Assembly: GCA_009192285.1 (NCBI GenBank)
Contig: WBVU01000008.1
Location: 2,180,370-2,244,369 of the forward strand
From: Morchella semilibera
Taxonomy: Eukaryota; Ascomycota; Pezizomycetes; Pezizales; Morchellaceae
Length of the DNA: 64,000 nt
Direction: 5' to 3'
Shown here: in pieces, positions 1 through 64,000 of the stretch
Layout: each line of letters opens with the position of its first letter
Position numbering within the stretch: the stretch's first letter is position 1
Position numbers and translations under genes: made by a program
Notes under the pieces: model-generated
The model's input: only the letters and a program-made list of their open reading frames with translations
Told to the model about the DNA's origin: nothing
Databases searched by the model: none

Positions 1-1
1 G

Positions 2-611
2 CTCAGCAGCGTCGAGCTGCAGGACCAGTACCTGCCCGCCAGCCTCTTCACCGACACCACGCAGTGGACGTCGCAGCGGACGCTGGCAAACCTGCCAAAC
101 TACCTCGAAAAGTGCTGCCGCGTGGCCGGGGCCAAAAAGTTCCGTCTAGACCGGGCAGCCGAGGAGAAGGGTGCGCCGCACACACTCGTCATCACGAGCG
201 CGGCGCTGAGGGCCTCGAGGATTGCCAGTGCCCTCAGGAAGTATCAGGCTAAGGAGGCGATGGTCGCAAAGCTCTTTGCGAAGCACATCAAGGTGGCAGA
301 GAGCGTGGAGATGTGTAAGGATAATAGGTAAGTGGTTCTTCTTTGGGGGTATACGGGGGAAGGAAGCTAACGAGGGGGGTAGGATCGGGATTGCGGTTGG
401 GACGCCATCGAGGATACTCGAGGTGCTGAATGAGGGAGTGCTAAAGCTTGACGAGCTGCGCTGGATCGTCGTGGATGCCAGCTATGTAGATAAGAAGGGT
501 TTTGGCGTGTTCGGAATCCGTGAGGTGCACCGGGGCATCATGGACTTCTTTGGGCACGAGAAGACGAAGCAGCGGTTTGAGGAGGGGACGCTGAAAATCT
601 TGTTTTTCTAG
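2..611 (+). CDS. CMS1: Cms1-like ribosome biogenesis protein, 3' part
   Basis: The C-terminal part of Cms1 (CMSS1), a nucleolar protein of the 90S pre-ribosome with a degenerate DEAD-box helicase fold. The reading frame is open from the window edge, so the start lies outside. Two exons, 2-327 and 383-611, are joined across a 55-nt intron (GTAAGT to TAG) that splits an Arg codon. Helicase-like remnants are visible: HTLVITSAALRA, then IGIAVGTPSRILEVL (motif Ib-like TPSR) and LRWIVVDASYVDKKGFGVF, where a true helicase would carry DEAD. The protein ends in GTLKILFF, usual for the family. The missing DEAD residues fit the family. Confidence is high for identity, with only the 5' part absent. Confidence 0.9.
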
Positions 612-791
612 TAGTCCACATATTTTATATAGCAAAAAAGTTGGTTCTGTATATTAATTAGAGGAGTTAATTGATACTTTGTCTTTGTGCCGTTTATATG
701 TATACAGAGCAGATTGGGGCAGATATTTTGGCTGCCAGTTCAAATTCGGAATTTAGTGTTACACTCTCGGAGAGTTTTTAAACATGTAGCG

Positions 792-848
792 GTCGGTTCC
801 AGCCCACTTGAGAGTCGAGTGATAATTCATGACGCACCTGGAACCGAC
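792..848. repeat. 11-bp inverted repeat around a GAGTGATA motif
   Basis: Arms GTCGGTTCCAG (792-802) and CTGGAACCGAC (838-848) are perfect complements about 35 nt apart. The loop contains CGAGTGATAATTCATGACGC, one copy of a motif that recurs in several intergenic places of this window. Confidence 0.6.
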
Positions 849-1153
849 AGACCTAAACACACACGATCCAAAGAGCGCACTCTCGCCCCACACACATAGC
901 AGGGTAAATACCAAGTTCCCCCCGCCTTGAATCCTGTGCAGTCGCGATCCTAGGCTGTAGTTAGTAGCGAGGGCAATCAATGAAGTAATAAAAAATAAAA
1001 AAAAAATAGTAGCGAGGGTAGCCCAATTACGTAAACCTGCGAGTGATGGACCATGATGTGACCGTTGCATAGCCCATTACCCCCTCGGACCTGCAGTCCG
1101 TACCGACGACCACGCGGCCATTTCCGGCCAGAAGTCAAGATATTAATTTAGCG

Positions 1154-1264
1154 CTGTACAGCGGTGGGTAATAAGTCATCGGATAACCTAACCACAATTT
1201 TGCCTGCAAACACGCATTTTTGGTGGCGTTCCGTCCGATGACTTACTACCCGCCACTGTATCAG
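1154..1264. repeat. Foldback (inverted repeat), MITE-like
   Basis: The left arm at 1154-1183 and right arm at 1234-1264 are inverted copies of about 30 nt with a few mismatches; both contain AAGTCATCGGA or its complement and GGGTA(A/G)TAAG. Further out, GGATAACCTAACC near 1181 is answered by GGTTAGGTTAT near 1302, so a second, outer pairing exists. There is no coding capacity. It may be the remnant of a small non-autonomous transposon. Confidence 0.5.
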
Positions 1265-1638
1265 ATCGGTGGCTGTGTGTGGGAAGATGTTGAGGGGCTA
1301 CGGTTAGGTTATGTCGGCGGTAAAGACCCATCCGTAACCCCCCCAAAGAATATCCACAAAGATCACGGGGTTTGTTATATACAGAAAAGGCACCACCATA
1401 ATGTGCTGGATCTTGGTCCGTGGGTCGTGGGCCGTGGGCTAGATGTTTGAATCTGACTATGTCTATTATATTATGTACTGGAATACACCCGTTTTGAAAG
1501 TTTCTGTAATATGATTGGTCGGGGGTATTTGACTAAGCACCCAATAACAGCTGTACTAGAAGCCCAGGAGAACTTGATATCCATACTTCAAAGTAGAGAA
1601 GTACCTACAACTGGCGGTCGCGAGGTAGTAGTACGTAC

Positions 1639-2306
1639 CGTAGAGAGAGGATTAAAACTCGCGGTCACGTGGTGGTAACCCCTAGTCTCTGGCACATCAT
1701 CCGCCGAAGCCATACAGAGCACCCAAGGCTAAAAAAAATAATTAAATGATAAAAAAGCCGGCAACAAAAGACTTATGTGAGTGAGTATCATCCCTCAAGA
1801 GCGTCGCTACCATGTTGGGCATTCTCATCACTGCTCCCACCAGGATTTGAACCTGTCGTGGTCATATGACGAAGCCCAGTGTATTACCACTAGGCCACGC
1901 CACGATGCTTCTGCTTGTGTCATTGTAGCTTATGAGCACTCCATTTCTTGGCAACGCATCGGGAATTGGGGGGAGGGAGGCCGAAGGCCGCCATATGAAA
2001 CTTCTAACTGGCAGGAACGGGAATTGGGGGAAGTGAAGTAACTTTGTATTGATGATAGTGAGAGGAGAGGTTCTTACCTCCTCCTCTCATCTAAATACCT
2101 CTCAAATTGACAAGTGTCGGTAACTATAGTTCTTCGCCACCTAAGCATTATGCTTAGCGTGGTCATACTTGCTTAGTGATACACTATTCTAATGTGGATT
2201 ACCACAGGGGGGGCAGAGGAGGGAGGGGGGGGGCCGGGGGCCCCCATAGCTGGAGGATTAAAACCTACACAACTCGCGGTCGACTCGCGAGGTGGTAACC
2301 TCTAGT
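1639..2306. repeat. Diverged repeat pair (1639-1690 and 2251-2306)
   Basis: Both ends of this interval carry GAGGATTAAAAC, CTCGCGGTC and GTGGTAACCYCTAGT in the same order; the second copy has a small insertion. A partial third copy (GCGGTCGCGAGGTAGTA) lies near 1614. The repeats bracket the tRNA-like element, so all may belong to one degraded mobile unit. Confidence 0.4.
1833..1904 (-). repeat. tRNA-like / SINE-like element with Pol III boxes
   Basis: On the minus strand a perfect A box (TGGCCTAGTGG, 1887-1897) is followed by a B box (GGTTCAAATCC, 1843-1853) at tRNA spacing. The acceptor and anticodon stems do not pair (7-nt ends CGTGGCG versus TGGGAGC), so this is not a working tRNA. T-runs on the minus strand (complement of the A-runs at about 1732-1756) could terminate Pol III. 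It is either a tRNA pseudogene or the head of a tRNA-derived SINE. Confidence 0.45.
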
Positions 2307-2867
2307 ACATACGTACGTACCTGATCCCCTGCGGACCTGGAGGCCCCTAGGCCCCGATCCCCCATGATGCTAGTTATAAGTTTGTGAAAAACTAGGCCGC
2401 TTATTCTCGGGCGGGTGGGGCGCTACTCCCGCGTCGAGTTTTGCTGGGGATCGGTGCTGCGCGGGGATCGAGTCGCGTCACAGGACATCACTCGACGGTA
2501 GCTAGCGTTGGGAGGTGTTCTTGGCAACGCCCAATTGGGCAGCAAAAAAACAGGTAGTAAAGGACCCAGAAAGGCATTGGTGGCAGACCTTTTTATATAT
2601 TTTTTTTCTCATCATGAAGAGCATCTACACACTTGGAATCGTGTGTAGTTCTCATCACTTTCCGACGCCCTGGGTACATATCGAGCTCACGAGAATAAGA
2701 ATCATCTGCGGAGCATGGGACTCAGTCATAAAATCGCCGTTGCGTGTCTATAATACACACAAAAGAAAAACACATTTCTTCCTGACAAATTCTAAAAACC
2801 CTGACTCAAGGCCAACAAAAAACTAATAGCTGCAAAACAACACATGATTTCTCGACCCTGACCGCAT

Positions 2868-3812
2868 TTACAAAGAGTCCCCCGGCCAATAGCCCCGGCG
2901 CATATACTCTATCATCCAGTAAAAATCCCATAGCTCTTCTTCCCAATCATCATAGTCGTCATCATCATCATCTCCGTCTACTAAGCCCGGGAATTCGTCA
3001 TCTGTTGAATCCTCCCCCTCATCCGAGTCGTGGCAGTTGGAATCCGAAGACCCTTCAGTGTCTCCGTCGTATGCATTAGACTGCTCGTCGCCCTTGCTGT
3101 ACTCGGTAGCTTTCTTATTAGTGTGCTTTCGATGTCCCTCGTTGTCTACGAGCCTGCCAACCCCCCCGAGTTCCAAGCATCTGCCCTCGCCCTCGCCCTC
3201 GTCCTCGCCCTCCGAGATATCGGTGGTGACCCAGGAATCCTCACCCTCCGAGAAGTCGGTGGTGACCCAGCAATCCTCGCTGTCCGGGGGATCTTCATTG
3301 TCCGGGGAATTTATGTCTGAGGAGACCTCGTTGTGTCCAGGGTCCTCGTTGTCCGAGGAATCCTCATTATCCGAGGAATTGCTGTCCGAGGGGTCATCGC
3401 CCCCCAAAGAATCCTCGCCGTCCGACGAACCCACACTCTCCGAGGGATCGCCGCCCGAGAGGTCTGAGCCGTATTCATCATCTTCAGTGGTCTCCCAATA
3501 AATCTCGTCATCGGGTATATCGTCTTCATCGGGATCCGGGACCGGGAGGTGGTCCTGTGGGCATTGGACGAAACTATTCCAAGTCAAGGCGTACGCACGC
3601 GAGACGCGCACAATAATCTTGGTACCTTTGGCCTCAGCGTCGGCCCGTAAGCGGTTGATGCTGTCGATCTTCAATGCTTCATCGATATGAGATTGTATAT
3701 CGACAACCTCACCTTTCGCCAATTTTGCGTTAGACCGCTGCTGGATGATAGATGACACGGGCTCAGAGCACATTTCACAGAAGAGTTTGAGCATAAACGC
3801 TGTGTTGTCCAT
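2868..3812 (-). CDS. Hypothetical acidic Ser/Asp/Glu-rich protein
   Basis: A single-exon open frame of 314 codons starting at an internal Met; the frame also runs on upstream to a Met at 3980, but that extension crosses A-rich homopolymers (KKKK) and looks like leader. The first 100 residues are ordinary globular sequence with Cys (FCEMC) and a helical stretch (VVDIQSHIDEALKIDSINRL). From about residue 125 the chain is dominated by imperfect acidic repeats such as DNEDSS, DNEDPP and SEGEDSWVTTD. The C-terminus is aromatic (WDFYWMIEYMRRGYW). No family was recognised. The long open frame and organised N-terminus support a real gene, but repeats and low complexity weaken the case. Confidence 0.45.
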   Translation of the reverse strand: MDNTAFMLKLFCEMCSEPVSSIIQQRSNAKLAKGEVVDIQSHIDEALKIDSINRLRADAEAKGTKIIVRVSRAYALTWNSFVQCPQDHLPVPDPDEDDIPDDEIYWETTEDDEYGSDLSGGDPSESVGSSDGEDSLGGDDPSDSNSSDNEDSSDNEDPGHNEVSSDINSPDNEDPPDSEDCWVTTDFSEGEDSWVTTDISEGEDEGEGEGRCLELGGVGRLVDNEGHRKHTNKKATEYSKGDEQSNAYDGDTEGSSDSNCHDSDEGEDSTDDEFPGLVDGDDDDDDYDDWEEELWDFYWMIEYMRRGYWPGDSL

Positions 3813-5203
3813 TTTTTTTTTCTTTGGAAGAGAAAGGATTTCGAGAATTTGAGGATCGTTTTTTTTTTCTTTGGAGGGAGGGCGGTTTCGGGGTTCGAAG
3901 TAGTCTTTGGTTTTTTTTTGTGTGTTAAAAAGAGTGGGAGGATAGGGAGGGGGTTTAAGTACAGGCAGGATTTTACGCATAGCACATTACTCAATAACGC
4001 TAGAGATCCTCATGATGATGGCAGATATGTCTTCTCAAAGCCAAAAAAGTTCACTAGTACATGTATGTAGTTACATATTCATTGGCGCGTGATGCCAAAA
4101 AGGAAATTTGTTTTGTTTTTGGAGATATACTTACATGTACTCCATGTATCTTACCCTTTTCGGGGTCAATTATTTACGATATACGTCATGTCCCAATTTT
4201 GTATACTTGCTGTGTTCACAAAATGTCTTTTGGCTTAGTGGGCGGGCTAAAAAAATCAGCCTTTATGTCACAATGTACGTCTAGCTTCTCGGAGCGTCTG
4301 AATTAGATAACATATAGAACGAGCGACGTACTCCCTCTTTTCCTTTCCCTCCCGAGCTCTGGTAGTGAACAGTTCAAGCACGCCAACCGTCTAGGGTTAG
4401 GGGTGCTTTACTTTGCCTGGGTTACTGATAACCGAGTGATTGGTTATGACACACGATTAAAATAATGTTTTTTTTGTTGTCTAATTCATTAACTGTACGC
4501 AGCCCGCCAGTGCGACTAAAACCTTTTGTTATAAGGAGTACATGTAGTTGGCGATTGAATACATGTAGATAAGGCCCCCTTGCGTGGTATGGCTCTAAAG
4601 GTGTCACGAGACTCGCCAAGGATACGGTATTTTGTTGTACCAACTGGCAGGGCGATTCAGAGGGCGGGAGGCTTGCTGGATAGATTACAGCTGAACCTAC
4701 TATCTGGTTCAATAAAAACCCTAACACTGTTGAATTTCGTGATGGCTTTAGGGTCACTATATATAAGCGGTCTTGAGCTATAACCATGGGGTGTCTGGGC
4801 CTTGGTGTGGTTCCGTCTGTGGGGTGTTCCGCTACTACCAGAGCGGCTTCCCTCACCTATTCAGTGCGGTTTATTTAACTTACCTGATCCCCTAGATCCG
4901 GCGTCGCAGCGGCTGTGCAGGGGGAAGTAACATGGTGAACTGATATTGCTAGTTAAATGACGATATAAATGAGTATTCGCATAGAACTTGGGCCTAATAG
5001 CCAATAAAAAAACAAGAAAGCGCACGATGGAGTAATCCACGTTCACAATAAATATCCAGAGAAGCCAAATTACTTGAAGAAGAAAAAAGATGTAATTGTA
5101 ATAAAAAGTAATAAAGATATCCCACGAGACTAAACGATTAGTAAAGAGCACAGAAACGACAAGTTTTGCCTAACCCTAAGCGCACACCGCTTATTTCAAA
5201 TTC
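3813..5203. other. Intergenic, gene-free
   Basis: About 1.4 kb between the acidic ORF and the 3' end of SLA2. It has TACATGTA copies at about 4055, 4133, 4539 and 4558 and one copy of a poly-T small repeat (4467-4515). No supported gene was seen. Confidence 0.5.
4467..4515 (-). repeat. Small poly-A-tailed repeat, copy 1
   Basis: A T-run followed by TAATTCATTAACTGTACGCA and GCC. It shares order and much of its sequence with the elements at 13434-13479 and 13781-13845. On the minus strand the T-run would be a 3' poly-A tail. No clear target duplication was seen. Confidence 0.4.
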
Positions 5204-8200
5204 TTAGTCTGAATCTTGAACATATGAGTGTTTCCTCATCTCCCCAAGCCTGAACCGTGCTTGAGTTAATCTGTTTTCGAGTTCTTTGATTTCGACCTAA
5301 AAAACCCAAGAGGTTAATGATAACGTATAAAATGCTCGCGCGGAAATAACCTACCTGCTGTTCCATCTCTTGGACCTTAAGCTCATATCCACTGAGCTTG
5401 GAGTAATCCATGGCCTCATTCTCATCGTTATTCTTTGCTGCAATGATTTCTTGAACCTGTTTGACCAGTGATCTGCACGCGCCTGTCACGGCCTTTGAGG
5501 CATTTTCTAAGCGTTCTTGTGATTTGGACATGAATGATGCCTTAACACGAGAGGCTGCTACAAGCTGTGCTGTTGAAGCCGCAACATCATTGGCCACGAC
5601 AATCCTATATCGCCATCAGCCTGTGTGTGTATAAAAGTGTATCAAAAGAGGAAGCCCTACAATTGCTCCAGCTTATTGCGTCCACTAAGAACACCGTCGG
5701 CTGTCTCGATCAACATATTGGTGGAGGTAGCCACTGCCTTTGCAGCGGAAATCAATCCTTCTGTCCAACGGTTGTTTCGCTTGTAGAAAGCAGTCCGAGA
5801 ACTGCTTCCTTTGCCTTGGGCCACGATCTGGAGAATAGTGTGAGTCTATATATAGATGCTTGGATGGATCGCGGTATAGTTACCTCCTTCTGCGAGATAG
5901 TAGCGGCCTTGAGAAGCTGAGCAATTGCATTCGTGACTGCAATCGCGGCGTCCAAGATTGAGCTATAATGCAGTTAACCATCAAGCCCAAAAACCAGGAT
6001 AAACACAAGTTAGATGTGACATACTCATGAATTCTGATCTCAAAAGTGGAGAAAGAATCTTTTGGCTTCTTCATGAGTTGGGCCAAGCGTGCAGCAGCAG
6101 CATCTATAGCGTCCGCAACCTTACTGAGTTCATTGTCGACAAGATCGCCAATATCTCCACTAGCCTTCGACAGATCGGCCCCTTTGCTCATAAACTGTTC
6201 GGCAAGTTTTGTCAACTTCTGAAGGTTCTTTTGGACTTCCAAGTTACTGGATACAACGACATCCATCTTCTGATCTTGACTCAGTCCGTCTAAACGGAAG
6301 GACATGAGGTTCTGGAAAAATTTGACACTAGTATTTGCAGATTGTCTTGCTGCCGCCATGATGGCATCGCTTTTGTTCTCATCGGTGGCTAATCGTGTAA
6401 CACCCTTAGCATTGGCTAATACATCTGAGACTGCACCCGCAAAGACGTGAAGTGCTTTGATGATTGAAGACTGGGGGCTATTGGGGCCATCAACAACAAA
6501 GTTGTTAAACTGGGTGGCAAATTCTGTAGCGCTAAGCTGTGCTTTCTCCACCTGAGAGAGAAGGTAGCCCGGCGATGCACTCTGGTTTCCTGCATTCATG
6601 GGGGACTCAAGTTCGTACAAAGCGTCGTCCACCCGCTGAACACCACTCTGTAATACGGAGTCTGTCCGATGCCGTCAATAAGCTTCCTATATTCCGGTTG
6701 ACCTAGTTTCATACCTATAATTTCCGTCAATCTCTTCAATTGATCTAAAATTACCCCATCAATTTGCGCTTCTAAAACAACATCACTCTCGTTGTTGTGC
6801 TAAACGTAAATGTTAGACATCAATATTACCAAAGATATTGAAGGATATATACCAGTCTCATTTCGTTGAGTTCTAGAAGAGTCTGATCCATTCCTGCCTT
6901 AAAGATCTCTAGCTCTTCCTCCTTCTCTCGTAATCGTCGCTCCATGTCATGATCTCTATCGCCGATTCTAGACTGCAATTCGTCTAGGGCTCGCTGCTTG
7001 CTACGCAACAACTCCTCCATTTCTGCCATTTCCCTGTTATGTCGAGATAACAAGGCCGAGAGTTCAGTGCCTTTAGATTTTTCGTTGTTTTCGGCTTTTT
7101 CTTGTGCGAATCGGAGCTCTCTTCGAACCTTTTCAACCTCTTCCTTCTGAGTCTGGACCATAGTTTAGTATCAGTTTCATTTAAAGATGGGTTAAAATAG
7201 ACTTACTCCCTTGACACGGTCCAAATCATATAAAGCACGGTCTCTCTCCCGAATCATGTCTGCTAGCTCAAGATTCTTGGATTTCATTTCTCGCTCCAAT
7301 TTCTCTCGTCTATCATTTGCTTCTTGCGCGGATGCAGCTTTAAGCTGAATTTGTTTGAATTTACCGAGTAACTCCAGGTGTTCGTGCCGAAGCTGAGAGT
7401 AAAGCTTTGCTAAAGCCTCGTATTTGTTCTTCCACATGGACACTTGCTCTATAGATGGTTAGCATACTAAGGATTAAGCTTGTCTCGGTATCGTACCTTG
7501 TAAGGATCGGATCAGATCGTCCTTGGACGCTAGCTGTTGTCCGACATTGGACTGAAGATTTGCAATCTCGTTTTCTAAAGCCTTTACTTTTTGATCATAT
7601 GATTCAAGCAATAACAGATGCTGGTCATGGTGCCCTTTATATTCTAGCAATTGTCGTTCGAGCTCCGCAACATGCCCTTGGGCTTGTCTTGCCATCTGGT
7701 CTCTCATTAATTGCTCTTGAGCCAATCGCTGCTGCTCCATTTGTTGCCTCTGCATCTCCTCGAACTGAGCTTGCTGTTGCATAGCTTGCAGCTGCTGTTG
7801 CCGAAGTTCTTCAGCTCTTTGCGCCTCTAATTTCCTTTGCTGCTCTTCATACTCCCGTTGTTGCTTTTGCAGTTTTTCATTCGACCAGAAATCCGCAATT
7901 GCCTCTGGTTCAGGTTGTGCTGGAGGAGGGGGTGGTGGTGGAGGCGCGGCTTCTTGTGCCTCAACTGGTCTACGTGGAAGGGCCGGGGCTGTCTCCCCAT
8001 TACCCAGCAAATTCGGTGGATCCTGTCTTATGTGAGCACAAATTAAACGTCCAAGATAACTAGTATTACCTGTGGTAGTTTTGGTGGAGAAATCAGTTCA
8101 GTCAAGTATCGAAGATTTGAACACTCATAATAAAATCGGACCAAGCGGTAATGCTGGCCGTTGTAACGCTCCCGTAAAGGTGCAAGAGCATCATCGTCGC

Positions 8201-9382
8201 CAGTCGCTATTGAAAATTAGGGATCCATACGAAAAAGGGAAGGATAAGGACAGTGAAAATATACTTTGGTGCATAGCCCTAAGCATGCTAGTGATGAATT
8301 TGTAAATCCCATAACTTTCCTGAACCAGCGGTACAAGTGCAGAAATTCTGCATTCATTGTCAACCCCATGCCGGAAATGAGAGAAAATGAGTTTCTGGAA
8401 AGTCTCAATTTGGTCTTGCAGAGTCATCAAATCCATAATTGTCTCGTATCTGTAGAGAGTTAGTTTATGTTTCGGAATATGCCCGAGCGTCTAAAGGTAC
8501 CCTTCGTTTGGATCATTGATTGTTTTTAGACTGATGTATTCTTCATAATCAAATACACCTGGGCAGGAATTAGTTCTCGCTTCTAAAATAGAATGCCTCT
8601 TAGAAACTCATACCATCAAACTCTGGGTGGTGCCGGTGGAATGCAAGCTTGGCCAAAAGGAAATATACATATTCCCGGATTAATGGTCCATAACCTGATC
8701 TTGGAGTTAGCTGTTCGGCAAGATGATTGTTATTCCCGAATGATACTGCCGTACCCCGGATGCCTTCATCGGAAGTCCCGTTAGTAAGTGATTCTAGCCA
8801 CCCAGTATGGGCATGAGCCTCTCTAATTGTGACCGGATGGCCTTCTTGGAGAACTTTGTGTATGCAAATCAGGGCTTTGAAGGTCTGAACTTCGCTTTGC
8901 AAGATGGGTAGCCTGTGAAATAAGCTCCGGTGTCAGCGCACGGACTCGCCCGAAATAATAGGAGTAAGCTAGAGACCTACACTTTCAAGCCGGACCAAAA
9001 CGATGTTGATGATTTATGGTCCCAGGTGTAAACGATGCAAGACCGGACGTGCTTCCCTATAATTGAAATTCTTTAAGCTCCATGTCCTCGGGCCCTGTAG
9101 CTTCAAAGGAATGACACACGTTTAGGAGCCTTTTCCTCTATGTGTTAATACGGAAGTTAGCCGATTGCCTGCTGATAAAATCCATGAACTAGACTCTACA
9201 TACCAATGTTGGTAGCTTTCTTGATATTGATAGAGAGGTCCGTCTCAGTTCTATGTGAGGTTTAGAATAAACCCATCATTAGTTTCGATTTCTCACCAGC
9301 TAGATCTAGTCAGCACGGAGGTATACTAGGGTATCACTAACCTAGTCATATCGACATTTCGGGACGCGCCGCTGTAGGACAT
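5204..9382 (-). CDS. SLA2: Sla2/End4 (HIP1R family) endocytic actin adaptor, frameshifted
   Basis: Endocytic adaptor linking PIP2 membranes and clathrin to actin; it conventionally marks one side of the ascomycete MAT locus. Sixteen exons from 9382 down: 9342-9382, 9204-9250, 9120-9137, 8991-9056, 8614-8912, 8501-8558, 8265-8449, 8070-8206, 7497-8022, 7207-7448, 6853-7152, 6025-6799, 5884-5962, 5661-5827, 5355-5604, 5204-5296. The N-terminal ANTH domain reads RSCIVYTWDHKS and EVQTFKALICIHKVLQEGH. A Pro/Gln-rich stretch and long coiled coil follow, then the C-terminal THATCH/I-LWEQ domain (VQRVDDALYELES, GSSSRTAFYKRNNRWTEGL, AASTAQLVAASRVKA). About 1,089 residues would be normal. In the twelfth exon, between EYRKLIDGI and LQSGVQRVDDALYE, 14 extra bases shift the frame and would stop translation before THATCH. 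All other exon phases agree, which isolates the defect. Confidence 0.93.
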
Positions 9383-11581
9383 GGTGAACGATGGGGACGA
9401 TTCCCGATGCTAAGATAGTTATTGAAGGACCCGTGGTTGATCACTGAAGCTGAGTGTTGGTGAGAAACACAAGCAATGCGAGGGCAGAAAAGGCACCCTA
9501 GTTATAATGAGGTACTGATGGAAAGGTTTGTTAAGGCGGGGGGTGTTCCGTGGGGTTTATGTATGTAGGTACCTGGTACACTAGTGTAAGTGAGGTATTA
9601 CCTGGGGAACCGGCGGTGAAGCAGGTGAAACTCTGCCAAGCCGGGAATTCAAGGTGGTGAGGCGCTGGGGCCGCGCAACTGTCTGACGACTACAGGAACA
9701 AAATTATTTTATCTATACATATCTCACTGAGCTTGAATAGGGACCTAAATGTGCAAAGCTAATAATTGGGTCCAATAGATGTATTCTTGAATTTTCAGCC
9801 TTCTAGGAAGTGGGAAAGAGAAACCCCCACTCCAGGAACATAGATATCCTATCCCCAAGAATTTAGGACATAGTCCAACAAAGCGAGTAAATCTAAGTGT
9901 TCAATAGTGATAATCACTGTTAACAATTAAATAGAGGAAAGAAGAAAATATAGGGTTTGTGTAAATTTCTGATAAGCGGGGGCTTAAGATTGATAGAGAG
10001 TACATGTAATTACTCTACGTAAGTTTTGAAGAAAGAAAGAAATGAAAAGAGGAGATAGAAGCAAACGATTTCTAACCATAGGCTAATCTTTACCTAAGAG
10101 ATATCATTCCGTGATACGCAATATCAAGTACCCAGGACAATACAGGCCGTGTATTCACAAAGGAGACTAATAAAAGATGGGAAGAAATAAAGAAAGCTAG
10201 TTCTCATGATTAAACAGGCTGCCTCTTACAGACGGGAGGGCAAAGGTGGATTTCATATAGCAAAGTACACATGCTGCAGAAGCTCACGAAGCAAAGAACT
10301 GATATCGCTGGCGAGAACTCCCCCCTCGAAACGTTGATTTTGCGTAATGTCATATGATAGCTGATGGTGAGCACCTGGAATGGAGAGTAAATACGTTAAG
10401 CGGGTAAGAGTGGTCGGCAGTGGTATTGACAAAACCATACTCACAAAGGCTATGAATATCCATGCTGGAAGAAATGTTTGTGGTTTATTATTCCCACCCA
10501 CCAGCTGGAGCGCCCAGGAAGTTAAATAAGCGTTTATTGCGCCGATTGAGAAGAGTCGAACTATGGTAGCTAGTTATTCGATATCGTCAGCCTGGTTCTT
10601 AAGATCCCTTTATTTTTATTTATTTTTGTTCTTTTTTTTTTTTGAAGACCCTCCAACATCATGGCCGAATAAAGAAGGGAAAGACCTTTGGGAGTGTAGT
10701 AAATGAGCCTAGCTATATTAGCAAATACTAAATACTTGTGGGTAGGATTCGTGATCGATACGTACCATCTCGCCATAAGGTTATTAATTAGAATATATGA
10801 AAGATATGCGGAAGTGCCACACTGTGAACAGATCGTTAGAACCACTACTACCTACGAGCGTAAAGTTACGCTTTAAAAGACCTCTATTGGTACGCACCCA
10901 AAGACATGCCAACCAGAGCTCAACTCCAGAACACCTGAGACCTGTGTTGCTCAAAATCGCCAAAGCACACCTAGAAAGTCCTAAAATACTGGGGCATACC
11001 GAAAGCCCCCGGCATAATATCAATGGAATATGATAGCATCTATCGACTCCCAGGATGGAAGCCACCCGGGGGTGCTGAAGGTTGGCCCTGGAGGGATTTG
11101 TGGGATCGCGAGGGTCCTCTCGCGCAGACGCCGGAGCCAGCTGAGCTGTCTACGCGGCAATATGCTGCCGCGATGCACTATACAAGACGTTAAGGGAGAA
11201 GGTTCTGTTGAAATTCTGTAGGATACGAAAGCTATGGTGGGCTGTAAGATTGGAACGTTAGGTGAAGACAACAACTGACGCTACCGAGACAAGAAAGGAG
11301 CTAGGCATGAAGCAAGGTGCAAGGGACAGGTGGAGGGATGAGGCTCAAGCGGGGCACGCTGAGGTGCTGCAAAATATATCGAAAATTTGTGATATGAAGA
11401 TTGGGATTATTATATGAGAATTATAGATACGTTTATATGAAAGAGCTTGAGCCAGGCCAGTTTTATGTATATCTCATCTGTTGTACAGAAACATGATTGT
11501 TTCCTCCCAGTGTCACGAGTATCATTTTACAACTCCGAAACGGGCCGTGCGAATCCAGGATCTTCACCACAATCGCTCACA
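9383..11581. other. Intergenic between SLA2 and MBA1
   Basis: About 2.2 kb between two divergent genes, mostly AT-rich with a GC-richer patch at about 11040-11180. A possible tiny two-exon ORF is listed separately. Nothing else could be supported. Confidence 0.5.
10253..10469 (-). CDS. Possible small two-exon ORF, about 46 codons
   Basis: On the minus strand ATG-GAT-ATT-CAT-AGC-CTT precedes a GTGAGT donor; a CCAG acceptor is followed by an open frame encoding AHHQLSYDITQNQRFEGG and ending in LLRELLQHVYFAI. The donor and acceptor are good and the peptide is not low complexity. I recognise no family, no other exon is evident, and the size alone makes chance likely. Transcript data would settle it. 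Confidence 0.2.
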
Positions 11582-12692
11582 ATGGCTTATTATCTCCTCC
11601 GAGCGCGAAGTACCATCTTCCCCAAAGCCTCACCAACTTTGCAATTTCTGCGATACAGGCATGCTGGTCAGGCAATGACAATGCCATCGCAGCCGAGGGT
11701 GCAGAAGAGTGCGATTATAGCCCAAAAAGCGCTTATAGGGGATGCGAAAACAGACATTGGGCTTCTTACTGGTAACCTAGCCCTTCAATCCCCTACGATT
11801 ATTCCGGTATTGGGTAAAGATATCAATCTTTTATAGATACATTTATCATGCCCACCGGAGCGAACTTGCCTTCTTTATTCAAGAAGCCGGGGGAGCGCCT
11901 CTCCTTGATCAAGATCCGTATAAAGCAACGCATCTTTGATATCAGAGAGTAAGTCTATTCTAGCAGAAATCTCTTTTACGGAAAAAAAAAATTGACCTTA
12001 ATTTCACAGTATGGTAGTGTTTAAATGGGCTACAAAGCAAAAGCTTCGAATTTGGGAGCCTAAAAAAGTCGCACCATCACTTCACAAAGACATGTACACT
12101 GCTTTTGCTGAGTAAGAGATCAATTCTTTTCTCGGTGCCTGCCTGAGCTGACCCGAAAAACAAGGGGAGATTTAGACAGTCTACGGCTTTTGTGCGGCGA
12201 TGGCCTCCTAAACTCATTTCAAAAGCGAATCGCAGTGCGAAGAAATGCTAAGATGGAATGGAAGCTACATAAGTTGTTAAGCAGACCAAAGGTCGTCTCT
12301 AACAAAGCGCACCACTATATGGGCTATAATCAGGACAGACGACAGGCTGTTGTCAGAATCCATTCATTACAGGTTTTTCTTCCCCACGCACACGACCCGT
12401 GATAACGTGCGATGGATACTGAGCCTACAATAGAGTCTCTCCAAATTCAATGCTCAAGGAAAGCTTGTTGAGGGCGAACCAAAAGAAGTTGTCGAATACT
12501 TAGTGATCGAGAAGAATTACCACATGGGGAAAGAAAGCCCTTGGTACGTCTGGGGAACAACGGAGGAGACTACAAGTACGTACCTCCTTTTACACTATCC
12601 TATGTTCAAATATATTAACTTCCTGGCAAGTGCAACGTTTCATCGAGGAGAATAAGAAAAAAGAGGCTAGGGTTAAATACGCCTATCAATAA
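11582..12692 (+). CDS. MBA1: Mba1/mL45-like mitoribosome membrane-insertion factor
   Basis: Tim44/mL45-like mitochondrial protein that attaches the mitoribosome to the inner membrane and aids insertion of mtDNA-encoded proteins. Six exons: 11582-11771, 11837-11948, 12010-12111, 12165-12372, 12434-12575 and 12631-12692, summing to 816 nt (271 residues) with all phases consistent. The start is the Met of MAYYLLRARSTIFPK, a plausible basic mitochondrial presequence. Diagnostic stretches are FIMPTGANLPSLFKKPGERL, DSLRLLCGDGLLNSFQKRI and EYLVIEKNYHMGKESPWYVW, the last being typical of the Tim44-like fold. It lies between SLA2 and MAT1-1-1, transcribed away from SLA2. Confidence in the family is high; assignment to Mba1 rather than another mL45 paralogue rests on the NYHMGKESPWYVWGTT region. 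Confidence 0.87.
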
Positions 12693-12781
12693 ATTAAGGT
12701 TGATGTCTGATAAGGGGCACTATCATTGACATGTATATTACAGCCCCGTATGAATACATGTACTAGGGCGCAGCGAAAAGC

Positions 12782-12844
12782 GATCAGAATCTGATAAGGC
12801 AATTACACGTATTCACCGCAACATTCGCTTATCAGATTCTGATC
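12782..12844. repeat. Perfect 17-bp inverted repeat, 29-nt loop
   Basis: GATCAGAATCTGATAAG (12782-12798) and CTTATCAGATTCTGATC (12828-12844) are perfect complements. It lies 90 nt after the MBA1 stop codon. It could be an RNA or DNA hairpin, but it lacks the features of a known terminator. The loop length equals that of the hairpin at 17383-17443. Confidence 0.7.
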
Positions 12845-13418
12845 ACTTACCCTCAACACCCGCTACAATGTATCATCAACACAGTGCATGAATTTTTCTT
12901 TTTGTTGATGTTTATATTGGATTTATCTTCGGTCCGGCATACAATAGTTGGGGCCACAGTTTTGGTCTGCTATCCATATGGCCATGTAATAAACGCCTCT
13001 TTAATTTGTTTCTACACTTCAATGGAAGCTTAAGATGTTAGGCTCCTAAGTCCTGAATATGAATTACAGATCCTGCATAGCAGCGCCTCACTGTATATAC
13101 GAATTCCTGTGAAAGAGGCGCGCCCAAAGCACATAATATTTCCCACTCAAAGAATTAAGAAACAACTGAAGCCTTGCAATTTGCTATCTATGTCTTTAAT
13201 GGCAAATATATAACTAGTGGATTACCGATTTTTTCCACATCCGCCCAGGACCAGTGGGTAAAATTTTAGACTCTCCCCGGGGGTCGATAGAACGATAGAA
13301 CGCCTAAAGCCACACGAAATATCGTCCACTCTCCCCTATAAATGAATTTCAATGCATTACTTCTAACATAAGGGATTGTTTTATATTCCCAAGAGAACCC
13401 CACACCTTGCGCTACCGG

Positions 13419-13494
13419 CACATACGGATGTTTTTTTTATTTGATTCATTGATTATATGCAGCCTTATAGTTATGACAACACATACGGATGTTT
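13419..13494 (-). mobile_element. Poly-A-tailed retroposed repeat with 15-bp target duplication, copy 2
   Basis: CACATACGGATGTTT occurs at 13419-13433 and again at 13480-13494. Between the copies lies a T-run plus TTGATTCATTGATTATATGC and AGCCTTATAGTTATGACAA. Read on the minus strand this is a short unit ending in poly-A, flanked by a direct repeat, the hallmark of reverse-transcribed insertion. It matches the units at 4467-4515 and 13781-13845. The body is only about 46 nt, so it may be a heavily truncated SINE. Confidence 0.55.
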
Positions 13495-13780
13495 CTTAGT
13501 ATTCCAAAAAATGCCGGCGTCTCTATCTAGGCTTAGGATTAATTAGATCAAGAGTCCATTTAGTAAGGCTTATTAATGACTCGCACCGGAGTATTAAGAT
13601 ACTCTTTCTACGTGAGGTTTATGAATTAAATGGTGCATATACCGAGTTTATCATGTAAACGAACCAATCAATCAATCAACCAACCAACTACATGCATGTA
13701 TGAAGTAATAAATAAATAAACCAACCAACTAGAAAGGTTTAGAACTCCGAGTGATATTCTGTGACTGATGCCCCCAAGAT

Positions 13781-13845
13781 TTTTTTGTTTTGTTTTGTTT
13801 AATTCATTAATTGTATACAGCCTCACGGCTATGGCAACACATTAA
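13781..13845 (-). repeat. Poly-A-tailed small repeat, copy 3
   Basis: TTTTTTGTTTTGTTTTGTTT is followed by AATTCATTAATTGTATACAG and CCTCACGGCTATGGCAACA. The CAGCCTNANGGCTATGRCAACACAT core is shared with the copy at 13434-13487. No clean target duplication is visible. Confidence 0.5.
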
Positions 13846-14744
13846 GGCCTCAAGCTACTTGTAACCGTCTGATTGATTGATTAGTAATTAATTCATTGGG
13901 TACATGTATATAAGTATATGTAAGTTGAGGCCTAGGGCCTCGGTTTACGGACGCAAATTACACTCAGCTCGGTAGGCAAAAATACACAGTGAGAATACTA
14001 AGGTAATAGATATCTCGGAGGCATTTATTGCAGCCAACCACTTTCATGGCTAGCCAAACCCTCTACCACAACACTTATCTATTGGATGTTGTGGAGCGCT
14101 CAGGTACCGAGGCAATATACCTTGATATCACTTGGGAATGAGATATCACACATTCGAAAAAAACCTAAGTAGGTATATCTATATAAAGCAAAATATGGGA
14201 GATATTATAGACCCTAAGGATTTCGTCAAAGAAAAATTCACCCTCCGCCAGTAGCACATTAAATCCCCCTATATATCTTACAGAAATAGGAGGAACCTAA
14301 TATAGTCTATTTACTACTGGTGCGGGTCATACTACATGTCTGTGTTTATAGCTCGAGCTCTATATATACGAGTCTAAGGTCTCCAGGAGTTGAAACTTCG
14401 AGTAAGAGTAACAGTAACTTAGGGCCCTGTTCATGCTGAGGCGGTCCATGAATTTGCCACACTACTTAGATCTATAACTATCAACCGAAACTCAGCACTT
14501 TTATATAATATTACATTCACAAATCCCAAATAAAGTCCGGCTCAGATGTACATAGTAGAGATATCAATATATCGATCAAAATTAGAAACAGGATAGCCTA
14601 ACATACATTCATGTATGGGCTTACTTTCATTTAATGTCCTTTAGGCCAAGTAGCCAAGTATATTATAAATGCCGATATATCTACCGGTCATGTAAAACAT
14701 GCAGAAAGATTAAACACGAGTTATATTTTTATTTCAATTCAATG

Positions 14745-16495
14745 TCATCGCAATGTCGTATGTTCTTGGCTCGAGAACTGTTGGAATGCCTGTAATTGGG
14801 GTTGTGGAAAGTTTTCAGAGGTGTAAATTTCTGAAATGAAATAAGTGTTTTCTGTGGGAGTATTAGCCCTACCACGTAAGGTTAGTAGAGAAAAGGGACA
14901 CCAACCTTTAGTGAAATCAAAATTCTCCTCAGCCTCCTTGTTTTGAGGATTATATATCCCGTGAGGTACCTGGGGATTTGCCGCTTCAGGCGCAATACGA
15001 CAGGGTTCTGGGCAAATATTTGGAGCTGTATATGTCTGTGGTAGTACATAAGATTCTTGGTCTGTATATAGTTTAAATATGGCAGGGGCTTTTGGTTGTG
15101 GACAAGCTTGTAGATCTTGATATTGTTTAAATTTTGAATATGTCTCTAGTTCTGTATATGTTTCCGGTTCTGGGTGGGTTTCTGTTCTGAGGTGGGTCTC
15201 TTTTTCTAGGCAGGTCTTTGTTTCTTGGTAGGCCTTCTCTAAAGCACTAGGCGATCTCATGAGAGGTAGCCTAGCGGGTAGGGGGCATAATCTAGGATCG
15301 AGCTGGTTTATATCGTAAGAAACTGGAATTATAGGTCTCCAGTTTTGAGGAAGGTCACTAAGTATTTGATCGGGAATAGGTTGTTCATATGGTGCGAGAG
15401 CTTGTGCTGGTAGGGAACGAATTGCGTGTTGAGAGGCACTTTCTCTCAGTTCTGAGCGTGAAATGGTTTTCCTATTTCTCAGCCGAGGTCTGGTAGAGGC
15501 GGAACCTTTTGATACCCTGAAGATAGTTGACGTGGGCGACAGTAAGATAGGTTCCACCTTGTTATACTCCATCGTGGAAGAATCAGGTACTGTAGGGGCT
15601 TGAAAGTGAACGGTTGGAATATCGTGGATATCGGAATAGGTCTGCTCGGTGGGTTCCACAGTCCCAATAGCGGAAGTTTGATCATTAGGCGGCACGCAAG
15701 TTGGGACCATTCGCTTTCTCATATTGTCGATGTTTATACCGCAGATGTTCAGGAACGATCGAGGGGAAGGATCTTGTTTGTTCTCAATAAGCTGTGTTTT
15801 TATAAAATCCTCGAGGGTAGTTGTAAGTGTCCCATCATCTCGGTGGGATGTGTACATTCTTGCTATATTGGACCACATGGCTTTCCTCTTCTCACGTTGC
15901 CATAAACCTTTGGTGAGTGCCGAAATCAACATCTGTGTAAATCCTAGCCCTCCTAGGAACTTCGATATCCAAGCTAAAAAAGGAATAGAAAATTAAATCT
16001 AGAAGTAATGGGTGAGGGAATTATTTCATTCTTACCCCTATGTGCTATATAAGGGTTGAGAGCTTTCAAAGTTGACCGCTTGGACAATGGTTCGCCGAAA
16101 ATCGTCGGTTTGTTGTTCTTATGGTGTTCATCATAGAGCTTTTGCACTGAGTACTTGAACGGGACTTTAGGATCTAGAGCCACCCTTCCCTCCATACGTA
16201 CAAGTCGATGTATAAGACCGAGCCATCTCTGGAACGGGAAGGCAATGCCATTTACATGAAACACGGAGCCCCCTGGAGGGGGAACAATATATCGACAGTC
16301 TCTGTGTTGAACCCAGATTCCACCGCCTCGATCCTGCATTAGAAGATATTGGTGAATTTTTGAGAGATAGAGAGCGCAGCCCAAAGTTGCGTTGCGAAGA
16401 TAAATCGCCCGCTTCACAGAGTCCAGAATCATAACGGACTCAAAAGGTGGGTTCTTATGAATCAGTCCAGTAAGATAAACCGGGCGAAGTGACAT
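14745..16495 (-). CDS. MAT1-1-1: MAT1-1-1 alpha-box mating-type transcription factor
   Basis: Alpha-domain DNA-binding protein that determines MAT1-1 mating identity. Exons 16036-16495 and 15973 down to 14745 are joined across a 62-nt intron (GTAAGA, TTTTTTAG) inside the alpha box, where MAT1-1-1 genes commonly carry one; together they give 562 codons. The alpha box spans about residues 140-205: STLKALNPYIAHR, then AWISKFLGGLGFTQ, then ISALTKGLWQREKRKAMWSN and IARMYTSHRDD. The pattern of LNPYIAHR followed by a WQ..KRKAMW helix is diagnostic. The C-terminal half is disordered with imperfect repeats of the form ETxxExET near residues 370-410. The start was taken at MSLRPVYLTG; MILDSVKRAI at 16432 is an alternative. 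It sits between SLA2 and COX13/APN2, as expected for MAT. Confidence 0.88.
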
Positions 16496-17382
16496 GAAGA
16501 ATATAAATAATAGGGGGTAATATATAGTTAATAAAGAAAGGAAAAGAGCCTTGGAGGGCTTTATTGAAGCGTACCGCTGCAAAGGAAGAGAATCAAAGGG
16601 ACAAGTCCATAGATGGCCACATACATGCATATATATATGTATATAAAAATACGCTGCACAGGCGCAACAAACCAGTGTATACAGTGTAGCTGTAAGTACA
16701 TGTTACATACATGTAGGGCACGATTTATTGCATGTATACAGAATAGATACATGTATGTAAGTACATGTAGTTTCTAATGTATAGAGACTCACATGCAGTC
16801 TATTGAGCGAGTGCTGCAAAGGCTGCAGGTTAGTGTTTCCGAATACTACATGTACATTTATGCGCGTATCGAGCTTGAGAGTAGAAGGTGCTGTTACTAC
16901 ATGTATACATGTATACTCTTCTAGTGGTCACCTACATGTACTTAAGTAATTTCTTAAAACATGGTTTTTCTCATAAAGGTCTTCGGATGAAAGTTCGCAG
17001 CTTGCCTTTTTGAGATAATATTAGCTTAAGCAGGCAGCTAATATTTATTTTTGATTGGCTCTATGGTTGTTATCAACCATTAAGAGCAACGAATATACCC
17101 AACTCAGTACGTGCACGGTCCAGGCTGCGAATTTGACGATTTCATCCGTCCAAGAGATAGCGAAGTATGCGTACAGCTGTGAATAGATCTTGAGATTATA
17201 ATACCTGACAAATTTAAATTCTGTGTGTGTAACTGCTTTAATCTCCATCTGTAAACTGAAAGCCGAATTGGGATTAGATGCCGCAGAGAAGCAGGGATGT
17301 TGTAAACAAAGAAACAAAGAACAAGATCCTTTGACAAATGGTCAATGCTAAATCAGACATTTTCTTACATGTACTTGCCAAA

Positions 17383-17443
17383 TTTTTATCAATAGGACGG
17401 GGGTAGGTAATGGCTGTAGCAACCGAAGTCCTATTGATAAAAA
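17383..17443. repeat. Perfect 16-bp inverted repeat, 29-nt loop
   Basis: TTTTTATCAATAGGAC (17383-17398) is answered by GTCCTATTGATAAAAA (17428-17443). The arms are perfect and the loop is 29 nt, as in the unrelated hairpin at 12782-12844. Confidence 0.7.
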
Positions 17444-17933
17444 CTTGACTAGTACATGTATGTGTGGGGGGCGGTCACAAATACCACGTGTATGCTGCGT
17501 TCTAATAACGGGTTTCAAAACACCATGCCCAGTGGAACAAGCTGCTGCCCGAATATAGTTGACGTATATATCGGATATTTGGCTCCCGGATGGATCTTCG
17601 GTCAATATTACATGTAGGTATGTACATGGTTATGGGCGGGGGCAAAGAACATATAACATGAAAATCTAAGTCCTCTATGGTTATCAATATTTGGTTTTGG
17701 CCCTCAAAAAACACAGAAAAGACCTAGAGCCTTGGACCGTTTGGGGTAATAATCTATGTCCATATTCCTGCGGCATGCTAGAAGTTGTAGCCCCCACGTG
17801 AAAATGATGATATGTGGAGCTGATACATGCACATGACTTAGCTATTCCTTCGCGCGTCGCAGCAAAAACTGAGACATATTAGCCCCAACGGCGTGGTGAT
17901 ATTCAGGAAATCAAGCATATATGTACAGACTGT

Positions 17934-18069
17934 ACTCGTCTACCATCATAAGAACCAGAAAATGCAATTACCCAGGGCAAGAATATGTATAGACTGACGA
18001 TGATCTCTCCTACAAATAATTCCTGTTTCTGTCACTTGCATTTTCTGGTTCGTATGCTGGTAGACGAGT
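17934..18069. repeat. 34-bp near-perfect inverted repeat
   Basis: The arms at 17934-17967 and 18036-18069 match at 32 of 34 positions (ends ACTCGTCTACC and GGTAGACGAGT, inner AACCAGAAAATGCAA). The spacer is 68 nt. There is no coding potential. It could be a MITE, or a structural or regulatory element of the MAT spacer. Confidence 0.7.
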
Positions 18070-18517
18070 GCATGTGAAAACACTAAAGTAGGCATAAGAT
18101 AGGTCGCAGAAGGGGCAAAGAGGTTCTACATACATGTAGCGAGTAAAAGCTGGCTGCCAGCTCCCGGCCGTAACAGACAAGGGACTTGGACCCTCGAGAT
18201 ATGCACTGATGCAGTCGAAGGGCAGTATAGTGCATTTATTACATGTAGTAAAACGAGTATATGAAGTCGTCATACGAGATACAACAAGTACATGTATGTA
18301 TAGGCTCGGTATGTTACGTTTTCTACATACACAACTCACTCATTATGCATTAAATACATGTATCTTAAGATTTGTCAGAAATAGCTACCAGCTTCACATC
18401 CTCTTCCCTTTCCTTCCCTTTCCTTCCCTCTTATAATACACAGACCCTCTACGGACGAGAGATCCCACCGCCTCTAGCATGACCGGTTAGATCTAGAGAC
18501 TGTGTTTAAATTCTTTA

Positions 18518-20169
18518 ATGCCTCAGCCATATCTTCGTAAGATAATATTCCGACTTCCTTGGCACCTACCAACAGCTAAGAATCTTATAGCCTATAAGGA
18601 CCACTTTATCCTTAATGATCAACGACGGGAAGCAATTCTTCGACTAGGACGTGTTTTGATACAAACAAAGAATGACCTAACATTCTTCCCAAGAACACCC
18701 TATAGCTTCAAGATCAGAAAGGCGATCATATTTTGCACCGACACGCTAAAGGAACTCAAGATTAAAAACCTCCACCCGGCGCTCTTGGACAGACATAAGG
18801 ACATCTATCCACTGGCAAATCTTTATAACCTTGGGGTGCAGATACTGGCTCTTAGAGAGGTTAATATTAGGCTCGAGAGGGATATTGAAAAATGGAATTG
18901 CGGTTTAAAGACCCTGCAGGGCTCGCTCCCGGAAGATTCATGTGATGTTGGGTTAATCCTGGTAGAAGTTCATGAGTTTTTAGTTTTTGCTACCACTGCG
19001 AACCAGATTCACCCTTTCCACACACTCACACCTTATTCGATCAGGTGTGCAGCTAAAGCAGCACAGAACTCAAGGCTGCTAACAGAAGCCGCCCACACTC
19101 TCTCAATACTTCGTGCAGCATTTAGTATACAGAATGAGCTACAGATTCGGAGAACGTCGAAAACTACAAGAAGCCGTATCATCAGTAACGCAGTTTCACT
19201 TCCAAAAGTAGCTCTAAACATCTGTTCTGACTGGTATAACTACCGTGGATCACACGCACTATATACAGTCAGTATTTATACTCCTTTTAAACATTATACT
19301 TAACTAAGAACTAATTGTCAATAGAAAATTCGTCGGAATGATATATCAACTCCGATTCCATTCGAAAAGCTTGTTACATGGTTTAGTATGTTTAAACATT
19401 TCTGGTCTATAGTTTATTTTCTAATGATACTGCTTATTAGCCAATGCGCGTCGCCGAATTATAAAACACAATCAAGCCATCCGCCCCGGTCTCAAGGCGA
19501 TAGTTGATGAGGCTCTATCATCCAAGAGATCTTTTAAGACCGATATTTATATTCAGGCTCGAGGTAGTAATGGGGATGACGACCCTGAATGGGAGATCCC
19601 TTTGAGTCGAACGATAGCCGAATTTCTTGATGAGCTTGGGGATGCGCCGCATGGATTAGGTCCGCCCAGTAATTTCGTTATCAATAATTTTGGCAGCGGC
19701 CCACCGATTCTTCCCACTTTCTTAGTGGACAATAACATGGACAAAGTTACCCAAGGGTGCCAACGTCTATTAAAATCCATTTATAGTTTGTTTAACGAAA
19801 TATCGTGTGCTTGCCTTGATATATTTCAGAGAGCCTATTGGCTTGATGAAAGGAATAGATATAGTTATACCTTAGGAGCAAAGAGAGATATGGATTATAA
19901 TTGCCTTCGGTAAATTACCTTCCCAATACAACTAAGAATTGATTGGCTCATGTAATGGAATATGTAGGGCTATCAGCGTCCTTCTGGCTACGCGGGAACC
20001 CAATGAAACTTATTTTGAGTGGCAAAATCATTCTCGGTCAGACTTATTTGAGGCAATCTTTGATGTTTTTCCAAACCCAAACATTACAGAGGAAGAGTAT
20101 CTATCCAAAATTACCGGGATAAATGTCAATCAGATCCATACTTGGTGTGAGAAATCTTTCAACCACTAA
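18518..20169 (+). CDS. MAT-adjacent gene with homeodomain-like segments, three exons
   Basis: I do not recognise a described gene. Proposed exons are 18518-19271, 19441-19909 and 19968-20169 (about 474 codons). The second intron is solid: 58 nt, GTAAAT to TGTAG, keeping frame (NCLR/AISVLLATRE). The first junction is uncertain: donors at 19272 (GTATTT) or 19245 (GTGGAT) both keep frame, and neither is strong. The N-terminal 200 residues are helical (ALREVNIRLERDIEKW). Exon 1 ends LNICSDWYNYR and exon 2 opens NARRRIIKHNQ, together resembling homeodomain helix 3 (WFxNARRR). Exon 3 has FPNPNITEEEYLSKITGINV then NQIHTWCEKSF, resembling helices 2-3, with Q44, I45 and W48 present but WFxNxR replaced by WCEKSF. 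It is divergent from MAT1-1-1. A mating-type role is inference. A frame error near the first junction cannot be excluded. Confidence 0.5.
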
Positions 20170-22717
20170 CCTCCAACGGTCGTATATATTTGCCTAACAA
20201 TGCCCTCAGTCCTCTATAAACGCCATAAATCGAATCGACCAGCTATGACAGCCGTGCGAGCTAGCTGGTTAATCTAACCCTCTGATATCATGGAGTGGAA
20301 ACAAAATTCCGTAACTGGGTGCGGTCCTTTAAGGATATAAATTAGGATATCGTTCAATTATACTTGTTTAAAGTTGACTAGGTCAGCTCAGTTCTAATGA
20401 TATTTATTTTAGAGACTAAAGTAAGAAATTCCTATCCCGTTTCTTATCCGATAAATTTTCTGCCTATGACTTCCATCTAGGAATATCCGGGCTTAAAATA
20501 ATCAAGAGCACCTGTACTTAGGATGATTCTGAGGGGAATTGTGTGAACTAATTGTTATAACACTTATGCTGTGTTTGCCCCCTGTTACTTTCTATTAGCA
20601 GCTTATTTCAGCTATAAAATCAATGGTAATTGGGATTTACCGAAATTATTTTTAGAGAGTATTACTTTGTTCAGGGCATAGGTATACAATATCCTCTGGA
20701 TTATGGATGGTATCGGTGCCATCGTGCCTAAAGCTTAATTAAATGATAGCCCTGAAAATGTTTTGAAAGTCGGACGAATCACTCACTGACTGGGCGGAAA
20801 TAAACCTTGCCTTGGTACCCGTCATTGTCACTATTTCACAGCTCATATAAAGGCAAAAATTGTTGCCGATAAATCCCAGAAGTTTCAAGGATAGGATATC
20901 TATGAAGCTAAGGGGCCTAGTGTCTCGAATGAAGTTATGAGGGTTAGATATCAATTCCGTAAGTACGTGTAGCTATATATATAACTCTTGATTTGGTTCT
21001 ACAGCCACGGGATAGACATTGTCCAAAAAATACTGGCATGTCCGATACGTGTATGTATCTTGATATCAATCTTATATCATCTTTTCAGTTTGCCCTCAAG
21101 GTTTTCGCTCTGAACTGTAGCAGGATGATTTTATTTAGTGCTTGCCTCATGATAAATAGGAAACCTGCTCAGCCATGGAAACTTTACATACATGTACTTA
21201 CGCCATTATAGATCTCAAGTAGCTTTATGTAGATTTATCTAACTTTGCACAAGATCCTCCATATCCAGTATACAGGCAGTGCGGTGCTATAGTTACGTGT
21301 ATATTTTCGAAGGACTTCCCGTAAGCGGAATAGAGAGTTGATTTTGGGTAGATCAGGTTCCCGTATATAAGTGTCTTGCAATCTCTAAAGATCTAACCGA
21401 CTGTTAATACAAACATGTAGTAAGGATTTTCTCTATGACACCGGATAGAAAAATGTAAGAATATCGATAGTAGTAGACAATAGACACCCTGTTCTATTTG
21501 ATAGAACATCCAATATGTTATGTGCGAAAATGCGTATGCTAACATTATCACTTATGCTTCAGGCCGATCAGTCACTGTTTAAAGAAATTAATAAGTATGT
21601 GGTAAAGACCCAACATTAGGGCACATACACCATATTTCGAGGCTGGTGAAGGCGGGAACTCACATAATGTGTACCATGGTTTGACTATATGCATCAACCC
21701 GTTTACCAGCCCCTGATTTTCTGATAGGTATTACTTAATCATTTAGAGACTCGCTTAGGTTCAGCGGGATCTTTCTAAAGGGAAATCGCCGTCGAGATTC
21801 ACCCGTACAACTAAATTAACGTTAACCTCTGCTCCCAAAGGGTTGGGGGAATGTTTATATCACAACTTAAGCTTCGAGTGCTGAGGACTAAACGCTTGAA
21901 TCTTCTATGTTCGTCTGGCCTTACTAATGGCAGATAGCAAGAACTACTCCTGGTTGACGTGTAACTATTAGCCAAAGTTAACTAATTGAAACCCTGCCTG
22001 GGGCTAAGTACCACAACTCACTCGATTTATGGACGCCCGGGCTCGAATGCTTCATCAATGTATGTAGATGCAAAGGACACTATCCACAATGAGTGTCTAA
22101 AGACCCGTAGAAGCCTGTGGTGACCCAGGTGCCTTTGCATGTGCTACAGCATGTAGTTTGCAATCCATGATATGTAGTTACCTCACATAACAGGCCGAAG
22201 CTGCTTCGTGAAGTTGAGAAACAAGAGTAGATCTGTAAGCTGACTCCTTGAAGGCACCCCAGACTCTCCCGAGTCGGTTCTAGAAAGTCAGCTCTTGTGT
22301 GCCTGGGCCGAGTGATGAGCCTATGAAGCAACAACAGGCACATGTATTGGTGGGTCCTAGCGTCTGCACCCCAGTGACGACACACGACCCCCCGGCAGCT
22401 CACACCCAATCAGAGAAACGCCGTTAACAACCTACCCCGCCAAGCGCCTTCCTCCCCCGAGAGTCTCCTTCATTAGCTAAGCAGCGCGACCCGATTCCCG
22501 AGGTTGAAAGGGATTTGATTTTCCGTGGGCATCGAACAATCACGAGCCCCTCCAAACCTCTTGGAAACGCCGCTCGCCGCTCCCCCCCCTCTTCTTTTTC
22601 CATCCCATCTTCTCTTTCTATTCGCCTCCTAAGGGAACTTATAAGGAATCCCCACATATCCCTGCGGAGTTCAATTGACAACTTCAACTTTATTAGTTCA
22701 CCAACTCCACCTTCATC
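20170..22717. other. Gene-free stretch between MAT region and SDHB
   Basis: About 2.5 kb, AT-rich to 22400 and then richer towards the SDHB promoter, which has pyrimidine-rich blocks at 22580-22640. Open frames are short and lack family features. One TACATGTA lies at about 21189. Nothing else was recognised. Confidence 0.5.
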
Positions 22718-23757
22718 ATGTCCGCCTCAATCCTTTCGCGCACCGCCCTGCGCGCCTCCTCTTCGATCGTCCGTCCCGCCGCCGCCCGCACTCTTGCCTC
22801 CGTAGCAACCTCACAGAGCGCCCCAGCTGAGAAGACGGCCAACATCAAGAAGTTCGAAATCTACCGATGGAACCCTGACACACCCGACAAGAAGCCGTAT
22901 ATGCAGACATACGAGCTCGACCTCAACCAGACCGGACCTATGATATTGGATGCGCTCATTAGGCTGAAGAACGAGGTTGATCCTACATTAACCTTCAGAC
23001 GAAGCTGTAGAGAGGGTATCTGCGGGAGTTGTGCAATGAATATTCAGGGTAGCAACACCCTGGCTTGTCTATGTAAGTTTAACTACAGCCCCCCCCCCCC
23101 CACCCCTGGTCAAAAAGCGAGTGATGGCTGATGGATCTAGGCCGTATCGACACCTCGTCCACCGCCCCCGTCAAGATCTACCCGCTCCCCCACACCTACG
23201 TCGTCAAGGACTTGGTGCCTGATTTGACACATTTCTACAAGCAATACAAGTCTATCAAGCCGTACTTGCAGCGCAAGACCGCCGCTGATGACGGAAAGGA
23301 GAACCGCCAGTCCATTGCTGAACGTAAGAAGCTCGATGGATTGTACGAGTGCATTTTGTGCGCATGCTGCTCTACTTCTTGCCCATCATACTGGTAACTT
23401 CTCTGTTCCTCCCCTTGCTTTCCTTCTGGGTGCTAACAGAACTTCTAGGTGGAATTCATCCGACTACCTCGGGCCCGCCATTCTCCTCCAGTCTTACCGC
23501 TGGATCGCTGACTCAAGAGACGAGTTCAAGGCTGAGAGAAAGATGGCTATGGAGAACGAGATGAGCTTGTACAGATGCCACACTATCATGAACTGCTCCA
23601 AGACTTGTCCTAAGGGTCTAAACCCGGGCCTGGCCATTGCTAACGTAAATACACCCCCCCCCCTCTCCCCACATACACACACACACGCACGCACCCTAGC
23701 ATGCTGGATGCTAATTGTTGTGAACAGATCAAAAAGGAGATGGCGTTCGGTTCATAG
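22718..23757 (+). CDS. SDH2: Succinate dehydrogenase iron-sulfur subunit
   Basis: Subunit B of mitochondrial complex II, carrying electrons from FAD to ubiquinone through three Fe-S clusters. Exons 22718-23072, 23141-23393, 23449-23644 and 23728-23757 total 834 nt (277 residues). An Arg/Ser/Ala-rich presequence ([16 protein letters not shown]) is followed by the 2Fe-2S ferredoxin domain with [11 protein letters not shown], then the C-terminal 4Fe-4S/3Fe-4S domain with [15 protein letters not shown] and [17 protein letters not shown]. All ligand cysteines are present. The last exon encodes only IKKEMAFGS. It is convergent with ATP4 downstream, about 600 bp apart. Confidence 0.97.
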
Positions 23758-24363
23758 GCATGACAATGGGTAGATTTGGTTTTGGCGCTTGGGAGCGACG
23801 GGTGGTAGTGCTGTTTTTCTTCTCCGAATCCGAATGCTACTAAACGCATAGCTCGGGGGTTAAGAGCTTAAAAGACAAAAGGCCCAGGTTTTATTGAAAA
23901 AAAGGGGGGGGCAGGAGGGCTGCGTCTTCCGTGGACTTTTTTTTTTTTTTTCTGTATATGGGTGGACGGATAGGGTAGGATAGCCGGATGCAATAATTCG
24001 GTTAATTTTATGTTTCTTTCCTTCTTTAGAGCAATCGAGTGCGTTTTATACTTGAACCCATTTATTTTTTTTCTTTTTACTACTATATTTGGTTTCCTTC
24101 ACCATTTTGCACTCGTCCGTTTCGTTTCGTTTCACAGCTATCCATGTATTTACCCTAGCGAAAAAAAAGCAATCGAAAAAAAGTCAAAAATATCACAATG
24201 GGAAGTTCTACAGCATAGTCAGATAAAAGAGCCCATTTTGGTTATTTCTTCGCGCAACTTCACATTTCAATACACATGCCTGCTTGCTTATTCTTTACAC
24301 TTAAAAGATTCTATATTCCCACCGGGATGGGTGTCCGAAAAAAAGCTACCCCTACACATACCC
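23758..24363. other. Convergent 3' intergenic region SDH2/ATP4
   Basis: About 600 bp of AT-rich DNA with homopolymers (poly-T at about 23938) between two convergent stop codons; presumably the 3' UTRs of both genes. No other gene seen. Confidence 0.5.
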
Positions 24364-25328
24364 TCAAGCCTTTCCGGCAATGATCCCTATCACATAAAAT
24401 TAGTTACTGCTATCCTACACAAACCCGGGTATGTGACGACAATAACGTACTCTCAACATCAGCGACGCTCTGCTGTAGGATCTGCTGGAGAGTCTTGGGG
24501 TTCTCGAGCTCCCTCTTGACCTTGGCAATCAAGGTCTCGGCGAGCTCCTTCTGCTCGCGCTGCTTCACCTGGGCCTCATAGCGAACCCAGGAGTCAAGGA
24601 CCGACTTGGCCTCAGACACGAAGGTGGTCTTCTGTTCGAGCTCAAAGGCCTTGGCCTCGAGTTGAGCAGTTTCCTATCCCTCCCATCAGCAAATCCGCCC
24701 ATCCAGTGTTTATCCCTCCACCCATATATCCATTGCGTTCCATCCATTGATTGAATTCCTGCCCTCATATATCCCTCCCGGTACGCACCTTGGAAACGGC
24801 GAACAAGTCCCTTGTAACCTCCACAACGGTCCCCATCTGCCCAACGCTCTCAATCCTGTCCTTCACAGCCTGGGTGTGGTCCGCCCTAGCGCTGTTCAAG
24901 ATATCCCTAATCTTGGCGACCTGTGTGTCGGCCCATTCCTTGTAAAGCGGTCCTCCATATTTAGCAATTGCGGTGAAGACACTCAACAAACAAAAGGCAA
25001 CAATAGTCTCCTCGTTGACGACGTAAAGTTCGTTAGAGATAGCCCAGATGCTGACCCCGGCGGCCGATGAGAGAATGGCGGTCTTGGTGATGAGGGAGCT
25101 ACCAGGGAGCGAGTCGAGGAGCGATTGGGCCTTTGACTTTGGGTCCACGGGGGCTGGTGGGGTGGTAGACTGGAAGCGGACGGATGGGGCGGCCATGGCC
25201 AGACGTGGGAGGAGGGAGGTGGTGGGTCGGAGGCGGGCAGCACCTGTGCGGGGTTTGGGGGGTTAATTCTGCTTCCATCGGCGGGGGGGTGCGGGAGAGA
25301 TACCCGAGAGAGATTTGGCCAACCGCAT
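24364..25328 (-). CDS. ATP4: ATP synthase subunit b (subunit 4)
   Basis: Peripheral-stalk subunit b of mitochondrial F1Fo-ATP synthase. Exons 25304-25328, 24789-25243, 24451-24673 and 24364-24386 give 726 nt (241 residues). The first exon encodes MRLAKSLSG, and the next continues the presequence (AARLRPTTSLLPRLAMAAPS). A hydrophobic hairpin (AAGVSIWAISNELYVVNEET, then FCLLSVFTAIAKY) precedes the long charged stalk helix (AKAFELEQKTTFVSEAKSVL). The last intron was set at 64 nt with a CTAAT branch site; the final exon then encodes RIIAGKA after SVADVE, as in relatives. A 36-nt alternative acceptor would end the protein at VER. Confidence 0.95.
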
Positions 25329-26455
25329 AGACATTGTGGATCAGTAACGGGGGGGTGAGACAATTGCTTGTGTTGAGGGGAGATGGCGAGGTTCTTCGCT
25401 ACGGCGATGGTTGATTTTGTTTTTCGGGTGATGAAACGATGTCGGGAATTGTCGCCGCCCGAGAATTATCAAATCAGGCTGGTGGAGGGCTCAGGGTTAG
25501 GGTTGGTGACAGGGGTGAAGAAGTTGACTTGGCTCCGAATATCATTCGGTCGAATGCGCTGAAATGATGGCTCCTGTAATATACGCCGGACGTAACTGGT
25601 TCCACCCAGAAAGACTGTCGTTGAAGTTGCCTATGGTCTATTAAGCCCCTGATCGAGAAAGGTTCACTTGTCTTCAAGTAGGCATGTAAATGATATATAG
25701 AATCGATAAGATATATGTATATTGCAGTGGGGATCCATAGACAGGATCCGACGGAAGGATTTTGAATACTATACCCACAGACCTAAGTTATTTCAGGTTT
25801 ATATATGTGTAGCTTCCTTTTCATCAAGCAAGAGCTTGAGATCCCTCCCCATCAACATCCTAAAATCCCATGATACCGTTTACGACTTCTGAACAAATCT
25901 TGGATGTATGAGGCTTTTCTTTGTGTGATATAGTTCTATCGATTTTTTCGTCTATTTTAAAATTATCCCACTTGAAATGTTCCTGCCCTACCATGGCATC
26001 AACTTGCATATGTTTGTTCAACGAAGGCCACCAAAACATATCTAATTCCCCTCGTCCCAGCAAAAGAGATAACAAGCAGAGAAAGGTGTAGCGGCAGTTG
26101 ATAACCACCAATTAAGAGGAATTCCCCCTTGACGGGGAAAATTAAGAACGAGTAATGATATGTCTGGCCCTAGCTTTTCATTTAGTCTTTATTGTCCCTT
26201 CCGACAGTAACACCGGAGCCAATGATGATGTATCTCATCGGCATGCCCTCAATTCGCACCCGTCTATAAACTTCTGGTGAGCATTGTCCAGGGGAAAGTT
26301 CAAAGCAATAGCTGCTTTCTCTCCCTGTATTCTCTCATTATCAACTCTTGGGTCACTCACCCACCCATAACTCCCACAGGTTCGAATAAATAGTAAAGAA
26401 ATATAAAAAAAATAAAACGTACCGCCCACAGACAAAAACGAGAGGTTAGACTCGA
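25329..26455. other. Intergenic between ATP4 promoter and TFIIE-alpha
   Basis: About 1.1 kb holding the ATP4 promoter and the 3' flank of the TFIIE-alpha gene. Only short, non-descript open frames; no repeat of note. Confidence 0.5.
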
Positions 26456-27987
26456 CTATACATCTTCGAAATCTGCCTCTTCATCCGAGTCATCCTCTTC
26501 CTCCTCTGGCTCTGCCAGCTTTTGTTTCTTCTGCGCCGGCGCAGTTGAGGAATCATCATCCGAATCGTCTGCGCTCTTGGTGCCCCCATTTCCATTCCCA
26601 TTCTTTGAAAAGGCAGCCGCGGCAGTTACCACAGGCGGGGTTGCGGCATTACTATTAACGACGTCTTCGAATGCGTCCTCCTCCTCCTCCTCCTCTTCTT
26701 CCTCGTCGTCATCTTCTTCTTCCTGTTCTTCCGCTTCTTCTTTCGCTTTTTGTGCGGCAAGAGCAGCATAGTATTCCGCAATTGCTGTAGGTTATCAGTA
26801 TAGTTCTAATACAAGTCACGGAGATAAAAAAATCAGTACCATCTGCCTGTACCCCATTCGCCCCCTCCGCTGCGGCTGCCTTCTTCTCTTCCTCTTCCCT
26901 TGATTTTGCAGCAATACCAATCCCATCCAGCGCCCTAGCCTCTTTCTCAGCGGCCTCTTTCGCACCTGCCGTAGTGATAGCCGTAGGGTCAACTGTGGAC
27001 TGAGTATGCCATACCGGCAGTGCGTTCTTCTCGGCCTGCATCTGCTTCTTGGCTTGCTCTGCAGCGAGCTCCGCGGCGGTTTTGTCAGAAGTGGAGGTGA
27101 TGTTGATCTCGAGGGATGTAGTTGCATTAGCACGGGATGTTGATGTTGATTTACCGCTGTTTGTCGGGATCGAAGAGAGCTGGTTCTTGTCGCGGGGGAC
27201 GGGTACAGAGTTTGCAATGGCGGTATCGAAGTCATTCCTAATTCACTGTTAAGAACCTTTATAAAGGCATTAGAAAATGGGAGTATATATAGAGATGCAT
27301 ACGCCGGGACCACCACATCATCAATCATCTTCAACAACTCGATGATCTTCTTCATCTGTTCCATCAGTCTCCCCAAGCGCTCCTGGCTTGTCTTTACTTC
27401 AACACTATCATCATCGTCAACCAGCCCTGTAGAGCACCGGTCACACACAAACATTCCATCGTCGTCCCTGTCCAATGATACTGCATCAAGTACAGAAAAC
27501 CGCTTCTGACAGCGTGGACACACATATCCCTTGGTGTCGGCGTCCTTGTTCATCTTCTTCTCTACTTCCTTCACAACAGCATGCATGCGGAACTTGCACG
27601 CATCTATTGTCCCCCGGAACTCAACGTAGTAGTAGGTACGGTTCACAGGGCGCTGCTGTCCCTCCTTAGTCTCGGGGCGGGTATGTCTACAATCTTCAGC
27701 TACCCTGGAGCCACTCAGAGTCTCAGGGAAACATACACGTTGAGCATTCGGTCCTCCTTTAGCTTTCCGCAAAGCTTATGAAGATCCTTCGTCTGTAGGC
27801 CAAGTAGTCTCGCCAGCTCATCGTCGCGGACTCTACAGAAATCAGTAATTTACTCTTCCGAGCGCCCCCGTAGCTATGTTCAGTGAACATACGCGTTATG
27901 TATCATGAGCGCATCTATAACCAGGATGTGCTTCGTATCGTAGAACGCGCGCGCAACACATTTGACGAGCGATTTCGTGGTCTCCAT
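26456..27987 (-). CDS. TFA1: Transcription initiation factor TFIIE alpha subunit
   Basis: Large subunit of TFIIE, which recruits TFIIH to the RNA polymerase II preinitiation complex. Exons 27893-27987, 27737-27832, 27303-27686, 26840-27237 and 26456-26784 total 1302 nt (433 residues). An N-terminal winged helix (SLVKCVARAFYDTKHILVID then RDDELARLLGLQTKDLHKLC) precedes the C4 zinc ribbon CPRCQKRFSVLD...FVCDRCSTGL. An Ala/Glu-rich linker and a strongly acidic tail (EEEEEEEEDAFED, ending DSDEEADFEDV) follow, usual for the family. The acidic run is encoded by a CTC/TCC-rich microsatellite-like tract near 26680-26730. Confidence 0.95.
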
Positions 27988-29445
27988 TGCGATCGAGTTC
28001 GAATATTGGTTTGTTTAGGTTATGTTGTGTGTGTGGTGAGGATAGATACGTGGGGGAGTCAGGCGAGCGAGTAGACAGGTGACAGCTTCTTTATTTTCCT
28101 TTCTATTTTATTCAGGAGAACGGCGTACGTGATGTTGGATGTATGCCTGACTCGGACTAAGGTATGGTAGGTGTGTATCTGTGTCGAGTCATGAGGCTCT
28201 GTTGGTTGTTACGGGTGTCCGCGTCCCTGGGCCCGGAAAAAAGAAATGACGAATAAGGACCTCCAGGTTCTGGATCTGTGTTGTGATTTTCTAGCCCTCA
28301 AACGGGGGGAGATCCCTGTCTGCATATGTATGTAGGCACATTCTATGATGTGGAAGCCTCGAATGAAGGGGCAGGTGCAAGGGGTGGCTAGATTTAGGCT
28401 TTTGTTTGTGTCAAAATGTTCGTTTCCTTTGTATGTGAGATCGATCGCGAGTAACTTTGACAGTTCATTGTAGCGATTTAGCAATTTGCGTTAATCGCAC
28501 AACGCGGGCTGCCTCTACGCATACTTACTTGTACTTTGCTGTCCGCAGCCCGGTTGTCAAACAGCACACTGTGCTGGTCAAGTAATTATGATGTATGTTT
28601 ATTCCATCGTCGATATACATGTAGATGGAACTTTGGCTGTGGGTCCTTGGCAGATCGGTGGATACACGTGTGAAAAAGTGACACCGAGTGATACTTTGTG
28701 AATGATAGATCGCTCCTGGCCGATAAAAAGAATAAACACTAATATAAAGATAACCAATCGCTGATGATGAGAGAAGAAGACTACCAATCAGACCAGATAA
28801 ACATTAAGCTTTTATTGGAATTCTTTCAAAACTACACTATCCCCCCCTCTCATGTCGTAACTTAGGTGACACTGCGTCGTACGTGATTACTTCTAAGAAG
28901 AAAGGAAATGAAAATCCTACGGCGATACTCTCAATGCCAACAATCGTGGTCAATTCCAAGTAAGACCAGGCTTAAAAGAACAAAAGAATTCCTAGAAATG
29001 TTGTGACAATAAAAGTGATACTTGAGATAAAGTCCTGACAGCACAAAAACTCCAACAGCGGCAAGATTCAATTTTTGGGAAAAGAAAAGGGAGTAAAAAA
29101 AACCTATAAAATACTAAAAAAGATTTTTAGAGTAAAACTACAAGGGCGGCAAAGGTTAAAGTGAAAAAATAATGACGAAAAGCAATACGGAAAAAGAAAA
29201 GAAAAAAAAAGAGAAGAAAAAAAAACCTCCCGGCCCTAGAGAAACCCTTCGTTTTCAATCAAGATAGTTCTGTAAATCCTTCATAAGACAAAGGAAATGT
29301 GAGTATAAAAGGGATAGGAGAAAAGAAATCCCCTAAGTACAAATGAGAAACACCTAGTGTAGATGATTGTCGGATTCTTAGCCTTAGTCTCTGATTCCGC
29401 TGGTCGTTTGGTAACTTTCATGAGTGGTATCAAATAGTAAGACAT
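27988..29445. other. Gene-free stretch
   Basis: About 1.45 kb with A/T homopolymers (29160-29230) and a GAGTGATA-type motif at about 28685. It includes the 5' side of TFIIE-alpha and the 3' side of the RNA-binding protein gene. No supported gene. Confidence 0.5.
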
Positions 29446-30889
29446 TTACTCATTTCGAGGCCTTTTATTAGGGTGAGGATTGTGGGAGTCCCACTGTCCT
29501 TGATTTCCCCCCTGAGGCCCCCCAGGGAAAAACGCCGGGTTAAAATGCGGCGCCGGAAAGCCACCAGGTCCTGCTGTAGTTGGATAGGTGGTAAGTGAAC
29601 GCGCACCGGTTTGGAATCCTTGACTGTTATACATACCCATACCGGTGGGGTTGAAGCCGCCCATTCCCATTGGATTGAACATCGCGCCCATGTCCCCGCC
29701 TCCCATCTGACCACCCATGGCTCCGCCCATCCCGCCCATGTTGTTTCCCATCCCCATACCACCGCCCATGTTACCACCCATGCCAGGCATTCCTCCTGCC
29801 ATCATACCGTTAGGCCCCATACCACGACCACGCATACCACCTGTACCTCTCATTTGGTTCATGCCGCCACGAGGAGGAAAGTTACCCCCCTGAAAGTTTC
29901 CGCTTCCGAACTGCTGCATCGGCATTCCCTGTGCACCGAAGCCAGTCATTGGGGCTTGGAACCCTTGCTGCGGTGAGCCTTGAGGAGCTCCAACAGGTCC
30001 ACCGAAACCACCACCGCCGCGATTGCCCATAAACCCACCACCTCCCATGTTTCCACGGGCACCTCCGAATCCTCCACGATTAGCACCTCTAAAGTTTCCA
30101 CCACCCCCTGCGTTCATACCACCACCTGTATTCATGTTGACTGGAGGCATATTGGGAGGTGCGGAATGTCCTGAACGATCATTACCAGCGCCGCTACTGC
30201 CATTCCCTCCCCTACCACCTTGGAACCCATCACGGGGCCTATCACGTTGAGGAGCATCTTTAGGTAAAGTGCGGAATGGATTCACAGCGGGATTTGTGTA
30301 TGATACAGTATGACGCTTGCCCATATAAGCGGGCTGATTGCCACCAGCCTCGATTTTGAGCTTGACAGCGGCCGCTGCCTGTGGTGAAGTAAACTCGACA
30401 AATGCAACCCTAAAGAATAGACCAATATTAGTATGATGATTCGGAGGCTTTCTAAATTATAACATACCCTTTAGACTTTCCGTTCACTTTATGCTCGCTA
30501 AAAGTGATGTCCTTGAGCTCCTCCTCACAACCACATTGGTTAACCCAGCCGCGAATGTCATCATCAGTAGTCCACCAGTGCAAGTCAGCGATATACAAAG
30601 CACTGGTTGCAGTTGGATCATATGGCCTATCATCTGGGACCTTTCTCTTCTGCTTCTGCTGGGTATTATCCTCTTCTTTCACGTTATTTGAATTACCGGA
30701 GTTGTCACCATCACCAGCGGCAGAGCCCATGTTCGTATCCTCACCAACGGGCTCAGTTTTAACTTCGGTGGAATCGCCCTGGTTACCAGGATCATCAAGC
30801 AACAGCTCATCGTCCTCTTTTTTGAACGCTGTAGTGGGTTCATCGGGGTTCAGGTCTCCGTAAATATCGATGTCGAAGTCGTCAGCCAT
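29446..30889 (-). CDS. RRM protein resembling cleavage factor I subunit CPSF6
   Basis: RNA-binding protein, probably nuclear and acting in mRNA 3'-end processing. Exons 30468-30889 and 29446-30409 give 461 residues. The N-terminus is acidic (MADDFDIDIYGDL). The RRM begins TSALYIADLHWWTTDDDIRG (RNP2-like LYIADL) and continues with KSKG/VAFVEFTSPQAA (RNP1) across the intron. The C-terminal half is Gly/Met/Asn-rich with GGF and GMGG repeats (e.g. GGNMGGGMGMGNNMGG), a low-complexity domain, and ends NPHPNKRPRNE. The motif LYIADLHWWTTD is typical of CPSF6/CFIm68. Orthology is inferred from the RRM only. Confidence 0.8.
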
Positions 30890-32728
30890 CTTGATATAGG
30901 TGAATTCACAATATATGGACTGTTTTGTTTCTTTAGGTGATTTTCTCTGCTTCCAAATTTCTCTTTTCTTGCTCTGTCAAGGAACAAGTTACAGGAGGGT
31001 CTGTACAATTCATCTCGTAAATCAGCTTCCAAGAAGATACTGCAAGGCGAAATAGGCAGTTTAAACACAGAAAAGAAAACAACGCGTAAGAATGAAGACA
31101 AAGTCTAGCAAAGCAGAGCGAGCAAAGAACAGGGGAGCAAGAGGAAGGCCGAACGCCAGAAACAAAAGCAAAATCTCGCTGTCAAAATCCACGCCCGGAC
31201 TGGGTTCACCGCAACCCAAGCCTATACAGAACAAAAAGGGTGGTGATACGTACACTGCCGAAAGTGTGAATACTAGCTCTCTTCTCTCACTCTCACTCTC
31301 TCACTCTCTCTCTCGTAGCACAGGATAGTCTTTCTTTGCTCACTCGCTTGCTTGTTACACCAAGAAATGATCTTTATATCCCCAGCAAAAATGATTGTTT
31401 TTCCTCACAGGCGAGGATACAAGACTTGTCAGTTCGGCACAGCGATAACAAGAGAAAAAGAAATAGAATGTCGTCTCAGTTCAAAAACAGAAGAGAAACA
31501 ATTTGTAGCCCACAATAAGACCACAATAACTCGATGATGCGAGTCTTCAGCAGGGAAGGCTGGTGAAGCTGGAGTGAGTCGCGTCTTCCTAGATTGATTG
31601 ATGGAGATATCGAGTGGTTTAGATTAGGGGAGGGGTGTGGATGAAGAGGAACCTTGAGAGGAGGAGGGGGGCAAGGAGTGGATGAGTAGACGGGAAAGGA
31701 GGTTGAAATGGGAGTACGCGAGCAAAGGGACGCACGCAGCTGGAGTGAACGGGTGAAGGAGGGTGACGAAGATCCGGGTTTGACCAGGCTGGGAAAGCTA
31801 TGCACCCTAAACCCTTCTTGGTACGTTTTGCCCGCCACCGACTGTGTCACCACACAAACAGCATCCAAAAAAAGCCATAGAAGTTGGCTTTATTTGTATG
31901 ATGCGTACTCCTCTAGGTACTTCCATTGAATTATTATCGCTCCCTGCATGCATGGAAGAAAACAGTATAATACAAGTTTGTTGTTTTCATGCGATGGCAT
32001 GACAGAAACTCTAAATGATTACTTGCCGATAAGCTTTAAGGCTATCATTTTCAAACCAGGAGCTGCCTACATATATGTAGGTACCTACATGATATGTTTT
32101 CGGGGGTTTCGTCATGTGCAGTACTCTTATAGGTGTTGGAATCTCAAGACCATCTCTTGAAAGATTTAATGTAATATTACAAGTGATCTTGAGTTTATGC
32201 CAATAAGATCATGAGCTCTCAATTACAATCACAATGTGCGCAAGAAATGGAGCTACTTCATGCCCATAAGACGTACATGACCGGTGATCCTGGGAGCTTA
32301 TCACGAACATAGAGCGCGTCCGTCGTAACAAGCAGTTCCCAGGATGCCTCATCTGATCTATCTTTGATATCTCCATGGATTATCGCTTAGTGGTTGACCA
32401 GAGAAAACGCCCCACAAAACTTGTTCCTGCTGGCGCATTTGTCTCAGAAACACACTGCCAAGATGCGGTAAGCTAGGCACCCTATTTAAAGAGATTGACT
32501 AGATTCTTATTCTTTTCGAAGAACGCATGGGCATAAAATACGCTTACCGAAACCCAAGGCTTTAAATATTTAAAATCCGAAAAAAACGTATTTACTAAGA
32601 GACACCCCCAAGTATCATGACCAAATGGTATTGCTAAGATTCTAAGATGATCTACATTGGTGGTTTCTTTCATCTGCCACCGCGTTGTGACTGAAGTGTG
32701 GATTTATTACCCTACCCGCACGAATGAG
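30890..32728. other. Intergenic with CT-repeat promoter tract
   Basis: About 1.8 kb between the RRM-gene promoter and the end of COX13. A CT microsatellite (CTCTCACTCTCACTCTCTCA, about 31287-31318) marks a probable promoter or 5' UTR of the RRM gene. No further gene was supported. Confidence 0.5.
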
Positions 32729-33380
32729 CTAGTCGTCCTGCTTGTGGTAGTTGACCGAGTCGTTCCAGCTGATCCCTGAAGTTAGCAACAGCTTTGAGGA
32801 ATTTTGATCAGTAGGATTTACAAGAGTGTCTAGAATCATAAGGTCATTAGCGGTTGCCCGTGGAACATGAAATTGGGATAGGGAACTAACCTTATCCCCA
32901 TCTCCCCAAAAGAAGTTCTTCGACCTGAGGTTCTGGTACGGGTACTCAGGACGCTCCTCGAGGGCAGGCATGTGGTCCCAATGTTCCCAATGTTCGTTCC
33001 AAAGATTGTAGGCGTTGATGGAGCTGAGGACTAGGCACGGAGGAACAACGCTATATTTATATAGACGCCCGGGTCAAAACCATTCGATTTCTTCCATAGT
33101 TGTTTTCTGAGATGGGGTTTGGGTAGAACAAACTAGAGAGAGATCTTGCGCCATAGTTCTAGATATATGTCAGTAGACTTCGATTAGTATTATACTGAGA
33201 ATACGAACCACTAGATTCAGCGGCATGGTGCTTGACAGCTTCTCTTTCCTTGACAAAGGTGCTTTCAGTCGCTTTAGAAGTCTCGGAAGCGAATCTTCTG
33301 ACCTGGAAAGCAATACGTGATTGCTGTGGCTTTGCGATAGCGCGGGCGGTTGCGCGACTGAGGATTTGAGTGGAGAGCAT
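32729..33380 (-). CDS. COX13: Cytochrome c oxidase subunit VIa, with an 8-nt micro-exon
   Basis: Inner-membrane subunit VIa of complex IV and a conserved marker next to MAT in many ascomycetes. Exons 33209-33380, 33134-33158, 32891-33050, 32822-32829 and 32729-32768 total 405 nt (134 residues) and stay in frame only with the 8-nt exon ACACTCTT. With it the C-terminus reads FFWGDGDK-TLF-WNDSVNYHKQDD, as in the family. The presequence is MLSTQILSRATARAIAKP. One membrane span (ISLYVVPPCLVLSSINAYNL) precedes WNEHWEHWDHMPALEERPEY. It is divergent from APN2, 393 bp apart. Confidence 0.93.
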
Positions 33381-33773
33381 TATGGTTGTTTACGGAGTTC
33401 GTAACAGAAGCCGTAACAAAAGCGTTGAGGGGAAAATCTGACCGAGGATGCCGTGGGGTGATGGGGTGAGGTTTTGAAGATTGTAATATAGACTGGATTA
33501 TATAATGTCACGGCCTAACCGATGACGGCATGACTGTACTCCAGAGTGGATCATACAAAAGTACCAGATAGCATACTTAAGGAGCGTCTTTAGTTAAGAA
33601 TTTTCACACCCCTTCAAACAATACATAATTCTAATTTTGTGGAACGTAGCTTGGAACGTGTGATATCATTAACGTCTGATATCATTAACGTCGCCTCTCC
33701 CCACGACTTCACACCCCCAAGTTTGAGCAACACCGCAAAATTCTAACAAAGCTTGGAGGAGCCGAAGCCAAGG
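33381..33773. promoter_or_regulatory. Shared divergent promoter COX13/APN2
   Basis: The two start codons face away from each other across 393 bp, so both promoters must lie here. A short direct repeat (TGATATCATTAACGTC, about 33661-33690) occurs twice in tandem. No known factor site was identified. Confidence 0.4.
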
Positions 33774-36379
33774 ATGCCCTTACGAATAACAACATGGAAC
33801 GGTAGGCCTCTTTTCGAAAATTCGAAAAATCTAATGTACTGACCATCTGATGGTCTTGCTGCAGTCAATGGTATTCGGTGAGGACATGCAATTGACTAAA
33901 TCCTGAGGCAAATCTGATTTCAAATCCAGAAATCCGTTTTCATTCCATCCATGGCTTGGCAAGACCTTCCAAGTATGTTCGCTTTAATAAAGGGTCACCT
34001 GTTTCTCGTGCTTATTGAGTGTACGGCTTTCCATGAAATAGGCGATGTTCGACACTTTAGAAGCCGATATCGTCTGTATCCAGGAACTCAAGATACAGAA
34101 GAAAGATCTCAGGGATGACATGGTCTTGGTTCCGGGCTGGGACTGCTTCTGTACGTTTCCAAAGCATAAGAAAGGTATGATTTGATATTGATATGTCTCT
34201 TCTTAAATGGGATCTATTGTCTAAGACAGATACGGGGTTGTTCATGATCAGGCTATAGTGGTGTTGCAATTTATACACGCCAATCAAAATGCAACCCTGT
34301 AAAAAGCCGAAGAAGGCATAACTGGAATTCTCTCGCCCCCAGGCCGTGATGGAGTGACATATTTGTCCTTACCATCATCCGAGAGCATTGGCGGTTATCC
34401 TAAACTTCCACTAGAAGAAGCTGTTTTAATTGATAGCGAAGGCCGCTGTCTTATCCTAGACTTTGGAGCGTTCATCCTTATAGGTTTATACTGTCCAGCG
34501 GATACAGACCCTGCACGGGAAGATATCCGGACCGCATTCGCTGGGGCGGTGGATAAACGAGTTCGAAATTTGATAGAGGTCGAAAAGCGGAGGGTAATAG
34601 TTGTGGGAGATTTGAACATTGCGAGAGACGAGATTGATAATGCTGCTGCAAAACAAATTATGATGGAATTTAACCTAGAGAACTTTAAACACACACCAAC
34701 ACGCCAAATTCTTCATAATTTGTTGGAGCCACATGCTAATGGCGTCATGGTCGACCTTTGCAGAGAATTCTTCCCGGAGAGACGTGGGATGTACACATGT
34801 AAGTTACATGTATTTGCAACCTTTACACTTCTAGTGACCCTCAAACCAAAGTGATTTTTAATGAAGGTCCCCTCGACCGCCGTCCCCAACTAACATTGTA
34901 TCCGATTACTTTGATAACATTTAGCTATGGTGGATATTATTGCTAACTAGATCATAGGTTGGTCTGTGAAAGAAAACGCAAGGTTAGTTTTGAAGCTTCG
35001 GCAGGTGTCACAAAAGATTAAAGCACGGGCCACAGAATACTGATGCTCCTACTACTATGACTGTCTTTGAGTGAGCGCTAAAGCCATTATAACCAAAATC
35101 TAACATATCTATACTTCTTCTAGGCCAGGAAACTATGGTATTAACACGAAAATGATAATCCTCTGTTATGCACGTCTACTAAATACCACACATACAGGGC
35201 AGCGTATAGATTATGTACTATGTTCCTCAGATATGAGAACGTGGTTCGAAGAAGCAAACATACAGGAGGGCTTGATGGTAATGGCTCCCTCGTTTTAAAC
35301 ACACCGGAGAAGCTAATTTTTTAAGGGTTCTGATCACTGCCCGGTCTATGGAGTGATTAGTGAAAAAGTAATTAGTGGTGGACATGAGCAGTATATTTTT
35401 GATATTGTAAACCCGCCCGGGCTTTTTGTCGACGGGAAGCGCCAGCCTCACCAAACTGCCCCAAAACTAAAGTTATCAGCAAAAGAGTCTGGTGAGTATG
35501 CTGGGAGGCAGAATATACGGGACATGTTTTCAAAAGCTGCGGCCCAAACAAGTTCCAGTATCAAAACGAGAAACGTTCCTGATATACATCCGCTTCCAAA
35601 AACACCTGAAGATTCCGCGACTAGTAGCAGATCCGCCCAATGTGACCCGGCGGCTTCGATATCCAGTACTACAAAGGGCATCTCTCAGCAAAGCGTTTCG
35701 TTATCTGTACCCCTAAAGCCTTCCCGGGCACGAGAGCCGCCAGCAAAACGGCAAAAGGTTGCCCCGCTAGGCCTACTCGGAAAGAAACCTACTGCCACGA
35801 CCTCAAAGAAACCAGTTTCTCATAGCCAACAGAGCTTGATGGGTTTCTTTAAAAGGCAGACACCTGTGGGTGAGAGTCCAACAGCTACACCACCTGAACC
35901 TCCATCAAGTCGACAAAGCCCATCCACCCCAATTTCGAGTGTCAAAGACGCTGAGCCACAGGACGTGGACCCGACTCAAAATGCATTTATAGATGAGGCA
36001 TTATCAGAGAGTGAACTTATAATAGTCCCGTCTCAAGAGGGAGAAAGTGGATTTCCTTTAATTGACCCCATCGAGTCTAAGGAGAAATGGTCCCAATTAT
36101 TTTCAAAACCCGCTGTACCGAGATGTGAGGCGCACAACGAGCCTTGTATAAAATTAATCACAAGGAAACCTGGTCCAAATGTCGGTAGGGCGTTTTGGAT
36201 GTGCTCTAGGTGGGAATCTCCCCTTTACGCTCTTTTAAAATATTATAATAACAACTAATGGTCCAATTAGGCCACTTGGGCCAAGTGGAAATAAACTCAC
36301 CAATGGACAAGTAGGAGAATGGAAGTGTAACTTTTTCAAGTGGAGTAGTGATAAACCCAATACCTCCGCAAATATCTAG
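33774..36379 (+). CDS. APN2: AP endonuclease 2 (class II, Apn2), one-base frameshift
   Basis: Exonuclease III-family DNA repair enzyme and a classical MAT-flanking gene. Ten exons: 33774-33801, 33865-33877, 33930-33972, 34042-34174, 34252-34798, about 34959-34983, 35124-35137, 35198-35277, 35326-36209 and 36271-36379. Catalytic motifs: ITTWNVNGIRNP, DIVCIQELKIQ (metal-binding Glu), YSGVAIYTR, GLYCPAD, VVGDLNIA and the terminal GSDHCPV. A PCNA-binding box QQSLMGFF and a C-terminal GRF zinc finger (RCEAHNEPC, KPGPNVGRAFWMCSR, then WKCNFFKW) follow. At about 34301-34305 an A5 run gives one base too many: NPVK|AEEGITG needs A4. This may be a sequencing error or a real mutation. Exons of 13 and 14 nt are noteworthy. 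Confidence 0.93.
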
Positions 36380-36955
36380 ATCTAGTCTGTTTTTGTACAC
36401 ACCCCTAAATCCTAGACGTAATTAAAGTATACGTTCCTCCGTATTCTAGGGGTATGTTGTGTGAATATATCAGATGAATGGTTATCTAAAGAGCTTTGAC
36501 ATGAAAATATATTACAGTGGGTAGACTTGAGCCTATTCTATCTAAAACACATATGTATTGCCATTCCCTAGAGCCATTCAATCTTTGCTGCATAAGGTAA
36601 GCCCTCGTCTATTAGCGTCTAGACGGTTGGTAGATTTACTTATTCTTCAGATATGGTCGGCGCAGGGTAAGCGCCTGCCGTTCCCATTAAACTACGATTT
36701 TATCTGACACAGCCCCGCTGCCTAGAAAATGGACATACCGTAAACGCAATATATGATATCCTCCTTCGCCTAGTGAGGCGTGGGTTTTGCGGTCAGATCT
36801 AGACCGTCGAGTGATATTCTGTGATGCGTACACCAAACAAAACCAATTCAAGCTCTATATACTCTTAAAAATTTAGAAAGCTAGTATCAGTTTACCCCCA
36901 GGGCTCATTGCCTAGCTTCCGGATCTTTTTTTCGCTCATCTTACAAGTATCGCTA
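36380..36955. other. Convergent intergenic region APN2/WRS1
   Basis: About 575 bp between two stop codons. It contains a GAGTGATATTCTGTGATGCG copy at about 36808-36829. No gene. Confidence 0.5.
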
Positions 36956-38459
36956 TCAAGCCACAACAGTATCCTGCCTCTTTCCCTGACTCCATTCCAG
37001 TGGTTTCGGGGTCATATAATTCTTGACAACCTCATCCGTGATAGCTTTCTTCCTTTCTTGAAATGCAGCAACGAATCCCTGTAGCTCTTTAATACACCTT
37101 GCCTTGAGCTCACCCGTGAGCAGTTCCCCTTTAAGATAACTTTGTCGGATAGATTCGAGCTCCTCGTCGTCTTCAAGGAAGAATGTAAGGTATTGGAATG
37201 ACACATCGACGTCGGGATTACCACCGAATTTGCGCTGTTCTTCAGTAGTGGTTTGTCCTCCGGAGAAAGCATACTTATTAATTTTCTTTTTGCTGTGGGG
37301 TGGATCACAGATTAGCACTCGGTCATAACTAGGGTGTGTGTTTGGGGGGGGGGGGGGGGGGGGGCGAGGATAAATACATAGCGTTCATAGTATCATTCAT
37401 GAATATTGCGCTGGTATCAATCGATGCGCTCATCTTACTTCCAGGGCCTCCAAGAGCGGGAAAAAACTGCGCGTGGATCAAAGAAGGCTTTTGATATTTA
37501 AGTCTGCCTGCTACGTCTCGGGTGAGGCGGAAATATGGGTCTTGGTCGATAGCGCATGGGATCAAGGAGGGAATTTCCCTGACCTTGTTGGAATCTTCTC
37601 CAAAAATATGAGGGAACGTTGTAGCAAAGGCTGTAGATGCTTGAATAGCCGTGAAGTGGAGCTTTCCAATATTGTCACTAGCCGCCTTGATTAATATACA
37701 GGTTATGGTTAGGGCAGGGATGAGAGAGTTACATATCAGTGAAACCGAAAGTTGCTTTACTCTGGTTTGCTGTGATGCACCGTGAGACTTTGACAACGTT
37801 CTCATAGAATGCTCCTCCCATGAAATCTAAATCGGAGAAGATAAAGGTCTTCTTTACGTCAAACCCAACAGCAATGATATCCCTGGCGTTATTGCGTGAG
37901 AACCCCTTGACGTCTGCAATAGTGAGGTTCTGTTTGAATAAGAACTTCTCATCATCTGTCATCATTATGACCAAAGGAACATCAAAAACGTCTTGTAACC
38001 ATCTAATCATTTCTCGGGTCAGTGCTATGGGAAACAAACATGTTCGGTGCGTAATTACTTAGTAAACATAAATGGGATCATGTGACCCAAATGCATGCTC
38101 TCACTACTGGGTCCTCTCCCAGTATACAGGAAAAATGGTTTCCCCTGCTCAAATCTGTCGAGGATTCTCTCTAAATCTCTGTGGGAGAAGAACATTCCTC
38201 GCCTTAGAAATATATGAGGTTTATGGCTAGTGAGCTTCTCGAATCGTTCTAAAAGCTCTGGTGAGATACGTCGGGTCCCAAAATCTTTAATAAGCTTTTC
38301 ATAGTCAATCGCGAGAACCTTTCCGTCGACTACAGCGCCCTTAACATCAAAGGGATCGATCTTCTGTTCCTGGCTGGCAGGGACATCAGTAGGGATAGGG
38401 ACTTCCTTGGGGAGAGCGTTCGGCTCGAGAGCTGGAGGCTGGGGGTTGTTTGAAGCCAT
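36956..38459 (-). CDS. WRS1: Cytoplasmic tryptophanyl-tRNA synthetase
   Basis: Class I aminoacyl-tRNA synthetase charging tRNA-Trp. Exons 38059-38459, 37733-38002, 37378-37677 and 36956-37292 total 1308 nt (435 residues). The class I signatures are the HIGH-like MHLGHMIPF and the KMSKS-like GSKMSASID. Other typical segments are [24 protein letters not shown] and [10 protein letters not shown]. The third intron (37293-37377) contains an uninterrupted run of about 21 G. The gene is divergent from the UBAC2-like gene, 730 bp away. Confidence 0.97.
37344..37364. repeat. Poly-G run in a WRS1 intron
   Basis: About 21 consecutive G on the plus strand (C on the transcript of WRS1). It lies fully within the third intron. 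The exact length is likely unreliable in any assembly. Confidence 0.8.
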
Positions 38460-39188
38460 CCTTTAGAAGTGAACCACTAGGGGTGTCCGGAGTATTGTTG
38501 AAAAGAGGGGATGTATCCTGTGAAATGTGGATTATTCGTATGACTGTTTTAATTCAGTTCAACGGTTAAACTATTTTGGCGGGGTGCATGTGGCTAAGAG
38601 CATCGAGGGCATCTCTACCAGCCACAGAGCCGACACAACGCCGCGGCAGTGCGCAAATAGCAAAATACATACAATAGGTATTATTCTGAGTCATGTGATC
38701 CGTTTGTTTTTACTCTTTGTTCTGGTCATGTACTTCTACATAGTAAGTACTTCATGTACAATGCAATTCATGGCGTTTCCGGCCGACCACTAGGTATTGC
38801 ACGTCGTGTATGAATACATGTAAATTACGAGTAGTCGTAGGTTTGATCCGGTTAAGCATAAATTGCAGCTCCTAATGTATCCCTTAGCCTGTAAATGCTG
38901 ACCCCCCATAATAATGGAGGAATTATATTTGTATGGAATTGAAGATCTATTACCTATTTGATAAGGGGATCTGTTAGTAAGCCACACTTTGAGGATACTG
39001 AATTATTTGTCATCATACATCACAATGCAGCCCTAGCCCAACGTGGCCTTTACCGAGTTCCAGGCACACCTGGAGGCTGAAGCTAAGAGAGGCATCTCCG
39101 GAATTATCCTTTTAACAGCACGCTTAAGTCTCTGGACCCCTTGCGGGCTTATCTTGGGAGCTTCTCCTTCAGATTCAAAAAAAAAAAC
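38460..39188. promoter_or_regulatory. Divergent promoter region WRS1 / UBAC2-like
   Basis: About 730 bp between two divergent starts. TACATGTA occurs at about 38814. No other recognisable site. Confidence 0.35.
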
Positions 39189-40056
39189 ATGCAACAATCC
39201 GGCTTTCGTTCGGCTCCGGTTTCAAAAGCGTTCCTCTTTACTCTTGTCGCAACTTCTCTTTTGGCCTCAATTGTTGACGTCAAGCATTACTTCCATATCC
39301 AAATTGTACCACATCTTTGGGTTTATAGGCAGTTATGGCGTGTATTGATATGGCAGGTATGTTCTTGCTTTTGAGTCTCTAGCTTTCTACTTGAGTCTCC
39401 AGCCTGACAGCTCTCCAAAGACATGCTATGCCAACGCTGGTGAGCTCTTGTTCGCATCCCTGGTAATTTACCACCTCCGTACAATCGAACGCCTTTTCGG
39501 AACACGCAAATTCTCCTCTTTCCTTGTCTATTCCTTCATTGCAACTTCAATCATAGCACCAATTCTCCTTGCGGTCGTCTTCCGGCCCTTTACGGCATGG
39601 AAAATGAACTATCTCCCCCCTGGGCCAACCCCAATCATCTTCGCTGCGCTCGCTCAATACCACGCAAGTATTCCTGGGATTTACAAATTCAAATTACTCA
39701 CTACGAGCTCCTCTGCCGACGGTGATGCCGATGCTCCCGGAATCACATTGTCCGATAAGTTTTACGTTTACTTCCTGTCTACTCAGCTGGCGCTCTGTCA
39801 ACCTCCTGGGTCTATGCTTTCTGCTGCTGTAGGATGGGTTATAGGTTATTTATGGAGGATGGACCTTCTACCGAAGAGTAAATGGAGATTACCTAGTTGG
39901 TTGTTTACAGATAGCCAAGTTGGCGAATTCGAGACTTTAAGGAGGAGGTTAAGGGATCAAGACGGAGTAACGGCGGGGGCAACCCAGACAGCTGTGCCCA
40001 CAGCACCAAGGCCTTTGGTGAGACAGGTTTTGGACCAGTTTAGGGGTTCATTTTAA
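39189..40056 (+). CDS. UBAC2/Dsc2-like rhomboid pseudoprotease of the ER
   Basis: Multi-span membrane protein of the rhomboid-like UBAC2/Dsc2 group, which acts in ER or Golgi membrane-protein quality control. Exons 39189-39356 and 39421-40056 give 267 residues; the junction is WRVLIWQ/TCYANAGELL. Family landmarks are SAPVSKAFLFTLVATS, YHLRTIERLFGTRKFSSFL and PPGPTPIIFAALAQYH. Several hydrophobic segments are visible (SFIATSIIAPILLAVVF, then MLSAAVGWVIGYLW). I see no catalytic Ser-His pair (GxSG absent), consistent with a pseudoprotease. No UBA domain follows within the frame; the tail ends VRQVLDQFRGSF. The start at MQQSGFRSAPVSK agrees with relatives. Confidence 0.8.
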
Positions 40057-41412
40057 ATGCTATAATCTTTGTTTGTGAGTTATGAATACTATGGCGAGTA
40101 ATACTAGTCCAGACAACTGTATAGTAGTAGATGATCTAAAATGGATTTGTACAGAAGGTCTCAATACATTTCTGTAAGACCTGAAGTTCACAATTACTAA
40201 ACGTTCGTACCCGGCTGCTTACAACGGCTATCAAAATAAGAGTTGTTGATTATGATATTGCACCTAAGACATTCATAGAACACCTTTCCCAACATTGGCC
40301 TCGAGCTCGTGCCTTGGCAGTTAAGCCCACCTTGTGTATAAAGTTTTTATCTATGTACACGCAAGTACATGCGCTTTAACTTGTCTTGATATAAAAGTGT
40401 GTGTATATGTAAAGCTTTCATCAGCCTTCTACCGGAGTAGGGGATTATATCGCTCGAATAGCATCTATTTATCAGCGTAATAACTATAGGAAGCCTAAAT
40501 TAACTAACCTATGCACCCACCTGCTAGAAACAAGCGGGTGATGTTCCAACACTAATGACAGAAATAGGAAGACAAATAACTCTCTCTAATTTGGCCGATC
40601 ATGTTTTAAAACGAAGGTTGCATCCTCGACATCCGTCCAATACAGTACATCATGTAATAAGTACATGTACTAGTACATACCACTACTATAAAACTGGGCC
40701 TGGTACTAGAGTATCCGAATTAATTAATATTAAGTATCGTGATTGGGAGCTATGGAATTTAGTAACGAATACCGAACTAAACCGGCATCCGAGGAAGAGT
40801 TGGCCCAATACCAAGAGTTCATCAAGAGGTTAAGAGTTCAGACCGGGCCTAGGAGTCTATCCGCCTAGGTTAATTAACCTAGGACCTGACTTTTTGAACT
40901 CTTTGGTTCTACATGTAATGTAACGGCACACATTACTACTCTAGCTATAGCTACTTGTATACATATGTATTATGGCCGATAAATATTGCCCTTACTAAGC
41001 TCCAATCATAAAGAATCACTCAGCCTGGTAGGATCTTACCAGTTGATTCATTGGAAGATAAGATTAGATTCTAAGACACGACGCTGGTTGACGACGCATG
41101 CGGCTCCTAGGCACCCAGCTTTCAACCACCTCGCCTGTGCCGATATCAAAAAGCACCTACGATAAGGATACCGTTTTTGCATGCCCACTATTTTACTTGC
41201 AAGGAGTGAACCCCAATATTACACGGAATTATTCTTCACTGATATAACTCAGACTCGATCGCCGCTTCGCATCTCTGCATGTTGCAAGGGCTGAAGGCAG
41301 GAAAACCCAGTCTCATCAATTTGGGTCCCCCGAATAGCAAGCTCAGGGGGAAGCCATACAGGTTAAAGCGAGCTCAAAACGCCCATCATATATTGCCTTG
41401 CTAGCTTGAAGA
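40057..41412. other. Gene-free stretch with repeat remnants
   Basis: About 1.35 kb. It has TACATGTA copies (about 40661 and 40907), a perfect 20-bp palindrome and a fragment related to the SINE-like element near 57.6 kb. No gene was supported. Confidence 0.5.
40827..40900 (+). repeat. SINE-like fragment with 20-bp palindrome
   Basis: GAGGTTAAGAGTTCAGACC followed by AGGAGTC resembles GAGGTTAAGAGTTCAAACC near 57702, including the B-box-like core. A little further CCTAGGTTAATTAACCTAGG (about 40864-40883) is a perfect palindrome. Downstream, GACTTTTTGAACTC resembles GGCTTTTTGACCTT of the 57.7-kb element. Confidence 0.45.
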
Positions 41413-43289
41413 ATGGCGATACTAGGTGTGTTGAGGCGATGGATGGTGGGATTCTGTATGTGTGCCAATTTCTAATTCTATAATCCAGATATATTTCTCG
41501 GATTACTTCACGTAGTCGTGATAATTATACATCTGCTGGTAGCGCCATATACGAAAGTCGAGGAGTCATTTAATCTACAAGCTACCCACGATATATTGCG
41601 ATATGGTATACCAACGACCAACGTTACAGCGACCTTAATACAAGATTATGATCATTTTACATTTCCTGGAGCAGTCCCAAGGACATTCGTTGGACCAGTT
41701 GTGTTGGCTGGACTTAGTAAGCCTATAATTGATAAATTGGGAAACTTTGTAAACGAACAGGTTATTGGTGCGCATTTCACACCCTTAGAGTCGAAATTGT
41801 ACTCATATAAAAGCGAGATGCATAGTTCGAGGTGTTCTTGGGCTACTTACTGCGCTCTCGCTGATCATATATACCCGCGCCGTACGTCTTGCATACGGTC
41901 GTACAACAGCAGTCTTCTACACTCTCCTTCAAGTGTCGCAGTTCCACCTGCCATACTACGCCTCACGACCGCTACCAAATACATTTGCGTTGATACTTTC
42001 TACCTTGGCGCTATCATTCCTCCTTCCACGCCCTGTAACCACCCCGAAGCAACGTAGGGGGGCGTACAAACTCGGAATTTATATTCTCACCTTTACTGCA
42101 GTAGTGTTCCGCTCCGAACTCTCAGTTTTGCTCTTCTTCCTAGCCTTGCAGCTTCTCGTCACACACCGCGTCTCTCTATTCAGAGATGTCATTCCTGCAG
42201 GAATTGCTGGAGGGTTAATCGGCCTTGTCATAACACTTACGGTTGATTCATATTTTTGGCAATCCCACAATCCAGAAGTAAGACATTTCACGACTCCATT
42301 CCTCACGGAAAATACAGGATTAATCTGGCCGGAATTATCGGGATTCTTGTACAATGCCGTCGAAAATAAGTCCTCGGAATGGGGTGTCTCTGTATGGCAC
42401 TACTATTTTAGCTCTTCACTACCAAAGCTTTTATTAAATCCATCGGTATTACTCGTCTCGCTACCATTTTGTTTTTACGGGTTCCCAAAGGCTGCAAAAG
42501 AGCTTCTGATACCAGCGCTGGGTTATGTAGCGGTATATTCATATTTGCCGCATAAAGAATGGGCGATTCGTGGTATACGTTGTTCCAGCGTTAACGCTTT
42601 GTGGCGCACTTGGAAATGCATGGATATGGAACAGAAGGACTAAGAACGTAATTTATACACTTCTGGCGATGGGAATTTGCGGTTCGACCTTATTGGCGGC
42701 GTTAGGGGGCGTGGGTATGATGCTCGTAAGCTCGTGGAATTATCCCGGTGGGGATGCAGTGACGAAGCTACATCACGCTTTTGCTAAAGAAGGCGTACAT
42801 GGGGCAGAGACAGTTCATCTGGACACACTTGTTTGCATGACAGGTGCTACGAGGTTTTTACAGGAACGTCCGTTGGTCCCACTTTCAGCTACAGAGAGCC
42901 AGAAATGGAGTATAGCGATTAAAGGGGTTGTATTTGATAAGACAGAAGATGAGGATGATTTGCTTTCGGTGAACTTTTGGGAAGGTATCGATTGGGTCGT
43001 CACCAGCGATGTTTCGCGTGTTATTGGAAAATGGAGAATTGTGGATAGTGTTGTTGGTTGGAAGGGTGTTAAAATCTATAAACCCGGTGAAATTGCTCAT
43101 GTCGGTGCTGTTGGGCTAGGGGAGAAGGAAGCAGAGGAGTTAGGGCTAACAAAAGAACCAGGGCCTTCAACTGTGTGGTGGAAGAGGGTATTGGAGGATG
43201 GGTATGGGCTGAGAGAGAAGGTTTTTAGGGGTTACTGGGTAGGCGCGAGAATTGAGGAGATGGTTTGGATCCTGAAAAAGGAAACATGA
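41413..43289 (+). CDS. ALG12: Alg12 alpha-1,6-mannosyltransferase, one-base frameshift
   Basis: ER glycosyltransferase (GT22) that adds the eighth mannose to the lipid-linked N-glycan precursor. Exons are about 41413-41455, 41489-41767 and 41826-43289. The family signature [15 protein letters not shown] and the luminal acidic motif [15 protein letters not shown] are clear; many membrane spans follow (e.g. [13 protein letters not shown]). In the third exon, PHKEW must be followed by [10 protein letters not shown], but an extra G near 42561 (TGGGCG instead of TGGCG) shifts the frame, so one base must be skipped. The first intron is either 33 nt (GTATGT donor) or 61 nt (GTGTTG donor); both keep frame. 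Confidence 0.93.
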
Positions 43290-43720
43290 TGAAATAGTTT
43301 CCATGTTACTTCTTTTTTTTTTTTTTTTAGGTATATCTCGTCTTTATGTATAGCAGGCCAAGTTTTGTTTCTATTCGTTTCTTTTTTGGGGCCGGTACTT
43401 GATATTAAATGTAGCTCGGTATCAACGCGGGGCAAATTTCATCTAGGTGCGATTGTTGCTGGAGCTTGAATCACCAGAAAGCACATATTATACAATTTTT
43501 AATAGCTGATTCAAGTTTATCGCTGTACCCACACGTGAAGAGCTGACGGAGGCTCTGTTGAACCCTCGCCCTACAGGTGTTCAAGCCACACCTACTACGC
43601 AACTCTTCCCCCGCTTGGTACTAGGAACATCACCGACCCTCAACCACCACAGCGTCAGCATTCTAACCTATCACCCTTCTCCTCTTCCTCTGGATCTCAT
43701 TTCTCTCCAGCTTTATCAAA
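43290..43720. promoter_or_regulatory. ARP3 upstream region
   Basis: About 430 bp between the ALG12 stop and the ARP3 start, with a long T-run just after ALG12 and pyrimidine-rich DNA (CTTCTCCTCTTCCTCTGG) before ARP3, usual for fungal promoters. Confidence 0.4.
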
Positions 43721-45508
43721 ATGGCTAGTCAAACCCCCGCCGTTGTCATGGACAAGTGAGTACCCTTTGTTTAATGGATCGTTTACTTGAGCTAACTATC
43801 CATAGCGGTACGGGTTACTCGAAGCTAGGTGTGTCCGTGTCAGTTGTCCAATGCTTTTCTCCGGCGTGCTAATAGCTCATAAATAGGGTTTGCCGGAAAT
43901 GACTCCCCATCGTTTGTCTTTCCTACTGCCATCGCTATAAAAGGTCCCACAGGTGGAGGGGGTGGTTCGGGCTCGGGACGACCGGCAGTGGCTCAAAAGC
44001 CATCGTACCTCACGGGGGGAGCCGGTCCGAGTGGGCATTTAAGTGCTAAGAGAGGCACCGAGGATTTGGATTACTTTATCGGAGATGAAGCACTTGCACA
44101 AGGCAGTGGACCGGGTACGAATTACTACAATCTTGTTAGTCGGTTAAGGAGGGAGGGCAGGCAAAGGAGTTAGCTTGGTGGACAATTAGATACCATGAAA
44201 CTGACATGAAGTACTATTAGGATATGGAGTTCACTATCCTATCAGACATGGTCAGGTTGATAACTGGGTATGTGCTTTACATTGGCTTCGAAGTTCAATT
44301 GAGGGGGAGAGGAGGCGTGTAGTGGTTTTGTGTTTGCTAATTGGCTCTGAAGGATCATATGGAGCGCTTCTGGCAGAACTCCATTTTCAAATATCTTCGA
44401 GTTGAGCCTGAGGACCACTATTTCCTTCTCACTGAGCCGGTAACACAATTTACCCTAATTTTACAATCTACGGACATGCTAATACCTTATCCCCCAGCCC
44501 CTAAACCCCCCGGAATCGCGCGAAAATACTGCCGAAATCATGTTTGAGACCTTCAATTGTGCAGGTTTATACATTGCAGTACAGGCTGTGCTGGCACTAG
44601 CAGCTAGTTGGACCAGTAGCAAGGTTCAAGACAGAAGTTTAACGGGTACCGTGATTGATTCTGGTGATGGTGTCACCCACGTTATCCCAGTGGTACGTTT
44701 CTGAATGATCAATTGGAATTGTATTTCTCCCATTGACGTCTCATATAGGCGGAGGGATATGTTATTGGTTCATCCATTAAATCGATTCCGATCGCCGGTC
44801 GCGACATCACCTTCTTCGTGCAGTCCCTCCTGCGTGATCGTGGTGAAGCGGATTCATCCCTGAAGACAGCCGAGCGCATCAAGGAAGAGTTTTGTTATGT
44901 CTCACCAGACATTGTGAAAGAATTCACCCGATTTGATAAAGAGCCAGAGCGGTTCCAGAAGTATGTTGTTGAGCAAGCTGGTGGCCGTAGTGTCACAGTA
45001 GATGTGGGATATGAACGATTCTTGGCTCCAGAGATCTTCTTCAACCCAGAAATCCATTCAAGTGATTTTTTGACGCCACTGCCGAATGTTGTGGATACTG
45101 TTATTCAGTCGAGTCCAATTGATGTGAGAAGGGGGCTATATAAGGTACAGTCTATCGCGGGGATTTTCACACAAATACAGGGAAGCTCACACCATGCTTT
45201 AGAATATTGTTCTTTCTGGCGGCTCTACTCTCTATAAAGATTTCGGCCGCCGTCTCCAGCGTGATATCCGCCATCTAGTTGATGCGCGTATCAAGAAGTC
45301 GGAGGAAAAGTCTGGTGGGGCGAAATCTGGGGGTCTTGAGGTCCAGGTCATCACGCACAAGAGACAGCGCCACGGTCCGTGGTTTGGTGGATCTCTGTTG
45401 GGACAAACCCCAGAGTTCAGGAGCTACTGCCACACTAAAGCTGAGTATGATGAGATAGGGCCAAGCATTGTTAGGAGGTTTGCGCTGTTGGGTGGGCCAG
45501 GTCAGTAG
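43721..45508 (+). CDS. ARP3: Actin-related protein 3 (Arp2/3 complex)
   Basis: ATP-binding core subunit of the Arp2/3 actin nucleator; works at cortical patches, where Sla2 also acts. Exons 43721-43755, 43806-43828, 43887-44114, 44221-44267, 44353-44439, 44498-44692, 44749-45144 and 45203-45508 total 1317 nt (438 residues), all in phase. Actin-fold motifs: [17 protein letters not shown] (phosphate 1), [12 protein letters not shown] (phosphate 2) and [11 protein letters not shown] (adenosine). [19 protein letters not shown] is typical of Arp3. A Gly/Ser-rich insertion follows IAIKGPTG. Confidence 0.97.
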
Positions 45509-46220
45509 AAGGTTTCAGAATAGGTGGAACACCCCGAAGTAGAGGTAGAAGTTAGTACGAGTGGACGGATGATTGAACAAAGGTGAATAAGCATGACTAG
45601 TAGAAAGAATTCATATATACCGGTAAACAGTAAATCGTTTTTTTTTTCTTTCGTGAACCTGTGCCTATCAATATCTGAGTAACATGTTTTGCATTTTTGG
45701 AGACCTACATGTAGATAGTTTGAGTAGGTTGAATCGGCCCAGAAACCGAATCAGGGAAAGAGTGGCAAAGGCACAAGGATCCGTGCTAAAGAGATTGCTT
45801 AAATGCCGGCCCTGCTTGACCGCGTCTCAGTTCTTGACGAAGGGGGCGACCTCGAGACCGTGTGCTGTCTTTGACGTTGGTTACAAAAAGATACCCACCA
45901 ATGGATATTTTCATTGACGGTTCCTAGATCGAGCCTACTCCTAGATGTGATATGTACTATTCTGCGTGGTAGGACAAGTATGCAGAACAGTATGTCCAAA
46001 TTGTTGACCAGCCAATCAGTCAGTACTTGGTTTATGCAGACGTACGTGCACGGCGGGATGCAACTTTAGCAAGGCTGAACATAGCACAACCTAGCGATAT
46101 GTACTTACTTCTAACATCGAGTTCCCGCATATATATCCGACCATCCCCACCAGCCCTGGACCCCCCGAATACCTACCGTCTAAACCCTTTTTCCACCTTC
46201 CCGGCTACTATATAGCCGCG
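45509..46220. other. Intergenic ARP3 / NACHT gene
   Basis: About 710 bp with one TACATGTA at about 45706. No gene or repeat of note. Confidence 0.5.
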
Positions 46221-49200
46221 ATGGCGGAGGCATTTGGTGTTACAGCAAGTGCTATTGATACTCTACATCTAGCAGAAAAGCTAGTGGCGCTGGGTTATGG
46301 GTATATCGCAGGCATAAAGAACACCCCGGACGACCTTCGACAGCTATTGAGTGAACTTCTCTCGCTCAGTAATATCCTTCTCATGCTACAAGGCCATCTT
46401 CAGAATCCAGCAAACCCAACAAATCTAAATGCAGTATTGGGCAGTTGGAGTGGCCTATTGTCGGGATGCACGCTTGATTTGAAACGATTACAGCTTAGGA
46501 TGGAGCTCAAGAAAGGGTTCCGAGGCAGGATGACGTGTCTTATGTGGCCATTGAAGAAGAAGGAAACTATGAAGTGGATATCACAGTTGGCACTTTATAA
46601 AAGTCTTTTCGCATTAAATTTGATGTCAGATCAACCGTGAGTTGTTTCTGGACCTTCAATTTCAGAAAAGGCTGTATTGACCTTCAAATAGTAATCTTTC
46701 AAAAGGCGTTGAGAGGCATGCTCCGGGTACCGATCTACAGAGCTTTCCAGGAGAGCCTTCAGAACGCATGTAAGCAGATCTGCGCCAATATAATAAATAT
46801 TTGGTTTTGATTAGCTGTTTTGACACCAAGCCAGGTCTCTATCGGTGGAAACAAGTGGGTTTCTCCAAAAAACCAATCCCAGCATACACAGCCTGCAAAC
46901 AAATTCTAGGGGTCAGTTCACTGGTATAGAAAATCAATATAAAATTAAGATCGGTAAGGATCAAGGCTTAAAATTGAGCTGATTCTCTATACTAATACCT
47001 AGAAAAAGGTCAAGATGATATTCTAAATTGGCTGTTTTCTGGTAATTTTGATGCCAAACACCTCGAGATCAGCGGGGGAAGACTGAAAGGTACTGGGAAA
47101 TGGTTAATGAAATCTCTCGAATTCAATAACTGGATAAAGGGGCGACCTGGCTATTTGTTACTTTGGGGCTATGGAATTCGTATGTATAGGAAACTCTTAA
47201 GCTTAAGGCTGATTTGCAAGTCCAAATAATCTGGTTTATTGTGGCAGTTTATTCACCACAATACAAATAAATCAGAAACGAAGAAGATCTCTGTACTCAG
47301 AAAGTTATGGAGATCTTGTTCCAAAGCTCCTTATAACATATCGGTGCTAGTGGTGAATAAACCGCCCAATAAACCGGATCATTTGGCCTCCGCATTAGCC
47401 AAACAGGTCAGATTATTCTTACAAGAGGATTACTGATTCCACGAAATAAATAGCCGGCGCTGGAAAAACATACTTGAGGTAGTTCTTTGTTACGATTCAG
47501 ACCGACTATATCCAGTCTAATAACACATTCCTAGCTCATTGGTTATTGATCGTCTGAAATCGATCACAGCTTCATCAGCAAACTGTGGGTTGGCTTATAT
47601 ATATTTTGACTATATCGAAAAGGATCGACAGAGGCTTGTCGATATCATGGCCAGCCTAATTAAGCAACTTTCTACCCAGGCGTCATCGTTTCCTGACGAA
47701 ATCAGGGAACTCTACAGCAATTCGCAAAGAGAAAGGCGAAGACCAAACCTCGAAGAACTGTACCGTGTTTTTCTCACAATATGTGCAACATTTAGCCGAG
47801 TATTTCTGGTTTTTGATGCTTTGGATGAATGGGACCAAGATGATGGGCGGGTATATTTACTTACGTTGTTCCAACGTCTCTTGGGAGGACACCAAATTAG
47901 AATTTTTTTGACAAGCCGACCATACTCGGAGGATATTCAAAGATACTTCAACCATGCGCCCAAGGTAGAAATTTCAGCACACCAGGAAGATATTGGAATT
48001 TATATATCGAAGAAGGTAGGTGAGAACGCCCGAGCAGGTCGCCTCATTAGGCAAGGCAAATGCGAAAATAAGATTTTCTTCAAGCTTGCGGAATGTGCTA
48101 AAGGAACGTAAGTAGCTGAAATTTATAACTACGTATTTCTATGTATACTGACCTTGTAAATACAGGTTTCTCCGTGTTGTTTTTCACCTTGAACATATAT
48201 GCCAACAAACCACAGTAAATCAAATCCTTGCGGAGTTGGACGAGCCCAATATTTTAGGATATGAGGGGTTAAGGGCCTTGGATTCTATTTACGATAGGGT
48301 GATGAACATCATCCATAAGAAGCCTGAAAGCTGTAGAAAACTAGCATTAACGGTTCTATCGTGGCTTGTGAAAGCTAGGCGATCATTGACAGTGGAAGAG
48401 GTTCGAGAAGCGGTTTCTATTGAGTTGGACGCAGACTCACTTGACGCATGGGATTTGCCCAACCAGTCAATATTACTGGATGCCTGCGCCGGTTTGGTTG
48501 CAATCGATAAGAAGAGCAGAACAATCCGGCTTGCTCATCATACAGTCCAGGAATATCTCTTGAAGAACAATATACTTCCCACGGACGCTAACTTCAAAAT
48601 AGCGGCAGCATGTACTAGCTATCTCCTATTCGATGATTTCAACCGCGAAAACCCCCTTAGGACGGATGGTTCCGGATCACATGCGTTTCTAGGATATGCC
48701 CGTGATTACGTTTTTTCTCACCTACGGTGTTGTGATCACCCATTAACGGCACTTTACTTCCTCAAGTTATTTGAGAAGGTAAATTATAGGATTATACCTG
48801 ACTGCGGGTTCCACCACTGGCCTTTGAATATGCCGTTGGGGGCAGCTATTGATACGGGTCTTTATACTGTGGCCCGACAATTACTAGAAATGGGATGCGA
48901 TCGCTCTCCATTAGCTAACTACAACCTCCATAAGGCGGTTATCGATGGCTCAAGGGAAATGGTAAAATTCCTTCTTGAAAGTGGCGCAGAAAGTTCAGTT
49001 TGGGACGATGGTGGGATGGCGCCACTGCACCTTGCAGTGATAACAGGCAGTATCGAGACCGTTCGACTATTTATTCAATGCGGGGCAGATATCTCTATCC
49101 AAGACGGCGAATTAGGATTAACCGCACTGCATATGGCTGTATCCTGGGGCCATATCGAAATTGTGTCCCTACTTTTAGAGAACGGGGCAAAATTCTCAAT

Positions 49201-50572
49201 TCCTGATAACGAGGGCCAGACAGCAATCCATTTAGCAGTTTTGGGATTTCGAAAAAATCCGGAGATCCTTAATCTTATTCTTCAGATAGGCGATGGCGCG
49301 GATATCTGGGTCCAGGACCAATCCGGATGTACGGCCTTTCATCTTGCAGCGGCCCATGGCTTTGATCAAGTTATACAATTGTTTATCGACAACGGGATAG
49401 ACTTTAGTCGTCCTGTTAAAAGCAATTCTGGGTCAACGCCGCTCCATAAAGCAGCTCTTCGAGGTCATAAATCATTCGTGCAGTTTCTCGTCAGAGCCGG
49501 GTCAATTGATGATATCTCTATTCAGGACAATCGTGGGCGGACAGCACTTCATCTAGCATCACGAGGAGGCCAGCATGAATATCTCCATCCTTCGAGCGTT
49601 CAAAAGTATCAGCCCAGTACTGTCTATCGCGATGTCGTCTTAGCGCTTCTTGAAAACGGAGCAGATATCTCAGTCCAGGATTGTGATGGGCTTACAGCCG
49701 TAGACGAGGCAGTCTCTAGAGGCAGTCTCGGCGTTCTCCAACTATTTCTCGAAGAGGGGGCTGATCTTTCGCTTTTCAACGATCGTGGGTCAGCAGCACT
49801 CTATTTAGCGGCATCTTTGGGTAATAAGGAGACCGTTGATCTACTCATCGAGAGAGGCGTCGACATTTGGAAAGTCTCTGGTGACTACAGGCGGACAGCT
49901 CTCCACGGTGCAGCATCTGGGGGACACTACGAAATTGTAAAACTACTTCTTGGCGGCAAGCCGAATCCGGAGATTTCCCTTCAGGACACTATTGGGCAGA
50001 CGGCTCTTCATATTGCAACTTTAGGCGGGCATTATGAAATTGCACGCTTGCTCCGAGAGAGGGATATCAACATCGAACTTCGAACGAAATATGGACAAAC
50101 GGCAGCCGATATTGCAGCATCTACAGGCCACACCGAGATTGCGCGACTGATTCTCGAAAACGAAGTACATCATCCATCTAGAGCAGTTACATTCCATGAC
50201 ACGACTGTAAACACATCTCGCCAAGATAATTTCATTAGGAGGGCCGGTGTCTGGGCCACGGGTAATATACAAGAGTCCCAAAGACAGTTACCAGATAGTA
50301 CAATACAGCCGGAGAATCAGCGGATAGTACCTGACGAAGAGATAAAACGGCAAACGAGCTCTAGAGCCAGAAGTAATAATAAGCGGACGAGAATGAACGA
50401 AACTTCGGCGCAAATGAGCCATCCAGAAGATATGTTGAAAAAGCCGCGGTCCGACACAAAAAAATCTTTCAAAGATGATTTTACAAATCGTGAGACCTCT
50501 TCTGAAGGTTCTACGCATACGAAATTTTCATCATTTTCCCGGAACGCTGACACTCGGGAGTCAGATAAATAG
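46221..50572 (+). CDS. NACHT-ankyrin STAND protein (NLR-like)
   Basis: A fungal NLR-like protein of the kind implicated in non-self recognition. Proposed exons: 46221-46636, 46692-46769, 46815-46911, 47003-47179, 47454-47478, 47535-48107 and 48166-50572. The N-terminus (MAEAFGVTASAIDTLHLAEK) matches the helical N-terminal domain common to fungal STAND proteins. The Walker A motif GIPGAGKTYL is split by an intron. Walker B is VFLVFDALDEWDQ, and IRIFLTSRP is a sensor-like motif. A winged-helix-like segment follows (SLTVEEVREAVSIE), then about twelve ankyrin repeats (e.g. GMAPLHLAVITGSIETVRL, GQTALHIATLGGHYEIARLL). The last 130 residues are polar and disordered. The third-to-fourth exon junction is one base out of phase as drawn; a donor at about 46841 (CCAG/GTCTCT) would restore it. 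Confidence 0.82.
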
Positions 50573-52266
50573 CAGAAAGGGTTGCGAGATCCCAACAGGG
50601 ACCAGCAATTGGAGGTGGCAAAAGCCATGGTTTGTCGATCTCATAGGTATTTTCTCATTTGTGGATGGGTAGAGCCTCTTTATTAAACACATGTACTCAC
50701 CGTTCTACCTGTAACGCATCAAGGCCCAAAGATCGTTTATTGAAGCCAACACTAGAAGGCTCACTTGAGAGTTCAGAGCCCATTTATAACCATAGGTAGC
50801 ACATCTGTTCATTGTCACCTATAGTACATGTATTTCTTCTCTTATATATACCTGTATTTTTTTTTAACCCCGTACATCCAGAATCCCATCACATCATCCT
50901 CTATCTCCATTTAGTTAAATTTTAACAAATGTATCTAGTCAGACGCAGTTACAAGCTAGGTGAGCGTGAAAGTTCTCTAAGGCCACATGTAGGACCCTTT
51001 GCAGGAGTATACCAAGGGGCCCCTCTCTAGGGCTCCATAATTTTCAATAAGCTTTAAAAAAACACCGCCGGGCTACACCCTAGAATCAATCTATCCATTA
51101 ATATCCTAGCTAATAAATGAAGGTATAGAGTGATATACTATGACGCAACTGTTTTCGGGCCTGCACCAAAATATATAACTCCATTGTCCACCAATATCTT
51201 CCTGCGTTCTCTATCCTTAATTCTTAGAAACTGAAGTGTTCAAGCCGTGCCGCGCACGTGATACAGGTACTCCTGCCCCTGTCAGCGCAATGTGGCCCCG
51301 GGATCCGGTTGAACTTTCAAGCCCCCGCTATGCTCGTAATGCAAAGTCACCATCAACGCCATACTTTTTGAGGGGATAGTGGCACCTATATACGGCTCTC
51401 TTGACTTGGGCAGAAACTTAAGCTACGGGGTCAAATGCTAGTCAGCCTATGAATCGATAAAGCAGCCCGATGCAAGCAAGGGTATTAATCCTACATATGC
51501 TGAGTGCTGGGGGGTCCAGAAGAGTGGGACCCTTCGAAAGTATTGACCTATGGTCCTGAATAAAATAGTCTGATGCTAAACTAACTTGGTTCTAGGCCCC
51601 TATATTACACTAAATTACGGATAGTGGAAATATCTGGTATTTCAAGAACTGGTGCAGCCCCACCTTCCTACCAATTAAGCATAATACAGTTCTATAGGCC
51701 GGTCTCGCCCATTATCGGGGCTCCATCATGGTGCATCACTCGGTGCTGAGACAGGCTTGTTTAGGTCATGACCCCTGAACATCATGAATACTCCAATCCT
51801 CGATATATGAGAAGCTAGACTTTCAGTCGTTTTAGACATTAGGAGCTCTTTTCTAATTGGAGTAGTTAGGTCCATGTACCCTACTATTGCGTTCTGGGAT
51901 CTAGGGTGCACTGCCAGGATGTTCAAGCATTACAACTTGTACGGCGCCCAGCATTTGTCGTGATACAAGACAATACTCACTTCCCGGTTCAGGAACTATC
52001 TACCTTTACCGAGTCCAGGGGTTCACATCACTTAAAATCTCATGAGATAGGGTGATCGCTGCCGGGGAAGGAGGAGAGGAGGAGGAGGCAGATCACGTAG
52101 TCTTGGCACCTCCTCTACAACATCCAGAAGGTGAACAGTGCTTCCTATCTAGCTCACCACTGACTGATTAAGAACTGACTGGCTGCGATATCTTCCCCCA
52201 CCATCCATAACGGCATCCCCCTCCCCCCCTTCCCCCCTCCCCCTCCCCCTCCTCCCGGCACCCGCT
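50573..52266. other. Gene-free stretch
   Basis: About 1.7 kb of AT-rich DNA with a TACATGTA at about 50822, an ACACATGTAC near 50688 and a GAGTGATATACTATGACGCA copy at 51127-51148. A GA-rich and then C-rich promoter-like tract (52075-52260) leads into the next gene. Confidence 0.5.
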
Positions 52267-53592
52267 ATGTCACTCCTATCCCTCCCCAATGAGCTTCTCC
52301 TATTGATTGCCGAATTCATTACCGGTGCGCGCGACCTCTGCTGCTTAATATTTACCAGCAGGCGCTTCTGCCACCTCCTCGCACCCTCACTCCTCCGATA
52401 TGCCACCCAAAAGGAATATGCCATGACCGCCCTTTTCTATGCGGCCGCCGTGGGCAATCGACCTCTAATCCGCTTGATCCTCGAGTTCGGACCGCCGCTC
52501 ATGGTCCTCGGCCATATCCGTGACCGCATCGGCGACTTTGGTATCCGCGTAATATACAGCGCGCCCATGCGCTGTGCCGATGAAGCTGTTGACCGTATTC
52601 TCTCAATCGGCCCGGGAATCCAGCTGACCCGTCTGTGGGAGGGGCAGGCTTCGCCGAGGGCGCTGCTCCCGGCTCTCACCCACGGAACCTTCCACGGAAC
52701 CTTCCCTGCGCTGCACTGGGGTGTACTTCAGGGTCACTACCACCTTGTCAAGCTCCTTCTCGCAAAGACTGGTGTCGATGTCAATGCGCGCATCCGCGTC
52801 TCGCTCAATCGCTGGGGCTACAGGGACCACGACGCGTATAGCCATGAGTGTGGTCCCAATAGAAGGGTCTACAGGCGCCACTTCGCGCCCGCAGAGTTCA
52901 ATGTCGCCCCCCTGCATCTGGCGGCGTATCTCGGGCACCAGGAGATTGTCGGGCTCTTGCTGGAGAGTGGTGCAGAGATTGGGACGGTGGCTACCTATGA
53001 TAGCAAGACGGAGCTACACCTCGCCGCGCAGATGGGCCACGAGGGCGTGGTCCGCATGCTCCTGGATAGGGGTGCAGAGGTTGATATGCAGGATGGCTGC
53101 GGCTGGCACCCGCTCTTTGGCGCTGTAATGTTTGGACACGAGCCTATGGTTGCGCTCCTCCTCGAGCACGGCGCCGACACAAACCTAATCGGCTCTGGTC
53201 TCTTCAAGCAGTGGAGTGGGCGTACACTACTGCACTTCCTGGTGCTTCGCGACGAGATCCGCCCGTACCGCTCCTGGTCTGATGAGCGGAAATCGATACT
53301 GAGGTTGCTGCTGGAGGCGGGTGCAGACCCGACCATCCCAGATCGGTGCGGGGAGAGCGTCTATCATCTTGCACAGAGGCTGGGCGATAAGGACCTCGAG
53401 TGGGTGCTGTCGGAGAACTACCTGTGGTATGGCGTGCGGTACTGGGAGTCGAGGAGTCGAGGTGCCCTGCGGAGAGAGAGGCAGAGACTCTATATGAGGT
53501 GGAAGCTGAGGAGGTGGTGTAAAGATAGGCAAGACGTGGCGCTGAGGAAGTACCGGGAGACGTGCTCATTTTTGTGCTGTGCGTATCGATGA
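52267..53592 (+). CDS. F-box and ankyrin-repeat protein
   Basis: Single-exon gene of 441 codons. The N-terminus reads LLSLPNELLLLIAEFITGARD, then LCCLIFTSRRFCHLLAPSLL, the form of an F-box, which would bind Skp1 in an SCF ubiquitin ligase. Ankyrin repeats follow, e.g. ALHWGVLQGHYHLVKLLLAK, PLHLAAYLGHQEIVGLLLES, ELHLAAQMGHEGVVRMLLDR and PLFGAVMFGHEPMVALLLEH. The C-terminus is basic and aromatic (LYMRWKLRRWCKDRQ). The gene is GC-richer than its flanks and intronless, unlike its neighbours. The substrate is unknown; such genes are numerous and variable in fungi. Confidence 0.8.
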   Translation: MSLLSLPNELLLLIAEFITGARDLCCLIFTSRRFCHLLAPSLLRYATQKEYAMTALFYAAAVGNRPLIRLILEFGPPLMVLGHIRDRIGDFGIRVIYSAPMRCADEAVDRILSIGPGIQLTRLWEGQASPRALLPALTHGTFHGTFPALHWGVLQGHYHLVKLLLAKTGVDVNARIRVSLNRWGYRDHDAYSHECGPNRRVYRRHFAPAEFNVAPLHLAAYLGHQEIVGLLLESGAEIGTVATYDSKTELHLAAQMGHEGVVRMLLDRGAEVDMQDGCGWHPLFGAVMFGHEPMVALLLEHGADTNLIGSGLFKQWSGRTLLHFLVLRDEIRPYRSWSDERKSILRLLLEAGADPTIPDRCGESVYHLAQRLGDKDLEWVLSENYLWYGVRYWESRSRGALRRERQRLYMRWKLRRWCKDRQDVALRKYRETCSFLCCAYR

Positions 53593-54170
53593 TGAAGGAT
53601 GGTGGGCGTTGGATATGTAGCTGATGAGGGTTAGATGTCTAGCTCTTACCCGTGTATGTATGAATGTAGGTTATGGTGGTAATGCAGGAGAAGAGGGGGG
53701 GAGAGATGGTGTATAACTATGTATGATATGATAGGTACGAGTAGTTTATAATGCTCTAGTTAGTTCTCGTCTCCTTTAAATGTATATAAATCTGTAGCGG
53801 ACAATCCCATGATGTCATGAATCACGTTCGAGCTCCCCCGATACACTGGAATGTATCCCCCCCCCCCCCCTTTTGAAAGTTTGTTTGGCAGCAGAGGAAC
53901 CCACCCAAGTTTCTAGCTTTTACTCAAACATTCCAAGAAAAAAAAAGGCTACCAACTCTTCACTGAGAAAGTAGTAGCTAGCTATATATGAAGTAGCTAG
54001 CTGGTATAAATACAAAAAACGACCAGACTTTTAGAAAACCAAAAATGGAAAAGAAGACAAAAAAAATCCTCACATAACGCCTAGGGTAGTTCGACAGAAG
54101 AAGAAAGAGAATTATATACAAACACCCCCCCTCCCCCCCCCAGTGTTTCTCAAGTCCACTCTATATTACA
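53593..54170. other. Convergent 3' intergenic region
   Basis: About 580 bp between the F-box gene and ENP2, with a 14-C run at about 53857-53870 and several A/C homopolymers. GATGTCATGAATCACGTTCG (about 53812) resembles the reverse of the GAGTGATA-type motif. Confidence 0.5.
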
Positions 54171-56590
54171 TTACTTCGCGACCCCCTCCCTCCTAAACGC
54201 ATTCCCACTAGCGCTCCTCCTCTCCTTCGAATCCCTCCCTCCTCCTCCTCCCCCTCCTCCGCCACGTCCCCCACCACGTCCAGCAGCGCCCCTACCACCC
54301 CTCCCGCCGCCGCCGGCGCCGCCGCCCCGCTTCGGCCCACTAGAGGCAAAGAACGAGACCTCGCGGTCCCCCACGACCTGTGCCCCGCCGATGCGGTGAC
54401 CAGCACGCTTTGCATGCCCGCCGGCGCCCTCGCCGGACGCTGCGCGGGACCCGAAGGACCGCTCCTTGTTGAGGCGCTTCTGCACGCCCGAGGACGGGAA
54501 GCCCCGCGTATCGTGCCCGCTCTTCTTGTAGGACGATGACGAGATGCGCATTTCGGGCTCCGCCGCCGCCGGTTTCTTCTGGTGCGTCTTTTTGCGGCGC
54601 GCGGATCTCTGGTTGTGTTGCTTTCCGTCGTCGGAGGCGTTGTCGTCGGAAGAGGAGTCTGAACCCGAGTCCGAGTCCGAGTCGAGGTTGAGGCCCTTGG
54701 CGCGCGGGGTGTCGGCGCCGGAGTCGTCTTCGTCCTCGGCGGCGGTGCGGCCGCGGGGCTTGGTGGAGGGGTTGAGTTGTTGGAACTCGAGCGTTGTTTC
54801 GTCGACCTCGAAGTCTGGGTTCTGGAACAGCTTGTTGAAGCGGTCGTCCTTGAGGACCTTTTTGGGGTCTTTTGGCTCCGCTTCTTTTCCCTCTTCTTCT
54901 TGTTCCGCTGCCTCTTCGGCGTCGGCGTCGGCGGCGGTCTTGCGACTGCGCTCCAGCTTCTGCTCGAGGGTTGCGAGACGCTCCGCGAGGCGCTTGTTGA
55001 TCTTGACCTTTGGGCCCTTTCCGGTCGAGCGGATGCGCGACTCGCGCTCCTTGTCGATCTTGTCCTTGACCATTCTTGTGCGCTCACGCTCCCACTCGAA
55101 GGGGTCGGCGATGAGGCGCGCCTCGTCGTACAGACGCTGGTCGATAAAGTACCCGTGCATGTATGGCCTGATGAGGCTGGCGCCCTTCTGCGCGCTGCCG
55201 CCGAGGAGGTGGTCGAGGTTGAGGTTGGTGAGCTCGGCCTTGGTCAGGAACTTGTAGTTGTCGTATGTGATGGTTTCGTTTGGTGCTGCGCCGGTAACGT
55301 AGGCGTCGGGGTCGTTGATGAAGCGGTCGGCGAGCTGCTCGATCTGTGTGTCGAGGTGGGCGCACCACCAGGGGGAGGGCCCGAGGGCGGGGATCAGGAA
55401 CGAGTGCATCTCGCGGCCCTCGTTGGCGGTCAGGATCATGCCGGAGTTGGGGACGACGCAGACGTCGTTGAGGTCCACGGTGGGCTCGATAGAGGTCCAG
55501 GGCTTACCGGTAGCCGCGTCCCAGATCTTGATGATGCGCTTGCAGGAGGAGAGGACCTTGGGGGTGGAGGTGGACTCGTAGGCGTTCTCGAGGCCCGAGG
55601 CGCGGTTGGCGGAGGAGTGGAGGAAGGCGAGGTTCTGGATGGGGAAGCCGTAGCCTTGGTCTTTTGATAGCAGTGGGGTCGGGGAACGGAGATCATACAG
55701 CGTCACAATTCCGGCAGCGTTTCCAGTGGCGAGGGAGAGCCCGTTGGGGGCGAACTCGACGGCGGTGACGCCGGGGGTGGCGGCTTCCCCGAGGACGTTA
55801 TTGTAGATGCTGGTCTTTGGGGGAGGGGAGAGAACGCCGATGCGGTTTCGGCTACGGGGGTCCCAGAACTCGGTGGTGCCTAGGTCTGTCCCGAAGGCCA
55901 TGAGACCGTGACTGCCGTCGGCGACACCGACACACTCGACGGAGCTGACGACGGCATCGATGTCGTCGTAGCCACCGAGCTCGAAGGGTTTAAGGAAGCG
56001 GCCGGCCTCAAGGTCGAGACGAAAGACTTCTTTGCCCTCGGCGGGGATAATGGCATGCGCGAAGGGTTTGAGATAGGCGAGGTCGCGGCCGTAACGGGGG
56101 ATACGGGTCGTGTGGTGGCAGCCCATTGCCGTGTGGAACTCGAGGGAGCGGTCGGTCTGCAGGTGGAGGGACTTTGTGTAATCGGTCGAGAGGAGGATGA
56201 ACTTGATATTCAGGGAGGAAGTGTGGCGGGCATACTTCAGCGCCGATGAGGGCAGGTGGTAGATGTGCTGTTGGGGTTTGTAGGTTCCTATCATCATTAG
56301 TAATAGTAGTGTCAGCTTAGTTCAGCTCTTGCATCTCCAAGATCGAATATCTCTAGCAATCACTAACCTGTAGCCATTGCGTACTCTCCATCCTCCGAGA
56401 CCTTGATGCACTGACTGGCCTCCTCGAACTCAAAGTCCTGGATAAGCTCAATGCGGTTCATGTAGGCCTCGTCGTTCTTGAGGGACCTCTTCCGCTTTCG
56501 GGCAAGCCAGTCAGGGAGCGAGCGGCCGGTGTTGGACCCACTGACTGTGTAGACCGAGATGCCATTCTGCTGGGTGACCTTGAGGGACAT
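54171..56590 (-). CDS. ENP2: Enp2/Nol10 nucleolar WD-repeat protein
   Basis: Nucleolar protein of the small-subunit processome needed for 40S maturation. Exons 56368-56590 and 54171-56287 give 2340 nt (779 residues). It starts MSLKVTQQNGISVYTVSGSN; typical segments are RSLPDWLARKRKRSLK, MGCHHTTRIPRYGRDLAYL, AVEFAPNGLSLATGNAAG and KFLTKAELTNLNLDHLLGG. WD-like repeats occupy the first half; a conserved charged NUC153-type region (DDRFNKLFQNPDFEVDE) follows. The tail is acidic and then RGG-rich (GGGAGGGGRGGRGAAGRGGG). Identity is secure. Confidence 0.96.
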
Positions 56591-56887
56591 TGTGGAGAGG
56601 TTTGTTGACCCGTTCGTGGTGGATAGTAACTACTCAGGCAGTGGTAGTGGCAGTCGTGGTTGTGATGGTGTTGAGGTTTTTTTTTTCTTTTCGTTTCTTT
56701 GTGGGAAAACTTTTGGAGCCGCTAGTGTGTGTCTTGGCGGGAAACCTTGGCACGGGCGAGTGATGTTTGGTGATGACGGTGCTATTGTCAATGTGAGGGA
56801 GTCTGTAAGTATGTAAAGCCCCTACCCAAAAGTTTCGTGGGGGCCTAGATACAAATCTATCTACCTAGCAACGGGGGTTTATGCAGC

Positions 56888-57216
56888 GGTAAATGTGCAA
56901 AAGTAATTTTGCCAACGGTGGTAAAATAATTTACCATCGGGTGGTATGAGCACTGAATTTCGGTCTTTGTGCCAATACAGACGCTGAATTTCAGTCCTTA
57001 TGCTGCGCTATACTACACTAACCATTAGTGCCAGCGAGGTTTCCCCGCCGGTGGTGAAGTACCTGTCACTAGTGGTGAAGTGCTTGCCACCGGTGGGTGG
57101 AATTCCCCACCGGTGGATAATTGGACTCATAGATTGGCTTATATAGCCCCCCCCTTTGGCCAAAGGGTTTGTGCCCTTATTCATTCTAAGGTAAAATTAC
57201 TTTTGACACATTTACC
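56888..57216. mobile_element. MITE-like element with about 26-bp terminal inverted repeats
   Basis: The left end (56888-56913) begins GGTAAATGTG, then CAAAAGTAATTTT and GCC; the right end (57190-57216) is its complement with one inserted base and one mismatch. The roughly 330-bp interior has no coding frame but carries tandem repeats and a second inverted pair (GGTGGTAAAATAATTTACCA, about 56923). No transposase. No clear target duplication was identified. Confidence 0.55.
56951..57120. repeat. Two short tandem arrays inside the MITE-like element
   Basis: The first array has CTGAATTTCGGTCTTTGTGC and CTGAATTTCAGTCCTTATGC, 31 nt apart. The second, at about 57046-57120, has four imperfect 20-21-nt units built on CCACCGGTGG with TGAAGTNCNTG between them. 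The GCCGGTGGTGAAG and CACTAGTGGTGAAG variants show the divergence. Confidence 0.6.
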
Positions 57217-57570
57217 ACACCATACGGGGTTCTCCACTGATATATTGTATAACGATTCAAAAGTGTGCAAAAGGCTTCTCACGGGGGTCAAAATATTTAC
57301 CTTGTTCGTCATTATAATTAATTGTGTTGTGGTCCTACACTTGGAACCTGGTTCCACCGAGTTTGGACGGTAATTGGTCCTTTCACGAAAGCTTTTGGAT
57401 AGCGACTTTACCAAGTGCTTCGTGTATCGTAAGAAGTACTTTACATGTAGTAAGTACATGTATTGACCCGTACTTGTGGTTCTACCCCTCTTTTCGTTGA
57501 GAAGACTGGAGTGCAAAGTTTATTTTGTGGCATGGTCAAAATGTATTAGTTGCCAGAAATCTTCGCAAGT

Positions 57571-57780
57571 GACCAGTGGCCGAGTGGGTTTTACACTTCG
57601 ACCACTGGCCCAACCCCCAGAGTTTGTTGACTCCCTCACCCGAGAGGCCACGAGCCCAAGCCAGGGGCGAGACACCGAGTGTTTGTAGACTCCCTCACCG
57701 AGAGGTTAAGAGTTCAAACCAGGGGTGGGAGTCATACCCCTAGGCCCACTAGGGATTGGCTTTTTGACCTTTTTTGCACC
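57571..57780 (+). mobile_element. tRNA-derived SINE-like element
   Basis: An A box typical of Leu/Ser tRNAs (TGGCCGAGTGG, 57577-57587) begins the unit. Two tandem copies of a GACTCCCTCACC(C)GAGAGG block follow (about 57630 and 57690); the second includes GAGGTTAAGAGTTCAAACC, with a B-box-like core. It ends in GGCTTTTTGACCTTTTTT, a possible Pol III terminator. A related fragment lies at 40827. No full tRNA fold could be drawn. Confidence 0.45.
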
Positions 57781-59629
57781 GCACCGGGTGTTGAGGAGAT
57801 CTGATAAGTCGTATGCCACTGTCCGAGCATGTCAGCTTCCACACAATGACCTTCACACCCGCATGAGGCACAGCCACCATACGACTGGCGAAGTAACAAA
57901 CGAACAAGACAAATGATACGGTCTGGTATCGACAAAATACATGTAAGTCATCTCTAGCTAGCTCTAGGCCAGATGTATCTGCATGTGGCTTTTCCACCTC
58001 AGTCTTCAACGGTTAGAGTGACGAAAGGAATAGTTCACGATACTAAAAGGCGCTCGGCTGCATTTGCCCTGACCTGTAAGAAGAAACGCACTACGGGGCT
58101 CTACATGTTCCAGCTGGTGGTCTGCCCCGCGCTGAGGTGACGTATTGGATCTCCTCTCTCACGGGCGATGTCTCGAGGCGCTTTCTGTACCTCATGTATC
58201 TTCACTGATCTAGAACACCGCTACCATGGAATTCTACTGGACTGGGAGTGGTAGCTACTCTGTTGGGTTCCACCTGAAGTACGCCTCAAGACCGGGTGGA
58301 CCAAGAGCTTCCAGACAGGCCTATCTTGGTTACATCGACTGCCCATGACTAGAGTCTTCTTTGGGTTATGAAAGTGGGGCTCTGCGTATCATGGATGGCA
58401 GCCTCGTGATATGGTTTTTTGGTGTTGTTTGGAGAGCTTGGTATGCCTGAGCGACAGCTTGTCCCTCCGGGCCCACATAGGCCCCACCCAGGCCGCACCC
58501 AGGACGGTACCTAGCCCGGGGCATAAGCATTGACGGGGCTAGAGCACCAACCACTACACAGCGACATGTCGACAGTGATCATTTATAAACAAGGATATCT
58601 AGGCCAAAACTCCCCAACTTTAGCCTTTGATGGATTTGCCGCACCAGCAGACATAGTATAGCCTCTGAAGGCTCGAGGATCATTTAGGGGGGGGGGGGTT
58701 TGGCGGTCCAGCCAGCGGTCTGGACCGGCAGGTTTATAGTAGTTTGTCGTTGCGGCTTCGTTCCGGGCGGCCGCTCGGAGCACCACATGCATGGTGCACC
58801 GCAATAGATTGTTCAGCGAGGCTAGTTTCTGCGGGAGTTGGAAAGAATGGGTCCAACGACTCTCACGTACAAAGCATAAGCGTGTAGGTACAATGCACAC
58901 AATATGTTTCGATAGCCCGATTGGTTGTGAAATAAACACAAACACAAACCCACGCCCGAGACAGCTCGAAACTCCGATCCCTCGTGCAGCTAAAATCCTA
59001 ATTACCTCACGCAGAGGCCACAGTCCTTCATAAGTCTTATGTGGGGAGTACTTAATTCTGTACCCTCAACCATCTTTCTTTTCTGAGTAGAAGTACTGTT
59101 CCGTAAGGAAATTTGAGAGACTGCTGCTCCTGCGGGTCGCGGGGGGCCGGGGCCTGGGGCCATGTATGTTGCTGTGGATGAGCTCATGGTCATTCGCATA
59201 CATTCCTTGGGCTACGGCCGCACTTTAGTTTTCCAGTGCTGCCCAGAGTGTCGTATCTCCTTGTCAGCTATAAACTAAGAGACTTAGAAACAGTTGTATA
59301 CCACTCACTGTGTAGGCTTCGGTTCCCAATCAGTCAATTATAGGCCTAATTTTACGAGTTTCTTAAACAGCGTTTGAAACAGGTTGTTGATAACCGGACA
59401 ACCCGAGACCGCGAACAAAACAAGCTGTCACATAATCATTACCCGTAAGTGGATCATTGACCTCTCTGATCAGATAAGATAAGATGCACCATCGCCAGCG
59501 CTAAAACCCAAAAACAGGCGTTTGGACCTTAATCATCACAACCCCTACCTGCTACACCAACTACCTCCTTCACCCACAACCACAACCCACAAATCTCAAC
59601 ACCCAACACACTTCCAAACAAACGCAATC

Positions 59630-60682
59630 ATGCCCAAGAGAAAAGCTCCCTCCGGCGAATCCTCCTCCGCCGCCGCCGAGCAAAGGCCCCGCCGCTCAAA
59701 GCTCAACCAAGTCGAGACCAGCACCGACGCCCCAGAAACCGAAGACGCTACCGCCGCACCTGACCAAAAGGCACAAGACCGTCTCGAGCGCTGGAAAGCT
59801 CTCAAAGGCCGCGCCGTACCTTCCCCTCTCCCTCCACTCTTCACAGAACAGCTCACTAACACACACCCGCCGGCAGAAAAAATCCGCAGAAGTGAACCGC
59901 AAGGAGGTGTATGCCGAGCGGCGCCGCCAGGCCATCGACCCGTCAGAGACCTCGCGCCTGAACCGCCGCCGCGCAGAGGCAGAGTTCAAGCTCGCAAAGG
60001 CGGACGCCGAGGACGACGGCGAGGACTTTGAGCGTAAGAGGGCGTGGGATTGGACTGTTGAGGAGAGCGAGCGGTGGGACAAGAGGGTCGAGAAGAAGAA
60101 GAAGCATGTTGAGGATGTTGCTTTCCAAGGTATGTCTGCCTTCTCTATCTCCCTCTCCCTCTTTTTCTTATACTAGTGGTGGTGGTGGTGGTGGTGGGGT
60201 GCTGACGGAATTGGTGGCGCAGATTATACACAGACGGCGCGCAAGATCTACAAGAAGCAGATCCGCGAGCTGAAGCCAGACATGGAGTCGTATGCGGCCG
60301 AGAAAGCAAAGCTGGTGCGCGACGGGACCATTGTCGAGACGGAGGACGGTGAGCTCATCGCCATTGACCGCGATGGCGAGTTCTATGCGAACGCGGACTC
60401 GCTGGGCTTTGTCGATAACAAGCCGAGCAAGCAGGCGGTTGATCGTCTGGTGGGCGAGCTGCGTAAGGCGGAGGACGTACGTATGGCCAGGCGTAAGGGT
60501 GGTGACGAGGAGGACGTCACGTACATCAACGATAAGAACAAGCAGTTCAACCAGAAGCTGGCGAGGTATTACAACAAGGTAGGTTTCTGTTCGTTTTCGG
60601 TGTTATTTGTGACTGGATACTGACTGGAGTTTAGTATACTGGAGAGATCAGAGACAGTTTCGAGAGAGGAACTATGGTCTAA
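59630..60682 (+). CDS. SYF2: Pre-mRNA-splicing factor Syf2
   Basis: Component of the NineTeen complex of the spliceosome. Exons 59630-59815, 59877-60129, 60223-60578 and 60635-60682 total 843 nt (280 residues), all in phase. It starts MPKRKAPSGESSSAAAEQRP. Conserved segments are RLERWKALKGRAKKSAEVNR, ERKRAWDWTVEESERWDKR, QTARKIYKKQIRELKPD, NKPSKQAVDRLVGEL, DVTYINDKNKQFNQKLARYY and the final IRDSFERGTMV. The second intron contains a GGT microsatellite (about 60177-60197). Confidence 0.97.
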
Positions 60683-61220
60683 AGATGCCACGGGTGAATG
60701 GGATAGAATGGTCATGGGCGAGGAATTTCTATATACAGCTTTTTTGTTTTGTTGCATTCAGTTGCGGCGTAATGGGAATATTAAACGTCACGGGTGATGG
60801 CAGGGTTTCTCTTTTTTTCTTATTCTTTACTTTATGAATGCATTTTTGTACACTAAGAAATTATTATCCAAAAGGTTTTATTGGATCGAAGCAACGATCT
60901 AGTAAAACGTGATTGTAATAAGAAAATTGTTAATAATTGGTGTGATTTAGGAGCCAGTATCGTCGAAAGCCTGGCGTTCCAATAAGAGTCTAGTATGGGA
61001 TTTCACTTCACAATTGCGGATATCACTAAAATTCAAGAGCACGATAAAGATGTTCAGTATTTTTTTTTTTTGCTTCTACCCTTATTGCGTTACCTGGTTT
61101 ACATGATGACCCATAAATGAAAAAAAAAGAAGGTATTCCCCAGGAACACCTACTTTAACAGAAACGAGACTCAGACCATGCAGACCAGCTTAGCGCTGTC
61201 CAGACAAGGAAACAAGCACT
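60683..61220. other. Convergent intergenic region SYF2/RPL10A
   Basis: About 540 bp, AT-rich with homopolymer runs (T-run at about 61061, A-run at about 61121). No gene. Confidence 0.5.
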
Positions 61221-62103
61221 CTAGTAAAGGCGCTTAGGGGGGGACATGGAAGCTTTCTATTACAGCGGGGAAAAAGATGAATTAGTCGTTATTCCACCAA
61301 CACAAAGTAGAGAAAAGAGATGGGGAGTGCTTACGATAGTCAAGCTTCCAACGTTCTGCCAACCCTTCTTCAACAAGGAGACAAGGTAGTTGATGGCCAA
61401 CATGATGTTTCCAATCAATTGGTCCTCGGTCATGCCAACGTTTCCGATGGCAACACCCAAGCAGAGAACCTTCTTGAGCTGGAACTTGATGGTGCTCTTG
61501 ACATCGGCAACCTTGGCGGCAAGGTCTTCGCCGTGAGAGACGGGGGTAGGGAACTTTCCGGCCTTGGAGAGACCGGGTCCGAGAAGACGGGGGATCTGCT
61601 TGATGAGCTGCTCAGAGGCGATGAAGGCATCGTACTTGCGAGCGAGCTTCTTGATGAGCTTCTTGTTCTTATTGAGCTTCTTCAAGTCATCAACGGACAT
61701 GGACTCGAAGGAGTGGTGCTTGGCACGATCGATATCGTGCTGGTCTCCAAGAATGCTGATGACGGTTAGTTTGTGGTCATCGTCTTGGCTTGCAGCAGCT
61801 TAGTGTGGGCGCCGAGATGGACATACCAGATGGACATGTTGGGTCTGGGGATCTGGGGGAGCTTGACGGTTCCGGAGAAACGCTTGTCTCTCTGAGGGTC
61901 GTAGTTCTTGAGACCGATCTGGAGCTCGACGGTCTCGAGGAAGTTGCGCTTCTTCTCATTGTTGGAGTAGTCCAACAACTCCTTGACGTTACCACGGACT
62001 CCGGCTGTAATTCGCACGTTAGTGACCCCAATTCTATCATGAAAAAAGGCGTTTTTTTTGCCATGAGCGAATTGGACAACGTACCGACTGTGATTTTGGA
62101 CAT
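61221..62103 (-). CDS. RPL10A: 60S ribosomal protein L10a (uL1)
   Basis: Large-subunit L1-stalk protein. Exons 62085-62103, 61827-62004, 61335-61755 and 61221-61256 give exactly 217 residues, the family length. It starts MSKITV; the L1 fold includes [53 protein letters not shown] and [18 protein letters not shown]. It ends [11 protein letters not shown]. An intron after the first six codons is typical of ribosomal protein genes. Confidence 0.98.
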
Positions 62104-62529
62104 TTTGAATCAGTCTTCCAAGCGAAAAATTACGTTTGGTGAGGAATTTGCGTGGTGGTTGTTGAGGTTTGATTAATCTGGATTGAGCGTGGCGATATTA
62201 GGGAAGAATCGTTCAGGTTTGTGTGCGAAGTCTTGGAACACTTGGCGTAGGAGACAGAGTTGACAGTCACGCTGACTAAGCCCTCGGGTGATGGTCGTCA
62301 TGGATTATCACCACTCCTGCCATCGAGTGATTTTCTATGGGGAAGAAAGATCAGTTAGTATCAATGTTAATTCAATTCAAAGGCTCACTAATACTGACTT
62401 TTGAGCATATAAATAGAATGGCAAGAAATATATATATACACAAGTATGAACAATGCTCAGACAAATATTGCTCTAATCTTCAACCTATTGATACACTGCC
62501 ACTACCTTTACTTCCAGCGCCTATGGCGC
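62104..62529. promoter_or_regulatory. RPL10A upstream region
   Basis: About 425 bp between the RPL10A start and the stop of the upstream minus-strand gene. It should contain the RPL10A promoter; no specific ribosomal-protein element was recognised. Confidence 0.35.
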
Positions 62530-63420
62530 CTAGAAGTTCCGGTTAATTATCGAACCATCGTCGTAATCAGCTCCAAACGCACTTGTATCCCTTGATCCCC
62601 TCTTCTCCGGCACCAACTTTGCTCCTGTAAGCTCTCCAGCGATCTCCATCATCTTAGGGTTCTTAGCAAATTCGCTATGAATGTTGGAGACCTGGAGCAG
62701 CATATCCTCTACTGTTGGTGGCAATGACTTGTAGAGGTGATCCATTGGCCCGAATTCCTTCTCGATTGCCTCCTCCAGCTGCTTCTCCGTTATAATGAAG
62801 TCCTTGGCGTTGAGGTACAGATTGTGGAAGTTCTCGATCCTAGCCGCTGTCTTGGCCGCCTCCTTTGACTCCCTGAGAGCCCTCTTCTCAGCCAACCTCT
62901 CCGGGGTGATCCTTTCCATCTTAGACCCATCATCAAGACGCAGGGTTGACAGCACAGACGGCAGTGTGAGCTTCACATCCTCCCGCATCTTCGCGTTCAA
63001 TTTCTCCTCACGCTCCTCAGTCCTCTTCTTGAGTACCTTTGCGCGGTGGGCCGCCTGGTTTTTCTGGCGTAGCTGGAGCTCTGCGACACCCTCGCGCAGA
63101 TTGCGACGACGGCTCTCGGCAAGGTCGCTCTTCCATTTGATGTATGCCTTAGTCTCTTCATCGACACCTTCAATAGGCCTCTGGGGCTGCCGGGAGGGCT
63201 CTGGTGTGGCGGGGGTAGCATCGAGGTCCAATGGGAGGGATTTTGGGTGTGGGAGTTTTCCCTTTTTACGGGGAGGCTGGATTGAGCGAATTTGTGGTGG
63301 GCGAGGGATCTCAATGTAGGCAGGGGACTCTGGGGATATGTTGAGCGCCCGTGGGGTGGTTGAGAAGGCTCTGCGGCTTGTGCAGGAAAGCCCGGTTCGG
63401 AGGGGGGCGAGAGGCATCAT
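62530..63420 (-). CDS. Mitochondrial small-subunit ribosomal protein mS26-like
   Basis: Single-exon gene of 296 codons. The N-terminus MMPLAPLRTGLSCTSRRAFS is a clear mitochondrial presequence (the processing-site-like SRRAFSTTPRAL is common in fungi). The middle is a long charged helix (KSDLAESRRRNLREGVAELQ then LRQKNQAAHRAKVLKKRTEE), the arrangement of fungal mS26/Pet123-type proteins. Further on, ARIENFHNLYLNAKDFIITE and EEAIEKEFGPMDHLY are well organised. The family call rests on overall layout and is less certain than mitochondrial targeting. It is divergent from ATP7, 344 bp away. Confidence 0.65.
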   Translation of the reverse strand: MMPLAPLRTGLSCTSRRAFSTTPRALNISPESPAYIEIPRPPQIRSIQPPRKKGKLPHPKSLPLDLDATPATPEPSRQPQRPIEGVDEETKAYIKWKSDLAESRRRNLREGVAELQLRQKNQAAHRAKVLKKRTEEREEKLNAKMREDVKLTLPSVLSTLRLDDGSKMERITPERLAEKRALRESKEAAKTAARIENFHNLYLNAKDFIITEKQLEEAIEKEFGPMDHLYKSLPPTVEDMLLQVSNIHSEFAKNPKMMEIAGELTGAKLVPEKRGSRDTSAFGADYDDGSIINRNF

Positions 63421-63764
63421 GCTGGTGTAATTGAGGGGGCTACCCTTCCTTCCTTCCTTCCTTCCGTCCTCGTAGCTGTTTTAGATCTCGTGGGATTGGG
63501 ATCGGTTTGATATTCGGCGGTCCGAAACTGCTTGACGTTGGGGAAATTTCACTCCAGCAGACCTCCAAAAAAGCTTGGCGGCAATACCCCACGAAACCGC
63601 CCTGCTGACTAAGGGGTCGGCTGCTGCTTTTCGTTTCATCCCGGGTGGTTTTCAGACCTCCATCATCGCCCGGTATCAAGAAAGAAGTCCTTCAATCATC
63701 ACTGCACTCCCGAATACCCGCTCCTCCGCGTATCAATCCTTCTCCTCTCACCCCCAAAGTCACC
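63421..63764. promoter_or_regulatory. Divergent promoter mS26-like / ATP7
   Basis: The two mitochondrial genes diverge from 344 bp. A TTCC microsatellite (about 63446-63465) sits near the mS26-like start. No specific factor site was recognised. Confidence 0.4.
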
Positions 63765-64000
63765 ATGTCCGCTCCCGCAGTAAGTAGACCTCCCAATCAT
63801 CAAATCTCACCTCCAAATCATCAATGGTCTAACACCCCACCCCGCAGAGAAGCGCCGCTCTCAAGATTGAGTGGGCCAAGATCACCTCCTCCCTCGGCCT
63901 AAAGGGTCAAACCGTCGCCTCTCTCCAGGCCTTCAAGAAGCGCAACGAGGAGGCCCGCCGCAAGGTCGCCGTTCTCAGTGCCCTGCCCCAGGAGTTGGAT
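63765..64000 (+). CDS. ATP7: ATP synthase subunit d, 5' part
   Basis: Peripheral-stalk subunit d of mitochondrial ATP synthase, cut by the window edge. Exon 1 (63765-63779) encodes MSAPA; after a 68-nt intron (GTAAGT to GCAG), exon 2 from 63848 encodes [20 protein letters not shown] then [20 protein letters not shown], characteristic of the family. The frame is open to the end of the window. Confidence 0.95.

Follow-up and report, generated by a model that had tools for sequence, protein, structure and literature searches.

In yeasts and mushrooms, mating is controlled through homeodomains, which are DNA-binding domains. In filamentous ascomycetes, mating is generally ascribed to alpha-box and HMG proteins, and the other half of the fungal mating system, based on homeodomains, is regarded as missing. 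In Saccharomyces, the MATalpha locus carries an alpha-box gene (alpha1) and a homeodomain gene (alpha2) that are transcribed divergently. The basidiomycete HD1/HD2 mating proteins comprise one TALE-like homeodomain and one homeodomain of typical spacing, with a long N-terminal region, and Pfam Mating_N and Mating_C are domains of these proteins. The MAT genes of filamentous ascomycetes usually lie in a SLA2-MAT-APN2 frame.

Auxiliary MAT genes have been described in some of these fungi. According to the excerpts of Pizarro et al. (2019, PMC6414310), lichen fungi carry auxiliary genes in both idiomorphs: a MAT1-1 gene situated between MAT1-1 and SLA2, and MAT1-2 genes, which in some species contain a homeodomain leucine-zipper domain (pfam11569). 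A Letharia study names MAT1-1-7 and MAT1-2-14, and its main text does not contain the word homeodomain (PMC10512270). In Botrytis cinerea, mutants deleted for MAT1-1-5 or MAT1-2-10 form stipes but develop no further, and in the excerpted text the authors propose that croziers form under the control of the two products as 'possibly dimeric' regulators (PMC5821092). The figure legend on MAT structure in a 2010 comparison includes a category for homeodomain genes (PMC2999568, seen as an excerpt), and an excerpt of a survey of Leotiomycetes lists the MAT genes of the class plus a new one of 90 residues without known domains (PMC10569646).

In the present study, we examined a window of 64,000 nucleotides from Morchella semilibera (bases 2180370-2244369 of contig C22), and we found a predicted homeodomain gene on the plus strand, with its ATG at 18518 and a frame that stops at 20169. 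The gene is divergent from MAT1-1-1 and lies between SLA2 and APN2, that is, inside the MAT locus. The main features of the locus, in window positions, are as follows.

5196..9400 (approximate), minus strand: SLA2; ANTH domain at 69.9 bits in 8600-8932
14745..16495 (approximate), minus strand: MAT1-1-1; alpha box, Pfam PF04769 at 34.7 bits (cutoff 28.1), the alpha-box intron being placed by eye
16496..18517, no strand: divergent intergenic region from MAT1-1-1 to the homeodomain gene, 2.0 kb, containing TACATGTA 14 times, plus three dispersed repeats
34303..36258 (approximate), plus strand: APN2; GRF zinc finger at 25.3 bits, just under the cutoff of 25.9, in 35317-36258

Judged from its sequence, the locus is the usual SLA2-MAT-APN2 frame with the APN2 side stretched by housekeeping genes. 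Between MAT1-1-1 and APN2, the stretch 22697-28000 holds SDH2, ATP4, and a gene that by eye looks like TFIIE-alpha, and APN2 begins about 14 kb past the homeodomain gene. The 5' part of APN2 (34303-34854) gave no Pfam match at E 0.01, and its endonuclease character was judged by eye; a class I tRNA synthetase of the W/Y type lies in the APN2 region. Our MAT1-1-1 model places about 138 residues ahead of the Pfam alpha-box match, which covers only positions 40-137 of 194.

In DNA searches of the genome, SLA2 gave one match and the APN2/synthetase (TrpRS) region gave one match; thus, the locus, which is of the MAT1-1 type, is present once. None of the ten HMG-box matches in the assembly lies on the MAT contig. 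One of them (L005) is Ste11-like by eye, and an unlinked MAT1-2-1 is possible among the other nine. Some contigs of the assembly look like near-duplicates: C9 and C10 (2.07 Mb each), C12 and C13 (1.58 Mb each), and C21 and C22, which both carry matches at almost the same positions, near 0.16 and 1.11 Mb. The assembly may therefore contain uncollapsed copies or two haplotypes. The window also contains a long NLR-like gene (46095-50572), in which, by eye, a NACHT-like text precedes numerous ankyrin-type repeats; this layout is of the type of fungal heterokaryon-incompatibility genes.

We propose a four-exon structure for the homeodomain gene, with the following parts.

18518..19267, plus strand: exon 1; N-terminal 250 residues, the final part being helix 1 of the first homeodomain (HD1), SLPKVALNICSDWYNY...
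19268..19324, plus strand: predicted intron 1; 57 nt, GTCAGT...CAATAG, by splice rules
19325..19385, plus strand: exon 2; 61 nt, KIRRNDISTPIPFEKLVTWF, encoding helix 2, the turn, and the start of helix 3 of HD1
19386..19440, plus strand: predicted intron 2; 55 nt, GTATGT...TATTAG, by splice rules
19441..19909, plus strand: exon 3; starts within helix 3 of HD1, (T)NARRRIIK
19910..19967, plus strand: predicted intron 3; 58 nt, GTAAAT...TATGTAG
19968..20169, plus strand: exon 4, including the stop codon; open frame to the stop at 20169
19196..19469, plus strand: HD1, residues 227-280; spliced across introns 1 and 2, with W48, F49, N51, and R53 kept
20029..20154, plus strand: second, homeodomain-like segment (HD2), about residues 448-489; degenerate, with the recognition helix HTWCEKSFNH lacking N51 and R53

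The predicted product of this model has 493 residues, and the frame is open across all the predicted exons, which are separated by GT-AG introns. For intron 3, an alternative in-frame acceptor at 19976 would give three residues fewer. The first open frame is 268 codons from stop to stop; when 18400-20300 was dinucleotide-shuffled 1000 times, no such frame exceeded 194 codons. The GC contents at the first, second, and third codon positions (0.486, 0.387, and 0.405) are gene-like and resemble those of five neighbouring coding stretches. The homeodomain gene looks like a real gene.

An earlier, sequence-only reading of this DNA had proposed three exons and a product of 474 residues, presumably with a single intron of 169 nt (19272-19440) in place of our introns 1 and 2. 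That reading missed the 61-bp exon in the 19268-19440 region, which completes HD1. We enumerated the possible models, allowing one intron or two, with donors in 19150-19419 and acceptors in 19280-19479, intron 3 being fixed and the frame open to 20169. This gave 19 open models; the four-exon model itself was first spotted by eye with a homeodomain in mind, and the enumeration came afterwards. Strict rules for the donor, branch, and acceptor were satisfied by two of the 19, namely the four-exon model and the 474-residue model, so the splice signals do not separate these two. On a profile of TALE homeodomains, the four-exon model scored highest (22.1 bits), ahead of a runner-up at 13.1 bits, and the 474-residue model scored 4.5 bits. 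The splice signals narrow the field and the homeodomain score decides; therefore, we prefer the four-exon model, and the three-exon structure is probably wrong.

HD1 (residues 227-280, SLPKVALNICSDWYNYRGSHALYTKIRRNDISTPIPFEKLVTWFTNARRRIIKH) is very likely a homeodomain, as judged from sequence comparisons. In the usual numbering of the homeodomain, W48, F49, N51, and R53 are the mark of helix 3, and both the sequence and the alignment of HD1 retain all four in WFTNARRR. The homeodomain identity suggested by the sequence-only reading is therefore borne out, and more strongly than was then thought, the recognition helix being intact once exon 2 is included. Its helix 3, given as 'SDWY ... NARRR', is under the four-exon model correct in one half: NARRR ends the complete helix 3, VTWFTNARRR, which spans intron 2, whereas SDWY belongs to helix 1.

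Among the PDB sequences listed at E<=10 for HD1, 11 of 16 distinct sequences are TALE homeodomains, with E-values of 0.0032 for PKNOX1, 0.005-0.0085 for Meis1/Meis2, and 0.032-0.11 for TGIF1/TGIF2LX. The remaining matches listed are four deacylase entries (E 1.1-1.7) and one designed repeat protein, which is the top match by whole-chain E-value (0.00096), with no single repeat passing alone. When the whole protein was the query, nine of 11 matches were homeodomains (E 0.036-1.1). The TALE profile was built from four PDB domains matched by HD1 and from the TALE gene of the genome itself. HD1 scored 24.3 bits on it, a score that none of 10000 shuffles reached (8424 reported, maximum 12.9), in a test that is mildly circular in that the profile members were picked from matches of the same query.

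The Pfam results were closer to the thresholds. The HD1 fragment alone scored 14.4 bits on Homeobox_KN (cutoff 24), through only 12 residues of helix 3, and was outscored by the unrelated Hikeshi-like_C at 17.3 bits, itself far under its cutoff of 27. The whole protein barely passes Homeobox_KN (PF05920), at 24.3 against 24 bits, through two separate stretches.

Members of the TALE class carry a three-residue insertion, which gives a domain of 63 residues. HD1 shares with PKNOX1, Meis, TGIF, and the TALE gene of the same genome (L001 on contig C14) the N-terminal motif LPK-x-A-x-N-I, the W of helix 1, and WFxNARRR in helix 3. However, it has about 61 residues, two fewer than the aligned TALE domains, at a site that depends on the alignment. 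Because of this shortfall, we call HD1 TALE-like rather than a canonical member of the class. The protein also differs from these TALE proteins in that the rest of it matches no Pfam family and in its probable second, degenerate domain.

The last exon contains the string NPNITEEEYLSKITGI...NQIHTW, as the sequence-only reading had noted, and the sequence of HD2 there is ...SRSDLFEAIFDVFPNPNITEEEYLSKITGINVNQIHTWCEKSFNH. HD2 aligns without gaps to the homeodomains of DUX4, that is, with the typical 60-residue spacing. In the PDB, six of eight matched sequences are of the DUX4 type, with whole-chain E-values of 0.023-0.034; these values are low because two DUX4 domains are summed, and the best single-domain E-value is only 5.9. 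The other matches are ZHX3 (0.29) and the designed repeat protein also matched by HD1 (0.038). On Pfam, Homeobox_KN gave 16.0 bits (cutoff 24) and Homeodomain gave 13.2 bits, both under the cutoff. On the TALE profile, HD2 scored 12.6 bits, which was reached by one of 10000 shuffles (9184 reported). A single-sequence AlphaFold model of low confidence (pLDDT 57.8) has helices at 23-33, 41-47, and 53-64 of 66 and two short strands, and a fold search with this model gave no meaningful match.

At the positions that mark helix 3, HD2 reads WCEKSF, with N51 and R53 substituted, and the protein terminates inside the recognition helix. For these two reasons, conventional DNA binding by HD2 is unlikely. 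The comparisons suggest that HD2 is likely to be a degenerate homeodomain. The earlier idea of two homeodomains in one protein is plausible but weaker than the case for HD1: HD2 combines the 60-residue type of spacing with a decayed helix, and its matches are marginal, as the single-domain DUX4 value and the shuffle that matched its score show.

The predicted product would thus consist of about 220 N-terminal residues, the TALE-like HD1, a middle part of about 150 residues, and probably a degenerate, homeodomain-like second module at the C terminus. The N-terminal 225 and middle 154 residues matched no Pfam family at E<=10, in a search whose HMMER filters discard most weak matches, and a search of NCBIfam gave nothing at E<=1. 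The structure model of the N-terminal region (pLDDT 31.8) was uninformative. A protein search of the genome (56.76 Mb, 23 contigs) at E<=10 returned only the exons of the homeodomain gene itself, and no second copy was found. Neither of two homeodomain models listed the gene when the genome was scanned in six frames, presumably because HD1 is interrupted by introns 1 and 2, and the case illustrates how introns that cut a homeodomain could hide such genes from scans. As expected for a fungal gene, scans of bacterial and archaeal genome contigs (12 pattern matches) and of viral contigs (two pattern matches) gave no relatives.

We then compared the gene with the described mating systems. As in Saccharomyces, a homeodomain gene is divergent from the alpha-box gene in a mating locus of the alpha type. 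In contrast to MATalpha2/a1, two homeodomain-like parts occur in one protein, and the intergenic region is 2.0 kb. No alpha2 or a1 chain was listed at E<=10 in the PDB for the whole protein, HD1, or HD2; alpha2 chains are present in the library and were matched by the TALE gene of the genome. With the basidiomycete HD1/HD2 proteins, the product shares the pairing of a TALE-like homeodomain with one of typical spacing and the long N-terminal region, but both domains lie in one polypeptide. No match to Mating_N or Mating_C was listed at E<=10, nor was pfam11569 among the Pfam matches listed at that threshold, the HMMER filters again discarding most weak matches.

Among auxiliary genes, Lecanoromycete MAT1-2-14 is reported to have a homeodomain-zipper domain in some species, but it belongs to the opposite idiomorph (PMC6414310, in excerpts). 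Lecanoromycete MAT1-1-7 and Eurotiomycete MAT1-1-4 are also auxiliary and lie beside MAT1-1-1; they are known here by description, and the excerpted sources state no homeodomain for them. Botrytis MAT1-1-5 and MAT1-2-10, compared likewise by description from an excerpt, are secondary MAT genes needed after fertilization and described as of unknown function. The sequence-only reading had considered homeodomain genes to be undescribed in the MAT loci of Pezizomycotina. This is too broad with respect to the homeodomain zipper of the MAT1-2 auxiliary genes (PMC6414310), but it holds for the MAT1-1 idiomorph to the extent that, among the matches listed in our literature search on homeodomain or homeobox and MAT genes, the excerpts report no such gene there.

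The simplest reading is that the gene encodes a MAT1-1-specific homeodomain regulator, for which a role in mating is plausible by analogy. We consider it somewhat more likely than not that the gene, functional-looking and part of the MAT1-1 region, encodes a homeodomain transcription factor of 493 residues that operates as yeast alpha2 or the basidiomycete HD1/HD2 proteins do. Behind this stand the open gene structure, the plausible splice sites, the homeodomain match, the kept contact residues, and the place beside MAT1-1-1. If the gene is expressed and spliced as predicted, its product would be made together with that of MAT1-1-1 from the divergent intergenic region. HD1 would bind DNA, and either HD2 or the N-terminal region would offer a surface for interaction with a partner, probably one contributed by the other parent. 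The protein would then act in the fertilized (dikaryotic) phase. A pair of homeodomain proteins that meet after fertilization would fit the block after stipe formation in the Botrytis deletions of MAT1-1-5 and MAT1-2-10.

A gene of this kind beside MAT1-1-1, divergent as yeast alpha1 and alpha2 are, makes the absence of the homeodomain half testable. It could mean that a group of fungi has kept a form of mating control that was thought to be missing there, and it gives the auxiliary MAT genes 'of unknown function' that are active around karyogamy a possible, concrete role. A far bolder extension, which we regard as improbable, is that the ancestral mating system based on homeodomains has persisted in Pezizomycotina. 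The auxiliary genes MAT1-1-4, -5, and -7 and the present gene on one side, and MAT1-2-10 and -14 on the other, would then be diverged partners that meet only after fertilization, like alpha2/a1 and HD1/HD2, and that have gone unrecognized through intron-cut domains and drift. Of these, the gene described here would have eroded least, a single chain keeping both a TALE-like domain and one of the typical type.

The main risk to the novelty of the gene is that it is a known auxiliary MAT1-1 gene by another name, a homologue of Letharia MAT1-1-7, Eurotiomycete MAT1-1-4, or Leotiomycete MAT1-1-5; only the recognition of its homeodomain would then be new. We hold this with slightly less than even confidence. 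According to the excerpts of the Letharia study, MAT1-1-7 lies within the MAT1-1 idiomorph, has homologues in Eurotiomycetes and Diplodia, and is contrasted by the authors with unrelated genes between MAT1-1-1 and SLA2; it is thus presumably on the APN2 side, as our gene is (PMC10512270). The auxiliary MAT1-1 gene of Pizarro et al. (2019) was, in the excerpts, present in every species examined with that idiomorph, highly divergent, and variable in intron number, but it lies on the opposite side of MAT1-1, towards SLA2 (PMC6414310). Moreover, the excerpted texts mention no homeodomain in the MAT1-1 auxiliary genes, for which the comparison is one of descriptions only (PMC6414310, PMC10512270).

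It is unlikely that the gene is an ordinary homeodomain gene that happens to neighbour MAT in strains of either mating type, with no function in mating type. In favour of this, the interval from MAT1-1-1 to APN2 also holds SDH2 and ATP4 and is therefore not idiomorphic throughout, and five other loci in the genome pass a homeodomain cutoff (near-duplicate contigs counted once). On the other side, the gene shares with MAT1-1-1 an A+T-rich stretch at 12-22 kb (GC 0.39-0.42, against 0.42-0.62 in the rest of the window, in 2-kb steps), and the sequences of its homeodomains have diverged strongly, which is common among MAT genes.

A pseudogene, left by the decay of a mating gene of the homeodomain type, would account for the degenerate recognition helix of HD2 and the two residues missing from HD1, but 493 codons open over four predicted exons with GT-AG introns, the intact contact residues of HD1, and the gene-like codon-position composition make it very unlikely. 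Least credible of all is a chance resemblance without any homeodomain: single-domain scores do fall under the Pfam cutoffs, Hikeshi-like_C does beat Homeobox_KN on the HD1 fragment, and HD2 has its matching shuffle and its single-domain value of 5.9, but no shuffle reached HD1, the splice model with the best homeodomain is one of the two with the best splice signals, and two separate stretches take the whole protein past the Homeobox_KN cutoff.

The palindrome TACATGTA is concentrated in the divergent intergenic region, which holds 14 of the 32 copies in the window, against expectations of 0.1 there and 0.8 window-wide. Elsewhere, the densest 2 kb contained four copies in the window and six in the other fetched loci. 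The word is over-represented genome-wide, with 2666 close pairs against 129 for the reversed control, and autoregulation of the locus through TACATGTA was for this reason dropped as a claim. CATGTA-like cores are known for alpha2 and for TALE proteins of the IRX type; a link of TACATGTA to the homeodomain gene is speculation.

The three dispersed repeats of the region lie at 16991-17160, 17366-17460, and 17931-18073. The second is a hairpin element whose arms are 82% complementary, with TACATGTA at both ends. Copies that are 99-100% identical occur elsewhere in the genome, and by its sequence the element looks like a recently active MITE.
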